IMG/VR virus record: IMGVR_UViG_3300020477_000025
Span: 1-58,346 of that record
Direction: 5' to 3' (one strand)
Length of the DNA: 58,346 nt
DNA from: a virus
This document shows positions 1-58,346 of this stretch, in pieces; within the stretch, counting starts at the first letter, position 1; every line of letters starts with the position of its first letter. Under the pieces are notes generated by a model. The model was not told the origin of the DNA, did not search any database, and saw only the letters and a list, made by a program, of their open reading frames with translations. Made by a program: the position numbers and the translations under genes.

Positions 1-2
1 GG

Positions 3-3000
3 ATGAGGGTTGGTGACTGGCCCGGTTCACCACACAGTCGAGCAGTTATTTTTGATTTGAGAGATGACGAGGGTCTCGCACAACTGGTCATTGGAACAAA
101 TCAAACATCTGGGGATGATGACATTCGTTATAGCTTGTGGTTAGGTAATGGCGGCGGCTCATGGTCTGCTAAACTTGACAAGGGGTTGACGACGGGCGTA
201 GAGACTTCTGCAGAACAAGACACTGACGATGGCAAGTGGCATCACTATGCAATTGTACAGTCATCAGCATCTTCCGGGTTTAATATTAAGCTTTATGTTG
301 ACGGCCAAAAAACTGATGAGTTTAACACGCAGGCTTTGACAGATTATGCCGGTGCCGTACCATTTCCCTCTCACATAACGGGCACCCTACAGGGAACAAT
401 CGGCGCTCTAGGTGGTGAAGCCGGCACCAATGCCGGCCTAGGCTGGGGTAAGTTTTCTGGTTCAATTGATGAATTTAGATTTTGGAAAGTTGCAAGAACT
501 CATGAAGAAATAGGAAGAAACTACATTGCTCCGGTCGGCGGCGGCTTGGTATCTTCTTCTGTGAATAAAGATTTGGGGGTTTATTTTAAGTTTAACGAAG
601 GCATACTTGGCAATACAACAGATGCGACAGTTTTAGATTATTCCGGAAGAGGTTGTAATGGCACATGGACTGGCTATGATCCCGGCATAACAATTGCATA
701 TAGTGGTTCTACAGGAATGCGCACCACTGAGTCAGCAATGGTCGAAGCCGGCGCAGTGGACAGGGAAGAAGAAGACCCCATTATTTATTCTACCCATTCA
801 GCTATACAAGAATTGTTAACAGAAAAGCAGACTTCCGGCTCTCAATACGATCTCACAAATAACGCTAGTTTATACAATTCTATCCCTAAGTGGATTTTAG
901 AAGAGGATGAAAAGGGCGAAGATTTGAAACAGCTTCTTCAAATTATGGGAAGTTATTTAGATACGTTATATGGTCAAGTTGGCGAACTGGTAAAAATGAG
1001 AGAGCCGTCATACGCGATATCTGGAAGCTCTCCATATCCGTTTACGGGCAAACTTTTGAATTCTATGGGATTTGAGGTACCAGAAGTTTTCGTCGGCGCT
1101 GATGTCTTGGAAGCTGTCTTTTCCAGAGATGAAAAGCGCGTTTACGAGGACAAGCTTTTTAAAGTAAAACATTTAATTTATAGAAACATTTATAACAATC
1201 TTTCTTATATTAATAAATCAAAAGGAACAGAAAAGGCTTTTAGAAATTTATTTAGATGTTTTGGTGTAGACGATGAGTTGGTCAACTTAAACACATATAG
1301 TGATAATCAAACGCTAACCTTCGAAGATAACTATAATATTACTTATACAAAAAGAAAAGCCATAGATTTTTCGGGTATTAGTGGTTCGAACCGATCGGCG
1401 ACTATTTTTCAATATCCGCTCACCGATTCTGACTTTGGGTATTTATCGTCTTCAGATAATCCACATACGCCGTTAACAGTTGAGGCGGAAATCATATTTC
1501 CTAAATTTGACCACCTATCTCACTCTCTCGGCAGTACTTTGTTGACATCATCTCTTTTTGGTTGTCACACTGCAAAAGCAGCACATGCCACCACAACTTA
1601 TGGCAACACCACTACAGACTTTGATGTCGCTGCATATGCAATTCGCGTTTCAGAAAACTCTGACGAGGTTTATTTCAGACTTACCTCTTCAAAGATGGGA
1701 TTTGACTTAACATCTTCAGTGTTTCCGACTTCTGGTAGCTCGCAGGGCCATAAAGTTTATGATAATTCTAAGTGGAATTTTGCTTTCCGTGTAAAACCAG
1801 AAGAGTATCCATGGTCAGAAGATATTACATCATCTCAAAGAAGAACTGTGGGATTTTATGGTGTCCAATCAGTGGGTGGAAGGGTAATAAGCGAGTTTGA
1901 TGTATCGAAATCTATCGACGTTGATAAACCCGATGGTGCCCAAGAGGGCCGCGGCATTGGTCATTGGATTACAGGATCAAATAAGAGATTTTATATTGGA
2001 GCAGAAAGAACCAATTGGAACGGGGCCCTTGTTAACCAATCTGATGTTCGTTTTTTGAATTTTTCTGTGTGGGCAGATTATTTGACTAATAACGAAATTA
2101 AATATCACGCCAGAGATCCAGATAATTATGGTCGAACTAACCCTTTTCAAAATACATTTCTTTTCGAAACTGGTAGTACAAATGCCGCTGTCGGCGGCGC
2201 CGGCTGGGGAGGCCATGGCATACCCGATGTTTATGTTCCACGAATTGATACATTAGCATTTCGTTGGGATTTTGAACATATCACCGGCAGCGAAGGTGTT
2301 AATATTAAGGTTTTTGATGTAGCGTCGGGATCGGCCAGTTTCCAGCGTGGATTGCGCACTGGATCGCCATTTTGGACAGGTTCTCAGGTGGTACCCAAAG
2401 ACGCGTATGGAAACGATAATTATCGTGACTTGGTGAGGGCAAACCATACGGCAACTGGTACATTTTTTGAGGCCGGATCCGAGCCATATTCTTTAGAATT
2501 TGTCCCCACCGCTAGGCAGGGCATACCAGAACAAGTACAAAGTTCTGATATGATTAGTATTTTAACGCGAGACACTGAAGTTTTTGCAAGAGATATTAGG
2601 CCGACCAAAAACTTTTTTGCAGTTGAAATGAGCATGTATCAAATCATTTCGAAAAATATGCTCAATTTCTTTGCTTCGATTGATGATTTCAATAATTTAA
2701 TCGGCGAGCCGGTCAATATCTATAGAGGGAGATATAAGGAACTTGAAAAGCTAAGAAACTTATTTTATGAAAGAGTGCAAAATCAGCCTGATGTAGATAG
2801 GTTTGTAAATTTATATAAGTGGATTGATGCGGCTCTAGATTCTGTTTTGATTAATTTAATCCCCGCTTCTGCTGCAGTTGCGGACAAGGCTCGCTCAATT
2901 GTTGAAAGCCACGTATTAGAACGACACAAGTATAGGCACATATTCCCTGACTTAACTACAGTAGCAAAGCACGGAAATATTACGGCATTAGAAAAACCTA

Positions 3001-6000
3001 AAAAAGGTTCCGGCGCTGACCCGGAAACAAAAAATAGTGTAGCCTCTGCATACCAAGTACAAGGAAGAGAAAACCTTATTGGTGTTTCTATACAGAGTGG
3101 CAAGGGCGCTACCGGCAGCCCGATTGTACCGTTTAATAGAAGATCGCCCTCTGTAATGATCGACGGCGCTGGCGATTTTAATTTTGATGAAGAGAAAAGT
3201 CCATATTGGTGGAAACATCGCGCAGAAAAGGATAGGGAGCCTTTTTATTCTTCTGATGAGGCGGTGGCCGCCGGTACTAGACATCAACTACATCACAACA
3301 TGGAAAGTTCTTCCGTTAATAGAGCATCAAACGTTGCGAATTTCCTCGCAGACTTTAATTCTAATGCCCCTTCGTCTAAAATTACATCAGTTAAAAAACC
3401 ACACAGAGCCAGTTCTTATATAAACACATTTAGAGAGGCGACAGACGCCCAAGATGGCTTATTTGCTGCATTCGCAACTGGAAGTGGGACAAACAAAAAG
3501 GCCGGCCTCTTGCCCTTGCAGGTATTGGATGCCCCCGCTGACGAACTTAAAAATGCTAGAATTAAGCCTATGATAGTTTATGCCCGGGCCAATTCACAAG
3601 ATAGGGGCGGCCAAGAAAGGCTGCCATTTACGGTTGCCAGTTCTGCCGTCGACGATGGGTATGCCTCTCAGTTAAACAAGGGTTCTGCCGCCTCTCAATG
3701 GACCAGAACTTCTATTGAAGATTCACATAAAGATATTTATGGGCCGCATTATGAAGTTCCAATGCAAGGTCCGTTTACTGAAGAAAATGTTGGTGGTCAT
3801 TTATATCGACATAACAATTTGTTTATTACAGCTTCGTCTATCCCCCGGGGCAAATCTAGAACAGAGGGTTATCACATTACGATAACACCAGCAAAAAATT
3901 CTCTTATTGTTACCAATCCTAGAAGTTTTGAAGGAGAATATGATTCAATTTATGCATGGGGTGCAAGGTTTAAGGGGGCAAAGCGACCTGTAAACATTCA
4001 AAATCTCTCTTCTTCTGGTTATGCTGTTAACGACACAAGCGTTGCCGGTACCGGCCCTGCGCGAACAAATTTTGGTTCAGCGATTAATTCGAATTACAAT
4101 AAGGGTTATGAGGTTATTTCAATTAATGATGCGGCCGTTAATAATAGATATTTTGTTAAAAACCTAGGCGCTAGCGCAGTCGAAACATCTTATGGTGGGT
4201 TTGGTCAGTTTTGGTGGATACCAGATACAAAAAGCTTTTCACCTGCCGAGGTCGTAAGAGGAAGAAACAGAATAACTGATTTCACCAAATTAGATAGAAC
4301 TAATACCGGCAGTAATTCTCACGTTTTTGTTTCGAAATTTTCAGCACCGGGTAGCTATGCCGATCAGGGCGCTGGATTTACTGATATTGAATCTGGTCAA
4401 TATTCGCCATATAATGCGTTACCATATAGAAATCTAACGATTAGGAGAGCATTAAATAAACTCTGGGCCCGGACCACCTCTGTCCGTGGCACAGATAGTT
4501 TGTTTGGAGAAGAGTACGCCAATTTCCACAAAATACAAAGAAATGATGGTGTGAGAATTACTGGCTCTGAAACCGATCCATTGAGAAGAAAAATTGACAG
4601 AGACAATTATTGGGTTTCCCGGGCAATACCAAAAAATGATTTAGGCTACTCTTGGATTGAAAAATCTTGGATTGGCCATGTAAATTCAGATTTAACTGTT
4701 TCATCAACGCTGGGTAATGTTTCTCATATAACTTCCAGCGATTATGCAGTGTTACTTGGATTTTCTTCTTCAATAGATACAATTACGTTTGTTTCATGTT
4801 CTGAACTTGGAACCACTTATGATGGGGCCCCCGCGCAGGCCAATCTCAGCGTCGGCGCACAGATAGGTAGAGCCACAACAGTTCCGGATAAGAATGAACT
4901 ATTCACGCCGGTAGATTTTGCTGGAATGAATACAATCATTGTTGATCCAATAACTGCTAGCTTTGCAATGCTGGGTGGCGAATGGGCTTTGCCGTATTTA
5001 CAACAAGCTCATGATTTTTATGCAACCGGCAGCGAAAATATTTTGGGATTCCCGTCATCGTCGTTACTTGGCGAAGACGGCGCTCTTGCTTATCTTAATA
5101 TGACCTTCGGTGGGGCCTTAAGGCTTGGATCCGGAGTGGCCAATACTGTTGATAGTGAAGTTGGTGGTTCACAAGTACATATCCTTAACATGCTGTTGGC
5201 CCACAGAGGTAACATTCATGGTTATCCAACGTGGAAACAACTCAGAGTCGGCCAGCACCCAATCGCACGTTGGCACAAAAAGAACAATATTTACCAGAAT
5301 GTTAAAAGGATTTATAGTAGTCAATACAACAATTATATAAATCTCCCCTATCAGATTGTCCAAAGCCCGGTCACTTCAAAACACAAACCAGTGATACAGG
5401 GGTATGACGATTTTTCTATAAAATATGATTTTGGTAATAATTTTCATTATTTTGGACAAACATACATTTCATCTTCGAACAAAATAGTTTTTAATAGAAA
5501 AGAATGGGATATCTATCCAAATTATGAAAAATCCTTCTTGCAGGCACAGAGTGGCTCTGAGTGGAAAATTATAAAATATGGCGAAACTGTATTTCCTAAA
5601 GATGAAAACGCATATAGTATTCGCGCCCGCCGTCCAGCCGTGTTTGAGTTCGGTTGGCGAGATGATATTATAGAACGAATCGGCAATAACCTAGGCGACC
5701 CATCAACGCTATATGGATGGCTCAATGGCGCTGGTATGAGGAACAGTCAAAAAATGGCAGTTGGCTTAAATAAATCCGGGGCCAGTGTCGTAGAATCGTG
5801 GCTGTCAGCGTGGCCAATGGACGCATATACAGAATCTTTGGGGTCTGATTCGACAAAATACGAGCGATCAGGTGAGTTGATGCGAACAGATACTGTCGAT
5901 TTTGCTGATATACAAAAACACTATGCCATGCCTGACAGCGCCAGTGCTAAATTTGGAAAATTTTATTATCATTGTAAGCCTTCAAATCTAGTTCATTTAC

Positions 6001-8477
6001 AGGCCGGCCGCGGCCCCTTTGATGATAGTTATGCAAAGTATGTGGCTGATTTAAAACTTGTTGGGCAGTCCTACTCTATACTGCCAGATTTTACTATTAC
6101 CCCACACTTGCGAGTGGTAATGAATGATGCCAATTCTGATTTTTATGCAGAGCACTTATATTCTTATGAAATTTCCGGAAGTGGACATATACCCGGCTCA
6201 GATGTTACTGCAGATGAGATCGGCCCCCCGACGCCTTCCAATCTTGGTGTGACATCTTCTATTAGAAAACACTTTTTAGAAACTTATAGCCACAGCGACT
6301 TTATGCAAAATTTAGAGCCAGTACGCAATTTGTATGGAGAACCAACAGAAATATCTATAACATTTTCAGCGGTCAAAAAGTTTTTACCACAAAAAGGATT
6401 TTACCCTGTACAAAGAACTCTACAATTAGCAACAGAATTTTCTAAATCATATGGAGATGTTAATCCGGCAAATGCCATTCCATATCCTACTGAATTCTCT
6501 GATGTTAATGCTAGTAATGCAATTTTTACCTCTAGTAATCCGGGCAAAACGGGCACTTGGAAAACGCTGCTTGAGCCATTTTATGCTCCCGGCATTATGT
6601 ATAACACCATTAAGGCGGGAGTGGCTGTAGATTATCCAATTGTTGATCAGAAAGCAATGGACAGTGGGGAATTTACAAGAACAACTGGCTCGGCCGGCGC
6701 ACCCGCTACAACTCATGGTCCTAATCCGTCAATGCACTGCTCCGCGTCGTATTATTCCAGAATGCCATTTGAAGCAATTATAGAGCCGGCCTTTTATGGC
6801 CGAAAAGTCGCTGGATCATCGAGTTTTGCCGCGAATCCAGCAAATGCTCCGCATTCGGCAGATTATGCGCTCAATGCGAATCTTCGTTTATATGATATGG
6901 ATCCGGAGATTGTTATTGATAGTACAGCATCGCTACAAAACACTGATGGCGTTTATGAGCGCCATGCACACAACTTTTTTGCGGAGGTGCCAAGGTTCTT
7001 TTTAGAAGATGGTGTTACGACGGTAAGATCTAAACCACAGGATGAGTGGCTCTTCAAGGGGCCTTTGACATCATCTACTGGAGGTATCAGGCAATTTTCA
7101 ATGGATATTCGCGTTAAAAAACCTAAAGACTTTTTTACACACCAAGCTTCAAGTTATTTTGGCCACTATCCGTATTTTCATCATACGCCTTCGTGGTACG
7201 GATCATCCCCTATTGCGACTTGCACTAGTGCCGTGCTACCCTGTAGGGGACATGCTCTATCCGGCACTTATGCGCATCGATACAATGAAGCTTTTGTGAG
7301 GATTAAATTTGATCCAACAAAGATAGCGAACGAAGATCCTGTTAAATTTAATAGTGGCAAATTTAGTTTATCGGACATTATAGCTCATAGCACCACCGAA
7401 TTTAATAATCTTGCTTGGTCTCAAGCAGCCGCATCCGGCGACATGATAACTCCGGGCATGCATATGACTGCCAGCATTGATATTTTTAATCAGACTGGCG
7501 ACGGCGCGTGGGTGATTAACACAAAATTTGAAACGCCGATTTTTAATTTCTTTAATGTTTCAACAGGTAGTAATGCTCTCGGCTCGCTCGCGGAAGGCGG
7601 CGTGTACAAGGGCATTTGGCATCAGTACGCCCCTCTTGTGACAGGAAGTGAAGGCTTATTCTTATCAGTCCAAGATGCTCCAACCAAGCTAGATGTTGAT
7701 GCATCGGGCTCCTTGGCTGAAGCTTGTGGCTTCACTACGGGAGAGAAAAGGATAGGGAGAGTTGCCAATGAGAAAGTCATAAACGAAGCAGTCGTTGCCA
7801 TTCCATTTTATACTGATGATAAAACCAAGGAGGAGAAATTCTTTAAAATACCAGTTGCGATGTTTGAAGATAGTTATAAAAGAGTTGTTTCCGGTTCAAG
7901 CAATACATCGATCGATGACATGGTTTATAAACAATACCAGAACAAATACGTATTTCCTCCTAAATATGACTTTGTAAGAATAAGGGCAAAAAAGAATGCT
8001 CCCCTTACCAAACCAGTCGATTTTTCGCCGGCCATGGCTCCATTTACCATGTATGTGTTTGAATTTTCTCAAAAATTTAACAAACAGGACTTGGCAGATA
8101 TTTGGCAGAATGTAATGCCAAAAAGCGGGTTAGATGTCAAAAAAGAGGACGTTTTGCTTAAACACCCAACGACGGAAGGCGAATTCTTCAGCAAGGCAAT
8201 ACTGGGATATAATGATCTTGAAAGAATCCCCTCAGATATGAGGTGGAAATTATTTAAGATTAAACAAAGGGCAAACAATAATTATTACGAGTCTATGAAA
8301 ACTTATATTTCTGGAAGCTCACACACCGGGCATGAACATCATTATGATTTTTCCGCCAATTGGCCATATGATTTTATGACGTTTGTTAATTTGGGCAAAA
8401 TGGATGTTGAGTTTGGGTTTGAAAAACAAGTTCAAACATCTTCACAATTTCAAAATGGATTTACAGGTAGCTATTAA
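3..8477 (+). CDS. Giant LamG-domain tail/baseplate structural protein (5' partial)
   Basis: This reading frame of at least 2,824 codons is open at the left window edge, so the first ATG may be internal. Residues 1-175 or so look like the later part of a LamG/concanavalin-like lectin fold: a KWHHYAIV strand, a YVDGQ turn and a GSIDEFRFWKVART ending are visible. LamG domains usually bind glycans, which suggests a receptor-binding or virion-surface role. Residues about 290-430 are helical and charged (ILEEDEKGEDLKQLLQIMG, then KGTEKAFRNLFRCFG), resembling parts of large tail proteins that attach to the baseplate. The rest is Ser/Thr/Gly/Tyr-rich, typical of beta-structured fibre or tail-surface protein. 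The stop overlaps the start of the next gene by one base. No transmembrane segment is evident. A tail adhesin or baseplate-associated protein is inferred from content and context, and no T4 counterpart is recognised. Confidence 0.75.
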   Translation: MRVGDWPGSPHSRAVIFDLRDDEGLAQLVIGTNQTSGDDDIRYSLWLGNGGGSWSAKLDKGLTTGVETSAEQDTDDGKWHHYAIVQSSASSGFNIKLYVDGQKTDEFNTQALTDYAGAVPFPSHITGTLQGTIGALGGEAGTNAGLGWGKFSGSIDEFRFWKVARTHEEIGRNYIAPVGGGLVSSSVNKDLGVYFKFNEGILGNTTDATVLDYSGRGCNGTWTGYDPGITIAYSGSTGMRTTESAMVEAGAVDREEEDPIIYSTHSAIQELLTEKQTSGSQYDLTNNASLYNSIPKWILEEDEKGEDLKQLLQIMGSYLDTLYGQVGELVKMREPSYAISGSSPYPFTGKLLNSMGFEVPEVFVGADVLEAVFSRDEKRVYEDKLFKVKHLIYRNIYNNLSYINKSKGTEKAFRNLFRCFGVDDELVNLNTYSDNQTLTFEDNYNITYTKRKAIDFSGISGSNRSATIFQYPLTDSDFGYLSSSDNPHTPLTVEAEIIFPKFDHLSHSLGSTLLTSSLFGCHTAKAAHATTTYGNTTTDFDVAAYAIRVSENSDEVYFRLTSSKMGFDLTSSVFPTSGSSQGHKVYDNSKWNFAFRVKPEEYPWSEDITSSQRRTVGFYGVQSVGGRVISEFDVSKSIDVDKPDGAQEGRGIGHWITGSNKRFYIGAERTNWNGALVNQSDVRFLNFSVWADYLTNNEIKYHARDPDNYGRTNPFQNTFLFETGSTNAAVGGAGWGGHGIPDVYVPRIDTLAFRWDFEHITGSEGVNIKVFDVASGSASFQRGLRTGSPFWTGSQVVPKDAYGNDNYRDLVRANHTATGTFFEAGSEPYSLEFVPTARQGIPEQVQSSDMISILTRDTEVFARDIRPTKNFFAVEMSMYQIISKNMLNFFASIDDFNNLIGEPVNIYRGRYKELEKLRNLFYERVQNQPDVDRFVNLYKWIDAALDSVLINLIPASAAVADKARSIVESHVLERHKYRHIFPDLTTVAKHGNITALEKPKKGSGADPETKNSVASAYQVQGRENLIGVSIQSGKGATGSPIVPFNRRSPSVMIDGAGDFNFDEEKSPYWWKHRAEKDREPFYSSDEAVAAGTRHQLHHNMESSSVNRASNVANFLADFNSNAPSSKITSVKKPHRASSYINTFREATDAQDGLFAAFATGSGTNKKAGLLPLQVLDAPADELKNARIKPMIVYARANSQDRGGQERLPFTVASSAVDDGYASQLNKGSAASQWTRTSIEDSHKDIYGPHYEVPMQGPFTEENVGGHLYRHNNLFITASSIPRGKSRTEGYHITITPAKNSLIVTNPRSFEGEYDSIYAWGARFKGAKRPVNIQNLSSSGYAVNDTSVAGTGPARTNFGSAINSNYNKGYEVISINDAAVNNRYFVKNLGASAVETSYGGFGQFWWIPDTKSFSPAEVVRGRNRITDFTKLDRTNTGSNSHVFVSKFSAPGSYADQGAGFTDIESGQYSPYNALPYRNLTIRRALNKLWARTTSVRGTDSLFGEEYANFHKIQRNDGVRITGSETDPLRRKIDRDNYWVSRAIPKNDLGYSWIEKSWIGHVNSDLTVSSTLGNVSHITSSDYAVLLGFSSSIDTITFVSCSELGTTYDGAPAQANLSVGAQIGRATTVPDKNELFTPVDFAGMNTIIVDPITASFAMLGGEWALPYLQQAHDFYATGSENILGFPSSSLLGEDGALAYLNMTFGGALRLGSGVANTVDSEVGGSQVHILNMLLAHRGNIHGYPTWKQLRVGQHPIARWHKKNNIYQNVKRIYSSQYNNYINLPYQIVQSPVTSKHKPVIQGYDDFSIKYDFGNNFHYFGQTYISSSNKIVFNRKEWDIYPNYEKSFLQAQSGSEWKIIKYGETVFPKDENAYSIRARRPAVFEFGWRDDIIERIGNNLGDPSTLYGWLNGAGMRNSQKMAVGLNKSGASVVESWLSAWPMDAYTESLGSDSTKYERSGELMRTDTVDFADIQKHYAMPDSASAKFGKFYYHCKPSNLVHLQAGRGPFDDSYAKYVADLKLVGQSYSILPDFTITPHLRVVMNDANSDFYAEHLYSYEISGSGHIPGSDVTADEIGPPTPSNLGVTSSIRKHFLETYSHSDFMQNLEPVRNLYGEPTEISITFSAVKKFLPQKGFYPVQRTLQLATEFSKSYGDVNPANAIPYPTEFSDVNASNAIFTSSNPGKTGTWKTLLEPFYAPGIMYNTIKAGVAVDYPIVDQKAMDSGEFTRTTGSAGAPATTHGPNPSMHCSASYYSRMPFEAIIEPAFYGRKVAGSSSFAANPANAPHSADYALNANLRLYDMDPEIVIDSTASLQNTDGVYERHAHNFFAEVPRFFLEDGVTTVRSKPQDEWLFKGPLTSSTGGIRQFSMDIRVKKPKDFFTHQASSYFGHYPYFHHTPSWYGSSPIATCTSAVLPCRGHALSGTYAHRYNEAFVRIKFDPTKIANEDPVKFNSGKFSLSDIIAHSTTEFNNLAWSQAAASGDMITPGMHMTASIDIFNQTGDGAWVINTKFETPIFNFFNVSTGSNALGSLAEGGVYKGIWHQYAPLVTGSEGLFLSVQDAPTKLDVDASGSLAEACGFTTGEKRIGRVANEKVINEAVVAIPFYTDDKTKEEKFFKIPVAMFEDSYKRVVSGSSNTSIDDMVYKQYQNKYVFPPKYDFVRIRAKKNAPLTKPVDFSPAMAPFTMYVFEFSQKFNKQDLADIWQNVMPKSGLDVKKEDVLLKHPTTEGEFFSKAILGYNDLERIPSDMRWKLFKIKQRANNNYYESMKTYISGSSHTGHEHHYDFSANWPYDFMTFVNLGKMDVEFGFEKQVQTSSQFQNGFTGSY

Positions 8478-9988
8478 TGGAATTTTTTAATAAAAAAGAA
8501 GACGTTATGGATATTGTCTTGACTCGCGAAGGTCGAGAGCATTACGCCTCTGGTACGTTTAATCCGACTTATTATGCTTTTTATGACGACGAAATAATAT
8601 ATGACATACAGTATGTTTCTGGTGCGAGCAATGCTGGCGAACAACAAGAGCCTCAAAATAATATTGGCCGCCGAGCACGAGACAGCATAACTTTAAAAAA
8701 TCAGACCGGCTGGGCTGAAGCAAAAAGGACTAGTATAAAGGAAAGAATTGAAGAACCATTTTTTAAAACATTGGGAAGATCATCACCAATAGACGAAAAT
8801 GCTCCTGCTTGGGAAATTAACGTTGTCGATCGCCGCGGCTATATTTCAGGCTCGGTGGAATATATTCCATTGGAACTTAGTGGCAGCGGCAAATGCAAAC
8901 AGTGCGCCGGCAGTTGCTGCAAGGGTACGAGCAAGTCTCCATATACAGATATAACGTTAACGAATAAAGAGGCAATAAGGAAATATAACAAAGAAAAAAT
9001 TCCACAATTGAATGTCTTTTGTGACTATGATGTTAGAATTATTGACACTATTGATTGGTTGGCCACCGGCGAAGAAAGAACAAAATTATTAAGCTTATAC
9101 GAAAAGTGGCAGAAACAGAGTGACGCCGTTGCTGGCCATGAATACATTCAATATGTACAAGACATGAGACAAAAATATGGTGGAGAAGTTTCCCTATTGT
9201 TGAGGAAATCAACAGAAGATATTCTTTTAGATTTTACTGAACATAATGTAGAAGATACTGATTTTACATTGGAAGTTTATGAATATGTTTATGACGGTCT
9301 AAATAACGTAAGAGAACTAAAACAATTAAACTTTTCAGATGAAGAACATGGTCCAGATTTTGTTGAGTATTATTTCGATTTAACAACAGATAAAGAAACA
9401 GAAATTGATTTAAATATTAAATATGTTCAGGAATCTTTGGAACTAGAAGAGGAGCCACTCCCCTGTCCACCAGCCTCGTCGAAATTTAATATTCCAAAGA
9501 CTGTTACTGCGGGCTCTGCCGCCGGCGCCGATGCACCCGCAGCGCAACCCACTGGCTTTTTTCCTCCCAGTACTGGAAAAAGCCAATTGGGCGATGGTTG
9601 CACTACCAGCGATCAGTGTGAAAGTGGAAAGTGTCAAGATGGATATTGTGTGCCAAATATGCCCGACGACGTTGTACAAGCAACCGGCGGCCCGGGCGCG
9701 AAAAAGGGTGATCAAAACCATGGCACTCCGTGCATTTTTGATCAAGACTGCAAATCAGGTAAGTGCAGAGGCAAAACTTGCCGCGCCCAAGAAGCAGGCG
9801 CCGCCGGCCCGAAACAAGGCCCGGGCGCGAAGAAGGGTGACGTTGGGATTAGTCCTTTCCCCATGGGCGCAAATGAGTGTATTTATGATGAAGATTGTGA
9901 CAAAAGTAAATGTATCGGCCTAGGCATCGAGTGTCGAAAGAAGAGTTCAAATGATCAGAAAGGAACATGCCAGTGTAAGAAGACTTGA
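8477..9988 (+). CDS. Structural protein with shared N-terminal module and Cys-rich repeats
   Basis: 503 aa, starting in the final base of the preceding stop codon region. Residues about 13-45 carry a module (VLTREGREHYASGTF, then FYDDEIIYD) that recurs in the gene at 17632, so the two share a virion-associated N-terminal domain. Residues 140-148 hold a tight Cys cluster (CKQCAGSCC). The C-terminal 130 residues are Pro/Ala/Gly-rich linkers separating three disulfide-type modules of pattern C-x(4-5)-(D/Q)C-x-S-x-(K)C followed by another Cys (from about residues 375, 418 and 467), plus a final CQCKK tail. The linker GPGAKKGD occurs twice. Such modules resemble short Cys-rich repeats of secreted bacterial proteins and suggest an exterior virion location. 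No function is recognised; a tail or fibre protein is the likely class. Confidence 0.75.
   Translation: MEFFNKKEDVMDIVLTREGREHYASGTFNPTYYAFYDDEIIYDIQYVSGASNAGEQQEPQNNIGRRARDSITLKNQTGWAEAKRTSIKERIEEPFFKTLGRSSPIDENAPAWEINVVDRRGYISGSVEYIPLELSGSGKCKQCAGSCCKGTSKSPYTDITLTNKEAIRKYNKEKIPQLNVFCDYDVRIIDTIDWLATGEERTKLLSLYEKWQKQSDAVAGHEYIQYVQDMRQKYGGEVSLLLRKSTEDILLDFTEHNVEDTDFTLEVYEYVYDGLNNVRELKQLNFSDEEHGPDFVEYYFDLTTDKETEIDLNIKYVQESLELEEEPLPCPPASSKFNIPKTVTAGSAAGADAPAAQPTGFFPPSTGKSQLGDGCTTSDQCESGKCQDGYCVPNMPDDVVQATGGPGAKKGDQNHGTPCIFDQDCKSGKCRGKTCRAQEAGAAGPKQGPGAKKGDVGISPFPMGANECIYDEDCDKSKCIGLGIECRKKSSNDQKGTCQCKKT
9689..9711 (+). repeat. Direct repeat copy 1 (GPGAKKGD linker)
   Basis: A 23-base segment that recurs at 9818-9840 with one mismatch. 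It encodes a Gly-Pro-Gly-Ala-Lys-Lys-Gly-Asp linker between Cys-rich modules. The near-identity at DNA level suggests recent duplication of a linker-plus-module unit. Confidence 0.8.
9818..9840 (+). repeat. Direct repeat copy 2 (GPGAKKGD linker)
   Basis: Second copy of the 23-base repeat at 9689-9711, differing at one A/G position, in the same reading frame and encoding the same linker before the third Cys-rich module. Confidence 0.8.
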
Positions 9989-10009
9989 GATTGAGGAACA
10001 GCAATAAAG

Positions 10010-11842
10010 ATGACAAAAAATATAGGCATAAATATTAACGAACGTCCGCGGCCAAGCAGGAGAACTCTGTTTCCAGAGACATTTAATCCTATTTTAAGAA
10101 ATGTTGCCACGTCAGACTCTTTGATGTATTCATCACAGCTTCACGAACCTTCTAGAATTGCTGCTCTTGAAAAAGTTGAAATCAATGATGATGCCATAAC
10201 GATTTCACTTTATATGGAGGATGAAAAAAACACATCTCTTAGGGTTGTTGCTGTTAATTCACTTATTTTCCACGACTTAAACTATGAAGAATTAGATGAG
10301 TCACAGCAAGCGGTATTTTTTCCGCTAGCTAGAAGGGGCTACAATTTTAATTACAGGGAGTTTCCGGAGGTTGTTCGCTCTACTGACCTAATTGTTGCCA
10401 GCGGCCACACAAAAATTAAATTTGATAATTTTGTAGCAAACGAAGATCTTAGTTTATTTTTTATTTTTTATAATGAAGGGCGATATCAAATTTACAGACA
10501 AGATATAATCATTGGCGGCGAAATATTAAAGCCAGCTTGGGTTGTTGATAAAACATATTTTAAAAAACGAAGAGAGGAATTTCTTTTTCAACCTTCTGTT
10601 TCTAATATGAAATTTTTGCAAGATAAGCAAGATAAAGTTTTGTTTTCTAAGATTCATTATACGCCAGATAGCCTAGGAAATATTAGGTTTGTGTTTGGTT
10701 TTGATATAAAAAGATACTTAGAGAATAACGTGGCATTCCCAGAATTAATTTCTTTTATAGATGACATGGATGCACTAGTTGATTATAAATGTTTAAGGTA
10801 TTGGATAGGTGATGACAAAAGCTTTTCTGTGTTCGATTCTAAATTTCCAAAAACATTAAATCTTCAAGTTGTTGAAGATATTGATCTTTTGGATGATGTG
10901 ATTTTGTTTAGTGGAGTAGATGATAGCGCTGAAAGAGGGAATTATAGTTATCACGTAAACTTGATTATAATGGATCCCACAATAGATGAGGCAGAAGAAA
11001 GAGTTAGATTATTAAAAAAATATCGGTATGAACTTTTGCATTATGAGGATTTAACAGACGCCGCAGATTTAACTTTGGGAAAAATAATATTTCTTTATCC
11101 TCAACGATTTCTTTTTTTAAAGGAAAGGATAGATAGTGCATCGGTTTTATCTAAAGAAATTACAATGAGGGTGGTTGCAACTATAAATGAAATAATCGAC
11201 AATATTCAATTTAGATTGCGAAGTATTAAGGGCTCTTCTGATCTTAATTATAAAACCGGCGGTGGCGAAACTGTTGTTGAACCTAAGCTTAGTTTAAACT
11301 CTGTTGAGCGAGCCCGCAGAGCGACAACGTTATACAAGACATATCTAAACATCGGCCTTCACGACTCAAAAGAGCTTAACATAATGTTTGATCAATTTAC
11401 GCCGAATACGCTTAATTCTCTTAGTTTTGAACAATTAGCACAATATGTTTCAATTGTGGAGGAAAATGTGATAACCTCTAGCATTAATATGTCACCCCCA
11501 GTTTCTGGTATTAAAACTTTCACCGAGAGCAGAAATGAATATGCTGATTATAAAACTGGCAGTTTTTACGTTGGTTCATCAATGGAACAACTGTGGGACA
11601 AAAAAGAGAGTTCTCAATATGTTATAGAAAAACCATACGAGTCCACAGTATATAAATTGAAATATTTAGCTAGTTATTTAAGTAGTGATATTGATGGCAG
11701 TTTAAGTATTCATTGTGAAGATTGGGTCGAAATTAATGGTGCTCAGGAAGCGTTACAGTTGAAATTTTTAGGAAACTTGCTGGTTAAAGTCGAGAGTCAA
11801 GAGAATATAAACAATAAATACTTTTTTGTAAGGGCGGTATAA
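10010..11842 (+). CDS. Hypothetical structural protein, 610 aa
   Basis: Not recognised. It starts 21 bases after the preceding stop, with GAGGAA about 14 bases upstream as a possible ribosome site. The protein is soluble, rich in Asp, Glu, Phe, Ile and Lys, with alternating hydrophobic residues suggesting mainly beta structure in the first 350 residues (for example LVDYKCLRYWIGDDKSF). A more helical stretch lies near residues 330-440. No signal peptide, membrane segment or catalytic motif is visible. It sits between Cys-rich structural genes in a run without internal terminators, so a tail or baseplate-associated virion component is the best guess from context only. Confidence 0.7.
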   Translation: MTKNIGININERPRPSRRTLFPETFNPILRNVATSDSLMYSSQLHEPSRIAALEKVEINDDAITISLYMEDEKNTSLRVVAVNSLIFHDLNYEELDESQQAVFFPLARRGYNFNYREFPEVVRSTDLIVASGHTKIKFDNFVANEDLSLFFIFYNEGRYQIYRQDIIIGGEILKPAWVVDKTYFKKRREEFLFQPSVSNMKFLQDKQDKVLFSKIHYTPDSLGNIRFVFGFDIKRYLENNVAFPELISFIDDMDALVDYKCLRYWIGDDKSFSVFDSKFPKTLNLQVVEDIDLLDDVILFSGVDDSAERGNYSYHVNLIIMDPTIDEAEERVRLLKKYRYELLHYEDLTDAADLTLGKIIFLYPQRFLFLKERIDSASVLSKEITMRVVATINEIIDNIQFRLRSIKGSSDLNYKTGGGETVVEPKLSLNSVERARRATTLYKTYLNIGLHDSKELNIMFDQFTPNTLNSLSFEQLAQYVSIVEENVITSSINMSPPVSGIKTFTESRNEYADYKTGSFYVGSSMEQLWDKKESSQYVIEKPYESTVYKLKYLASYLSSDIDGSLSIHCEDWVEINGAQEALQLKFLGNLLVKVESQENINNKYFFVRAV

Positions 11843-11845
11843 CAA

Positions 11846-14800
11846 ATGGCATTTCCAAGAGAATGGAGTCTTTGGTTTAAAAGAGAGGCGCTTAAAGAAG
11901 ATAAGCTCCGAAAGCCTTTTTATGATTTTAATTATGTAATATATCCTGTTGCCGAAGACACATTAGAGACTGTCGGCACCGCGCCGGTGTTCCCTAGTCA
12001 AAACAAGGGTGCCGAACCGTATAAATATAATACTCCAAAAAAATTAAAAGACTTAGGCTTATCCGGACCAGTGCTTGAAGCAGACAAAACTTACTACATG
12101 GTTATGAGACTTAGGAATCAGGGTACTAAAGTTTGGAAACAGGATAGCACAAGCGATGATCATGTGGCGCTGGGCCCAAATATTTCGACGGATGATGTAC
12201 ACTTGGCCGGCGGCCCACCAACTGGTGATATACTCGGTTGGAAAAATGGTGATGATTTTGTTCCTTTTGTGAACTTCGCGAAAAAAATAGCATGCCGGAA
12301 TGTGATCAAAGACGAAAAGAAGCGCGTTGCGTCTGTGTGCACTGAAGAGGGAGCAACAAACTTTCACAAACTCGGTCAAAAGACTCTCGTGCCGTACACC
12401 CCAGACTCTTTTGGTGCAATAGATATAAATTCATATGCAGGAAAAGACGTTGGCGGTACCGGCATCAGCACCCCAACTGGCGATGCTTTAAAACAAATTT
12501 CGACTATTTGTCGCAACCCAAATATGCCGAGGAAACAACTAGTCACGCTGGCCTCTAGTTTAAATCAATGTAACTACATTTTGAAATTTATGTTAACATT
12601 TTTGGAGCAAAATGATACTTATACGCAAGAAAATGGATTGTGGGATGCCCGTTCCGCCCTTCAACAGGGTTTGGTTGATTATAGTAAATGTCCCGCCGAT
12701 AAGCCCATAAACAAGATGAGTGATTTAAAAGCTGTTTTTTCTGAAGCTGGTCTTGCGACTGTGGTGCGGCAAATATGGATACACTATGAGAAGCTTTTAA
12801 AGGCCGGCTCGTCAAAACCGCTGTGGGCCCCTTCTTTGCACGATCCCTGTACTCATCCCGGTTGGGGCGCCCCTTTGGTTCTTGGAAAAAATTACCCAGA
12901 AGGTATGTTTTATTCTAAGGTTTTAAATGCCCCGTATGCAACTTTGGGACATTGTTTGGATACAAGTGCACCACCGCCGCCAAAGCTTAATAATAAGTGC
13001 GCCCCCGTGCCCGGGAAATCACATTCAAAATGTTCGGGAGACTCTGTGCCCAATTATATTGACCCAGACGACGGAGACGAGTACACCTATAACTTCAAGA
13101 ATTATCCAACTTATGCAACTTGTTTTGATCACAATGATTGTAATTCGGAATGTCATCAAAAGTGCTATTGGGCAAAAGCAGCCGACAAAGGCGGCATGGG
13201 AAATTTCAATGCCGCAGACAAGAAGGCCGTTATGAAGTGTAAGCAGGAATGTTTAGAAAATCCCGCGCAACTTACTTATGGCCGAGCCGCGGATTCAGCG
13301 CCGGCCATTAAACAAGAAATTCGATTTGACATACCAAAACTCCATTGCAAAAAAGAAAATAAGCTCAGCAAAAATGGCACATTCAGGTGGGTGGAGAAAG
13401 ATATTAATGCGGTTGATATAACCGGCGCTAAAATTAAAACCTCCATGGCCTTTGCTGGTTTTTATTTTAGAACTCCGACGCTAGAAAAACTTAAAGATTA
13501 TCAAACAAAAAATGATGATGAAAAAATACCGCCGCTTTTTTCTTTTGCAATGGATATGTTTTGGCCAAAAGGGAATAAAAAATATAAATTTAGTAATCCA
13601 AGCCTTAAAAAATTTAATTACGAAGTTCCAACAAAACAGTTTGTTGAGTGGCAAAACGCTAAAGATGAAGATGAAAAAGTTAATCACCCGGGCGATATAT
13701 TTTCTGAAAATGAAAGAATTTTCTTTCACATAAAGAAAAAGCCACCACCGCCAATAAAGCCTCCAGAACCGAATAGCAAGATTGGCGAAGAAGAATTACA
13801 AGTAGATAAGGATATTGATGAAAAAGACATATTCAATACAACAGATCTTTTTGTGCCTGTGTGGCACCTTATCAATATAGATAAACAAGATTGGCCCCCA
13901 TATGGTGAAACATATTTTATGACAGATCACTATTGTGGCCCAACAGAGGATGGCTTTATGATGGGGAGCATTGATGCCCTTACAATGGAGACCATGAGTG
14001 ATAAGTTTAGAAAATATACAAATTCTATATGGCAGGTTGCAAAAATACAACCCGGCGCCACACCACGCATGGCCTTTGATGTTGATTATCAAATTAGAAA
14101 AGGCATTGTACCCGAAGGTACAAACGCGGAAGAGGTATACAACAAAATCAATAATCGCAATACAGCGAAAACAAGAAAAATTTTAAAAGATTGGATAAAA
14201 ACAGTAACGGATGACAAAACTTTTTCAAAAGATGAAGTGCCATGGCTGGCTGGGAAAACATTCAAAAGCAAAAGATATCCACATTTAACTGATACCGGTG
14301 TAAAGAAATCACAACCCGGATATGTCGAGCCAGCTTCTGATTTCGAAATAGAAGATATATTGAAGGTTGAAGCTATAACGAGAAAAACATTTCCACACGG
14401 CTCGGATTATAAATCTTCGGACACTGATGAGAATCTATATTGCCAGCACCCATACAATACTGGAAAATATTCTCCAAGGAAAAAGTGTAGATCATATGGA
14501 GTTGTGACACCCGCAATAAAACAGCAGTTGACACAAGGGCAAAAAACTAAGTGCAAAAAGACTGGCTGCCCGCCCGGGTATAAATGTCAGTCTTCGGGGT
14601 GCATCTGGCAGCAGGACTCTAATATAGCAAAAATTATTAAATCTTCCGACTACATGGTACAAATATCTGGTATACAGCCCGGATATGATTTTGATGATTA
14701 TAAAATTGATTTGCCCGGATATAGAACATACGATTATAAAGGGGCAACCGGCCTTACGAGCAATGAAAAAGAAACGTGGATTACAAGGGAGATCTTGCCC

Positions 14801-16522
14801 GGGCCCGGTAAATTGAATTTAAAAGTTGGTGATGAGATTGACAGAGTAATCTGGGGACAAAGCAATGAATATCAAAATTGGAAACCGTCTGTCGAAGTAG
14901 TCGAAGCAACGTTACCGTTTATCAAAGGGAGTGTCGATATATACAACGAAGAGGGGATAGATTATTTAATAAAGAACACAAAAGAAGCTCGCTACCCAAT
15001 GCTTAAGAAAAATATTAAATGGAGCAATCCAAATCCCAAGTCAATTGGTTTTCCAGCACGCCCAACATTTAGGCTCTCAGAGCCCCCCATCATTAGCACG
15101 CTTATTGAAATTGTTGATTCTATGGAAAATAATGACAATTGGCATTATGACATGAATTTCACATATAAACCGTGGGATAGAAATAGAAAGCCAATTAACT
15201 CATATTTGCAAGAAATGGATGTTGAGCCACATCTCATTGCAGTAGATAAATGCCAAGAAAATATTCTTAAAATATCAGAGGCTTCGGAACATTTATTGCC
15301 ATATGCTTATGAAAATGAAAAATATAAAGGAAACCCCAGTGATATGGGGAATATTAGTGATTGTAAACCAGTTAAACATGACACATCCGTGATTAGTGTT
15401 TCAAATAATATTATAGATAAAATTAATAAAACGGTTGATTTTAATAAAAATGCAACTTTATATAATGAAGTTACATTTGATATGAAAAATGATAAATATG
15501 ATACGCCTGTGCGTTCATTTTTGTTTTCCAACTTAAGCGAAGCTGAGAGGAAGGCTATATTTTATCACGTCGCCTCCGCAGATCATTCGGAAGAAGAGGT
15601 TGCCACCAAGACCTCTCTTATTTCAGAGCACAAAGGAAGCTTGAATTACGGCAATAGACCATATTTCTATCTTTCCAGAAATTATTCAACCGAAAAGATA
15701 ACGAACACCAATGTTAATAAGGGTATAGTAGAAGAAGATCTAATTTCTGCATGGCAATCGCCTACAAAAATTTCCGCTGCAACACTTTTAGACGACTCAA
15801 TTAAAGAAACAAAAGACGGTTGGGAATTAAATAATATAAAACTTAAAAAAGAATGGTTCCGTGATTATGGGGAACTTTCCGCCGGCAAATTGGCGAATTA
15901 TGAAGTAGTGGCTTATAAGCTTGTTAAATCAGGCACAAAAACAAAATCAAAAGTCAGTCAGGGCACCTTCGGCGCGTATGAACAAACCGGCGATCCAATT
16001 TATATTTACCCCAGCTTTGAAAAAGATGAAAAGAAGAGAATTATAAATTATATTGATACACAGGTAAAGTTGGGCAAAATGTATGAGTACGACTTGTATG
16101 CTGTAATGTTGGTATACGGCACCAAATATAAATATGTAAATCCCCAATTGGGCAGGGAATATAAGACTCACGAAGTTAATGGTGAAGAATTCAATGTCGA
16201 TTTAAAAGATAATTGGCAAGCGTATGTTAACGATATAAATAAAACACCAAGTGAGATACATCCAATTTACAGCAAACAACAGGTACTGCTCGGTGCCGGC
16301 GCAACCGGCGCTGTCGTAACAACTAAAAACAAAAATGATGTAAAATTGCAACAAAGAATAAAGGAGGGTCAAGTCAAAGACTGGAATTCGGGCCCAACTG
16401 CACAAGGTGTGGCTCATAAGTTTGAGTATGTGCATAATTATGCAATATCATCTTATGTGCAATCTAGACCTCATTTGGCTATATATGAAGTGCCACTATT
16501 AAGGAGACCTTTTAAGAAATGA
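11846..16522 (+). CDS. Very large Cys-rich structural protein, 1,558 aa
   Basis: Not assigned to a family. It begins three bases after the previous stop, and its own stop overlaps the next ATG (ATGA). Several Cys clusters are visible: one around residues 390-480 (CFDHNDCNSECHQKC, CKQECL) and one around residues 905-925 (CKKTGCPPGYKCQSSGC). A short proline linker (KKKPPPPIKPPEP) near residue 635 separates an N-terminal half from the remainder. The composition (Lys, Asp, Tyr, Pro, Asn) and lack of membrane segments fit a large multi-domain virion protein. The spaced Cys pattern suggests disulfide-stabilised or metal-bound mini-domains like those in the gene at 8477. Tail-fibre or baseplate accessory is inferred from the neighbours. 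Confidence 0.72.
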   Translation: MAFPREWSLWFKREALKEDKLRKPFYDFNYVIYPVAEDTLETVGTAPVFPSQNKGAEPYKYNTPKKLKDLGLSGPVLEADKTYYMVMRLRNQGTKVWKQDSTSDDHVALGPNISTDDVHLAGGPPTGDILGWKNGDDFVPFVNFAKKIACRNVIKDEKKRVASVCTEEGATNFHKLGQKTLVPYTPDSFGAIDINSYAGKDVGGTGISTPTGDALKQISTICRNPNMPRKQLVTLASSLNQCNYILKFMLTFLEQNDTYTQENGLWDARSALQQGLVDYSKCPADKPINKMSDLKAVFSEAGLATVVRQIWIHYEKLLKAGSSKPLWAPSLHDPCTHPGWGAPLVLGKNYPEGMFYSKVLNAPYATLGHCLDTSAPPPPKLNNKCAPVPGKSHSKCSGDSVPNYIDPDDGDEYTYNFKNYPTYATCFDHNDCNSECHQKCYWAKAADKGGMGNFNAADKKAVMKCKQECLENPAQLTYGRAADSAPAIKQEIRFDIPKLHCKKENKLSKNGTFRWVEKDINAVDITGAKIKTSMAFAGFYFRTPTLEKLKDYQTKNDDEKIPPLFSFAMDMFWPKGNKKYKFSNPSLKKFNYEVPTKQFVEWQNAKDEDEKVNHPGDIFSENERIFFHIKKKPPPPIKPPEPNSKIGEEELQVDKDIDEKDIFNTTDLFVPVWHLINIDKQDWPPYGETYFMTDHYCGPTEDGFMMGSIDALTMETMSDKFRKYTNSIWQVAKIQPGATPRMAFDVDYQIRKGIVPEGTNAEEVYNKINNRNTAKTRKILKDWIKTVTDDKTFSKDEVPWLAGKTFKSKRYPHLTDTGVKKSQPGYVEPASDFEIEDILKVEAITRKTFPHGSDYKSSDTDENLYCQHPYNTGKYSPRKKCRSYGVVTPAIKQQLTQGQKTKCKKTGCPPGYKCQSSGCIWQQDSNIAKIIKSSDYMVQISGIQPGYDFDDYKIDLPGYRTYDYKGATGLTSNEKETWITREILPGPGKLNLKVGDEIDRVIWGQSNEYQNWKPSVEVVEATLPFIKGSVDIYNEEGIDYLIKNTKEARYPMLKKNIKWSNPNPKSIGFPARPTFRLSEPPIISTLIEIVDSMENNDNWHYDMNFTYKPWDRNRKPINSYLQEMDVEPHLIAVDKCQENILKISEASEHLLPYAYENEKYKGNPSDMGNISDCKPVKHDTSVISVSNNIIDKINKTVDFNKNATLYNEVTFDMKNDKYDTPVRSFLFSNLSEAERKAIFYHVASADHSEEEVATKTSLISEHKGSLNYGNRPYFYLSRNYSTEKITNTNVNKGIVEEDLISAWQSPTKISAATLLDDSIKETKDGWELNNIKLKKEWFRDYGELSAGKLANYEVVAYKLVKSGTKTKSKVSQGTFGAYEQTGDPIYIYPSFEKDEKKRIINYIDTQVKLGKMYEYDLYAVMLVYGTKYKYVNPQLGREYKTHEVNGEEFNVDLKDNWQAYVNDINKTPSEIHPIYSKQQVLLGAGATGAVVTTKNKNDVKLQQRIKEGQVKDWNSGPTAQGVAHKFEYVHNYAISSYVQSRPHLAIYEVPLLRRPFKK

Positions 16523-17568
16523 CAACGAAGTACAAAGAGTGTGGTGCTTGTTATCCGGGTACAGATGGCTACGGCTACGGCGGCGGCCTCACGGCTATTA
16601 GCATCGAAGGTCCGCCCTTGTCGCCGCTTGTTGAAGTTATTCCCTATGCTTACGTAAATAATAAAATATTATTTTTATTTCAAAAGAAAGAGGGTTTACA
16701 AAAAATTAAAATAGCTAAAGAATTTAAAGAAGAGTACAAGGCGTCGTTTGAGGCACAACATTCGACGACGGCTGCTGAGACACTACAAAAAGACGAATTG
16801 TATTTTGGATGTACTACGATATCTGGCCTTAGTGCCGATAGGTGTCCCGTTAAAGAATATGTAATTTATAAAACTTCTGGTCAAAGACCCTTGTCGTTTT
16901 TTGACTTTGGCGCACAATATGATACTGTCGACCGCGACGACGGCGCTTATATTGATGAAATTCAGCCGAATAAAAAATATTTTTACATTTTCAGGGCAAT
17001 AAGTGTTGGAAAAGAACAAAAGTCTTATCCAGATTTAGTTTATTCAGTTGAACTGATTGATGAGGGCGGCGTAATATTTCCGTCGATAGAGATATTAGAT
17101 TTCAGCAAAGGGCGAGAACATAAAAAATCCATTATTTTTAATAAAAGATTAAAAGTAAAGCCGGCATTTTTGCAAGCGGCGCCAAACCCGCAGAAGACCA
17201 TACAGAAATATGCGGGAGGTCAACCTGTTGCTTCTATGCCCGGTGACTTGGGATATGAAGACAAGAGTACATTTATCAATAAAGATGATCCAAGAAGTGA
17301 AAGATATCCCAAATTTAAATTTAGGATAATTTCTAACAGTTCACAGAAAAAAGTTGATATTAATATTTTTATGAGAAAGATGGTTGAATTTAAATCTGTA
17401 AGCGAGGCGTATGATTTTAAATATGTAAAAAATAAAGATGGCTCAAGTAAATTTACATCAAAAAAGCCGACAGAAGAAATGAAAGAGGAGCGCAGAAAAA
17501 AATTACAAGGACAATTGTTGACCGGCCTATGGGAAAAAATAATTTCTTGGGATGATGACGGTTTATAA
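16519..17568 (+). CDS. Hypothetical structural protein, 349 aa
   Basis: Not recognised. It starts by ATGA overlap with the 1,558-aa gene, indicating translational coupling. The N-terminus has a Cys/Gly/Tyr-rich stretch (CGACYPGTDGYGYGGGL) followed by what looks like a fibronectin-III-like beta domain, residues about 30-185 (YVIYKTSGQRPLSFFDFG, then YFYIFRAISVG). The C-terminal part is Lys/Glu-rich and probably helical. It is the last gene before a 63-base gap carrying a promoter-like motif, so it closes one transcription unit. Virion protein inferred from context. Confidence 0.65.
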   Translation: MTTKYKECGACYPGTDGYGYGGGLTAISIEGPPLSPLVEVIPYAYVNNKILFLFQKKEGLQKIKIAKEFKEEYKASFEAQHSTTAAETLQKDELYFGCTTISGLSADRCPVKEYVIYKTSGQRPLSFFDFGAQYDTVDRDDGAYIDEIQPNKKYFYIFRAISVGKEQKSYPDLVYSVELIDEGGVIFPSIEILDFSKGREHKKSIIFNKRLKVKPAFLQAAPNPQKTIQKYAGGQPVASMPGDLGYEDKSTFINKDDPRSERYPKFKFRIISNSSQKKVDINIFMRKMVEFKSVSEAYDFKYVKNKDGSSKFTSKKPTEEMKEERRKKLQGQLLTGLWEKIISWDDDGL

Positions 17569-17602
17569 TAATACTTATAAAAAAGGGATTTTCTGTTAAA
17601 AT

Positions 17603-17616
17603 ACTATTTATAATAG
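17603..17616 (+). promoter_or_regulatory. Candidate late-promoter motif ACTATTTATAATAG
   Basis: The core ACTATTTAT lies in a 63-base gap 20 bases before the next start codon. The same core precedes the genes at 36829, 37399, 40750 and 45320. A GGGAG ribosome site follows immediately, so any transcript would have a very short leader. Role inferred from recurrence in intergenic gaps on the coding strand. Confidence 0.45.
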
Positions 17617-17631
17617 CTTGGGAGAAAAAAG

Positions 17632-18618
17632 ATGGCATTTTTAGACAATGAAGGAAGTGTTACTATTGACGCAGTGCTAACAGTCGCTGGCCGAAAAAGA
17701 CTAGCTGCAGGCGACGGCACTTTTAATATTTCGGCGTTTGCATTAGGGGATGACGAGATTAACTACACATTATATAATTCTGATCATTCTCAAGGAAGTG
17801 CGTATTATGATTTAAATATTTTAAAAACTCCAGTAATGGAAGCGTTTTCAAACACTGGTGCGTCTTTAAAGCATAAGCTATTAACTATTCCCAGACAAGA
17901 CATTTTATATTTGCCAACTCTAAGAATCAATACAAATGCTTCAAGCAAAGGCGCCGGCGATGCTGGCAAGCCGCTAGCGTCGACGCCCAACACAGACATG
18001 TACGTGGTTTTGTGCACAAAAAATGCATATGATGCGTATACTACTTTACCAGACGGATTTATTGACGGCCGCGATGCAAGCAAGGCGTCGGCAGCTACGC
18101 AATTGATTACGCTTGATCAGGGCATCGATAGTGCCACAATTGATCAGGGCTCTTGGGAAACTAGAGTAGAGGATGATTTAAATGAAAATCAGTTTATCAT
18201 TCAAGCAGATGAGAGGTTCGCGAGGATTTTAACTCCCGGCGCCGGTGGCGCTGGTGGAAACGACGCCGCGTATAGTTTTATTGACGAGGATAATATTGCT
18301 ACTTATTACGCGGTAGATCCATCTTATTATCAAAAGGGGTATCCAAGCTTAGATGAAAATGCCTCTGTTATTGCAGGCCCCAGAGGCACAAGGTTTTCAT
18401 TTGGCTGCCGATGCTCTGCTTTATTAAGAAATAAGAATACGTTATTTACTAAGTTTGGTGGGACTATTGCTGGTTTCTGGTCAGATACTGGCGCAACAAC
18501 TACAACCATACAGGGAAGTACTGCTGCCAAGTACTTAGATTCCACTATTCGTGTTATGGGCAACAAGACTGGGATTGCTTTAGACGTTCCAGTTAGATTT
18601 ATTAGAGAAGATGATTAA
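17632..18618 (+). CDS. Structural protein with shared DDEI-type N-terminal module, 328 aa
   Basis: It starts after GGGAG at good spacing, behind a promoter-like motif. Residues about 9-45 contain VLTVAGRKRLAAG and FALGDDEINY, clearly related to the N-terminus of the 503-aa gene at 8477. The later part is Ala/Gly/Thr/Asp-rich with short beta-like strands. No signal peptide or membrane segment is seen. The shared module may be an attachment domain that lets otherwise different virion proteins dock at the same place; this is inference. No enzymatic motif is present. It leads a set of three structural genes up to 21495. Confidence 0.72.
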   Translation: MAFLDNEGSVTIDAVLTVAGRKRLAAGDGTFNISAFALGDDEINYTLYNSDHSQGSAYYDLNILKTPVMEAFSNTGASLKHKLLTIPRQDILYLPTLRINTNASSKGAGDAGKPLASTPNTDMYVVLCTKNAYDAYTTLPDGFIDGRDASKASAATQLITLDQGIDSATIDQGSWETRVEDDLNENQFIIQADERFARILTPGAGGAGGNDAAYSFIDEDNIATYYAVDPSYYQKGYPSLDENASVIAGPRGTRFSFGCRCSALLRNKNTLFTKFGGTIAGFWSDTGATTTTIQGSTAAKYLDSTIRVMGNKTGIALDVPVRFIREDD

Positions 18619-18631
18619 GCGGAGATAAATA

Positions 18632-19906
18632 ATGGCTACAACATTTAAAGTTTTAACAAAAGAAGATATTACAGCAACAAAAACTCTTTTACACGAGATG
18701 ATTCCTTTAACCGGAAGTATTGTTTCTGGTACGTATAATAAGGGCGGCTTGTCTAGTGCGCTAGCGCTCGGCAGCGAATATAACATTAAGACCTACGGGC
18801 ACGGAATGTTTCAATCGGTTTATGATTATCCACACCTGAGTTCTTCGGCAAATCATCTTTTTGATATGACAATTGGGCTTTGGTCTGGCGGCGATTTTGC
18901 AACAGGTAGTAGCGGCGGCTATGTTATTGGTAAAATGCAACCATTGACGGGCGCAGAAGATAAGCACAATATTTATTCACAAATGGCTCAGCTTTTAGTG
19001 GGTCACGATCATACTGGCAATATTAAACCATTTGATCATTCTGGTGCCATTACAAGCTCGCAGGGTGAGAAGATTCATTCCGCTGTTTTCTTAAACTTTT
19101 CACGACTTTTGACAAAAGATGAGATTAAGAAGGGAAGCTTTACAATGGTGGTGGGAACTTCATCATATTTTACTCCTGCAAAGGGCCCATGGGGCACCGC
19201 TGACGACGCGCTAATTTATATTTCCGATTATGGTGCAGCAACTAATTTTAAAACCAATTCACCAGCGGGCGAATATGGCATTCTTTATAGATCTGATTCT
19301 TCTAATACAGCCGTGAATGCTGATGATGCGATTCAGCACAATAGAGTTGGCTTGATTTACTATCAGGCCGGCGTCGTTGTTTTGGAAGGCTCTTCTTCTA
19401 TGGCAACAGCAAGCATTCCTCTGTGGCAAGGTCGCTTGAATCCCACAACGGCCGTTGTATCTGAGATCAACGGCGCCGGCGCTCCCGTTTTTACAGGGTT
19501 TTTAACAGCTTCAATTTCTGGCGTTAGCTCTAGTGGTATAGGAAATTCTAGCGGCTACTGGGATTGGGAACAAACGATGGTTTCTGCTACGATTGATCAG
19601 GCTTGTAATGGAATAAGACACAGAATTAGAAATATTGAATTTCAAAATACGACAGAGTTAAATTCGACAATATATTTCTGTCGCGCCGGCCACAACGAAT
19701 TTAACTATAGTAGCAATACAACTTACCTTTCCGCTAGTGAAATTAGGGTGAAAGATGGCAAAGCTAAGAATCCGCCCGTTACGTTTCCCACTACAGTTGG
19801 TTTATATTCCAACGACGGTGAGTTAATGGCCGTTAGTAAGCTGTCTGAGCCGCTGAGAAAAGATCCTTCTATTGATTTTACAATTAGAGTACGGCTAGAC
19901 TACTAG
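18632..19906 (+). CDS. Structural protein, paralogous C-terminus with next gene, 424 aa
   Basis: It begins 13 bases after the previous stop with GGAG upstream. The body is Ser/Gly/Thr-rich with alternating hydrophobic residues, as in beta-rich virion proteins. The last 90 or so residues (FQNTTELNSTIYF, HNEFNYSSNTTYLSAS, then VGLYSNDGELMAVSKLSEP and a terminal acidic beta strand) align with the C-terminus of the following gene product. The two therefore appear to be duplicated and diverged subunits or domains. Function unknown; tail or fibre assembly component by context. Confidence 0.72.
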   Translation: MATTFKVLTKEDITATKTLLHEMIPLTGSIVSGTYNKGGLSSALALGSEYNIKTYGHGMFQSVYDYPHLSSSANHLFDMTIGLWSGGDFATGSSGGYVIGKMQPLTGAEDKHNIYSQMAQLLVGHDHTGNIKPFDHSGAITSSQGEKIHSAVFLNFSRLLTKDEIKKGSFTMVVGTSSYFTPAKGPWGTADDALIYISDYGAATNFKTNSPAGEYGILYRSDSSNTAVNADDAIQHNRVGLIYYQAGVVVLEGSSSMATASIPLWQGRLNPTTAVVSEINGAGAPVFTGFLTASISGVSSSGIGNSSGYWDWEQTMVSATIDQACNGIRHRIRNIEFQNTTELNSTIYFCRAGHNEFNYSSNTTYLSASEIRVKDGKAKNPPVTFPTTVGLYSNDGELMAVSKLSEPLRKDPSIDFTIRVRLDY

Positions 19907-19917
19907 AGGAAGGTGGC

Positions 19918-21495
19918 ATGCCACAATTTAAATTTGGCGAAAATGACATTTTTCGTAATGTTGTTAAGGCACATCCGAAATATACAGTTTCGATGTATCT
20001 TAATCAAATATACATAAATCGAAAAATTGAACAAGGCTTACAAGTTTTATCTGGTACCGTTTCGTTGTACGAAATGAACGTTGATCGTGGTACTGGCTCT
20101 AGTGCCAGCGACCGCGCCGCTGGCCTCTTCAAGTCTTCAATTTCAGCTTCGATTATAAAAGGTGAGAATTATTTACCAGTTGTTTTTAAAGATGTTGTTA
20201 AAACAGTAAAGGAATACAATGAATATAGTGCTGGTGATTCCATTTTACTTAAATATCCGCGCACTGCCTCAATTGATAGATTTTTGTTGATTGGAAGTTC
20301 GGGCAGCAATGCTCATCGCACAACAACCGGCGGCGATGGCAAGGGTGGCATCAACTTTCCATTTGATGGTTTTGAGGGCCACAGGCGGCCGGCAGGCAGT
20401 ACAATTGACCCCGCGGAATGTTTTTTTGCAACCGCCAGTTATGTTAAAAATTTAATAGCGCTGCGCAGTTCTTATAATCAATATAGGATTTTAAGCCCTT
20501 ATTTTGATTTTGATAAATATATACTCGTCTCTGGTGGTATGCCCCCTGTGCGTGGCTATAAAAACCAACAAGGCGAGCCAAAGCTTGAACTTATATATGA
20601 CCCACCCGGCTATAGCTTGGACGATGACTACGATGCAACTAAACCAAATTTTACATCATCAATCCCGAGGAACAAATATACAAATGTAATAGCTATACCG
20701 AAATTATTATACGGCGATGGTATTAAGAAAGGTTCCGTTGATTTAAAATTTTATTTTACTGGGACACTTGCCGCCAGAGCACAAGACGAACAAGAAAATG
20801 GAGTATTAATAGAGACTTATGCAGCAAATCCAAATCGAGATACTGGAAGTGTTGTAGGCACAGTCATGTATAGCGAGGGAATCATAATTCTTACATCTAG
20901 CGTACCTTTCCGGGGGACCAGTCAAGTTGATGGTTATCTGTGTCCTACTGGCTCAAGGGGCGATGACGACGGCGCACCCGGAGGCGGCTATGGCCACGCA
21001 GTTAGCGCAAGCTATATAACGGCTTCTTCGTGGGCCCACTTTGGCGCATATAAATCTTACGTAACGGCTTCAAACTCACATCACCTATCTTCAAGTTACG
21101 GCCCCTGTAGCTCTTCATACGAGATGTCTTTTAGGGGTACGACACATGTGCCAAATCTTACTATGTTGGCGCATGCTCCAAAAAATGAATTAAATTGGAG
21201 CAATAATCCGACTTATATAAGCAGCAGCAATAGAGTAGATGATAGTTGGACTAAAACAGTGGTTAAGCATACGGGGGCGTATGGGTATAAAGAGAGCGAA
21301 GAAATAGAAATTAAAAATACAGTATCAAGCTCACACCACTTTCATTCTGCTTCGAAGTTTAAGCCTCAAACCTTTATTTCTAAGATTGGTGTATACAATG
21401 AAGAGAAAAAACTTATTGCTGTAGTAAAAATGGCGAATCCGACACGAAAAACTAGTGAACAAGATTACACTTTTAAGTTAAAATTAGACTTATGA
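19918..21495 (+). CDS. Structural protein, paralogous C-terminus with previous gene, 525 aa
   Basis: It starts 11 bases downstream of the preceding gene behind an AGAGGAAGG ribosome site. The C-terminal region repeats landmarks of its neighbour: FRGTTHVPNLTML, KNELNWSNNPTYISSS, then IGVYNEEKKLIAVVKMANP and a final KLKLDL strand. About 40 extra residues, including a His/Ser-rich loop (SSSHHFHSAS), are inserted between them. The N-terminal part (FKFGENDIFRNVVKAHPKY) is different. The stop overlaps the next start (ATGA). Virion protein, probably tail-associated; no catalytic motif seen. Confidence 0.72.
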   Translation: MPQFKFGENDIFRNVVKAHPKYTVSMYLNQIYINRKIEQGLQVLSGTVSLYEMNVDRGTGSSASDRAAGLFKSSISASIIKGENYLPVVFKDVVKTVKEYNEYSAGDSILLKYPRTASIDRFLLIGSSGSNAHRTTTGGDGKGGINFPFDGFEGHRRPAGSTIDPAECFFATASYVKNLIALRSSYNQYRILSPYFDFDKYILVSGGMPPVRGYKNQQGEPKLELIYDPPGYSLDDDYDATKPNFTSSIPRNKYTNVIAIPKLLYGDGIKKGSVDLKFYFTGTLAARAQDEQENGVLIETYAANPNRDTGSVVGTVMYSEGIIILTSSVPFRGTSQVDGYLCPTGSRGDDDGAPGGGYGHAVSASYITASSWAHFGAYKSYVTASNSHHLSSSYGPCSSSYEMSFRGTTHVPNLTMLAHAPKNELNWSNNPTYISSSNRVDDSWTKTVVKHTGAYGYKESEEIEIKNTVSSSHHFHSASKFKPQTFISKIGVYNEEKKLIAVVKMANPTRKTSEQDYTFKLKLDL

Positions 21496-21998
21496 TATTA
21501 GGATTAGATGTGTCCACCAGCATTACCGGTGCGACAGTAATAGATAAGAAAGGTAATGTTTTGATGTGCGAGGCGTGGGACACTCGCAAGTTTAAAAATT
21601 TTTTTGATAAAGCTTCTGTTATAAGAAGCCGTCTGATGGATATACGCGTAGAGTTTCCCATTACTCACGTAGTAATTGAGCAGTCCCTTCAAATGTTTCG
21701 TGCCGGCTTTTCATCAGCCAAGACGCTTACGCTTCTTTCAAAATTTAATGGAGTGGTTAGTTGGTTGTGTTACAATACCTTTGGACTAGAACCAGAATAT
21801 GTTTCTGCGACAACAGCAAGAAAAAATGCTGGTATAAGTGTCAAACGAGGACAAAAAGCCAAAGAGATTGTTTTAGAACATGTTAAAAAGACAGTCCCCG
21901 GCTTTCGATATGAAGAGACGAAGGCTGGCAACCCTAGGCCCGGAACATATGATAGGGCAGACAGTATAATATTAGCTCTTTCTGTTTTACAAAACTAA
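21492..21998 (+). CDS. RuvC-like Holliday-junction resolvase/RNase H-fold nuclease
   Basis: 168 aa. The N-terminal strand GLDVSTSITGATVID carries the first acidic residue (Asp6), HVVIEQS the second (Glu63), and DRADSIILAL near the C-terminus the last pair (Asp154, Asp157). This is the acidic constellation and spacing of RuvC-type RNase H-fold nucleases, and the length matches the family. RuvC-like enzymes cut branched DNA with Mg2+. In T4 the comparable task of clearing branches before packaging is done by the unrelated endonuclease VII. The gene is translationally coupled (ATGA) to a structural gene, suggesting late expression and a role in preparing concatemers for the terminase. Substrate preference is inferred. 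Confidence 0.82.
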   Translation: MILGLDVSTSITGATVIDKKGNVLMCEAWDTRKFKNFFDKASVIRSRLMDIRVEFPITHVVIEQSLQMFRAGFSSAKTLTLLSKFNGVVSWLCYNTFGLEPEYVSATTARKNAGISVKRGQKAKEIVLEHVKKTVPGFRYEETKAGNPRPGTYDRADSIILALSVLQN

Positions 21999-22021
21999 TT
22001 AGGGAAAAGGAAAATACACCT

Positions 22022-22666
22022 ATGCATGAAAATTCTGATTTGTTAAAAAATATTATAAAAGAAGAAACACAACGAGAAGTGGGGCTTTTTTTAGTTGAAG
22101 AAAGATTTAAAGAATTAAAAGAGCAGGGCTTAACGAGAGAGCAGACTAATATAATTCTTATTAAAGAATTTGGCGTTGACGATGCATTAAATTGGCTTAA
22201 GAAGATGTGGGGCACCAAAGGCGGGCTCGCAGGCGCCGCCAAAGAGTCTGTAATCGAGGCCATCCTTGAATATCTTATAGGCGCCTTGGGCCTAAATCCA
22301 CGAGGCTGGCTAGCTGGCGTTTTAACAAAGGCAATCGCAAATATGACAATGGACGACTGGGAAGCTGTTATGGACGGCGATTGCAATAAAGTTGTGACGG
22401 TTATAGAGGAGGCGCTAACAGAGGAAATATTAGATAGGTTAATAAGAAGGCTTTCTTCTCGCCTAACCAGAGCACTAACTAAGTCGCTCGGCATCAGACC
22501 AGATAAAATAGATGACCTCCTTGGCAGAAGTTTGCGAAGGGTTGTGCGTAATATGTTAGCAAGATACTTGGTCGAAACTAAGATGCTTTCGGGATTAATT
22601 GAACAAGCTGCTGATTATATTTGTTCAATAGATATAGGCGAAATCGTCAGTGCAGCCCGGGCTTGA
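22022..22666 (+). CDS. Helical protein of unknown function with LKxIIxEE N-terminal motif
   Basis: 214 aa, preceded by AAGGAAAA at good spacing. No family recognised. Residues 8-15 read LKNIIKEE, matching at the same positions the N-termini of the proteins at 26859 and 35331; the I-K-E tripeptide fits a T4-type prohead-protease cleavage rule. The rest is strongly helical with Arg-rich amphipathic stretches (RRLSSRLTRALTKSLG, RRVVRNMLARYLVE), which could bind nucleic acid or membranes. A moderately hydrophobic central stretch (VIEAILEYLIGALG) is not a clear membrane span. The TGA stop lies inside the -35 element of the next promoter. An internal head protein is a hypothesis. Confidence 0.65.
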   Translation: MHENSDLLKNIIKEETQREVGLFLVEERFKELKEQGLTREQTNIILIKEFGVDDALNWLKKMWGTKGGLAGAAKESVIEAILEYLIGALGLNPRGWLAGVLTKAIANMTMDDWEAVMDGDCNKVVTVIEEALTEEILDRLIRRLSSRLTRALTKSLGIRPDKIDDLLGRSLRRVVRNMLARYLVETKMLSGLIEQAADYICSIDIGEIVSAARA

Positions 22667-22691
22667 CACAGTTATTTTTTTCTAGTAAAAT
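22663..22691 (+). promoter_or_regulatory. Near-consensus sigma-70 promoter for primase
   Basis: TTGACA (22663-22668) is separated by exactly 17 bases from TAAAAT (22686-22691), matching the bacterial housekeeping consensus except for one base of the -10. The -35 overlaps the stop codon of the upstream gene. The expected transcription start, about seven bases after the -10, coincides with the GTG start codon at 22698. The arrangement suggests early or middle transcription by host polymerase and a leaderless message. Confidence 0.6.
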
Positions 22692-22697
22692 ATATAC

Positions 22698-23639
22698 GTG
22701 TCTAAAACAAAACTCTTACAAGATTTGCTGGGTAGTGGATATCGTTCTGGAGAAGAACATCTTTTTGCTTGTCCATTTTGCAAACACTACAAAAAGAAGT
22801 TATCAATAAATCTAAAAAAGAATAAATTTAAATGTTGGGTGTGTGACACATCTGGCAACTCGCTTCTATATCTTTTTAAGAGATATGGGAACGTGCAACA
22901 ACTGACACAGTGGAAAAAGCTTAACAATATCACAGATTTTTCTGAGATTAATGACAAGTTAGAACATCTTTTTGATAAGCCGGAAAGTAAACCGCTTCCG
23001 AAATTAAATTTGCCAAAAGAATTTATTTCGTTAGCAAACAAGGATTTTTCATTAGCTCAAAAAGGCGCCAAATCATACTTGACTAAAAGAAGAATATCCA
23101 AATCAGACATTCTTTATTGGAAGATTGGGTATTGCCCCAAAGGCCAATATGGAGAGCGGTTGATTATCCCTTCTTTTGATTTGCGAGGAAATGTCAATTA
23201 TTTTATTGCGAGAGCATATAACGGCAACTGGAAAAAATATCTAAATCCAGAAGTTTCCAAGAACGAAATTATTTTTAATGAGCTATATGTTGATTTCAAA
23301 AAGCCGATAATTTTGGTTGAGGGTGTTTTCGACGCAGTTGTTGTTGGTGAAAATTCTATTCCAATTTTAGGCTCGACACTAAAAGAAAGTACTAGGTTGT
23401 TTCAGAAGATTATAAAAAACAACTCGACTGTCTATATGGCACTAGATCCAGACGCAACACGCAAAACAAATGCGATTATAGAAAAACTCTTGCGTTATGG
23501 GATAAAAGTGTATACAATAGATATAAGCGGATTTAAAGATGTCGGTGAAATGACAAAGGAAGAATTTAAAACGAGAAAGGAAGATGCCACAGAGGTGGGC
23601 GACACTTTGTCGTTGCTTTTAAACAATATTAATTTTTGA
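22698..23639 (+). CDS. DnaG-type DNA primase
   Basis: 313 aa with a GTG start. The N-terminal zinc-binding domain has C25-P-F-C28 and C46-W-V-C49. The central part resembles the DnaG catalytic core, and the Toprim motifs are visible: Glu208 in ILVEGVFDAVVV and Asp250/Asp252 in ALDPDA. The enzyme would make RNA primers for lagging-strand synthesis. It is short for DnaG (about 580 aa) and lacks an obvious C-terminal helicase-interaction domain. No ATG lies near the zinc domain and no Shine-Dalgarno precedes the GTG, but a sigma-70 promoter would place the transcript 5' end at the start codon. It is followed nine bases later by the nuclease-ATPase fusion. Confidence 0.85.
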   Translation: MSKTKLLQDLLGSGYRSGEEHLFACPFCKHYKKKLSINLKKNKFKCWVCDTSGNSLLYLFKRYGNVQQLTQWKKLNNITDFSEINDKLEHLFDKPESKPLPKLNLPKEFISLANKDFSLAQKGAKSYLTKRRISKSDILYWKIGYCPKGQYGERLIIPSFDLRGNVNYFIARAYNGNWKKYLNPEVSKNEIIFNELYVDFKKPIILVEGVFDAVVVGENSIPILGSTLKESTRLFQKIIKNNSTVYMALDPDATRKTNAIIEKLLRYGIKVYTIDISGFKDVGEMTKEEFKTRKEDATEVGDTLSLLLNNINF

Positions 23640-23648
23640 GGTTATTAT

Positions 23649-26600
23649 ATGAAGATAGCGCACATTAGCGATATTCATGTGCGAAACTACAAGTATCACT
23701 ATGAATATAGAAAAGTCTTTCAACAACTATTTGACAAGTTGGAAGAGATTAAACCAGACATTATTGTCAATACGGGAGACACAGCACACACCAAGTGTAA
23801 TCTGAGTCCAGAGTATTTTAACTTGACTTCGTGGCTGTTCACCAGCCTAGCGAAGATTGCCCCACTGCATATGATTTTGGGCAACCATGATTGCAATGTT
23901 AAGAACTCCAGCCGCCTTGATGCGATTACTCCGATTACTGAGGCGTTGGAAGATCCCAACATTCACTTTCACAAGTATACAAAAGAAGTAGATTTAGGAG
24001 AAGGCATTATACTCAATGTTCTTTCTATTCTTGATCAGGACAAGTGGACACCCCCATCAGATCCAGACAAGACCAATATTGCACTTTATCACGGCGCAGT
24101 TGCTGGTTCGAAGACGGACACTGGTTGGGTTATGGAACACGGCGAAATTGATCTAGAGTTTTTGGAGAACTTTGATTACGGCTTCTTGGGCGACATTCAC
24201 AGAACAAATCAGATCGTGGATGATCACGGCAAGGCCAGATACCCCGGTTCTCTCATTCAGCAGAACTTTGGAGAGTCGCTAAACAAGGGGTTTTTACTTT
24301 GGGATGTTAAAGATAAGGAAAATTATACTTGTGATTTTTATGAGCTTAAGAACCCAAAACCTTTCGTTACGATCAACTTAACTCCCAAGGGGAGAATACC
24401 TAAGTCAGCAAAGCCCCCAGAAGGCGCTAGGCTGCGTTTAGTTTCCTCAGACAACCAGAGCATCGAAATCTTCAGAAAAGCCGTGGATATCGCTAAGAAA
24501 CGCTTTAAACCAGAGTCTATTTCTTTCTTGAACCGCGCCCACGGTGGCGAGCGCATAAGTGTTGAAAAAGAGGTGGATTGTGTCATCCATGAAAACTTAC
24601 GCGACCAAAGTGTGCAAGAAAAGTTAATAGCAGAATACTTAAAGGAGTACAATGTTAATGAAGAAACTCTAAATGAAGTATATTCTCTTAATGGAAAATA
24701 TAATACCTTGGCAGAGTCCAATGAGGAAACCACCAGAAATGTGTCATGGAAAATCAAAAATTTCAAGTGGAATAATCTTTTCAACTATGGGGAAAACAAC
24801 GAGTTGGACTTTACTAAACTTTCTGGAACTGTCGGAATATTTGGTAAAAACTATAGTGGTAAATCTAGCGTCATCGATAGTTTACTCTACGCAATTTATA
24901 ATAATACTTCTAAAAATATTCGAAAGAATTACAACATTGTCAATGAGCACAAAGATCAAGGATCTGCAGTGGTGGAGATTGAGGCGGGTAATAAAACTTA
25001 CACGATTTCAAGGGAATCGAATAAGTACGTTAAGAAACTTAAAGGCGTCAGTACGAATGAAGCAAAAACCGATGTAGAATTTGCATGTACTGATAACGTT
25101 ATGAGCAGAACCTACAATCTTAACTCCACCGAAAGACACGGCACAGATAAAAATATTAAAAAGATGTTCGGAACACTAGAGGACTTTTTATTAACATCTA
25201 TGTCTTCTCAGCTTGGCTCTATGCAATTTATTAATGAAGGTTCAACAAGGCGCAAAGAGATCCTTGCTAAGTTTTTGGATTTGGAATTCTTTGAAAAGAA
25301 GTTCAAGTTGGCAAAAGATGAGTCCGCTGGCCTCAAGGGTGCTTTGCGCCGCTTAGAGGGACGAGAATATGATGAGGAAATCTCAACTGCCAAAAAGGAT
25401 TTGTTTTCTAACGAGGCAGACACTCTAAAGAAAAAGAGTGAGTGCGAAAAGATAAAAGAGAGCATTGAGAACACAAAGGGTGAGATCACAGGGCTACAAA
25501 AGAAAATTGAAGCAGTGCCTGCCGAACCAATTGATATTGTTGCCGTGCTTGCCGAACAAGAGGGCTTGAACACATCAAAAACAGACTTGGAGAGTATCAA
25601 TAAAGATTTAAAGCTTCGTATTAGGGATAACTCTAAATTCTTAAAATCAGCTAAAGACTTCTTGACGGAGTTCGATGTCGCCACTCTGCGAGAACGTATG
25701 AACGAAGAGGTAAAAAAACAAAAACAAGTCCAAGAGCTTACAGGCGACATCGCGCTGCAGCAGCAAACACTGCAGTCGTATAAAAAAGAACTAAAGAATT
25801 ACAGCAAACAAACTCTCATTTTACACGAAGTTCCATGTAGTGAACATTGCCCAATAAACAAATATATGGTCAGCGCTATGGCAGCGGAAAAGGAAGTTGA
25901 AGAGCAAGCACAAAAAATTGAAGATACAAAAAAAGAATTAAAAGAGAAAAAAGATATTAGGAACGAAGTCAATAAACAAATAATTTCTCTTGATATTCCA
26001 AAAACTCGCCTTCTCATTCAGAATTATGAAGAGTTGCTAAAGAAAAAAGAAACGGCCGAGAAGGACAATGCTGCGTGCGAGTTGGAGTTTCAAAAGAATA
26101 TTAACAAGATTTCAGAACATAAGACCGCCTTGGGCGAACTTGAGAGTAGGATTGAATTTTATAATAAAAATAAAGAAACAATTGAAAATTATAATGGTTT
26201 GCTAAAACAAAAAGTAAAGAAAGAGGCTACAGCTCAAAAATTGAAAGAAGCTTTAGCCGTGTGCGAAAATCAAATTTATGAATTGGCAGTGAAGCATGGC
26301 TCGCTCACCCAGAAGTTAGAGAATATTGAGAATGAAAAAGAAGAGTTGGCCAAACTACAAATGGAGTTTGCAGCAACAGATTTGTTTCTTCGCTGTATGC
26401 ATAGCAATGGCATTGCTTTTGATATCATCAATAAGGCACTTCCAGTTCTTAATGAGGAAATCTCAAAGGTGCTGGCCAACATTGTAAACTTTGAAGTTTA
26501 CTTTGAGAAGGATGGCAACAAACTTGACATTTTTATTCACCATCCGAAGCATGAGCCACGCCCACTTGAAAACGGCTCGGGGGCAGAAAAAACGCTAGCG

Positions 26601-26846
26601 GCAATTGCCATTAGGATTGCTTTGTTGAACATTAGTAATATGCCGAAGTGTAACCTAATTATATTAGATGAACCGGGTTCGGCTTTGGACGAAGAGCATC
26701 TTGAAAGCTTCACTCGCATTTTGGACATGCTAAAGAGTTATTTTGATATTGTGATACTAATTACTCACATAGAATCTTTAAAAGATACTGTTGATATGAC
26801 AATTGATATTACAAAGAAAGATAGTTTTGCATATGTAAATCAATAG
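23649..26846 (+). CDS. Fused SbcD (Mre11)-SbcC (Rad50) nuclease-ATPase
   Basis: 1,065 aa combining in one chain what are normally two proteins (T4 gp47 and gp46; E. coli SbcD and SbcC). Residues 1-340 or so are a Mre11-type calcineurin-fold nuclease: SDIH (Asp8, His10), GDTAH (Asp44), GNHD (Asn79, His80), YHGAVAGS and GDIH. A Rad50-type ATPase follows: Walker A GKNYSGKSS (399-407), a long Lys/Glu-rich coiled coil (about 560-900), a hook-like apex with Cys730 and Cys734 (CSEHC), an atypical signature region (NGSGAEKTLAAIAIRIAL) and Walker B LIILDEPGSALDEEH. The complex processes DNA ends in recombination-dependent replication. The hook is C-x3-C, not the usual C-x2-C. A GAGG ribosome site precedes ATG. 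Confidence 0.9.
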   Translation: MKIAHISDIHVRNYKYHYEYRKVFQQLFDKLEEIKPDIIVNTGDTAHTKCNLSPEYFNLTSWLFTSLAKIAPLHMILGNHDCNVKNSSRLDAITPITEALEDPNIHFHKYTKEVDLGEGIILNVLSILDQDKWTPPSDPDKTNIALYHGAVAGSKTDTGWVMEHGEIDLEFLENFDYGFLGDIHRTNQIVDDHGKARYPGSLIQQNFGESLNKGFLLWDVKDKENYTCDFYELKNPKPFVTINLTPKGRIPKSAKPPEGARLRLVSSDNQSIEIFRKAVDIAKKRFKPESISFLNRAHGGERISVEKEVDCVIHENLRDQSVQEKLIAEYLKEYNVNEETLNEVYSLNGKYNTLAESNEETTRNVSWKIKNFKWNNLFNYGENNELDFTKLSGTVGIFGKNYSGKSSVIDSLLYAIYNNTSKNIRKNYNIVNEHKDQGSAVVEIEAGNKTYTISRESNKYVKKLKGVSTNEAKTDVEFACTDNVMSRTYNLNSTERHGTDKNIKKMFGTLEDFLLTSMSSQLGSMQFINEGSTRRKEILAKFLDLEFFEKKFKLAKDESAGLKGALRRLEGREYDEEISTAKKDLFSNEADTLKKKSECEKIKESIENTKGEITGLQKKIEAVPAEPIDIVAVLAEQEGLNTSKTDLESINKDLKLRIRDNSKFLKSAKDFLTEFDVATLRERMNEEVKKQKQVQELTGDIALQQQTLQSYKKELKNYSKQTLILHEVPCSEHCPINKYMVSAMAAEKEVEEQAQKIEDTKKELKEKKDIRNEVNKQIISLDIPKTRLLIQNYEELLKKKETAEKDNAACELEFQKNINKISEHKTALGELESRIEFYNKNKETIENYNGLLKQKVKKEATAQKLKEALAVCENQIYELAVKHGSLTQKLENIENEKEELAKLQMEFAATDLFLRCMHSNGIAFDIINKALPVLNEEISKVLANIVNFEVYFEKDGNKLDIFIHHPKHEPRPLENGSGAEKTLAAIAIRIALLNISNMPKCNLIILDEPGSALDEEHLESFTRILDMLKSYFDIVILITHIESLKDTVDMTIDITKKDSFAYVNQ

Positions 26847-26858
26847 GGGAAAATAGAA

Positions 26859-27593
26859 ATGAAGATTACAGTTGGTCGTCTTAAAACAATTATAAATGAA
26901 GAGTTGGAACTTTTCCAAGAAAAACACTTAGAGCCGGGAGATCCGGGTCATGACAAGGATTATGAAGAAAAATACGGCGATATGGAAACTCATGAAGAGA
27001 TTCTTTCTAAGCTTGAAGATATTTTAAAAACTTGGGAAGAAAAAGAATATGATTCCGACAAGGATCGCTGGGAAGAATATTATAAAGATATCGAAGCGCT
27101 TGCCGGCGAATTCCGAGAAGAGTTGGGGGATGAACCTGAAGCTGATGATGGCGAGTCCGACGAAGAGCCAAAAAAGAACGATAGAGAAGTTATAACAGGC
27201 GAAAAAGCAAAGTCGTTAGAAGAAATAATTAAACAAGAAATTGAAAGCATGTTGGGCGAAGAAGAATCATACGAAGAACGATTTAAGCCTAAGCTAAGCG
27301 AATCAAAAGACCATCCCGGCAAGGTGTGTGAGGAAGCGCACCCCGATGCGTCACACGAGGAATATATAAAGTCTAAAAAGAAAAGCCCATCAGCCAAAGT
27401 TAAGCTTTCACCAAAACAAAAGAAAGAGATGGATACGGATAAAGATGGCGATATCGATAAAAAAGATATGAAAAACTTGAGAGATAAAAAGAAAAGTAAA
27501 GAGAAGCCAAAAGCTGAAGAAAAGAAAAAGCCAGCAGCAGATAAGCCAAAGAAAAAGTCTGGTTCTAAGGTTTCAAAGAACTTTCCATACTAG
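26859..27593 (+). CDS. Acidic/basic low-complexity protein with LKxIIxEE N-terminus and EF-hand-like loop
   Basis: 244 aa with AGGGGA upstream. The N-terminus MKITVGRLKTIINEEL closely matches that of the 69-aa protein at 35331 and carries I-N-E, a possible prohead-protease site after Glu14. Residues 15-160 are highly acidic (clusters such as EADDGESDEEPKKND). Near residue 195 a 12-residue loop, DTDKDGDIDKKD, fits EF-hand or dockerin-type calcium coordination (Asp at 1, 3, 5, Gly6, Ile8, Asp12). The C-terminus is Lys-rich, poly-basic and likely disordered. A DNA-associated internal head protein or scaffold-associated protein is plausible by analogy with T4 internal proteins. No enzyme motif is seen. 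Confidence 0.65.
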   Translation: MKITVGRLKTIINEELELFQEKHLEPGDPGHDKDYEEKYGDMETHEEILSKLEDILKTWEEKEYDSDKDRWEEYYKDIEALAGEFREELGDEPEADDGESDEEPKKNDREVITGEKAKSLEEIIKQEIESMLGEEESYEERFKPKLSESKDHPGKVCEEAHPDASHEEYIKSKKKSPSAKVKLSPKQKKEMDTDKDGDIDKKDMKNLRDKKKSKEKPKAEEKKKPAADKPKKKSGSKVSKNFPY

Positions 27594-27605
27594 TGAGGAT
27601 AAAAA

Positions 27606-27674
27606 ATGTGTGGGTGTGAAAATTGCAAATGTGAAAAACTCTGCGGCTGCTCTTGCTGCTGCGGAGATAAATAA
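27606..27674 (+). CDS. Putative Cys-rich (metallothionein-like) micropeptide, 22 aa
   Basis: A 22-codon frame starting with ATG at 27606 after TGAGGA at suitable spacing and ending in TAA at 27672-27674. It exactly fills the gap between the 244-aa gene and the next ribosome site. Nine of 22 residues are Cys (CGCENCKCEKLCGCSCCC), the density seen in metallothionein-type metal binders. No family assignment is possible at this length. The ribosome site and snug fit support translation; function (metal binding, redox, or none) is speculation. It could be a chance frame in the spacer. Confidence 0.45.
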   Translation: MCGCENCKCEKLCGCSCCCGDK

Positions 27675-27688
27675 CTACGGAGGGTAGA

Positions 27689-27883
27689 ATGGTGGCAGCA
27701 GCAAAAGCATTTATAGATCAAAATTTAGAGAGATTTATGTCAAAGAAACTTCTCGTTTGGCTAACTACAACGGGATTGCTCTTGGCAGAGAAGGTAGATT
27801 CAGAGCAGTGGATGATTATCGCCACAGCCTATGTCGGAACGCAAGGTTTCGTTGATGTAGTGGCTCGCTTCAAGGGCAAGTAA
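27689..27883 (+). CDS. Small membrane-associated protein, holin-like candidate
   Basis: 64 aa, preceded by a strong GGAGGGT ribosome site. A hydrophobic stretch, residues about 18-32 (SKKLLVWLTTTGLLLAEK), and a second moderately hydrophobic one, residues about 39-58 (WMIIATAYVGTQGFVDVVA), are separated by a short charged loop. The product ends with a basic tail. Size, two weak membrane segments and the overlap (TAATG) with an Rz-like gene are typical of holin-like or lysis-cassette proteins. Family not recognised with certainty; an accessory membrane protein is the alternative. Confidence 0.55.
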   Translation: MVAAAKAFIDQNLERFMSKKLLVWLTTTGLLLAEKVDSEQWMIIATAYVGTQGFVDVVARFKGK

Positions 27884-28311
27884 TGACTTGGCTAGCCGTT
27901 AAAGCATTTTTCAAAAAAGCTTGGGCGTGGGTTGTCAAGTACTGGCAATACTTCGCCCTTGCTTGTTATACGGTTGTCGTAGTTATTTTGCTGCGAGACA
28001 AGAAAAACGTTGATAACATCAAGTCTGCTTTCAAGGCTTCAAAAGAGTCTCACCAAAAAGAAGTTGAAGCAATCAACAGTGCTCATAAAGAAGAGTTGGT
28101 GAAGAGAGATAAAATTATTGAGGACTACAATAAAACACTAATGCAGCTTGATGAAGAGTATAAAAAACAAAAACTAGATTTAAAAGAGTGGGAAAAGAAA
28201 AAGGTTAAAAAAATTGTTGAAGAAACGCATAATGATCCAGAGGGCAGAACCGCAAAAATCGCTAGCGAGTTTGGTTTTGAATTGGTGACGATAGATGATA
28301 CGACTGATTAG
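27883..28311 (+). CDS. Rz-like i-spanin candidate
   Basis: 142 aa, starting one base into the previous stop (TAATG). A cytoplasmic N-terminus rich in Trp/Lys/Ala is followed by one membrane span (residues about 22-38, YFALACYTVVVVILL). A Lys/Glu-rich periplasmic coiled coil runs to about residue 110. This N-in, single-span, coiled-coil layout matches inner-membrane spanins (lambda Rz type), which fuse inner and outer membranes in the last lysis step of Gram-negative hosts. The next gene overlaps by 17 bases in another frame, as spanin pairs often do. Assignment rests on architecture, not sequence identity. Confidence 0.55.
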   Translation: MTWLAVKAFFKKAWAWVVKYWQYFALACYTVVVVILLRDKKNVDNIKSAFKASKESHQKEVEAINSAHKEELVKRDKIIEDYNKTLMQLDEEYKKQKLDLKEWEKKKVKKIVEETHNDPEGRTAKIASEFGFELVTIDDTTD

Positions 28312-28738
28312 TGTATTTTTAACATTTTTAATTGTCCTTATCCCTGTCAACTCTTATTCTAATCCAAAGGTGGCAGAGATTAAACAGGGCCAGAAGGCGC
28401 CCTACAATGGCATTCTTTACAATTATGAAGCGAATGCAGTGTTGTTAGCTTCCAAAGAAAAAGGCCAGCTAGAATGTTCTCTTCAACTGAAGCACAGCGC
28501 AGCCAAGGAAAAGGCAAAATGTGATATGCTAACGTCCACCGTCAAGGCATCGCTGGATGCCACTGAAAAGAAGTACGGTGCAATTTTAAAAATCAAAAAT
28601 AATCAAATTAATCATCTTGAGAAGATAACACTTAATCAACCCAACTCACACAATCACTGGTGGTTTGCTGGTGGATTTGTGGGCGGCGTTGCTTTGTCTT
28701 TAGGAATCTTTTATGTGGCGGTACAGACAGCGAAATGA
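28295..28738 (+). CDS. Signal-peptide protein with C-terminal membrane span (lysis cassette)
   Basis: 147 aa, overlapping the 3' end of the Rz-like gene by 17 bases. Residues 1-22 form a signal peptide or anchor (RLISVFLTFLIVLIPVNSYS) without a lipobox Cys, so it is not a standard outer-membrane lipoprotein o-spanin. The middle (residues 30-110) contains KQGQKAPYNGILYNYEANA, two Cys and a helical Lys-rich segment. Residues about 124-143 are a second hydrophobic span (WWFAGGFVGGVALSLGIFYV). This architecture is common next to phage lysis genes, but its biochemical role is not known. Spanin partner or holin/antiholin-type membrane protein are possibilities. Confidence 0.6.
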   Translation: MIRLISVFLTFLIVLIPVNSYSNPKVAEIKQGQKAPYNGILYNYEANAVLLASKEKGQLECSLQLKHSAAKEKAKCDMLTSTVKASLDATEKKYGAILKIKNNQINHLEKITLNQPNSHNHWWFAGGFVGGVALSLGIFYVAVQTAK

Positions 28739-29127
28739 AAGAAAAAGATTGGGATTATATAGCCAGCCTAGAGAAGGCAATTGCTAAAAAATATGGTGAC
28801 GTTGCGATTAAAAATCCCGCCTCCAATTGGGATCAGGAAAAGGAAGAAGAGTACTTAAAACAGATTAAAGAAATGCGAGAGCAAGAGTCGGTCAAAGAAT
28901 CATCTAAAGAGATGGTTGCTACCGGCGGTTTTTTTACCAGCAAGAAACTAATTAATAGAGAAACGAATAGACAATGCCCTTTGTGTGGAATATATTCTTT
29001 TCGCAGCAGAGATGAACTTTATATGAATAAGTTTAAATGCTGCTACAAATGCTATATAAAGCATTTTGAAGGAATTGAGCATGTGTGGGAAAACAAATGG
29101 AAGAGGATAAAATCAAATGTCAAATGA
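28735..29127 (+). CDS. Zinc-ribbon-like small protein, 130 aa
   Basis: The start at 28735 overlaps the preceding stop (ATGA); a longer in-frame version starting at 28660 would overlap the upstream gene by 79 bases and is less likely. The N-terminal half is charged and helical. The C-terminal part has CPLCGIYSF and CCYKCYIKHF, two Cys pairs about 25 residues apart, as in zinc ribbons. A small regulatory or packaging-associated DNA-binding protein is possible. It lies two genes upstream of the terminase, where small terminase subunits are often found, but it does not resemble T4 gp16. Function not assigned. Confidence 0.6.
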   Translation: MKEKDWDYIASLEKAIAKKYGDVAIKNPASNWDQEKEEEYLKQIKEMREQESVKESSKEMVATGGFFTSKKLINRETNRQCPLCGIYSFRSRDELYMNKFKCCYKCYIKHFEGIEHVWENKWKRIKSNVK

Positions 29128-29752
29128 ACTTTACAGCGTAATACAGGGAATTTCTCAAGCGTTATCAAAAAATTATGATGGCGCTTATGAAGAGGACGGC
29201 ATGATGGATTATCATGACGGCGCCGAAAGAGATTTAGTTAAAATTGGCTTGAATAAAGAAAAGGTCGGCAATATTAATATTGATACTCGCGGTGGCTCCA
29301 TGGACGGTTTTGGGTGCCAATTTCACGGAAATCATTTAATTATTAAATATCATGGTGAAGTTAATATGAAAGACCTTCATCGGAATGGGCCCAAAAATTT
29401 TGAGGATGAAATTGAACAAACATTCGCTGACATTATTAAGTTTATAAAAAAAGAATATAAGAAAAACACAGGAAAGGCGCTTAAGCTAACCTCTGCCGGC
29501 GATGCAAAATCATTAATTCAGCGTATGTCAAATATTAGAAATTGGGTACAGTCGAGCAAACGATATAAAATTGATGGTCTAGAGGCCAACGAAGTGGAAG
29601 ATAACGAAGAAAGAGGCTCGGACTATCGCAAGGCTAATGGCGTTGAGGATGCAATTAAAAAATTCTTATCGCTCTCTTCGAAACAAAATCCGAAAAATAG
29701 ATTTAAAAAGAATCCACCGCGCCCCGGCCCGGGCGAAGTTGATAAGGGGTGA
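29117..29752 (+). CDS. Hypothetical protein upstream of terminase, 211 aa
   Basis: It overlaps the previous gene by 11 bases and ends 11 bases before the terminase gene. The first 130 residues look like a compact alpha/beta domain with conserved-looking Gly/His/Asp positions (NIDTRGGSMDGFGCQFHG, HLIIKYHGEVNMKDLH). The C-terminus is Lys/Pro-rich and disordered (RFKKNPPRPGPGEVDKG). No family recognised. Position directly before terL makes a packaging-related or virion-associated role possible, but there is no small-terminase signature. Confidence 0.6.
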   Translation: MSNELYSVIQGISQALSKNYDGAYEEDGMMDYHDGAERDLVKIGLNKEKVGNINIDTRGGSMDGFGCQFHGNHLIIKYHGEVNMKDLHRNGPKNFEDEIEQTFADIIKFIKKEYKKNTGKALKLTSAGDAKSLIQRMSNIRNWVQSSKRYKIDGLEANEVEDNEERGSDYRKANGVEDAIKKFLSLSSKQNPKNRFKKNPPRPGPGEVDKG

Positions 29753-29763
29753 TAAAAAGTTGA

Positions 29764-31353
29764 ATGGCAAAAACATATCAATTAACAAAATCCGACATCA
29801 AGAAAGAGCTTATCAAGTGCGGTAAAGATCCAGTTTATTTTATTAATAATTATGTTAGGATAGCCCACCCTATGAGGGGGCTGATTCCCTTTGGTTTATA
29901 CCCTTTTCAAGAAGAAGTGGTAAAAGATTTTACTGATCATCGTTATAATATTATTCTCAAAGCAAGGCAGTTAGGCATATCAACAACAATTTCTGCTTAT
30001 ATTACTTGGCTTATGCTATTTCACAGAAGTAAAAATGTTGTTGTTATGGCGACAAAGTTAAGTACTGCAGCCAATCTTGTTAAAAAAACAAAGTTGGCGA
30101 TGAAATCTTTACCAGATTGGATGATGATTTCTAAGATTATTATTGATAATAGAAATTCTTTTAAGTTGGATAACGAAAGTGAAGTGAAGGCAATTTCAAC
30201 TTCGGGTGACGCTGGTCGTTCTGAGGCACTTTCTTTATTGGTTATCGACGAAGCTGCAATTATTGAAGGGCTAGATACTTTGTGGGCCGGCCTATTACCT
30301 ACGTTGTCTACTGGCGGCGATTGTATTATTGCTTCAACGCCAAAGGGTGTTGGAAACATGTTTCATAAGCTGTACAGCGAGGCAGAACAAGAGTTAAACG
30401 ACTTTAATGATATATGTCTACCATGGGATGTGCATCCCGAAAGGGATCGCGAATGGTTTGAGAAAGAATGTCGTAATATGTCAAAGCGCGAAGTTGCACA
30501 AGAACTGCAGTGCAATTTTAATATGTCGGGCGAAACGCTAATAGCTGGCGAGGATTTAGAAAAAATTAATACTGCGCTCCTTGAGCCAATGTATAAAACA
30601 GGCTTCGATCGAAATTTATGGATATGGGAAAAATTCGACGCGTCCAAGAAATATTTTTTGGTAGCAGACGTTGCCCGGGGCGATGGCCAAGATAGTTCAA
30701 CTTTTCATATTTTTAATACAGAAACAATGGAGCATGTTGCAGAGTATAAAGGCAAACTACCAATTGACATGTTCGCCCCTTTGATTTTTGAAACTAGTAA
30801 AGAATATGGCTTTTGTTTGACAGTTGTAGAAAATAATTCAATAGGGATGTCTGTTTTGGACAAATTAATAGATATGAACCATCCAAACCTTTATTATTCC
30901 AGAAAGGGAAGCCACGAGCACGTTGATCAATATTTAGCAGAACAACAAAAAACAGTTGCACCGGGATTTACTACGACAGTTAAAACGCGACCACTGGTTA
31001 TTGCCAAGCTTGAGGAACTAATTAGAAATGGAGCTATAAAAATAAAGTCAAATAGATTATATAATGAATTTAAGACATTTGTTTGGAACAACGGCAAGGC
31101 GCAGGCCATGCGCGGCTATAATGACGATTTGGTAATGGCTTGCGCAATTGCCTGTTGGATCCGCGACACGGCGTTGACGACTAACAAACAAGAGGTTGCA
31201 TATAAAAGGGCTATGTTAAATTGTTTATTCAAGACGCAGAAATCTATTAAAACAACTGTTGAAGGCATGAATGGACACAATAAAAATAAACATGTTAGGC
31301 CAGATCCAAAAAATGTGGTTCTGAACATTGGAAAGCCCTTTTTTGTAAGGTAA
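29764..31353 (+). CDS. terL: Terminase large subunit (T4 gp17-like packaging ATPase/nuclease)
   Basis: 529 aa. The N-terminal ATPase has an adenine-binding YPFQEEVV, a variant Walker A ARQLGIST (residues 67-74), Walker B VIDEA with Asp162/Glu163, and a coupling motif ASTPKGVGNMFH. The C-terminal RNase H-like nuclease has Asp302 in VADVARGD, Glu356 in VVENN and Asp454/Asp455 in YNDD. This motor docks on the portal, translocates DNA into the prohead and cuts the concatemer at headful. Length is slightly under T4 gp17 (610 aa). It is followed seven bases later by the portal gene, the usual order. Confidence 0.95.
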   Translation: MAKTYQLTKSDIKKELIKCGKDPVYFINNYVRIAHPMRGLIPFGLYPFQEEVVKDFTDHRYNIILKARQLGISTTISAYITWLMLFHRSKNVVVMATKLSTAANLVKKTKLAMKSLPDWMMISKIIIDNRNSFKLDNESEVKAISTSGDAGRSEALSLLVIDEAAIIEGLDTLWAGLLPTLSTGGDCIIASTPKGVGNMFHKLYSEAEQELNDFNDICLPWDVHPERDREWFEKECRNMSKREVAQELQCNFNMSGETLIAGEDLEKINTALLEPMYKTGFDRNLWIWEKFDASKKYFLVADVARGDGQDSSTFHIFNTETMEHVAEYKGKLPIDMFAPLIFETSKEYGFCLTVVENNSIGMSVLDKLIDMNHPNLYYSRKGSHEHVDQYLAEQQKTVAPGFTTTVKTRPLVIAKLEELIRNGAIKIKSNRLYNEFKTFVWNNGKAQAMRGYNDDLVMACAIACWIRDTALTTNKQEVAYKRAMLNCLFKTQKSIKTTVEGMNGHNKNKHVRPDPKNVVLNIGKPFFVR

Positions 31354-31359
31354 AAAATA

Positions 31360-33468
31360 ATGGCGTACAGAAATTTAAGAAACAATAGAAGAAATCATGG
31401 AAACAATCCTGATAACCCAAACTCAACTTTGTTTAAAAAGTTGACGAGGTTATTTTCGGGACCAATTATTAATTACCGGCAACAGCACGCCAGAAAGCTA
31501 AGAAGGCACAAGCTGGATAAATATGCTTCTACCTTTAAAAGTGCCAGCGGCCAACAGTTTAAGAAAAAAACATATAACCCATATGACCATGTTATGACAG
31601 GGATGATGAAGCAGCAGCATCGTTCTGAGCGATATGGTGATTTCGATCAGATGGAGTTCACCCCGGAGCTAGCCTCTGCTATGGATATATATGCTGATGA
31701 AATTACCACACACACTCAGTTTAGTAAAGTTTTAAAGATCGAGTGCCCCAACGAAGAAATCAAAAATATTTTAGAAACTTTATATTACCAAGTGTTAAAT
31801 ATTGAATTCAATCTTTTTGGTTGGGCTAGAACTTTATGTAAGTATGGGGACTTCTTTCTTTATTTAGATATTGATGATAAAATTGGCATTAAGAGCGCCA
31901 TTGGCTTACCATCTGCCGAAATAGAGAGGATGGAAGGCGAAGACCCAACCAATCCAAACTATGTTCAGTTTCAATGGAATTCTGCTGCAATGACGTTGGA
32001 AAATTGGCAAGTTGCTCACTTTAGGGTACTTGGAAATGATAAATATGCACCATATGGCACCAGCGTACTTGATCCGGCGCGGAGGATTTGGAGGCAAATG
32101 ACTCTATTGGAGGACGCGATGATGGCTTATCGAATCGTTCGCGCTCCTGACCGCCGCGTCTTCTATATTGATGTTGGTGGAATTCCCCCCGAGGAAGTTG
32201 AACAGTTTGTTGAAAAAGCAATGACACAGATGAGAAGGCACAATGTTGTCGACGCTAGCACCGGAAAGGTAGACTTAAGATATAACCCTGCTTCCATAGA
32301 AGAGGACTTTTGGATCCCAGTTCGCGGCGGAACCAGCGGAACAAAGATAGAGAACCTTGGCGGCCAGCAGAGAACTGGTGATATTGATGATGTTAAATAT
32401 TTAAGAGACAAATTGTTTGCAGCAATTAAAATTCCAATGTCTTACCTGATTCGCGGCGAGGGCGGCGAGGAAGACAAGACTTCGCTGGCGCAAAAAGATA
32501 TACGCTTTGCAAGAACTATTCAAAGATTACAACGCTCGATAATATCTGAATTAGAAAAAATTGCGATTGTTCACCTTTATACTCTTGGGTATAAAGGACA
32601 CGATTTAGTTTCTTTTAAGCTACACCTACACAATCCTTCAAAAATTGCTGAACTACAAGAAATCGAACATTGGACACAGAAACTCAATGTTGTTGCCGCG
32701 GCCACAGAACAAATCTTCAGCAGAAGGTGGGTAGCACAAAATATTTTAAATATTTCAGACGAAGAGTTTGTACGCTGCCAAAGAGAGCGATTCTATGACA
32801 AAAAAGTTGATCAAATGATTGAAAAAGCAGCAGAAGCTGTAGCTGGTTCTGCCGGGGCACTGAGTGCAGCATCTGAGATGGGTGGAGTCCAAGCGGCCAC
32901 TGGCATAACTGCAAAAGATGACGCTGAAGCCGAAGAGGGCCTTGAGGGTGGAGAAGCCGACTTAGGCGGCGAAGCTGGCCTCGCCGGCCTAGGCGCTGAA
33001 GCACCCGGTGAAACCCCCGGTGCTGCCCCGGCTGAAGTTACACCACCCGCCGGCGGCGAAGAGGAGGGCGTACTTATGGCAGCACCCGCTGCTGCCGCGG
33101 CAACGCCACCACCCGGTAAAAGAGATGATGGTGATTCATGGATTAGAGTTTCTAAAAAAGATATAATGGGTCAAAAGCACACAACAACACCCAGAGCCAA
33201 AGGCAAGTGGCATAAACCGGTGTCCGTAGATCAAAGGCGATCAGCCGCAAGAAGAAAAAATATGATGGCTCAGGCCGGCCCTGCGCAGTTTGGAAGGCGC
33301 GGCATTGGTGTGGATGTTTTTGATCGACTAGCTCGCGGTATTGTTTCAGAAAACGAGTCTAATTACATTGATGATAAAGTTGAAGAAGAGCTTTTTCAAA
33401 CCAATGCAGAAGTAAAAATGTTAATAGAAAGTCTGGAGAAGAAAGCTAATGAAACTCAAACACAATAA
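31360..33468 (+). CDS. Portal protein (T4 gp20-like)
   Basis: 702 aa (T4 gp20 has 524). Residues 1-480 or so carry the gp20-type body, including PELASAMDIYADEITTH near residue 105, YGTSVLDPARRIW, YRIVRAPDRRVFYIDVG near residue 255, and the channel region IKIPMSYLIRGEG followed by KTSLAQKDIRFARTIQRLQR. The portal is the dodecameric ring at one capsid vertex through which TerL pumps DNA. The C-terminal 200 residues are an Ala/Gly/Pro/Glu-rich low-complexity extension followed by a basic patch and an acidic coil. The next gene overlaps its end by 20 bases. Confidence 0.93.
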   Translation: MAYRNLRNNRRNHGNNPDNPNSTLFKKLTRLFSGPIINYRQQHARKLRRHKLDKYASTFKSASGQQFKKKTYNPYDHVMTGMMKQQHRSERYGDFDQMEFTPELASAMDIYADEITTHTQFSKVLKIECPNEEIKNILETLYYQVLNIEFNLFGWARTLCKYGDFFLYLDIDDKIGIKSAIGLPSAEIERMEGEDPTNPNYVQFQWNSAAMTLENWQVAHFRVLGNDKYAPYGTSVLDPARRIWRQMTLLEDAMMAYRIVRAPDRRVFYIDVGGIPPEEVEQFVEKAMTQMRRHNVVDASTGKVDLRYNPASIEEDFWIPVRGGTSGTKIENLGGQQRTGDIDDVKYLRDKLFAAIKIPMSYLIRGEGGEEDKTSLAQKDIRFARTIQRLQRSIISELEKIAIVHLYTLGYKGHDLVSFKLHLHNPSKIAELQEIEHWTQKLNVVAAATEQIFSRRWVAQNILNISDEEFVRCQRERFYDKKVDQMIEKAAEAVAGSAGALSAASEMGGVQAATGITAKDDAEAEEGLEGGEADLGGEAGLAGLGAEAPGETPGAAPAEVTPPAGGEEEGVLMAAPAAAAATPPPGKRDDGDSWIRVSKKDIMGQKHTTTPRAKGKWHKPVSVDQRRSAARRKNMMAQAGPAQFGRRGIGVDVFDRLARGIVSENESNYIDDKVEEELFQTNAEVKMLIESLEKKANETQTQ

Positions 33469-34279
33469 AAGAAGAAATACAGCGTTTTTGTACGAAGTGC
33501 TTGTTAAGGAATTGACGAGAGCAACAATACAAAGTGACAAAAAGAAAAAGCAAATTATTGTACAGACTCTTAAAGAATTTTTTAATAAAAATTCTATTTT
33601 AGGCAAAGAACTTGAAATTTATAAAGTGCTAAACGAGACTTTTTCACTTAGAGAAAGAGACGCAGAAAAACTATTATCTGAAGTGAAGAGGATGTATAAG
33701 AGCACACTTAATCCCGAAGGGATTTATTCTGCGCAGTCCAAACTCATTTCTAAAATTAATAAAGATATTTCAATAAATGCTTTTTCAAATTTTGTACCAA
33801 ACTATAAAAGCTTGGCGAGCATATTTCAAATTTTTAATGAAAACACACCAGTTAAAAGCAAAATTTTGATGGAGAGGCGAATAATAAAAAGGATGTCGTC
33901 AAGAAAGCACGAGGTAGAAAGGGAAAATAGACAAGTATCAAACACAACTGTGAAAATTTTTGCCAAAAAATTCAATGATGTATATGGTGATTTGTTGAGC
34001 GAACAAAAAGAATTGTTATCTAAGTTTGTTTCTTCCGTTGGTGATAATGGTTTAGAATTAAAAATGTTTTTAAATGAAGAAATAGCTAGACTTAAAAAAG
34101 AAATAGCAGAATCACTTGGAACAGAAGAAATAAAAAAAGATTCAGAAATGCTAGCGAAAACAAAAAATGTATTAAAGCTTTTAAACAATTTTAAGGGACA
34201 ACATATAACGGAGAGCGTTCTTGCAAGGGTGCTAAAAATACAGAAACTAGCCAACGAGTTTAAATTAAATGAAAAATAA
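33449..34279 (+). CDS. Lys/Glu-rich helical protein, head module, 276 aa
   Basis: It starts inside the portal gene end (20-base overlap) behind GGAGAAG. It is nearly all alpha-helical, highly charged and basic (KHNKRRNTAFLYEVLVKEL at the N-terminus, several KK and RR pairs later), with no Cys and no membrane segment. No enzyme motif. Similar-looking helical proteins between portal and prohead protease are usually prohead core or assembly proteins, so that role is inferred from location. The next gene overlaps by 11 bases, indicating coupled translation. Confidence 0.65.
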   Translation: MKLKHNKRRNTAFLYEVLVKELTRATIQSDKKKKQIIVQTLKEFFNKNSILGKELEIYKVLNETFSLRERDAEKLLSEVKRMYKSTLNPEGIYSAQSKLISKINKDISINAFSNFVPNYKSLASIFQIFNENTPVKSKILMERRIIKRMSSRKHEVERENRQVSNTTVKIFAKKFNDVYGDLLSEQKELLSKFVSSVGDNGLELKMFLNEEIARLKKEIAESLGTEEIKKDSEMLAKTKNVLKLLNNFKGQHITESVLARVLKIQKLANEFKLNEK

Positions 34280-34931
34280 ACAAAAAGTAAAACAACTTGT
34301 AGACGAGCAAATAAGAGTTGTCGTTAGTAGTTTAGAACCCGAAAGGGGGCCAATACGTGTTCGTGTTGCCAGCCCACCACCACCGGACCCGCCGCTTAAA
34401 TTGAAGGTCGGATTAGATCCGGATGCTGAAATTAAATTAAAAATTAGAGAACCAATCAAGGTATACCTTAAAATTCGCAGCACGCTCGGTGGCGATTACA
34501 TGATTTTCGATCACCCACTTTATGATATCGCAATCATGCCGGGTAAAAATAAAATTGTTACTTTCGTTCGCGACGATGCGCATTTTAATCCCTATCCGTC
34601 ACAAAATAAGTTTTTTAATTTTTTGCGGTTTAAGGGTATAATAATGCCAGACACTGTACAGGCTGGAAATGTATACGGTTCGCTAGAGGCGATGTATCCC
34701 GTTAATGATAAAGTAGATACTGTTGAGGTTATTTTGTTGGCAATTCATGATTTTCTAAAGAAAGAAACCCCAGAAATAATGGCTGCACTTGATTATGAAA
34801 TAAATGTGGAAGATACATATACAGACCCAGATGAGGAAGACGCAACTGAGCTTGGCGAAGTACCTCACGAAGACAAAAAGGGAAGTATTGACCCCAACTA
34901 CAAGAATTATCAGATAATTTATAGGATTTAG
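34269..34931 (+). CDS. Hypothetical protein with proline-rich N-terminus, 220 aa
   Basis: Not recognised. Residues 1-15 are basic, then a proline stretch (ASPPPPDPPLKLKVGL) leads into a probably beta-rich domain (KVYLKIRSTLGGDYMIFDH, then NKIVTFVRDDAHF). The last 40 residues are acidic (TDPDEEDATELGEV). It starts in an 11-base overlap with the gene before it and is in the head module, so a minor head or assembly protein is inferred. No signal peptide or membrane segment. Confidence 0.6.
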   Translation: MKNKQKVKQLVDEQIRVVVSSLEPERGPIRVRVASPPPPDPPLKLKVGLDPDAEIKLKIREPIKVYLKIRSTLGGDYMIFDHPLYDIAIMPGKNKIVTFVRDDAHFNPYPSQNKFFNFLRFKGIIMPDTVQAGNVYGSLEAMYPVNDKVDTVEVILLAIHDFLKKETPEIMAALDYEINVEDTYTDPDEEDATELGEVPHEDKKGSIDPNYKNYQIIYRI

Positions 34932-34939
34932 GAGATTTT

Positions 34940-35236
34940 ATGGATATACTTTGGTTCATTTTATCCGCCTACGGCTTAACACAAATTTTAGTTTATGGTT
35001 CGATTTTTAAAAAAATAAGACCAGAAAAGGGTTTTTTTGGGGAACTGTTCCATTGCCCAATGTGTTTGGGCTTTTGGGTGGGCGTATTTCTTTACGGAAT
35101 TTCTTTTTACACAGAACTATTTACATTTGAGCTTAATTTGACAAACCCACTTATTTTGGGTAGTTTAAGTTCTGGTACATCATACGCTTTAAGTATGTTA
35201 TTTGGAGATGAGGGAATCAATGTTAAAAGGAATTAA
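34940..35236 (+). CDS. DUF1360-like small membrane protein
   Basis: 98 aa, behind TTAGGAG at ideal spacing. Hydrophobic N-terminal segment (ILWFILSAYGLTQILVYG), then the sequence HCPMCLGFWVGVFLYG, which is the hallmark of the DUF1360 family found in phages and bacteria. A C-terminal hydrophobic stretch (PLILGSLSSGTSYALSMLFG) follows. Two to three membrane passes are likely, with a CxxC motif at the membrane face that may bind metal or form a disulfide. Function of the family is unknown. It sits oddly inside a head-assembly module. Confidence 0.75.
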   Translation: MDILWFILSAYGLTQILVYGSIFKKIRPEKGFFGELFHCPMCLGFWVGVFLYGISFYTELFTFELNLTNPLILGSLSSGTSYALSMLFGDEGINVKRN

Positions 35237-35330
35237 TATTTTTGTTGATAATCATTGGATGCTACAACCACCTCGGCTTTGTAAAGGCGGATGCTGTATC
35301 ATGCGGGTAACGCCCGCAGGAATTAAATAA
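35220..35330 (+). CDS. Small ORF, 36 aa, with CKGGCC motif
   Basis: ATG at 35220 lies 17 bases inside the DUF1360-like gene, with GAGATGAGGGA just upstream as ribosome site. The frame runs to TAA at 35328-35330, directly abutting the ATG at 35331. The product has a hydrophobic/Trp N-terminal part, the Cys cluster LCKGGCCIM, and a short tail. Perfect tiling between neighbours in a genome with almost no spacers supports a real gene. Function unknown; the Cys cluster may pair with the CxxC of the adjacent membrane protein (speculative). Confidence 0.5.
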   Translation: MLKGINIFVDNHWMLQPPRLCKGGCCIMRVTPAGIK

Positions 35331-35540
35331 ATGAAGATAACTGTTAAAAAATTAAAACAAATTATTAAAGAAGAGATGGTCGCAGTGGGGGATCTTAACG
35401 TTACTATCGATTCCGCCACTGCCAGAAAATCTGTTGAAGATATTGATGCAGAGACTATAAAAGCAGCTATTTTGAAAATGGCTGACGACGACCTGATTTC
35501 TCAACTGGCCATTAAGTTACAAGGTATTAAATCACAATGA
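35331..35540 (+). CDS. Small protein with LKxIIxEE N-terminal motif, 69 aa
   Basis: It starts directly after the 36-aa frame, with AGGAA upstream, and its stop overlaps the protease start (ATGA). The N-terminus MKITVKKLKQIIKEEM is almost the same as that of the 244-aa protein at 26859. It ends in I-K-E, a match to the (I/L)-x-E rule of T4-type prohead proteases. The remaining 53 residues are acidic and helical. Encoded immediately before the protease, it is a candidate prohead core or internal protein, comparable in position to the small core proteins near T4 gene 21. Confidence 0.65.
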   Translation: MKITVKKLKQIIKEEMVAVGDLNVTIDSATARKSVEDIDAETIKAAILKMADDDLISQLAIKLQGIKSQ

Positions 35541-36160
35541 ATAAACAAGTGCTCTTACAGGAATATTATGCTTTATGCGAAGGCGGCGTTTGCCAAGATC
35601 TTCTCACTGAGCGTGAAAAGCAGGAAATGCGTGATGGTACCGCCCTTTATTTGACTGGTATTATGCAAAGGGCTGATGCAAAAAATGGCAATGGTAGAGT
35701 TTACTCTTTAGATATCTTAAAACGAGAAGCAAAAAATTATATGAAACTCATTAGGGAAAATAGAGCCTTGGGAGAGTTGGATCATCCAGAAAGCTCTATT
35801 GTAAATTTGCAAAACTGTTCTCATCTTGTAACTGAGCTTTGGTTTAACGGCGACGACATGATGGGTAAAATTAAAGCCTTGAGCACACCATCTGGTGAAA
35901 TTTTGAAATCTTTGGTAAAGAGCGGGGTACAAGTTGGAATATCATCAAGAGGGCTGGGGTCTGTAGAGGAAAGAGGCGGCCATACATACGTTCAAGATGA
36001 TTTTCAGCTTATTTGTTTTGATATTGTTGCCGACCCTTCAACCAAGGGTGCGTTTATGAAGCCGACTGCAACTATGAAAGAAAGTAAAGAATTTATGAAA
36101 CGTATTTTTACAAAAGCAGACCGTGTTAATCGTATTTTAAATGATATTTTAGAGGATTGA
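35537..36160 (+). CDS. Prohead core protease (T4 gp21-like serine peptidase)
   Basis: 207 aa, the same size class as T4 gp21 (212 aa). The diagnostic motifs are ALGELDHPES with His83 and VQVGISSRGLGS with Ser136/Ser137, followed by a beta region ending in DIVADPSTKGAF. The early GNGRVYSLDILKR segment is also typical. The enzyme matures the prohead by cutting scaffold, internal proteins and the capsid protein after (I/L)-x-E. It starts by ATGA overlap with the 69-aa gene and its stop overlaps the next ATG (TGATG), so three head genes are translationally coupled. Confidence 0.93.
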   Translation: MNKQVLLQEYYALCEGGVCQDLLTEREKQEMRDGTALYLTGIMQRADAKNGNGRVYSLDILKREAKNYMKLIRENRALGELDHPESSIVNLQNCSHLVTELWFNGDDMMGKIKALSTPSGEILKSLVKSGVQVGISSRGLGSVEERGGHTYVQDDFQLICFDIVADPSTKGAFMKPTATMKESKEFMKRIFTKADRVNRILNDILED

Positions 36161-36591
36161 TGATGAAGCGCAGCGAATTTAAAAATAAAATAAAACCCAT
36201 TATAGAAGAGTGTATTAAAGAAATACTTTTTGAGGAAGGCATCCTTTCTGGTATAATTGCTGAAGTGATAAGGGGCACAAAAAGTAACGTTGTTTACGAA
36301 TCTAGACATAATGAGGCAGAAATAAACAAAGAAAAAGAAAAAGTGACCGAAGAAAGAAAAGAAATTAAAAGAAAATCTAGCGAGTCAAGAAAAAAATTAT
36401 TGGATGCGATAGGAAAAGATGCTTTTAATGGTGTTAATCTTTTTGAGGGAACAGAACCAATGCGAGGCGGTGCTGCTAAGGACGGCGCTGCCCCGCAGTC
36501 GCCCTTGGCTAATATGGCCCCTAACGACCCGGGCATTGACATTTCAAATATTCCCGGCGTAAACGTCTGGAAACACCTAATTAAAGAGTAG
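36160..36591 (+). CDS. Head-module helical protein with IKPIIEE N-terminal motif, 143 aa
   Basis: Start at 36160 (or 36163, the next codon) overlaps the protease stop as TGATG. The N-terminus MKRSEFKNKIKPIIEE resembles the LKxIIxEE leader of the proteins at 22022, 26859 and 35331 and offers an I-x-E cleavage tripeptide. The middle is a Lys/Glu/Arg-rich helix (residues 45-85). The tail is Gly/Ala/Pro-rich, ending VNVWKHLIKE. No family recognised. A scaffold or internal core component is inferred from its place between protease and scaffold genes. Confidence 0.62.
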   Translation: MMKRSEFKNKIKPIIEECIKEILFEEGILSGIIAEVIRGTKSNVVYESRHNEAEINKEKEKVTEERKEIKRKSSESRKKLLDAIGKDAFNGVNLFEGTEPMRGGAAKDGAAPQSPLANMAPNDPGIDISNIPGVNVWKHLIKE

Positions 36592-36597
36592 TACGTT

Positions 36598-36795
36598 ATG
36601 AAAAGAGGACATGTAAAAGTAGAAGCTAGGCGAAACGAACCATTTGAAAAAATGTTAAAAAGATTTGTAAAAATAGTCAGGAAGGAAAGAATAATTGAAG
36701 AGGCCAGAGAGAGAATGTATTATGAAAAGCCCTCTGATAAAAAAAGACGCCTTAGAAAAAGAAGAAGAACACAAACTAAAGCACAAACTAAATAA
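36598..36795 (+). CDS. Phage-encoded ribosomal protein bS21
   Basis: 65 aa (E. coli bS21 has 71). VKV near residue 6, NEPFEKMLKRF (13-23) and YYEKPSDKKRR (41-51) align well with bS21 landmarks VKVRENEPF, the ALRRF helix and FYEKPTTERKR. The C-terminus is a very basic Arg/Lys tail as in S21. In the 30S subunit bS21 sits near the anti-Shine-Dalgarno end of 16S rRNA and affects initiation. bS21 homologues are known in several large phages and pelagiphages and may bias host ribosomes toward phage mRNAs. The gene's own ribosome site is weak, and it lies between prohead genes, suggesting late expression. Confidence 0.85.
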   Translation: MKRGHVKVEARRNEPFEKMLKRFVKIVRKERIIEEARERMYYEKPSDKKRRLRKRRRTQTKAQTK

Positions 36796-36799
36796 ATTA

Positions 36800-36813
36800 A
36801 CTATTTATAAGAG
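36800..36813 (+). promoter_or_regulatory. Candidate late-promoter motif ACTATTTATAAGAG
   Basis: ACTATTTAT core located just after the bS21 stop codon and 20 bases before the ATG at 36829. It belongs to the recurring set of coding-strand motifs in gaps before structural genes. AAGGAAAA follows as ribosome site. Confidence 0.45.
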
Positions 36814-36828
36814 CAAGGAAAAGCAACT

Positions 36829-37320
36829 ATGACATTACCATCAGCATTATACGACCAAAGATTAAAAGCGTCTCACACTCGCACACGTCGGCCGCTCTCA
36901 CTGTATTATACTGAGGCTGTGCCATCAGGTAGTCAAGATATTCCTAGTGAAACATGCGTCGTTACGACATGTGCTTCCGGCGATCTTGAAGATGCTTTAA
37001 ATGCCCCTGAAGCCGGCGCAAATGGGTACGCCACTGGCAACGCTTCGCATCTTCATATACAAATTAATAATAATGATACAAATGAAAATTTGACTTTGTA
37101 CGCTTATAATTATGTTTTTAAATCATGGGCGCCGATATATCTTCCTATGGGTCAAAATCAAGCAACAACAGATGCATCTTTTGTTGCTGCCACTTGGGCC
37201 ACAATTGACGGGGCAAAACATGTGACTGTTCCAATTTATGGAATTGATAGAATTGCATTTGTACATGGCAGCAGCGTCGACGCACATTATATGATCAAGG
37301 CAGCAGTTAGCACATTCTAG
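36829..37320 (+). CDS. Putative virion/head protein, 163 aa
   Basis: Not recognised. It has its own promoter-like motif and AAGGAA ribosome site. Residues about 20-160 look like a single beta-sandwich (HLHIQINNNDTNENLTLYAY, then VTVPIYGIDRIAFVHG) without Lys-rich or membrane regions. A 78-base spacer and another promoter-like motif follow. Individual transcription plus location between bS21 and scaffold suggests an abundant head protein, such as a decoration or vertex protein; this is inference. Confidence 0.6.
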   Translation: MTLPSALYDQRLKASHTRTRRPLSLYYTEAVPSGSQDIPSETCVVTTCASGDLEDALNAPEAGANGYATGNASHLHIQINNNDTNENLTLYAYNYVFKSWAPIYLPMGQNQATTDASFVAATWATIDGAKHVTVPIYGIDRIAFVHGSSVDAHYMIKAAVSTF

Positions 37321-37359
37321 ATATCGCACTGCGTTCTGTGTCGTTTTAGTTTTTATAAT

Positions 37360-37374
37360 ACTATTTATTGATAG
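37360..37374 (+). promoter_or_regulatory. Candidate late-promoter motif ACTATTTATTGATAG
   Basis: ACTATTTAT core in the 78-base gap upstream of the scaffold gene, 30 bases before its ATG, with CAGGAGAG as ribosome site. Same core as at 17603, 36800, 40616 and 45272. Confidence 0.45.
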
Positions 37375-37398
37375 CTATAGTTATCAGGAGAGTATTCT

Positions 37399-38559
37399 AT
37401 GTCATCAATGTTAGAGCAGGCAATAGTTGACGCTGCAGCCTTGCGAGAAGCAGCAATCCAAAGTGCGGAACAAGCAGTAGTCGAACAATATTCCGGACAA
37501 ATAAAGGAAACAGTAGAGAAACTTTTAGAACAAGAAGAGTTGGGCGGCGATTTAGACATGGGCATGGATATGGCCCTACCCGGCGAAGAAGAGACACCAG
37601 CCGATGCCCCGCAAGCCAAGAATATTACACAAGACGCCGATGTTAAACAAGCGAAATCTATTGGTGGTATCGCCGGTCAGACATTAGAAGCATTTTATGA
37701 GGGTTTGGCTGAAGACATTGACGAAAACACTGTTTTAGAGATTGAGTTAGACAATTTAGATTATGATGCTGCTCGCGGTACCGGCAAAGACAAGATTACT
37801 CCGATGCGAGAAGGTAAAGAAATAAGCGAAGATGCTGAAACACAAGATCCTCCTACACCAAAATGTAAAAATGATTTAGATTGCGAAAGCATTCACAGGC
37901 CGCAGTGTGATACTGCAACCGGCGAGTGTGTAGAGGCGACGAACGAAGAGGTCTCGCTTGATGAAGATCTTTTGGGAGAACTGGCAGAAACGTTGGCAAT
38001 GGATTATAAAGCCCAGCCTGATGGCGGCTTTGGTAATGGTCAAATGAAACCAACAAACGCTTTTCACGACACTCAAATGGTAAAAGAAATTGCAGCAGAA
38101 ATTGAAGAGTACGCTGCGGAACAAAATAAAAAGAACGACAAGTTACAAAAAGAAAATTTACAACTTAAAGAAAAACTTAAAGAGTCGACCAAGATTAGAA
38201 ATAAACTAATTGAGGCGGTCGACCAAATTAAACAAAAATTTGAAAGTATGCATTTAATGAATGCAAAGCTTTTTTATATCAACAAGGCATTGATAGACGC
38301 CTCCTTGAATGAGCGACAAAAACAACATATTGTCGAGTCCGTTAACGATGTTGATTCTATAGAGAGTGCGAAAATCGTATTTGAAACTCTTCAAAACACA
38401 GCGGGTGCTTCTAAAAACAGTAGACCAGAATCGTTGAGTGAAGCAGTAAATAAGCGAAATTCGTCTTCAATTATTCTCCACTCTCGTAAGAAAGAGGAGA
38501 AAACAAATAATACTGATGATTTCACCGTGCGTATGAGACGCTTGGCTGGAATCGAATAG
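37399..38559 (+). CDS. Prohead scaffold/core protein (T4 gp22-like)
   Basis: 386 aa, directly before the capsid gene as gene 22 is in T4. The protein is acidic, Ala/Glu/Gln-rich and helical, with a predicted coiled coil around residues 225-290 (EEYAAEQNKKNDKLQKEN, then IEAVDQIKQKFESM). It ends with a conserved-looking RMRRLAGIE. Scaffold proteins nucleate and shape the prohead and are then degraded by the prohead protease. Unusual is a small Cys-rich insertion near residues 155-175 (CKNDLDCESIHRPQC, then GEC), resembling the modules of the gene at 8477. Family assignment is by position and composition more than by motif. Confidence 0.8.
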   Translation: MSSMLEQAIVDAAALREAAIQSAEQAVVEQYSGQIKETVEKLLEQEELGGDLDMGMDMALPGEEETPADAPQAKNITQDADVKQAKSIGGIAGQTLEAFYEGLAEDIDENTVLEIELDNLDYDAARGTGKDKITPMREGKEISEDAETQDPPTPKCKNDLDCESIHRPQCDTATGECVEATNEEVSLDEDLLGELAETLAMDYKAQPDGGFGNGQMKPTNAFHDTQMVKEIAAEIEEYAAEQNKKNDKLQKENLQLKEKLKESTKIRNKLIEAVDQIKQKFESMHLMNAKLFYINKALIDASLNERQKQHIVESVNDVDSIESAKIVFETLQNTAGASKNSRPESLSEAVNKRNSSSIILHSRKKEEKTNNTDDFTVRMRRLAGIE

Positions 38560-38587
38560 ATCTAACAAAACAAGGAGGAAAAAGATT

Positions 38588-40546
38588 ATGTCAGGTATTG
38601 TAGAAAGATTAACTGAAAATATCGTTTCCCGGGATCTTGCAAAGGAAGGCGCTGCTCTGCTTACTAAGTGGGAGAAGACCGGCCTTTTGGAAGGGATTGA
38701 GAATGATAGAAAGAAAAACAGCATGGCTGTTTTGCTAGAAAACCAAGCCAAGGAGCTTCTTCGCGAAGTTTCCGCCATGGCTAATGCGGATGTTGAGGGC
38801 TTTGCGGCCGTCGCATTTCCGATCGTTCGCCGTGTATTCGGTGGACTAATTGCTAACGAACTCGTTAGTGTACAACCGATGAGCTTGCCCTCGGGCCTCA
38901 TCTTCTTCTTGGATTTCCAAGTTGCAACTCAAAAACTGGGCTATAACACTGGCGCACCGGCTGATTCACTCTATGGTGGTCAAGTTGTAGGCCAGCAGAT
39001 TACTGGCGGTGTTGATTTAAGCGGGTTCAAGAACGCGGCTCAGGGCGCTTCTGGTTCTTGGGGTCAAGAGACAAGCTTTTACAGCTTGAATCAGGGTTAC
39101 TCATCGGCAACTGGTAGTGTGAAAGGTACAGACGGCCTTGAGGTGGTTATTGTCGCTTCAGGCACTGTTGGCGGTACATGGGAAGGTGCATCCGGTCACG
39201 GGCATACTTTAATTAAAGCTGGTACCGTAAAGGCCAGTGAATATTCAGACTTGGGCGATAGACTCGTTCAATACGATCCGGATCTGGTAGGCAAAATTGC
39301 TATTGTTTGCACTGTTTCAGGTAGTTCTGCGTTCAGTCAGCTTGATACCAATAACCTAACGGCGATTGAAGCTGTTTCAGGTTCTGGTGCAACGCTCGGT
39401 GCAGCGGTCAATACCGATCCGCGTAGTGATACTGGCGCTGGATATTTCCACACTGCTGGTAGATTAGTTCGGCGTCTTACTCGGCCAGATCCAATCATGA
39501 CTGCCAAGCAGCTTGCTGGTTCGACCGGCGGTGAAAGAGAGCAGAGATACCTCATGGTATTCGCTGCGACTGGTTCTGAAACCGCAGCCCAGATGTCAGC
39601 GTCTTGGTGCTACCAAGGATACAAGAACGCGTCGGGCACTAAGGTGTGGTTTGAGTATCCGATTAAGGATAACTTTGCCAATGTCGGCAGCCGTGCCCTC
39701 GGTGGTGTTGCTGGTAGTGACCTCTGGGGCTTGGAAGAGGCGACCAATGCTGTCGGCGATACGCAGGGTGTCATCCCTGAGATCGACATCAAGGTTGATT
39801 CTGTAAGTGTTACGGCACAGACCAAGAAGCTCAAGGCTAAGTGGACTCCGGAATTGGGACAGGATCTCAATGCCTACCACAACCTCGACGCTGAAGTTGA
39901 GTTGACCTCGATTCTTTCAGAGCAGATTGCTTTGGAAATCGATCGTGAGATTCTCGTTGACCTCGTTAAGGGTGCCACTGCTGGTACGCTCTACTGGTCA
40001 CGCTCACCCGGTTTATTCGTTAACAAGGAGACTGGTGCAGAGGTTGGTGCGTTGTCCGCAGCGCCTGATTTCACCGGTACGGTTAGCGAGTGGTATGAGA
40101 CGTTGCTAGAAACCGTCAATGACGTTTCGGCTCGTATTCACCGCAAGACCATCCGTGGTGGTGCGAACTTCCTCGTTTGCAGCCCAGAAGTTGCTTCGAT
40201 TCTAGAGTTCACCTCTGGTTTCCGCGCTTCGATTGCTGTTGACGAAAACGGTACCGCCGGCGGACAGAAGACTGGTACTATTTCGAAGAAGTGGGATGTC
40301 TATGTTGACCCCTACTTCCCAAGAAATATTATTCTTGTTGGTCGTAAGGGCAGTAGCTTCCTTGAGAGTGGCTATGTATACGCTCCTTACGTTCCGCTGC
40401 AGGTCACGCCTACTATCTTTGGGCCGGAAGACTTCGTGCCCCGTAAGGGTGTCATGACGCGCTACGCGAAGAAGATGGTACGTCCCGATATGTACGGCCT
40501 AGTTGTTGTACGCGGTCTGATTGGTGAGGCTGGTGCAACTAGCTAA
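38588..40546 (+). CDS. Major capsid protein (T4 gp23-like), enlarged
   Basis: 652 aa against 521 in T4 gp23. Clear family segments are FAAVAFPIVRRVFGGLIA (about residues 73-90), LVSVQPMSLPSGLIFFLDF (about 93-111), and the C-terminal body from about residue 398 (KKLKAKWTPELGQDLNAYH, ALEIDREILVDL, FLVCSPEVASILE, then YAPYVPLQVTP). The residues between about 120 and 385 hold a Gly/Ser/Thr-rich expansion, probably an added surface domain. LRE ending at Glu60 is a plausible maturation cleavage site. A perfect AAGGAGG ribosome site and codons shifted toward GGT, CGT, AAC, TTC and AAG indicate very high expression. A UUCG-loop terminator follows. Confidence 0.95.
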   Translation: MSGIVERLTENIVSRDLAKEGAALLTKWEKTGLLEGIENDRKKNSMAVLLENQAKELLREVSAMANADVEGFAAVAFPIVRRVFGGLIANELVSVQPMSLPSGLIFFLDFQVATQKLGYNTGAPADSLYGGQVVGQQITGGVDLSGFKNAAQGASGSWGQETSFYSLNQGYSSATGSVKGTDGLEVVIVASGTVGGTWEGASGHGHTLIKAGTVKASEYSDLGDRLVQYDPDLVGKIAIVCTVSGSSAFSQLDTNNLTAIEAVSGSGATLGAAVNTDPRSDTGAGYFHTAGRLVRRLTRPDPIMTAKQLAGSTGGEREQRYLMVFAATGSETAAQMSASWCYQGYKNASGTKVWFEYPIKDNFANVGSRALGGVAGSDLWGLEEATNAVGDTQGVIPEIDIKVDSVSVTAQTKKLKAKWTPELGQDLNAYHNLDAEVELTSILSEQIALEIDREILVDLVKGATAGTLYWSRSPGLFVNKETGAEVGALSAAPDFTGTVSEWYETLLETVNDVSARIHRKTIRGGANFLVCSPEVASILEFTSGFRASIAVDENGTAGGQKTGTISKKWDVYVDPYFPRNIILVGRKGSSFLESGYVYAPYVPLQVTPTIFGPEDFVPRKGVMTRYAKKMVRPDMYGLVVVRGLIGEAGATS

Positions 40547-40574
40547 GTCAGTTTGACTAGGAATTAATTTCCGG

Positions 40575-40609
40575 CCCCCCGCTCTTCGGAGCGGGGGGTT
40601 TTCTTTTAT
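40575..40609 (+). terminator. Rho-independent terminator after capsid gene
   Basis: A perfect 10-bp GC-rich stem (CCCCCCGCTC with GAGCGGGGGG) closed by a cUUCGg tetraloop and followed by TTTTCTTTT. It would end most transcription 30-60 bases after the capsid stop codon. Confidence 0.92.
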
Positions 40610-40615
40610 TGTGAA

Positions 40616-40630
40616 ACTATTTATAATAAC
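40616..40630 (+). promoter_or_regulatory. Candidate late-promoter motif ACTATTTATAATAAC
   Basis: ACTATTTAT core immediately downstream of the capsid terminator, starting a new transcription unit for the 166-aa gene. Here the core lies about 125 bases before the ATG, leaving a long structured leader. Confidence 0.5.
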
Positions 40631-40653
40631 TTGAGATTATTCTCCGGGGTTGG

Positions 40654-40690
40654 GGCCACTTACCCTTAAAGAAGCATAGTCGAAGTGGCT
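40654..40690 (+). other. Leader hairpin upstream of 166-aa structural gene
   Basis: GCCACTT (40655-40661) pairs with AAGTGGC (40683-40689), flanked by a possible G-U pair. A 14-base perfect palindrome (GTTATTGCAATAAC, 40716-40729) follows just before the AAGGAGGA ribosome site. The leader between promoter-like motif and start is about 120 bases, unusually long for this genome, so mRNA stability or translational control is possible. Confidence 0.5.
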
Positions 40691-40715
40691 GGGTATGTTT
40701 CGTGATTAAAATCAA

Positions 40716-40729
40716 GTTATTGCAATAAC
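40716..40729. repeat. 14-base perfect palindrome before ribosome site
   Basis: GTTATTGCAATAAC reads the same on both strands and ends eight bases before AAGGAGGA of the gene at 40750. It could be an operator or an mRNA hairpin; no function is established. Confidence 0.55.
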
Positions 40730-40749
40730 ATAATAAGGAGGAAAAAATT

Positions 40750-41250
40750 ATGGGCAAAAGAACAGGATTAGGGCATGTTGAAACCCTAATGGAAAATTTA
40801 AATAGAGACTTACAGATGTCCGGATCAACGTTACATTATAAGAAAGCCAACTCGGCACCAACCGGAACCAGCACGCAACTGACCGCGGCTGATACGGGAA
40901 AAGTTATTTTCATGGATGCGTCGTCTGCTAATACGGTCACGTTGCCGGCAGTCGCCGACACCTCTGCTGGGTGGCACATAAAAGTTATTTTGATGGAGAC
41001 TGGCGCAGCCGGGATCGTCCAGACTTCTGGCACCGAGGATAAACTCATGGGGCAAGTTAATGTTGTTGATGCAGATGGCTCAACGCAGACTGTGACAAAT
41101 GATGCCGATGGCGATACAATCACATTTGTTAATGGATGTTTAGCTGGTGCTTGGGTTGAGATTATATCCAACGGCAATATGTTTTTTGTGCATGGGTTTG
41201 GAACCCACGCGACCGATTCCAACAAGCTTACGTTAACCAAGGCAGACTAA
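40750..41250 (+). CDS. Putative capsid decoration/head-fibre protein, 166 aa
   Basis: It starts behind a strong AAGGAGGA ribosome site in its own transcription unit, bounded by terminators on both sides. The N-terminal 28 residues are helical (GKRTGLGHVETLMENLNRDL) and could anchor the protein. The rest is a Thr/Ala/Val/Gly-rich beta domain (TGKVIFMDASSANTVTLPA, WHIKVILMETGAAG) of the type seen in small virion surface proteins. Its placement right after the capsid gene and strong expression signals favour an abundant head accessory protein. No specific family recognised. Confidence 0.7.
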   Translation: MGKRTGLGHVETLMENLNRDLQMSGSTLHYKKANSAPTGTSTQLTAADTGKVIFMDASSANTVTLPAVADTSAGWHIKVILMETGAAGIVQTSGTEDKLMGQVNVVDADGSTQTVTNDADGDTITFVNGCLAGAWVEIISNGNMFFVHGFGTHATDSNKLTLTKAD

Positions 41251-41293
41251 GGAAGCCTAATAATAATTACATATAATTATTGTTAACAAAATT

Positions 41294-41330
41294 AAGCCCT
41301 CATGGTAATATTACCATGAGGGCTTTTTTT
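41294..41330 (+). terminator. Strong rho-independent terminator (16-bp stem)
   Basis: A perfect 16-bp inverted repeat from 41294 to 41325 (half-site AAGCCCTCATGGTAAT) with run-on TTTTTTT to 41330. It closes the unit of the 166-aa gene. Its A-rich left flank means it could also act on the opposite strand. Confidence 0.92.
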
Positions 41331-41360
41331 GTGATTAATCAAAAATACAAATATAAATTA

Positions 41361-41972
41361 ATGAATCAGTTTGGACCAAAAATTGGTTATTTTTCATTAA
41401 ACAATGAAGAACTTTCTAAACTTGTTAAACTAACTGACAGTGCTATCAGTCAAAAAAGCTTAGAAAAAAAAAGCAATAGATTAGCAGGACAACTTGAAAA
41501 AGAAATAACATTGCCCACGCAGCTTCTTGAAGGCGAGCATTTCGGATGCTTGTTCACAGATATTATGAAGGAATATGTAATATTATCTATGGATGAGATC
41601 GGAGAACAGGTACCAGATGAAAAAATCACCGCTGTTATGACAGAAGCATGGATTAACTCTCAATATGAAAACGAATATAATCCAGTTCATTATCATCCGG
41701 GCTGTACTTTGTCTGCCGTAATCTACCTTAAAGTGCCTAAATTTAACGATAGAGAGATACACAAAAACACAAAAAAAGAAAACATAGATGGCTGTATTTG
41801 CTTTATTAATAAAACAGTAGAGCATACAGCGTTGGAACGTTCGACTATAACAGTAATGCCAAAAGAAGGCGACTTGTATATCTGGCCTTCAAAGCTACTG
41901 CATTGTGTATATCCTTTTCAGGGCCCGGGCGAAAGAAGGAGTATTGCATTTAACGGATGGTTCTCTTTATGA
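41361..41972 (+). CDS. 2OG-Fe(II) oxygenase-like protein (PF13759 type)
   Basis: 203 aa from the ATG at 41361. The frame extends upstream across the terminator hairpin, and a GTG at 41331 is an alternative start. The core shows EYNPVHYHPGCTLSAVIYL, WPSKLLHCVYPF and RRSIAFNGWF: the His-rich double-stranded beta-helix signature of putative 2-oxoglutarate/Fe(II) oxygenases common in marine phages, with the distal His and the 2OG-binding Arg. Such enzymes hydroxylate proteins, nucleotides or small molecules; the substrate here is unknown. The next gene encodes a second enzyme of the same superfamily and overlaps by ATGA. Confidence 0.78.
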   Translation: MNQFGPKIGYFSLNNEELSKLVKLTDSAISQKSLEKKSNRLAGQLEKEITLPTQLLEGEHFGCLFTDIMKEYVILSMDEIGEQVPDEKITAVMTEAWINSQYENEYNPVHYHPGCTLSAVIYLKVPKFNDREIHKNTKKENIDGCICFINKTVEHTALERSTITVMPKEGDLYIWPSKLLHCVYPFQGPGERRSIAFNGWFSL

Positions 41973-42514
41973 ACAAAGATAAGAAGTTAGACATTGAAAT
42001 TTATGATAACTTGTTTTCTTACAATTATATGAGTAAGTTGTATGATATGGTGATTAATAGTAATTACCACATTGGGTGGGCCGATACAAAAATCATCGAG
42101 AATAGAGATAAGGTGTTTATGTTTTCTTTGTGGGAACTTACAGATTTCATGAAATCTGAGTTTTTATCAAACATTAAAGATGAAAGTTTATTAGAGAGAA
42201 TTGGCAATCGTCTTCCTTCACGATGTGTGATTAATTGTGGAAATTTTAGTGATACGTATTTGCCTCACACCCACAACAACAAAGAAGTGCTTTTATACTA
42301 TGTAAACTTAGACTGGAAGTTGGAATGGAATGGTGAGACTGCGTTTTACTCAGATGATTTGAAAGAAATAATTCTAACCAACCCTTATGTTCCGGGTCGA
42401 ATGGTGTGGTTTGATGGTGAAATTCCACACTCAATTAAGCCACAAACACATTTAGGGCCCAAATTTAGATTTACAATATCTCTTTTCTTTGATACTAACT
42501 ATATATTTGCCTAA
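41969..42514 (+). CDS. 2OG-Fe(II) oxygenase (prolyl-4-hydroxylase-like)
   Basis: 181 aa from the ATGA-coupled start at 41969; an ATG four codons upstream is less likely. The landmarks YLPHTHNNKEVLLYYVNLDW, WNGETAFYSDD, WFDGEIPHSIKP and KFRFTISLFF form the jelly-roll core of phage prolyl-hydroxylase-like enzymes: first His, Fe/2OG pocket, distal His and Arg. The metal site reads H-T-H where H-x-D is canonical. Possible targets are virion proteins, given the location between head and neck genes, but nothing in the sequence fixes the substrate. Confidence 0.8.
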   Translation: MNKDKKLDIEIYDNLFSYNYMSKLYDMVINSNYHIGWADTKIIENRDKVFMFSLWELTDFMKSEFLSNIKDESLLERIGNRLPSRCVINCGNFSDTYLPHTHNNKEVLLYYVNLDWKLEWNGETAFYSDDLKEIILTNPYVPGRMVWFDGEIPHSIKPQTHLGPKFRFTISLFFDTNYIFA

Positions 42515-42549
42515 ATCTGATCCGCTTTATAAATTAAAATATTTTATGG

Positions 42550-42581
42550 ACCCCCTTTCGCGACTGGTGGGTTTTCTTTTT
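42550..42581 (+). terminator. Weak rho-independent terminator
   Basis: An imperfect hairpin (ACCC with GGGT, one mismatch, then two to three more pairs) followed by TTTTCTTTTT, 36 bases after the second oxygenase gene. Composition and placement fit a terminator, but the stem is poor. Confidence 0.45.
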
Positions 42582-42589
42582 GCTACTCA

Positions 42590-42598
42590 ACTAATTAC
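42590..42598 (+). promoter_or_regulatory. Variant promoter-like motif ACTAATTAC
   Basis: It lies after the weak terminator and 23 bases before the ATG at 42622. It differs from the ACTATTTAT core at two positions and resembles the ACTAATTAT copies at 48582 and 50797. Confidence 0.3.
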
Positions 42599-42621
42599 TA
42601 TGATACGAGGAGCATACTATA

Positions 42622-43899
42622 ATGGCTAAGCCTACCCTTACACCTTCTAGTACTTTGAGCAAGGTTATTCTGCCTGTCGGCGGAAACGCCGACAATGTTA
42701 TCTCTACATTGCCATATGGTATTTATAAAGGCGAATCAACATTTGTTGATGCGGCAAAAGATCAGGTTGCATATGTTTATAAGAAGCTCGGCGGGGATGT
42801 GCTTGACATCGAATTGACCGAAGGCAACGTTTATGCTGCGTATGAAGAGGCGGTATTAGAATATTCTTATATTGTTAATATCCATCAGGCTAAAAACTCA
42901 TTGGGCGACTTGCTTGGTTCGACAACCGCTTCATTTGACGAAGATGGCGAGATTAAAGTAGATGATGGCCTAAAGAATGAAAATGTTGAACTTAAATATC
43001 CAAGATTTACTTTTAAATATTCGCAGCGTGCTGCAGATGGCGTTGCAGCAGAGGCAACGTTGGGTGATGCCAATGTTTACTCTGCTTCTTTTGATATTAC
43101 AAAAAACGTACAAGACTATGATTTGCAAGACATTGTATATTCAGCATCGGTAGATAGTGATAACTCTGCGTTTCCTTATTATAATAAAGTCGGAAAAAAT
43201 AAAATTACTATTAGGAAGGTCTTTCACAGAACTCCAAGATCAATGTGGAGATTCTTTGCATATTATGGTGGATTAAATGTTCTTGGCAATTTGTCAACTT
43301 ATGGAATGTATGCCGATGAATCAACTTTTGAAGTTATTCCTACATGGCAAAATAAACTACAGGCTATGCAATATGAAGACAGCATCACAACAAGAACGTC
43401 GAATTACAGTTATGAGTTATTTAATAGCAAACTAAGAATATTTCCAACGCCGGTAATTTCAAGCCCTTCAAAGTTTTGGTTTAAATTTACTATTGAAAAT
43501 GAAAGAGAGCCATGGCAAGAATACATGGCTGATAGAAAAAAAGGAGTGGATGGCGTTAATAATATGAATACGCTGCCCTATGCAAATATTCCATATACGA
43601 GTATTAACAGCATTGGCAAGCAGTGGATTAGGAGATTTGCGCTAGCGCTCTCCAAGGAGATGCTGGGGCAGATTAGAGGCAAGTTTGGTGGTTCAATACC
43701 GATTCCGGGTGACACTGTTACCCTTAATTCGGGCGATTTGCTGTCGCAGGCAAAAACAGAGCAAGATGCGCTCAGAGAAGAACTGAAAACAGTCCTTGAT
43801 GAGTTAACATATGCCAAGTTAGCCGAAAGGGATGCTGCAATAATGGACAGCGCTACCAAAACACAACAACATATTCCACTTCCATTTTTTGTGGGGTAA
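42622..43899 (+). CDS. Neck protein (T4 gp13-like)
   Basis: 425 aa (T4 gp13 has 309). It stands first in the neck-tail run after the capsid module, where gp13 is expected. Family-like features are the N-terminal helical region (VAYVYKKLGGDVLDIELTE, YAAYEEAVLEYSYIV), the central ITIRKVFHRTPRSMWRFFAYY, and the C-terminal PYTSINSIGKQWIRRFALALSK. gp13 and gp14 close the packaged head and form the tail-docking neck. A C-terminal coiled coil (residues about 380-410) precedes the end. CGAGGAG is the ribosome site. Confidence 0.78.
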   Translation: MAKPTLTPSSTLSKVILPVGGNADNVISTLPYGIYKGESTFVDAAKDQVAYVYKKLGGDVLDIELTEGNVYAAYEEAVLEYSYIVNIHQAKNSLGDLLGSTTASFDEDGEIKVDDGLKNENVELKYPRFTFKYSQRAADGVAAEATLGDANVYSASFDITKNVQDYDLQDIVYSASVDSDNSAFPYYNKVGKNKITIRKVFHRTPRSMWRFFAYYGGLNVLGNLSTYGMYADESTFEVIPTWQNKLQAMQYEDSITTRTSNYSYELFNSKLRIFPTPVISSPSKFWFKFTIENEREPWQEYMADRKKGVDGVNNMNTLPYANIPYTSINSIGKQWIRRFALALSKEMLGQIRGKFGGSIPIPGDTVTLNSGDLLSQAKTEQDALREELKTVLDELTYAKLAERDAAIMDSATKTQQHIPLPFFVG

Positions 43900-43903
43900 C
43901 TAG

Positions 43904-44392
43904 ATGGCAGAAAACGAATGGTCACAACCAGACGCTCCACCACCACCTTTGTTCACAGGTGAAAAGGAGAAGGCCCTTGTCAAACAAATTAATGACGAGG
44001 TAATCGAGCGCGTTGTCGGACAACAAATTTTATATTATTCAGTTAGTGTAGAACATTCAGAATTTCACGATGTTTATGGCGAAGCAATAAAAAAGACAAC
44101 ATTGCCCCCAGTTAGAGTATACGCTTTGGTCGAATGGGAAGGGTTAACTACAGAAACGGGAAAATTTGGCGTAGATAGGAGTTCATCAATAACTATTCAC
44201 TTTCATAAGCGTCGATTAACAGAAGACCAAGATATATTTGTTAGAGAGGGAGATTTTGTCTTATATGGCGAAATATTTTATGAAATCGTATCTTTGGATG
44301 AGCCAAGTCAACTTTATGGGCAGCCAGATACACGCTATCAAATTGTCGCTAAGTGCGTAAGAGCTAGAGAGGGAAAGTTTAATGCCAAGTAA
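43904..44392 (+). CDS. Putative neck/head-completion protein (gp14-like position)
   Basis: 162 aa, four bases after the gp13-like gene and overlapping the next by 11. The N-terminus is Pro-rich (QPDAPPPPLF). The core has IERVVGQQILYYSVSVEH, FHDVYGEAIKK and YEIVSLDEPSQLYGQPDTRY, resembling head-to-tail connector proteins that follow gp13 in T4-like phages. T4 gp14 is larger (256 aa), so the assignment rests on location and partial similarity. It is expected to form part of the neck ring that seals the head. Confidence 0.65.
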   Translation: MAENEWSQPDAPPPPLFTGEKEKALVKQINDEVIERVVGQQILYYSVSVEHSEFHDVYGEAIKKTTLPPVRVYALVEWEGLTTETGKFGVDRSSSITIHFHKRRLTEDQDIFVREGDFVLYGEIFYEIVSLDEPSQLYGQPDTRYQIVAKCVRAREGKFNAK

Positions 44393-45245
44393 AACACAAA
44401 CAACTGGCAAAGTTTTGAATTTAAAGCCTTCAACTTTCGAAACAATTGATAAGGCTGTATTAAAGTGGGTCGATAACATTTTAAACATTCATTCTTCTAC
44501 AAATGATGGCTGGAGAAAAACTCCGGTTGTGTGGATTACTGCCGAAAGAGCATTTCAAATTAAAAATAAAAAAGAAATGAGAAGTGTCGATTCTGAGTCT
44601 CTTATCTTTCCTTTGATGACCATTGAAAGAGAGGGTGTGACAAAAACACCTGTTAATGCCAGACCGATCCCCGCTCATTTATTTCCAGACAACAAGGGTT
44701 CCCGCGGCTATCGCGGCGGCGCATTTACTTTAACAAAAATAATGAATCAGAATAAAACAAGAAATTTTGCCGCGGCCGACAATAATAAGTTATATGGTCA
44801 ATATTATACCCGCAGGAGGGGAAGTAAAAATAAAAAAGTTGTTTATCAAACAATTTCTATTCCATTCCCAGTATATTATGATCTAACGTACAATATTAAT
44901 TTGCGTGCAGATTATCAGCAACAAATGAATGAAATGATGGCGCCATTTGCAACATATACTGGCGGAATAAATCAATTTAGAATTGAGCAAGACAATCATT
45001 TTTATGACACTTTCATAGAAGATGGTTATGCGCTTGATAATAATATTTCTTCGTTAGCGGAAGAAGAAAAAAGATATGAGGCAGTTGTTAAAATAAAAGT
45101 TCTTGGATATTTAATAGGGTCAGAAAAAAATCAAGAGACTCCTAAGATTGCTATAAGAGAGAACCGCGTTGATTTAAAGTTTAGTAGAGAGCGTGTTTGG
45201 GTTGGTGACATAAATGAGATAGGTTCCGAAGACTTTAGGTCTTAA
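44382..45245 (+). CDS. Tail completion/sheath terminator protein (gp15-like)
   Basis: 287 aa (T4 gp15 has 272). It lies directly before the sheath gene as third member of the neck set. Landmarks are SLIFPLMTIEREGVTKT, a Lys/Arg/Tyr-rich central loop, and ISIPFPVYYDLTYNINLRAD followed by YQQQMNEMMAPF. The last is typical of gp15-type proteins, where it packs against the last sheath and tube rings. The C-terminal tail is charged. It begins with an 11-base overlap and ends next to a hairpin that may terminate transcription before the sheath unit. Confidence 0.72.
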   Translation: MPSKTQTTGKVLNLKPSTFETIDKAVLKWVDNILNIHSSTNDGWRKTPVVWITAERAFQIKNKKEMRSVDSESLIFPLMTIEREGVTKTPVNARPIPAHLFPDNKGSRGYRGGAFTLTKIMNQNKTRNFAAADNNKLYGQYYTRRRGSKNKKVVYQTISIPFPVYYDLTYNINLRADYQQQMNEMMAPFATYTGGINQFRIEQDNHFYDTFIEDGYALDNNISSLAEEEKRYEAVVKIKVLGYLIGSEKNQETPKIAIRENRVDLKFSRERVWVGDINEIGSEDFRS

Positions 45246-45266
45246 ATACAAAGCGTTTTGTATTTT
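45244..45266 (+). terminator. Possible terminator hairpin before sheath unit
   Basis: A 9-bp perfect stem (AAATACAAA with TTTGTATTT, loop GCGT) overlapping the stop codon, ending in TTTT. AT-rich, hence weak; it may act in both directions. Confidence 0.4.
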
Positions 45267-45271
45267 AAATA

Positions 45272-45286
45272 ACTATTTATTGGTAG
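45272..45286 (+). promoter_or_regulatory. Candidate late-promoter motif ACTATTTATTGGTAG
   Basis: ACTATTTAT core right after the hairpin and about 40 bases before the sheath ATG, with CAGGAGA as ribosome site. Closest sequence match is the copy before the scaffold gene. Confidence 0.48.
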
Positions 45287-45319
45287 CATACTTACGAAAT
45301 ATTCAGGAGACCAAACAAT

Positions 45320-48300
45320 ATGGCTAGCAGAAACTTTAAATTTATTTCGCCCGGAGTTTTTCTAAATGAAATTGACAATACTCAACTACCGAGCGAACCC
45401 GCCGCTGTTGGGCCGCTAATTGTTGGCACCACGCGCAAAGGCCCTGCAATGCGTCCGATTCGTGTTGATTCATTTTCAGAGTTTGTTGATGTTTTTGGCG
45501 AACCAACCCCCGGCACTGATGGTACGGATGTTTGGAGAAGCGGCGAGCCACAAGCTCCAACTTATGCTGCTTATGCGGCGCAGGCGTGGCTTAGAAATTC
45601 GCCAACAGTTAATGTTGTACGCCTACTGGGTACGGAGCATAGAAGCAGAACGGCCGCGACTGTAGGTAACGAAGGTATGGCCGGCTGGAAAACCAGTTCG
45701 TCATTTACAAATGAAGCCGCCCGCGCCCCCAACAACTTTCAAGATGGCAACGCCACCGGCGGCGCATATGGCCTTTGGGTATTCCCGCCCTCGATTTCTT
45801 CTTCGACTGGGTATGCTGCCAAAGCCGCCGGCGCCCGAACTCACTCGACAGGATCGCTGGCAGCAATATGGTATATGAATGGCGGCTCGATCGGCTTATC
45901 AGGAAGTAATGCCTGTGGAACAGGATCAATTGACCATGCAATCGGCGTGTTAATGCAATCCGACGCCGGCGGCGTATTTCAAGCTTCCATCGTTAACGAT
46001 GACGCGGCCTTTATGAAACAAATCCGATTTTCGATTAACGAGGGCGATAAAAATTATATTCGAAAAGTTTTTAATACAAATCCAACATTAGTTAATACTA
46101 ATATTGTTGACGGTACCGCAACTTCCTCATTTTGGCTTGGTGAGTCATTCACAAACACGTTTGACATTGAAGCTACCAGAAACACTTCACAAGATGGTGT
46201 GGCGATTCACGGTTCACCAAAATATTTAGGAGTAATTTATCCGATTCATGCAACTGATAATACCGGTGCGACCTATGACCATGGTAATCGCTTGGTAGCT
46301 TTTACAGATAGCTCTGGTAACCGCAGAAATAGTAGAACTGGCTGGTTCATTTCACAAAATTTCGGCGCGACTGGAAGTTATGATGCAGGAAACATGCAAA
46401 AGCTTTTCCGTCTTCATGGGCGAGATAACGGAACTTGGTGTCAAAACAATCTTAAAGTTTCTATTTCACAAATTAGAAGCTCCACAAATGGCATTGACAA
46501 ATATGGCACATTTAGCGTTGAAATCCGCGATATTAGAGACCGCGACGGTGCAAAGAACGTTTTAGAGAGATTTGAGTTTTGCAATTTAAATCCAGACTCT
46601 GAAAACTATGTTGCTCGTAAAATCGGCGATGTGCATACAATTTTTGATACGACAAAAAGAATTGTTCGCGAAAGAGGTACTTGGCCAAATCGCTCAAAAT
46701 ATGTTCGTATTGAAATGAATACTGAAGTCGACGCCGGCGCAACCAATCCGGAAAATCTTCCATGGGGCGCTTGGGGTCCACCAAGATATAATAACTTGGC
46801 TTGGTTCAACCATCCGGCCGGGTCGCATATTGATGGGCCGGCCACGACGGGGTTACAGACCGGCAGTGTATGGTGGCAGCCGGGTTGGCACTTTGATACT
46901 GTCGGAGGAGATTACCTAGACGGCGAAAGAGCACAAGAAAGCGCGTTTATTGTCGGCGGCACCTCGCGCCACACTATAATAGACCTCTCCGCGTCATCGC
47001 CGGCCCATGGTGGCGGGTTCGCCGGCTCAGCCGGCACGCATGCTAATGATTATTTTCAATTGATTAGTGGTTGTTTCGGCCCAACAGCCGGCAACGATGT
47101 TCGCCACGGATTAGCAATTTCAAGCTCTCTTACTTTTAAATTTCCAGAGTTGCCAATGAGAACTTCCGGATCCATAGGTGGAACAAATTTCAAGACCGCA
47201 TATTATGGAGTATACACTGGCAAAGCAAGAGACAAAGATTTTGCAACTTATCACAACGATGATATCGTTGATCATCTTAGAGTCGGCGCATCGGCACTGG
47301 TTGATGCTTGGGACGGCGACAGTGGAAATGCTTACCTAGCGCCGCAGTATATTTTCACGTTGGACGATATTTCAGCATCTTCGCACGGGTCTGATCCCGG
47401 CGTTGATACTACTCTCGCGGACGACTATGTTTATGTTTCTGGTACACATCAGGCAGCCGGTGCAGGCGTGGGCAGCGGTTCGTCGGTCACTTGTCAGCTT
47501 AATTCATCCACTTACCAGACTCTTCTTGACAAAGGGGTTAATAAATTCACAACCGTTTTCCACGGTGGTGTAGATGGCTTAAATATTACAGAACAACAGC
47601 CGCTAAGAAGTGGTTTATTACATAACGCATCGACAACCCCAACAGAAAAAAATAGCTACGTTTTTAATACTTATAATGAAGCTATTGATACGATTAAAGA
47701 TACAGAATCTGTTGAGTGCAATCTGGTATCCATCCCCGGCTTAGCCCATGAGCCGCTTACCGGTAAGTTAATCGATGTTGCTGAGACACGCGGCGATACT
47801 TTGGCAGTTATCGACCTCAAGGGTGATTTTGAGCCATCGTTTGAAGGCGCTGACAGCGACAACTTAGGAAAGGCAGTGTTTAGAACTTCCCCCGATACCG
47901 CGATTAATAACTTAAAAGATAGACAACTTAACTCAAGTTATGGTTGTGCATACTATCCATGGGTTAAGATTAGAGATACTCTGCGCGGAAGCTTCTTGTT
48001 CGCACCGCCTTCTGTCGTCGCTATTGGGGCGATGTCTTACACAGACAGAGTAAAAGCTCCGTGGTTTGCCCCTGCTGGCTTTAATCGCGGCGGCCTTTCA
48101 AGCGGCATCGCCGGTCTACCCGTTGTTGCTGTAACACAGCGACTTACATCGGGAGATAGAGATGATCTTTATGATGCCAACATTAACCCAATTGCAACTT
48201 TCCCGAATGAGGGTATCGTGATTTTCGGTCAGAAGACTTTGCAGGTTACAAGAAGTGCGCTAGATAGAATTAATGTTCGTAGATTGCTTATCTTTGTTAA

Positions 48301-48580
48301 GAAGGGAATTTCTGCGATTTCAAACGATCTTCTATTTGAACAAAATGTTAGAGAAACTTGGGAGCGTTTTATTAACCGTGCGAATCCATTCCTCAACGAC
48401 GTTAAGGCAAGATTTGGCTTAACTGATTATAAGTTGATTCTGGATGAAACCACCACAACACCTGATTTGGCCGATCGGAATATTATGTATGCTAAGATTT
48501 TCTTGAAGCCTGCAAGAGCAATAGAATTTATCGCTGTTGATTTCATTATTACGAATACCGGTGCAGCTTTTGAGGATTAA
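45320..48580 (+). CDS. Tail sheath protein (T4 gp18-like), greatly enlarged
   Basis: 1,086 aa against 659 in T4 gp18. The N-terminus has the sheath hallmark FISPGVFLNEIDNTQ and GPLIVGTTRKGPAM. The C-terminal 290 residues carry the conserved assembly domain (SSYGCAYYPWVKIRD, APSV-like patch and GAMSYTDRVKAPWFAPAGF, NINPIATFPNEGIVIFGQK, RINVRRLLIFVKKGIS, WERFINRANPFL). Between about residues 110 and 790 lies a Gly/Ser/Asn-rich region, well beyond the usual outer domains, likely extra protrusion domains on the sheath surface. The sheath contracts to drive the tube through the host envelope. It leads its own transcription unit. Confidence 0.92.
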   Translation: MASRNFKFISPGVFLNEIDNTQLPSEPAAVGPLIVGTTRKGPAMRPIRVDSFSEFVDVFGEPTPGTDGTDVWRSGEPQAPTYAAYAAQAWLRNSPTVNVVRLLGTEHRSRTAATVGNEGMAGWKTSSSFTNEAARAPNNFQDGNATGGAYGLWVFPPSISSSTGYAAKAAGARTHSTGSLAAIWYMNGGSIGLSGSNACGTGSIDHAIGVLMQSDAGGVFQASIVNDDAAFMKQIRFSINEGDKNYIRKVFNTNPTLVNTNIVDGTATSSFWLGESFTNTFDIEATRNTSQDGVAIHGSPKYLGVIYPIHATDNTGATYDHGNRLVAFTDSSGNRRNSRTGWFISQNFGATGSYDAGNMQKLFRLHGRDNGTWCQNNLKVSISQIRSSTNGIDKYGTFSVEIRDIRDRDGAKNVLERFEFCNLNPDSENYVARKIGDVHTIFDTTKRIVRERGTWPNRSKYVRIEMNTEVDAGATNPENLPWGAWGPPRYNNLAWFNHPAGSHIDGPATTGLQTGSVWWQPGWHFDTVGGDYLDGERAQESAFIVGGTSRHTIIDLSASSPAHGGGFAGSAGTHANDYFQLISGCFGPTAGNDVRHGLAISSSLTFKFPELPMRTSGSIGGTNFKTAYYGVYTGKARDKDFATYHNDDIVDHLRVGASALVDAWDGDSGNAYLAPQYIFTLDDISASSHGSDPGVDTTLADDYVYVSGTHQAAGAGVGSGSSVTCQLNSSTYQTLLDKGVNKFTTVFHGGVDGLNITEQQPLRSGLLHNASTTPTEKNSYVFNTYNEAIDTIKDTESVECNLVSIPGLAHEPLTGKLIDVAETRGDTLAVIDLKGDFEPSFEGADSDNLGKAVFRTSPDTAINNLKDRQLNSSYGCAYYPWVKIRDTLRGSFLFAPPSVVAIGAMSYTDRVKAPWFAPAGFNRGGLSSGIAGLPVVAVTQRLTSGDRDDLYDANINPIATFPNEGIVIFGQKTLQVTRSALDRINVRRLLIFVKKGISAISNDLLFEQNVRETWERFINRANPFLNDVKARFGLTDYKLILDETTTTPDLADRNIMYAKIFLKPARAIEFIAVDFIITNTGAAFED

Positions 48581-48581
48581 T

Positions 48582-48590
48582 ACTAATTAT
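48582..48590 (+). promoter_or_regulatory. Variant promoter-like motif ACTAATTAT
   Basis: In the gap between sheath and tube genes, 23 bases before the next ATG. One base differs from the ACTATTTAT core; the identical variant occurs before the tape-measure gene at 50797. Confidence 0.35.
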
Positions 48591-48613
48591 AGTAAACTAG
48601 GAGAATAAATTGT

Positions 48614-49165
48614 ATGCCCAATAAAATACCCGACAACATTCCAAAGTGGCAATCGATGAATATCGAGCCTAAAAGGAAATTTAAATTTATACTCCGCATT
48701 GGAGACATTCCTGCGTGGGTAGTTAAAAGTGCCGGAAGACCACAGGTGACTATTTCAGATGGCGCAAAACATCAGTTTTTAGCACATGAATTTAAATTTC
48801 CCGGCAGAGTTACTTGGAATGATATTGAAGTTACACTAGTTGATCCAATTAACCCCGATGTTGCAGCAACGGTCTTTAGAGTTATTGAAGAGTCTGGATA
48901 TGCTACTCCGGGCGATTGGAACGGCAATAATGAATTATGGCGTCTAAGTATCTCAAAAAGAAGGGCTGCATCGGCAGCTTTAAGCGATGTAACGATTCAA
49001 ACAATCGACTCTGATGGTAAAAAAGTGGAAGAGTGGCGATTATATAACGCTTGGATTAAAAATATTAACTATGATGATGTTTCATACGAGAGCGAAGATT
49101 TAATGACCGTTACAGTTGGCTTGGCTTATGATTGGGCCAAATTAGAATCATTTGTGACAGAATAA
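48614..49165 (+). CDS. Tail tube protein (T4 gp19-like), copy 1
   Basis: 183 aa (T4 gp19 has 163). It directly follows the sheath gene, with AGGAG ribosome site. The fold markers are FKFILRIGDIPAWVVKSAGRP, a kinked strand EFKFPGRVTWNDIEVTLVDP, EEWRLYNAWIKNINYDD and the terminal VTVGLAYDWAKLE. gp19-type subunits stack as hexamers to form the inner tube for DNA delivery. The next gene is a clear paralogue. Copy 1, closest to the sheath and to the usual length, is the probable main tube subunit. Confidence 0.9.
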   Translation: MPNKIPDNIPKWQSMNIEPKRKFKFILRIGDIPAWVVKSAGRPQVTISDGAKHQFLAHEFKFPGRVTWNDIEVTLVDPINPDVAATVFRVIEESGYATPGDWNGNNELWRLSISKRRAASAALSDVTIQTIDSDGKKVEEWRLYNAWIKNINYDDVSYESEDLMTVTVGLAYDWAKLESFVTE

Positions 49166-49168
49166 AGA

Positions 49169-49798
49169 ATGGCTGCCTCTATAATAGGTGAATTAACTCA
49201 AAGAATCCTTCCACAGTGCGGGATTAGGGATGAAAAAGCTCCATCGTGGCGTAAAATGCAGATGGATGCTCAGCAATCCCATCGTTTTATTCTTAAGGTT
49301 AATGGTATTCACCCCATATACATAAGTCAGGTTTCAAGACCCGGGTATACAGTTGAGACTGAAAATTACAGGCTTTTAAACTGGCACTTTAAGTACCCCA
49401 CCAATATTAAATGGGGCGAAATGACTTTTACAGTTAGAGAAGTTTTTAGTGATTCTGTTGCTAGAATTTTTATTAATAAGTTGCGCGCATGTGGTTACTC
49501 ATACCCCTCCGAAGAAGAAGTAGACTTGACTTCAAAAGATTTAAGCAAAGCGGGCCTTGTTAACTCTTTAGGAAATATATCAATTCAAAACTTAAGACCA
49601 GATATGTCAGTGCATGAAGAGTGGTTTTTAAAGAATGCCTTCATAACTGGCGTAAAATTTAGTGAAATGAATTATTCAAATGCTGACTTAACTTCTGTTC
49701 AAATTACGTTATCATATGATTGGGCAGAATTGGAAGTTTATGATTCTCCAGAGGATAGAGAAGCAAAAGTAACGGCCCGAGAAGAAAGATTTATATAA
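49169..49798 (+). CDS. Tail tube-like protein (gp19 paralogue), copy 2
   Basis: 209 aa, three bases after copy 1. The same order of motifs is seen: HRFILKVNGIHPIYISQVSRP, WHFKYPTNIKWGEMTFTVRE, EEWFLKNAFITGVKFSEMNYS and ITLSYDWAELEVY. Compared with copy 1 it has about 20 extra N-terminal residues and a longer C-terminus. It could be a tube-baseplate or tube-neck adaptor built on the tube fold (as gp48, gp54 and gp3 use similar folds in T4), or a second tube subunit. Tandem duplication is evident. Confidence 0.85.
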   Translation: MAASIIGELTQRILPQCGIRDEKAPSWRKMQMDAQQSHRFILKVNGIHPIYISQVSRPGYTVETENYRLLNWHFKYPTNIKWGEMTFTVREVFSDSVARIFINKLRACGYSYPSEEEVDLTSKDLSKAGLVNSLGNISIQNLRPDMSVHEEWFLKNAFITGVKFSEMNYSNADLTSVQITLSYDWAELEVYDSPEDREAKVTAREERFI

Positions 49799-49816
49799 TC
49801 TCTAATAAGAGGGAAA

Positions 49817-50629
49817 ATGAAAGACAGAAATGCAGAAAGATTAAATTTTCAACCACCATCACCCAATCAACAAAGTTATACACCGCCCGCTGACATAGTG
49901 TCGCTTCCTTCCGGAGGTAAATTTTATCCAGAAGGGCACCCTCTTCATAATGTTGAAAGTGTCGAAGTATATTATATGACAACAAAAGAAGAGGATATAC
50001 TTGTTAACGCCTCTTATAATAAAGAGGGCGTTGTTTATGACAAGCTGATTGAAAGTTTATTGGTTAACAAAAGTATCAATGTTAGTTCTTTGTTAACCGG
50101 TGACAAAAATGTAATATTGGTTAACGCACGTAAAAACGCTTATGGCCCAGAATACGGACTTAGGGTTGCATGTCAAGAATGTTTTGCAGAAAACACAATA
50201 AGTGTTAATATTGCAGAAGTTAAAAATAAAGAAAATGATTATTCAAGTGTTGAATTTACCCCCAGAGGCACTTTCCTTTTAAGACTCCCGGCGTCGAATG
50301 CCGAATTGGAATTAAAATTATTAACAGGGCAAGATGAAAAGGAAATTGAAGTGCATGCCGCCCAACGAGCTAAGCATAATCTTCCGGAAGAGCGCATAAC
50401 TGGCAGATATAAACAAATGATTGTTTCTATTAACGGCGAATCAGACCCAGTTTATGTTAAGGGCTTTATTGATAATATGCCCATTGCCGATTCAAGATTT
50501 TTACGAAAGATTTATACAAATTTAATGCCAGACATTGATTTAAGATTTGAGTTTGTTTGTCAAGCATGCGCATCAGCAAACGCTGGAGGTGTGCCATTTA
50601 CTGGCGACTTTTTTTGGCCTGACGAGTGA
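49817..50629 (+). CDS. T4 baseplate hub-type protein (PF12322/gp26-like) with Zn-ribbon
   Basis: 270 aa (T4 gp26 has 208). The family signature is at the N-terminus: VSLPSGGKFYPEGHPLHN and YYMTTKEEDILVNAS followed by DKLIESLLVNKSI. Two Cys pairs, Cys119/Cys122 (CQEC) and Cys248/Cys251 (CQAC), probably form a zinc-binding site. The gene lies between tube and tape measure, exactly where tail-assembly chaperones are found in other myophages, and is followed by a small frame in +1 register. It may therefore act as an assembly chaperone more than a virion part. AGAGGGAA is the ribosome site. Confidence 0.8.
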   Translation: MKDRNAERLNFQPPSPNQQSYTPPADIVSLPSGGKFYPEGHPLHNVESVEVYYMTTKEEDILVNASYNKEGVVYDKLIESLLVNKSINVSSLLTGDKNVILVNARKNAYGPEYGLRVACQECFAENTISVNIAEVKNKENDYSSVEFTPRGTFLLRLPASNAELELKLLTGQDEKEIEVHAAQRAKHNLPEERITGRYKQMIVSINGESDPVYVKGFIDNMPIADSRFLRKIYTNLMPDIDLRFEFVCQACASANAGGVPFTGDFFWPDE

Positions 50630-50633
50630 TTAT

Positions 50634-50792
50634 ATGGATAACGTATATGATACGTTTTTTATATTAAAACAACACGGCAACTGGAGCTTCTTCGAACTTT
50701 ATGCATTACCTATAAGACTTAGAGACTGGTTTGCCGAACGTCTATCGCGACACCTTCAAGAAATAAACGAAACTAAAAAAAGAAATAGCTAA
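50634..50792 (+). CDS. Small tail-assembly (chaperone GT-like) protein, 52 aa
   Basis: 52 aa from ATG at 50634, four bases after the stop of the gp26-like gene, with little Shine-Dalgarno. The sequence (YDTFFILKQHGNWSFFELYALPIRLRDWFAERL in two overlapping parts: FFELYALPIRLRDWF, then a charged helix) has the aromatic-rich helical look of the T portion of tail-assembly chaperones. The frame is open upstream to 50547, overlapping the gp26-like gene, and a T7 run (50609-50615) lies in the overlap. It could thus be made as a frameshift fusion or by re-initiation. Confidence 0.6.
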   Translation: MDNVYDTFFILKQHGNWSFFELYALPIRLRDWFAERLSRHLQEINETKKRNS

Positions 50793-50796
50793 CCCT

Positions 50797-50805
50797 ACTA
50801 ATTAT
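50797..50805 (+). promoter_or_regulatory. Variant promoter-like motif ACTAATTAT within a short palindrome
   Basis: ACTAATTAT sits inside the inverted repeat TACTAAT-T-ATTAGTA (50796-50810), 21 bases before the tape-measure ATG. AAGGAGAA follows as ribosome site. Confidence 0.35.
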
Positions 50806-50825
50806 TAGTAAGGAGAACCTAGGTT

Positions 50826-52262
50826 ATGGCCGAATATGATATTTTTTCTGCTATTAACAGATATGCCGATACCGGCAAGGCTGCAGATTATAGAGCGGCA
50901 GAGAGCGCAATTAAAAATAAGGCCAGTTCAGACGCGACTAAGCGAGAAGCGCTTGAACTTCTAAAGCGCCATAAAAAGAAGAAAGAAGCCTCATATAAGA
51001 GGGGCGATTTCGGCGACATGATCCCCGGTCTAGTATCGGAGCGCGGCCTAGAAGCATTCGAAAAAAGGGCGCCCAAACTCCTTAAAACGATGAAGAACTT
51101 CGTCAGGTTTGAGAGTGATATAATAAAATTTGGTGCTCAAACCGGCGCCCAAGCGGCAAATATAACCAGAACTTTAACTGCGTTACAAAGGAGTAATCAA
51201 CATTTAGGCATCACCACCAAATCGACGATGGGCGCGATGACCGTCGCCCTTAAACAATATGCCGGCACGGTGACGCCGGCGTGGCAAAAGGATAATTTAG
51301 CTATAACAAAACAAATTGCAGTCTTTGATAAGCTCGGTATCTCCACCGGCACTACAATAACTACGATGAATACCTTTAGCGCAGTATTGGGCAGATCCAG
51401 AGGTGAAGTTACAAGAACGGCCGGCGTTTTAAATAAATTTGCACAGGAGACAGGACAGGGTTATAATAGGGTTTGGCAAGACTTTAATAAAAATGTTGGC
51501 AGCTTTATGGATATCTTGAACACAGAAGAGATGACGCGTCAAACTTTGCTTTTTAATGTCCGCGCCCGCCGAATGGGTATTGATGTCGGCGCCGTTATGA
51601 GCAATTTAGAACGATTTGAGACTCTCGACTCCGCACAAGCTGCTGCTGGCAAAATTAATGCAGTTATGTCGTCTCTGGGCGGCAGCTTTGATGCTGTAAA
51701 GGCTGCTTCTATGGACTACCCAGAGAGAATGGAATATATAGCTCAATCGATCCAAAGTGTAATGGGCAGAGTCGAAGCTTCCGGCCCCAGAGCTAGTCGC
51801 GCCTATATGAAGGCCATGAAAAGTGCTTTTGGCTTGGACTCTAGAACGTTTAGAGCCTTGATATCTTATAAGCCCGGGCAAGCATTGCCGGCTGAGTTGG
51901 CCATGGGTCAGGGTTTGATTGGCGGCCTTACAACCGCTGCAACAGAGAGGGTTGCGGCCGAAGCGGCAACAATTGAAGAGCGCACCATGGCCATGGCCGA
52001 CGCAAGAGAGTCATTTGCCTATCATGTTATCCCCACATCTCTTGGCCTCGCAGCGCAAGAAATAATAAGCAAGATTAAAGTTCGCTCTGGAGAGCTTGAC
52101 ACGACTCTTATTAAGATAGGCGAAGGCGCCGCCGATCAAGTGGGTAAAAAGATAAGCGAAACTTTAACCGCGGTGATGGCGGCCATGACGCCGATGGTAG
52201 AGCAGAACTCGCGAGCTACCTTAAGGAACCAAGAGAGGTTCAAGCGAAACGACAAACTATGA
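50826..52262 (+). CDS. Probable tail tape-measure protein
   Basis: 478 aa, Ala/Thr/Met-rich and almost wholly alpha-helical, with no Cys. It is placed between the chaperone-like genes and baseplate-tube proteins, the standard position for a tape measure. Central Ala/Gly-rich amphipathic helices (GAQTGAQAANITRTLTALQ, LGGSFDAVKAASMDY) match this class. It is shorter than T4 gp29 (590 aa), which would predict a tail slightly shorter than T4's if one residue equals about 1.5 angstrom; that estimate is inference. Ribosome site AAGGAGAA. Confidence 0.72.
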   Translation: MAEYDIFSAINRYADTGKAADYRAAESAIKNKASSDATKREALELLKRHKKKKEASYKRGDFGDMIPGLVSERGLEAFEKRAPKLLKTMKNFVRFESDIIKFGAQTGAQAANITRTLTALQRSNQHLGITTKSTMGAMTVALKQYAGTVTPAWQKDNLAITKQIAVFDKLGISTGTTITTMNTFSAVLGRSRGEVTRTAGVLNKFAQETGQGYNRVWQDFNKNVGSFMDILNTEEMTRQTLLFNVRARRMGIDVGAVMSNLERFETLDSAQAAAGKINAVMSSLGGSFDAVKAASMDYPERMEYIAQSIQSVMGRVEASGPRASRAYMKAMKSAFGLDSRTFRALISYKPGQALPAELAMGQGLIGGLTTAATERVAAEAATIEERTMAMADARESFAYHVIPTSLGLAAQEIISKIKVRSGELDTTLIKIGEGAADQVGKKISETLTAVMAAMTPMVEQNSRATLRNQERFKRNDKL

Positions 52263-52280
52263 TAAAAAAGGAGCAAAAAT

Positions 52281-53123
52281 ATGGGATTTTTTAATACACT
52301 TGGAAGTGGGTTGGCAGCAGAGTCTCTTGCTGCTGGCTCTTCTTTTTTAGAGGATTTTCTTGACACAGACCCAACTCTAGGTACATGCGCCCCTTCAGAG
52401 GCAAATATTAGGAATCAGGTGACTTTTGCAACATTGCGCTTGAGTTTTCCAACCACTGCGACGGGGGCAAAGTTGTCGCTGCCGGCATATTTAACGGCAT
52501 TTAGTGAGAACTTCACGCCGCAATGGACTTCAACACCAGTCTTTGGTCGAGCAGACCCTATTCCAGTTTACAAAAATACTAGTCGCTCTACTAGTTTGGG
52601 CTTTTTAATACCTTGTTATAATAGCAATGATGCAAATGAAAATTTGAAAAAATTAAATATGTTAATCAAGTCTTTATACCCGGGCTATACAAAACTTAAA
52701 AAAACAGGCGCAGTTGTTTTATCTAGCCCACCGCTGATTAGAGTTAAGTTCGCAAATTTGCTGGTTAATCATAAAAATCCTTATAAAGGCTTGCTTGGCT
52801 ATATTACATCTTTTTCAACAGATTTTGGAATTAATAATCGCGGCGTTTTTATGGATAGAAGTTCCATCCCCGGCCGCGGCGCATTGTTCCCTAGGGCTTT
52901 TCAATTTAATTTTAGCTTTTCGCCTTTGCACGAAAGCATAGTTGGCTGGGATAATGATGAGTCGGGCGGCAAATTCTTTGGGAGCAGAGATTACCCCTAT
53001 AGAACAAAGATGTCGCCCGGTGATATTATACAGGCCGGCGCGTCTACAGTGACTAACGCCATCGGCGCTGGCGGCTTGGGTGAAAAGGTTCAATTTAGTG
53101 AAATATTGGGATGGGCAGGATAA
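52281..53123 (+). CDS. Baseplate tail-tube junction protein (gp48/gp54-like)
   Basis: 280 aa, behind AAAAGGAG. Landmarks are TPQWTSTPVFGRADPIPVY followed by KNTSRSTSLGFLIP and SSPPLIRVKFANLL. This tube-like fold with a WTSTPVFGR signature is typical of the proteins that cap the baseplate and start tube polymerisation in T4-like phages. The C-terminal 60 residues (SGGKFFGSRDYPYRTKMS) are Gly-rich. Its stop overlaps the next start (TAATG). Whether it is gp48 or gp54 cannot be told without a profile search. Confidence 0.68.
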   Translation: MGFFNTLGSGLAAESLAAGSSFLEDFLDTDPTLGTCAPSEANIRNQVTFATLRLSFPTTATGAKLSLPAYLTAFSENFTPQWTSTPVFGRADPIPVYKNTSRSTSLGFLIPCYNSNDANENLKKLNMLIKSLYPGYTKLKKTGAVVLSSPPLIRVKFANLLVNHKNPYKGLLGYITSFSTDFGINNRGVFMDRSSIPGRGALFPRAFQFNFSFSPLHESIVGWDNDESGGKFFGSRDYPYRTKMSPGDIIQAGASTVTNAIGAGGLGEKVQFSEILGWAG

Positions 53124-53494
53124 TGGCATTTTCAAGATATAAAGATACTGGTGTTATTTTGAATGATGACTTGGACTATAAGAAGGTTTTTGTAAAAAGA
53201 TTCGGCAGAGATGGTTTAGACAACATTCAAAGAGTTTCATATCTTAAACATTTAGAAACTTTGGAATTAAAATATCCAACTCTTGCTGACATTGTTAACT
53301 TATCTTTTACTAACTACATATGGTCGCAAGGGGATCGATTTTATAAGCTGTCTCATGAGTTTTATGGTGATGCAAGATATTGGTGGGTCATCGCTTGGTT
53401 TAATAAAAAGCCGACCGATCATCACGTTAGCGTGGGAGATCTAATAAAAGTACCAACACCTTTAGAAGAAATTTTAAATGCAATTGGTTTATAA
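53123..53494 (+). CDS. Baseplate wedge protein with LysM-like domain (gp53-like)
   Basis: 123 aa from the ATG at 53123, one base into the previous stop; an ATG four codons earlier is less likely. The second half is a LysM-like domain: GDRFYKLSHEFYGDARYWW, then IAWFNKK and VGDLIKVPTPLEEIL. T4 gp53 (196 aa) is a wedge protein with the same kind of domain, used for protein-protein contact in the baseplate. Short length and position after the tube-junction gene support a gp53-like role. Confidence 0.75.
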   Translation: MAFSRYKDTGVILNDDLDYKKVFVKRFGRDGLDNIQRVSYLKHLETLELKYPTLADIVNLSFTNYIWSQGDRFYKLSHEFYGDARYWWVIAWFNKKPTDHHVSVGDLIKVPTPLEEILNAIGL

Positions 53495-53497
53495 AAT

Positions 53498-56482
53498 ATG
53501 GAAATATATTTACCTACAAAATTAAACCCTCAAGGGTGGCTCAGCGACGTGCTGCTGTCACAACTTTATAATGATGTATCTTCTGATGTTGATTTAGGAA
53601 GACTACATACAGCACTTTATAATAAGGATTACGCTGGGATTAAGAAAAAAATCATCAGCCTTCACCCTTCATACAGAAACAAGCTTTTGCCAAGTTTACA
53701 AAAAGTATCTAACAATGCAGGTAAAAACCCCACTAGTGTCCCCATAGATGAAAGATACGTTAAGTTTATGAGGGATTTAAAGCCTCATCACGTTGCTGCT
53801 ATGCAGCCGTACATACAAATATTTTTAAAAACTAAAAAAAATAGAAATAAAAAAGGAAGCTGGGCCGACGCTGATACCAAAGCCATTGTATTTAGACCTT
53901 TTGCAGATATTGGCCAATTGGCAGCACAAAATAAAGAAGGTGTATTAAAGAATAAATTTATGCGCGGCGAAGGGGCTGGCATTGAAAACATGTCCGTAAA
54001 AAGAGATTTTCCCGTTTGGGGCCTAGGCGCTTCATTTGAGGTAGATATAAGTTTCTTTTTTAGCAGTTTTCAAATATTTTCTGCAGGCCATCCGGTACAG
54101 GAACCAAAATCTGGCGCAACTGATGGCAATAGCCTTAAGGCAGACGACTATCTTAAGCTTATAACACCAGATTTAGATAATGAAATTGAAACTCTAAACC
54201 TTGAATATGGGTGGAAGATTAATAACAAAGGAGACTCTAGTTTTTGGGGTGTCAGTAAGGATGTTTTGCAGCTTGTTGAAAATGAAGAAAAAAAATCTTT
54301 TAGAATTAACTGGAATAAACATGATATAACATTCTCTGAGACGGGAGAAGTACAGATTAGGGTTAAATATTACGGTCTACCAGAAAATCAGGCATATACG
54401 ACACCAAAAAAGAAAAAAGAAAGCAATATTCTCAAGCCTTTAAACTTTGATATGTTAAAGGCTGTTACAAGTGAAGAAAATTTAACTGAAACTTTGAAAT
54501 CTTTAGAGTCGGCGAAAAAGGAAGTGAAAAAATTGACTGATTTGTGTTTAAACAAATTTGACAAAGACGGAAAACCACGAGATCCCAAAGAAATCGCAGA
54601 TTTGAAAGCAAAAATACCCGGCAGAAAAGAGGAAATACGAAGGCAAAGTATAGCCATAGAGAAGATGAAAAGAGATCTTGCACACAAAGCTAGCTCTTTA
54701 TTTTTAAAGAGAATTAAACAAAATAATAAATTGTTTCAAGTAAGATTTAGATCTTATCGAAAAGACGGAGAGACCGCCTTTGATGGTAAAGGCAAACACA
54801 CAATTGAGGCTCACTTTTTTAGAGTTGATCCGGATACAAAACTTGTTGGTAATTCTTCGATCGAAAAAGCAAAAGATTATGTTAAAAAAGGCGCCATAGC
54901 AAAATTTAAATCAACTTATAGTGTGCAGAAGAGCTTGTCAAAAAGTTTGGAAAAGCTTACTTGGCATAAAACTGCCGCAACCGCGAAAGAAAAGACTCGC
55001 AAACAATTAGACAAAATATTAGGTGCATTAACTTATAGTAATTTTGGCGCCGGCGAGTTTAAAACAACAGAAAAGATTATTGACTCTAAAGACTTGCCAT
55101 GCCCCAGCGGGATGAAGACTGCAATAAAACAAGACGCAAGCTTACCCGCGGGAAAACTAAAATGTGTGCCGAAAACCGTTCCTCAAAAAGGAGAATCACG
55201 ACCAGAATATAGGTTTTATGGAAATTTTATGTTTTTTCCTCTTAGGGATTTAATTTCTGTAATGCACGAGTTTTCAAATACTGGCAACAAAGAGGATAAC
55301 CCATACGACAGATATCCGATTGTTAGTTTAGGTAATATTATTTATAGACCAATGGGCAAGGATGTGACTGTTAATATTGGCGATATATTGATTGAAGTTG
55401 GAGTTTTCCAGCGCTGGTTTTATAATTCTGTAGTTGCGAAAGAGGCAAAAAACTGGACTTTTGGGCAGTTTATTCAATCTGTCATGGAAGAGCTAGTGCC
55501 GGCTGCTCTTGGTAGCTTTTCTTTGGCCAACAGCAGCGGCCCTACAAGCGCTATTGTCCATTCACCATTTCAGATATCAGAAAAGTATTTTAGAGCTTCA
55601 AAAAAGGGAAAGTCGGGAAAACACCCCGCAGATGAAATATATTTTATGCCTGAAGCCGGCTCTCTGGGGAGTGCCGACAATTTTAATCGCTACTTAGCAG
55701 AGCTAAAATCCAACAGTGAGTTGAAGAATGACCGCTCTGTTATACATTTTCATCAAAGATTTACTCCTCAAATCGCGGATACTGGCTTTAATACTCCAAT
55801 GCTTAAGCGCGTGCACGGTAGGAAATTTGATCGTGAAAAAGATGAAGTGGACGGCCTGTTTCACTTGTTTATTGGGAACTCAACTGGGCTTTTGGAAACC
55901 ATTTCTTTTTCCTATACAGATAATCCGGATTTAAGAACTGCTTTGGTGTTTGATAAATTTAAAGACATTGCGTTTCCGTATTTAAAGTTTGCATATTCGG
56001 CAAATTCAACTTTAACAGGAAATAATTTATTTTATAAAGGCGGGTTTTTTGTGCTTCCCGTTAGCCCGCTTGGAATCCCGGTAGAGCAGGATCCGGGCAT
56101 AACTGGTTATTATTGGATTCAGAATCTTGTTGATCAGTTCTCTATGGGTACTTACAAGACTGTCGTAAATGGAATAAACGCATATTCACCAGCCCTTTTT
56201 GCAAAAGAACAAAAATTTAGGAAGAAAGAAGAGCAATGTGGAATAAAGGAAATCAAAGAAAGGGCGCCGAAAGAAATTCCGATTGCTATAACTTACGGCA
56301 TAGATGAATACATACATAAAGATTTTATACTTGATCCAAAGATAGTTAAAATGTATAAATTAAGACCAAAAACCAAAGCTGAGAAAGATACCGCACCGGA
56401 ACCACCGGCAACAACGGCTGATCCATCGACGAATGTTTTAGCCGGCCCAGATAGCGGCATCGCCGGCCAGCCAATGATGTAA
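53498..56482 (+). CDS. Large tail/baseplate protein, unassigned, 994 aa
   Basis: Not recognised. It starts three bases after the gp53-like gene. Residues 1-330 contain an alpha/beta region (IQIFLKTKKNRNKKGSW, FPVWGLGASFEVDISFFF). Residues about 330-400 form a Lys/Glu-rich coiled coil (ETLKSLESAKKEVKKLTDL). Residues 560-900 have a compact domain with a helical WTFGQFIQSVMEELVPAAL and beta strands (GLLETISFSYTDNPDL). A Pro/Ala/Thr-rich tail ends it (PEPPATTADPSTN). It could be a hub or wedge component acting with its neighbours. No lysozyme motif was seen. Confidence 0.65.
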   Translation: MEIYLPTKLNPQGWLSDVLLSQLYNDVSSDVDLGRLHTALYNKDYAGIKKKIISLHPSYRNKLLPSLQKVSNNAGKNPTSVPIDERYVKFMRDLKPHHVAAMQPYIQIFLKTKKNRNKKGSWADADTKAIVFRPFADIGQLAAQNKEGVLKNKFMRGEGAGIENMSVKRDFPVWGLGASFEVDISFFFSSFQIFSAGHPVQEPKSGATDGNSLKADDYLKLITPDLDNEIETLNLEYGWKINNKGDSSFWGVSKDVLQLVENEEKKSFRINWNKHDITFSETGEVQIRVKYYGLPENQAYTTPKKKKESNILKPLNFDMLKAVTSEENLTETLKSLESAKKEVKKLTDLCLNKFDKDGKPRDPKEIADLKAKIPGRKEEIRRQSIAIEKMKRDLAHKASSLFLKRIKQNNKLFQVRFRSYRKDGETAFDGKGKHTIEAHFFRVDPDTKLVGNSSIEKAKDYVKKGAIAKFKSTYSVQKSLSKSLEKLTWHKTAATAKEKTRKQLDKILGALTYSNFGAGEFKTTEKIIDSKDLPCPSGMKTAIKQDASLPAGKLKCVPKTVPQKGESRPEYRFYGNFMFFPLRDLISVMHEFSNTGNKEDNPYDRYPIVSLGNIIYRPMGKDVTVNIGDILIEVGVFQRWFYNSVVAKEAKNWTFGQFIQSVMEELVPAALGSFSLANSSGPTSAIVHSPFQISEKYFRASKKGKSGKHPADEIYFMPEAGSLGSADNFNRYLAELKSNSELKNDRSVIHFHQRFTPQIADTGFNTPMLKRVHGRKFDREKDEVDGLFHLFIGNSTGLLETISFSYTDNPDLRTALVFDKFKDIAFPYLKFAYSANSTLTGNNLFYKGGFFVLPVSPLGIPVEQDPGITGYYWIQNLVDQFSMGTYKTVVNGINAYSPALFAKEQKFRKKEEQCGIKEIKERAPKEIPIAITYGIDEYIHKDFILDPKIVKMYKLRPKTKAEKDTAPEPPATTADPSTNVLAGPDSGIAGQPMM

Positions 56483-56496
56483 CGTGAGATAATATT

Positions 56497-58119
56497 ATGG
56501 CAACTAGTGAATATATAAAAAGAGTACATAATAGAATTAAAAAGCTCCGGTCAAAGGGACAGCCCGTAATTGTTAACCTTGTTCCGTTTACACAAAAAGA
56601 TTATGCTGGGGTTGTAGAAAAGCCGCCGAGCATTGCTGTTGAAAAACAAGAAATTGTTGATAAATATGGTTTTATCTCAAATGCGGATAATAATGATGGC
56701 ACCGCTGAACAACACACTGGCAGAAAAAATTATAAAACTGTTTATAACGATGTTCGTAGAGGCGCTATTGATACATGGTATGATATGCCGTTTTTTGGTA
56801 GAATGGATTTAAATGGTTTTATTTCTCAATTTATTTTTGATAAAAATGTTGATCTAATTGACGTTGATACTGCAAAGATGCTTTCTTATGTTGCGGAAGC
56901 ATTTTTGCGAATGGCAGAAGAATATAATGCTAGGGCTGATTCAAAAATATGCTGCCGCGGCCTCAGTGAAGATACAATAATACCGAAAATGAAGGCAATA
57001 AGAAGCTATGAAGATCCCCACACTCTTCGTGACGCATATTTGGATAGAGTATATTTAGAATTTTTTGCAACAACTCTACAACAATACGTGCATAGCGAGA
57101 AAATTAAGAGTATTGATGATTTTTATTTATTGTTAAAAAATTATTTACGTGGAAGCGGACAAACGCTTACAACTCCGGGTTTTATGGAAAGCCAAGAAAG
57201 TACAGTGTTGGCCTCTGGCTTAGCAGTAGACATACATGATGCCGATCCAGACGATGACGCAGTTAAAATCAGGTTTTTAGAAGATCCTAACTTTGAAATA
57301 ATAGCCAATTTGGCTCTTAAATATGGTTTTAAGGTTGATATTAATATTCCATGGAGATTAATTTTTGATTATAGAACTCCGGAGTTTAAAAAGTACCTTA
57401 AGATGCACTCTTTGTGGGAACAAGAATCGGTTAGCAGTTTTTCTATGCGCTATCATGATGGCCTTGCTCCGTTAGCTGGTTACTCTATCTTTTCTTCAAA
57501 TTATAATGGGTTTGTGTCGACATTAAATAAATTTTATAAACGATTTATTGATGAATTTCCGGAGTACATTACACATTTTTCCCCAGCCCGAGCAGGGCGC
57601 CTCAAGGCTGCATTTTTGCAAAAAGAAACAATTGTTTTTTCCGGCCCAAAAGTCGAAAAGCTATATAGAAAGCCGGAAAATTCAAATAAGCTTCAAACGT
57701 TTGGAAATTTAAAAGTAGTATCAGAGAAGTACATAGATTGGTATGCTGACATAAGAAATATAGAAAGAAATGTCCCGTTCTCGCCGGCTCTTATGAGGTC
57801 TATAAAAAGAGAAAGTAGGAAAATTTATATGTTTGCTGTGGGAAAGCTTGAATCCGGAAAGAACGCTGATTTTATTTACCATTCAAATATGGCGATTAAT
57901 TATATTGAGTATTTATTAGGCACATCTGCTGCTTTTATTAAAAAATCCTTGACACGCTTGGAGTCAGATGCGACAATGGTTATAGATAAGGCAGTATTGT
58001 CTGAAAGTGTTTTAGTCGCCCCGGATAAACTCGTGGCAACTGATTTGGATCTTTCTGGGCCGGCTGCCTCTTCAACTGGCATGCCCTCTGGTGCGCCGAC
58101 TGCCACTACTGGCTATTGA
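56497..58119 (+). CDS. Unassigned tail/baseplate protein, 540 aa
   Basis: Not recognised. It starts 14 bases after the 994-aa gene, with GTGAGAT upstream as a weak ribosome site. It is mostly helical with aromatic-rich segments (RGAIDTWYDMPFFGRMD, YLDRVYLEFFATTLQQYVH, DVDINIPWRLIFDYRT-like). The tail is Pro/Ala/Ser/Thr-rich (SSTGMPSGAPTATTGY). No membrane segment or catalytic motif is seen. Its stop overlaps the next start (TGATG), so the baseplate run continues past the window. Confidence 0.65.
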   Translation: MATSEYIKRVHNRIKKLRSKGQPVIVNLVPFTQKDYAGVVEKPPSIAVEKQEIVDKYGFISNADNNDGTAEQHTGRKNYKTVYNDVRRGAIDTWYDMPFFGRMDLNGFISQFIFDKNVDLIDVDTAKMLSYVAEAFLRMAEEYNARADSKICCRGLSEDTIIPKMKAIRSYEDPHTLRDAYLDRVYLEFFATTLQQYVHSEKIKSIDDFYLLLKNYLRGSGQTLTTPGFMESQESTVLASGLAVDIHDADPDDDAVKIRFLEDPNFEIIANLALKYGFKVDINIPWRLIFDYRTPEFKKYLKMHSLWEQESVSSFSMRYHDGLAPLAGYSIFSSNYNGFVSTLNKFYKRFIDEFPEYITHFSPARAGRLKAAFLQKETIVFSGPKVEKLYRKPENSNKLQTFGNLKVVSEKYIDWYADIRNIERNVPFSPALMRSIKRESRKIYMFAVGKLESGKNADFIYHSNMAINYIEYLLGTSAAFIKKSLTRLESDATMVIDKAVLSESVLVAPDKLVATDLDLSGPAASSTGMPSGAPTATTGY

Positions 58120-58346
58120 TGATTTTTCAAGTCTTAGACAACAAAAACAAGTGCACGAAGATTTATGCGGATGGCGCCATTTGTAGTGAACTCCCTTTAG
58201 GTCTACAGGGAACTTGGGAATATAAAGACAATTTGCCCCCCGAGGTCGATTTTGCAAAATTGTATTGCAGCGGCGCGAACATAAATGATGTCTGCCCAGA
58301 ATATTTAAAGGTACAGTGGGAAAATGTAAGCGATAAACTCAAAGCA
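58119..58346 (+). CDS. Hypothetical protein, 3' truncated by window end
   Basis: ATG at 58119 overlaps the previous stop (TGATG) and the frame stays open for 76 codons to the window end. The visible part is acidic with four Cys (residues 12, 22, 49 and 56: KNKCTKIY, AICSE, YCSGAN, DVCPEYL). No family can be named. Translational coupling and open frame support a real gene. Confidence 0.6.
   Translation, partial: MIFQVLDNKNKCTKIYADGAICSELPLGLQGTWEYKDNLPPEVDFAKLYCSGANINDVCPEYLKVQWENVSDKLKA

Follow-up and report, generated by a model that had tools for sequence, protein, structure and literature searches.

The capsid-targeting sequence (CTS) of bacteriophage T4 sits on IPI, IPII, IPIII and Alt, and it is removed by gp21. 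In the IPIII leader (MKTYQEFIAE↓A; here and below the arrow marks a known or predicted cut site, or a junction) the aromatic residues Y4 and F7 carry targeting, and I8 and E10 are needed for processing. Only a few proteins packaged in the T4 head are injected, one of which is known to block a restriction enzyme. The T4 CTS has been fused to GFP to look for fluorescent heads. Cleavage by gp21 occurs after (L/I)-x-E (PMC9026906). In phiKZ and SPN3US, head proteins and injected proteins have propeptides that diverged gp21 homologues (gp175, gp245) cut following Glu, in some cases at more than one site per propeptide (PMC9026906; PMC5694885). An N-terminal packaging signal is also known from phage P1, where the N-terminal residues of DarB suffice for capsid entry (PMC9024508).

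Here we describe a short N-terminal leader that is found on mostly unrelated proteins of uncultured T4-like phages. A literature search that covered six leader sequences, matched exactly, and related ideas, with subscription papers and preprints mostly outside its scope, returned no earlier description of such leaders. The leader resembles the T4 CTS in being short and N-terminal, in preceding unrelated proteins, in its (L/I)xE end and in the presence of an S77 protease in the genome. It differs in that tens of arrayed genes carry it, versus few in T4, and in that the helix of its class I form is longer (14 to ∼22 residues), lacks Y4/F7 and usually has E after E14. The phiKZ and SPN3US propeptides, in contrast, are mostly >100 residues long, and no single short leader is common to dozens of their genes; the Dar proteins of P1 have no common sequence, and theirs is unrelated to the leader. 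We consider it probable, with good confidence, that the leader works like a T4-type capsid-targeting propeptide and is specific to this lineage.

The leader and its neighbours in the window

The window is the whole stretch analyzed, a 58-kb IMG/VR record (58,346 nucleotides) that covers part of the structural gene region from a T4-like phage that has not been cultured, with terminase, portal, S77 protease, a gene in the scaffold position and Gp23. Genes were called as simple open reading frames. The translations carry LKxIIxEE at residues 8–15 of three proteins, as the preliminary description had stated: MHENSDL-LKNIIKEE (22022), MKITVGR-LKTIINEE (26859) and MKITVKK-LKQIIKEE (35331). The related IKPIIEE is likewise present in the reading frame at 36160 (MMKRSEFKNK-IKPIIEE). 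No further clear leader case was detected in a six-frame scan of the window.

Table 1. Leader genes and neighbouring head genes of the window
Coordinates	Strand	Length	Leader or N-terminus	Description
22022..22666	+	214 aa	variant leader MHENSDLLKNIIKE(E)	body helical, Arg-rich
26859..27593	+	244 aa	class I leader MKITVGRLKTIINE↓E	body acidic, Lys/Glu-rich
35331..35540	+	69 aa	class I leader MKITVKKLKQIIKE↓E	directly upstream of protease gene
35537..36160	+			prohead core protease, Peptidase_S77 (gp21 type); presumed processing enzyme
36163..36591	+		leader-like N-terminal helix MKRSEFKNKIKPIIEECIKEILFEEG	conserved core-like protein adjoining protease; start is the second Met
37399..38559	+			scaffold (gp22 position), C-terminus RMRRLAGIE; assigned by position
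38588..40546	+			major capsid protein Gp23; Pfam PF07068 1e-73

Only the proteins at 26859 and 35331 bear the full MKIT-type leader, scoring 29.8 and 38.8 bits on a matrix built from 247 leaders; neither the window nor any of seven relatives scanned whole contained a reversed-sequence match to this matrix. The 22022 leader is a variant without the MKIT start; it scores <14 bits on residues 2–16 and 25.3 bits on residues 8–22, the top of 2400 non-leader genes. Relatives of the 26859 protein were found in two other loci (L003 and L008) and the position of the 35331 gene is kept in three (L003, L004 and L005), and no relative of the 22022 protein, which has a candidate later site (LVE26↓E), was found among the loci fetched. 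The 26859 and 35331 proteins are likely cargo, and the 22022 protein is possible cargo, at about even odds.

The gp21-like nature proposed for the protease at 35537 was confirmed by Pfam (PF03420, 2.1e-29, 102.8 bits with a cut-off of 27, the match spanning the catalytic domain) and by PHROG (head maturation protease, 8e-54); it matches 2526 phage records, including T4-type prohead proteases. It does adjoin two of the genes, with 35331 on its upstream side and the 36160 family gene just downstream. No Pfam match above cut-off was found for the scaffold gene at 37399.

The preliminary description had placed the 36160 protein in the set of leader proteins that may be delivered into the head. The gene is a conserved, core-like one rather than variable cargo. 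A member of its family is encoded no more than ∼2 kb downstream of S77, both in the window and in 7/7 relatives compared, and the relatives begin at its second Met (MKRSEFKN, 36163). It adjoins the prohead protease, as expected of a gp67/gp68-like protein; as to homology with T4 gp67 or gp68, profile searches gave no Pfam match and weak PHROG matches only. The protein is more likely a core component than cargo. When shifted by two residues, the family (MKKSELKNIIKECVKEVIFEEG) matches the leader helix; it ranks near the top among the 2400 non-leader genes, the window's own copy reaching just 9.4 bits on the leader matrix. Because of this match, the leader may copy the docking helix of the core protein. 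Several other non-leader genes score like the 36160 family and may be diverged leader genes.

Spread and conservation of the leader, and its link to the S77 protease

The leader-bearing records were sampled via the MKIT pattern. A DNA pattern for MKITxxxL(K/R)xIIxE matched at least 120 IMG/VR stretches, and the same pattern reversed gave zero matches across the whole collection. The motif search advocated for related phages was productive, with 6–30 leader genes in each large relative read whole with the matrix (G036, 30; G018, 27; G039, 26; G011, 25; G002, 12; G009, 9; G028, 6), equal to 3.5–8.9% of the called genes of these seven. Leader genes form tandem arrays (93 adjacent same-strand pairs versus 7.3 expected). 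When N-termini of six relatives were compared without any motif, 378, 476, 345, 473, 82 and 48 similar pairs were obtained, versus 0–2 for internal segments. A chance origin is ruled out by the reversed pattern, the reversed-sequence matrix scan and this motif-free comparison.

The class I consensus is MKITKxQL(K/R)xII(K/R)EE, an amphipathic helix. In a set of 138 class I proteins, near-invariance is limited to M1, L8, I12 and E14, and mean column identity is 5%. Conservation is strong up to residue 16 and fades by about residue 22; the bodies are mostly unrelated. A short N-terminal sequence shared by proteins that otherwise have little in common is as expected for a T4-type propeptide. The leader codons vary synonymously (T4 is ACA, ACC, ACT or ACG; L8 is CTT, TTA, CTA or CTC).

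The leader was absent from 48 random viral contigs (0/48). Among 84,980 cellular species its pattern occurred in 25 stretches, those with many copies resembling mis-binned phage contigs, and no true leader gene was found in the matched cellular isolate genomes; on both counts a host origin was rejected.

The leader co-occurs with the S77 protease, an association that is confounded by shared ancestry: in leader records of ≥30 kb, which come without a completeness estimate, S77 was present in 28/40 and Gp23 in 26/40, all 12 leader records of ≥145 kb (12/12) had S77, and 37 loci picked by the protease alone yielded a leader gene in 27. Random contigs had S77 in 1/48, a rate that is not length-matched because these contigs are shorter (only ∼13 are ≥30 kb). 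Three S77-less leader records (G004, G008 and G013) are clearly incomplete pieces of the same lineage, and another (G014) is a divergent 125-kb record with a single leader gene and T4-like portal and terminase. No S78 protease, looked for as an alternative, was found in any of the 12 S77-less leader records.

Candidate processing sites and exchange of leaders

In the leader, I12-x-E14 fits the (L/I)-x-E processing motif. The residue after E14 is usually E, versus A or S in T4, whose record lists the cut sites FIAE↓A, LIAE↓A, LLRE↓S and FLTE↓A. A second (L/I)xE at residues 17–30 was detected in 153 of 325 non-redundant leader proteins, versus 64 ± 6 in shuffles, and (L/I)(L/I)xE in the same interval in 50, versus 7.6 expected; replacing E by D, Q or K revealed no enrichment in these 325 proteins. 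P1′ of the second site is enriched for G/A/S, and hardly so at (L/I)xE triplets deeper in the proteins. About half of the leader proteins, including 35331, are without the second site. Relatives of the capsid protein have two L-x-E sites in 28/28 cases, the second mostly followed by A or S and located at about the position of the T4 gp23 cut; the N-terminal region of the window's Gp23 has LLE51↓N and LLRE60↓V (E60 codon, 38765–38767). The preliminary description had placed cleavage after Glu14. Since several sites within a single propeptide are known from phiKZ and the second site is enriched here, a Glu14 cut is possible, and the (L/I)xE↓(G/A/S) site at residues 17–30 may replace or accompany it and, where present, may be the main cut.

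The same phages have two other leader classes, both defined post hoc after the data had been inspected: class II, MKxLRxYIRxxLxE (31 genes, internal null 1), and class III, MKxLMENWRKFLxE (22 genes, internal null 5). Class III agrees with T4 IPIII at all four functional CTS positions (Y4/F7 and I8/E10) and plausibly belongs to the T4 CTS sequence family. Class I does not belong, because it lacks the aromatic targeting residues 4 and 7.

Homologous cargo occurs behind different leader classes, with the junction at (L/I)xE. An 80-aa cargo reads MKITKLQLRRIIAE↓AIDLDIEKGDV in one protein and MKKLLTEWRKYLNE↓MKLDIKVGDV in another, only M1, K2, R9 and E14 of the leader being retained. A second swap is IIKEVLTE↓STELDKALY versus ISQVLKE↓ATKLPDDFY. 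A kinase cargo follows a 22-residue leader in one case (ELNRVLRE↓NMGLKMFVLVGPP) and NWKRILKE in another (NWKRILKE↓EISHLKIFFLIGPP), and its relatives in Ruegeria and Rhizobium phages are leaderless. A cargo with DEGGAAG occurs with a class I and with a class III leader, and in two pairs (L355/L362 and L064/L054) the alignment at the junction is less clean. An AlphaFold model of one swapped cargo, of low confidence, suggests a separate helix at residues 5–17 and a beta domain. The exchange of leaders is the strongest, sequence-based evidence that class I would do the job of a T4-type CTS.

Cargo, alternative readings and cultured phages

Class I proteins are small, with a median length of 112 aa, and almost none of their cargo matched Pfam or PHROG; cargo behind classes II and III matched NUDIX, GNAT, Zeta-toxin-like kinase, HD and SAM-lyase-like families. 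The leader proteins had been supposed to form a DNA-associated set. The cargo differs from the basic, DNA-associated T4 IPs in being mostly acidic (on average −0.073 net charges per residue, with 19% of cargos basic), and because of this acidity DNA binding as a general rule is unsupported.

From sequence comparison, the N-terminal tag very probably directs proteins into the forming head and is removed afterwards; these phages may therefore bring up to ∼forty ready-made proteins into the host. The amphipathic helix of the leader would dock the protein into the prohead core, probably at the same site as the N-terminal helix of the 36160 protein. Next, S77 would cut at (L/I)-x-E, after Glu14 and/or at (L/I)xE↓(G/A/S) a few residues on, and the mature protein, presumably packaged, would be freed inside the head and injected along with the DNA. 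The core of the earlier proposal, a gp21-linked capsid-targeting propeptide, is supported by the S77 co-occurrence, the (L/I)xE statistics, the capsid sites and the swaps; three details change, in that the cut may lie at the second site as well as or in place of Glu14, a DNA-associated cargo is unsupported and the 36160 protein is more likely a core component.

Other readings have to be weighed. The leader could mark core or scaffold parts that are kept or degraded in the prohead, rather than injected effectors. The 36160 protein does resemble a core part, as do some of the long leader proteins, and some proteins have both the leader and, at the C-terminus, the scaffold tag R(M/W)xxLAG; the up to 30 variable, mostly orphan genes per genome, however, and the NUDIX, GNAT, Zeta-toxin-like and HD matches behind the other leader classes, suit delivered cargo better, and we regard this reading as unlikely. 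It is a variant of the best explanation, in which head targeting is kept and delivery dropped.

Still less probable is a permanent docking helix, never removed, that would bind the proteins to a non-capsid hub, namely a complex of host or phage inside the infected cell. An amphipathic helix on mostly unrelated, small, arrayed proteins would suit such a hub, as would E14↓E15, which is atypical as a T4 site, and the low-confidence separate helix modelled in one member. The strong enrichment of the second (L/I)xE↓(G/A/S) site speaks against it, and so do the exchange with T4-CTS-like leaders at (L/I)xE, the resemblance of the leader to the core-like protein adjoining the protease and the S77 linkage. 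Retention of the 5′ sequence for recombination or translation, the peptide itself having no role, is very improbable: cassette-like arrays and swaps would also fit a recombination point, but synonymous codons are free to vary while the residues hold, and the swaps trade unrelated DNA yet keep (L/I)xE.

Returning to head targeting, we think it somewhat probable that uncultured T4-like phages load ∼25–40 small, fast-changing proteins per virion via several exchangeable leaders, and that gene starts would reveal the injected set. If the leaders act as in T4, some uncultured phages bring many more injected proteins, hardly any of which has a known domain. The leaders would then provide a simple sequence rule for candidate injected proteins, possible anti-defence factors included, and a natural tag set for protein loading into phage heads.

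Among cultured phages the class I leader is rare. A tblastn search with the short leader returned almost nothing from them, because low-complexity filtering probably masks the query. S77 is present in T4, KVP40, immuto, Melnitz-1, S-RIM44, Slickus01, K566, Mel-JY01, SCTP-2 and PHA46, and in the uncultured LR756508; it was not found in T5, SPO1 or N4. The motif-free N-terminal test gave no clear excess in T5, SPO1, N4 or KVP40. Two cultured phages, Flavobacterium phage immuto and Alishewanella phage Slickus01, have similar common leaders, and the idea is now testable: immuto has MKKSQLRQIIKEAL genes and FLVE↓N genes, and in Slickus01 about ten gene products begin with MKIDxLYESLLEE↓G. A VxHxT-type cargo occurs in cultured phages behind FLKE↓G, YESILEE↓G and ANELAE↓A leaders. 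In T4 the motif-free test yielded IPII/IPIII/IPI; in Slickus01 it gave a cluster of 12 genes and, in immuto, clusters that include the class I-like MKKSQLRQIIKEAL.

A C-terminal motif shared with leader proteins

The scaffold-position protein, assigned by gene position, ends in the motif R(M/W)xxLAGI (table). Among 4787 genes, the motif was located within the final 18 residues in 76, internally in 25 and at the N-terminus in 4. It is also present in some long class I leader proteins, which start with the proposed capsid-targeting propeptide MKITxxxL(K/R)xIIxE. In the cultured Flavobacterium phage immuto, the motif is itself the N-terminal leader of two proteins (EQFKRMQFLAGIITE, with the predicted cut before S). 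R(M/W)xxLAGI is possibly a second head-docking tag.

Features of the window and class I leader contigs filed as bacterial
Feature	Location	Remarks
bS21-like ribosomal protein gene	window 36598-36795	PF01165, 6e-14
R(M/W)xxLAGI, C-terminal end of scaffold-position protein	window 38520-38559	seen at many loci
Contig in bacterial MAG, 305.8 kb	NHDW01000006.1; loci L410, L416, L419, L423	many class I leader genes
Contig in bacterial MAG, 101 kb	PBIO01000025.1; loci L411, L415	many class I leader genes

Leaders in other genomes

The genomes under which the two MAG contigs are filed carry an S77 (gp21-type protease) gene, and both contigs look like phage DNA mis-binned into bacterial MAGs. In the cultured Alishewanella phage Slickus01 (locus L394, 86.6-92.6 kb), adjoining genes in a row share the leader MKIDxLYESLLEE, with the predicted cut before G or S, and several of the proteins have a VxHxT cargo domain. 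Proteins of ~60-85 aa starting with MK(V/I)GDLVK form families with several members per genome (relatives G018, G036, G013, G002 and others); they probably all belong to a single family built on a small domain, in which case the common start is not a leader.

Neighboring genes

The bS21-like gene is located between the genes for the protease and the scaffold-position protein, and small basic genes occupy the corresponding position in relatives (G002, G028, G018, G039 and others). A single reading frame of 1065 aa (window 23649-26846) looks, by eye, like a candidate fusion of a gp47-type nuclease and a gp46-type ATPase (SbcD/SbcC). Two Gp23 major capsid protein genes lie in tandem in relatives G011 (139110-142966) and G036 (176269-180150).
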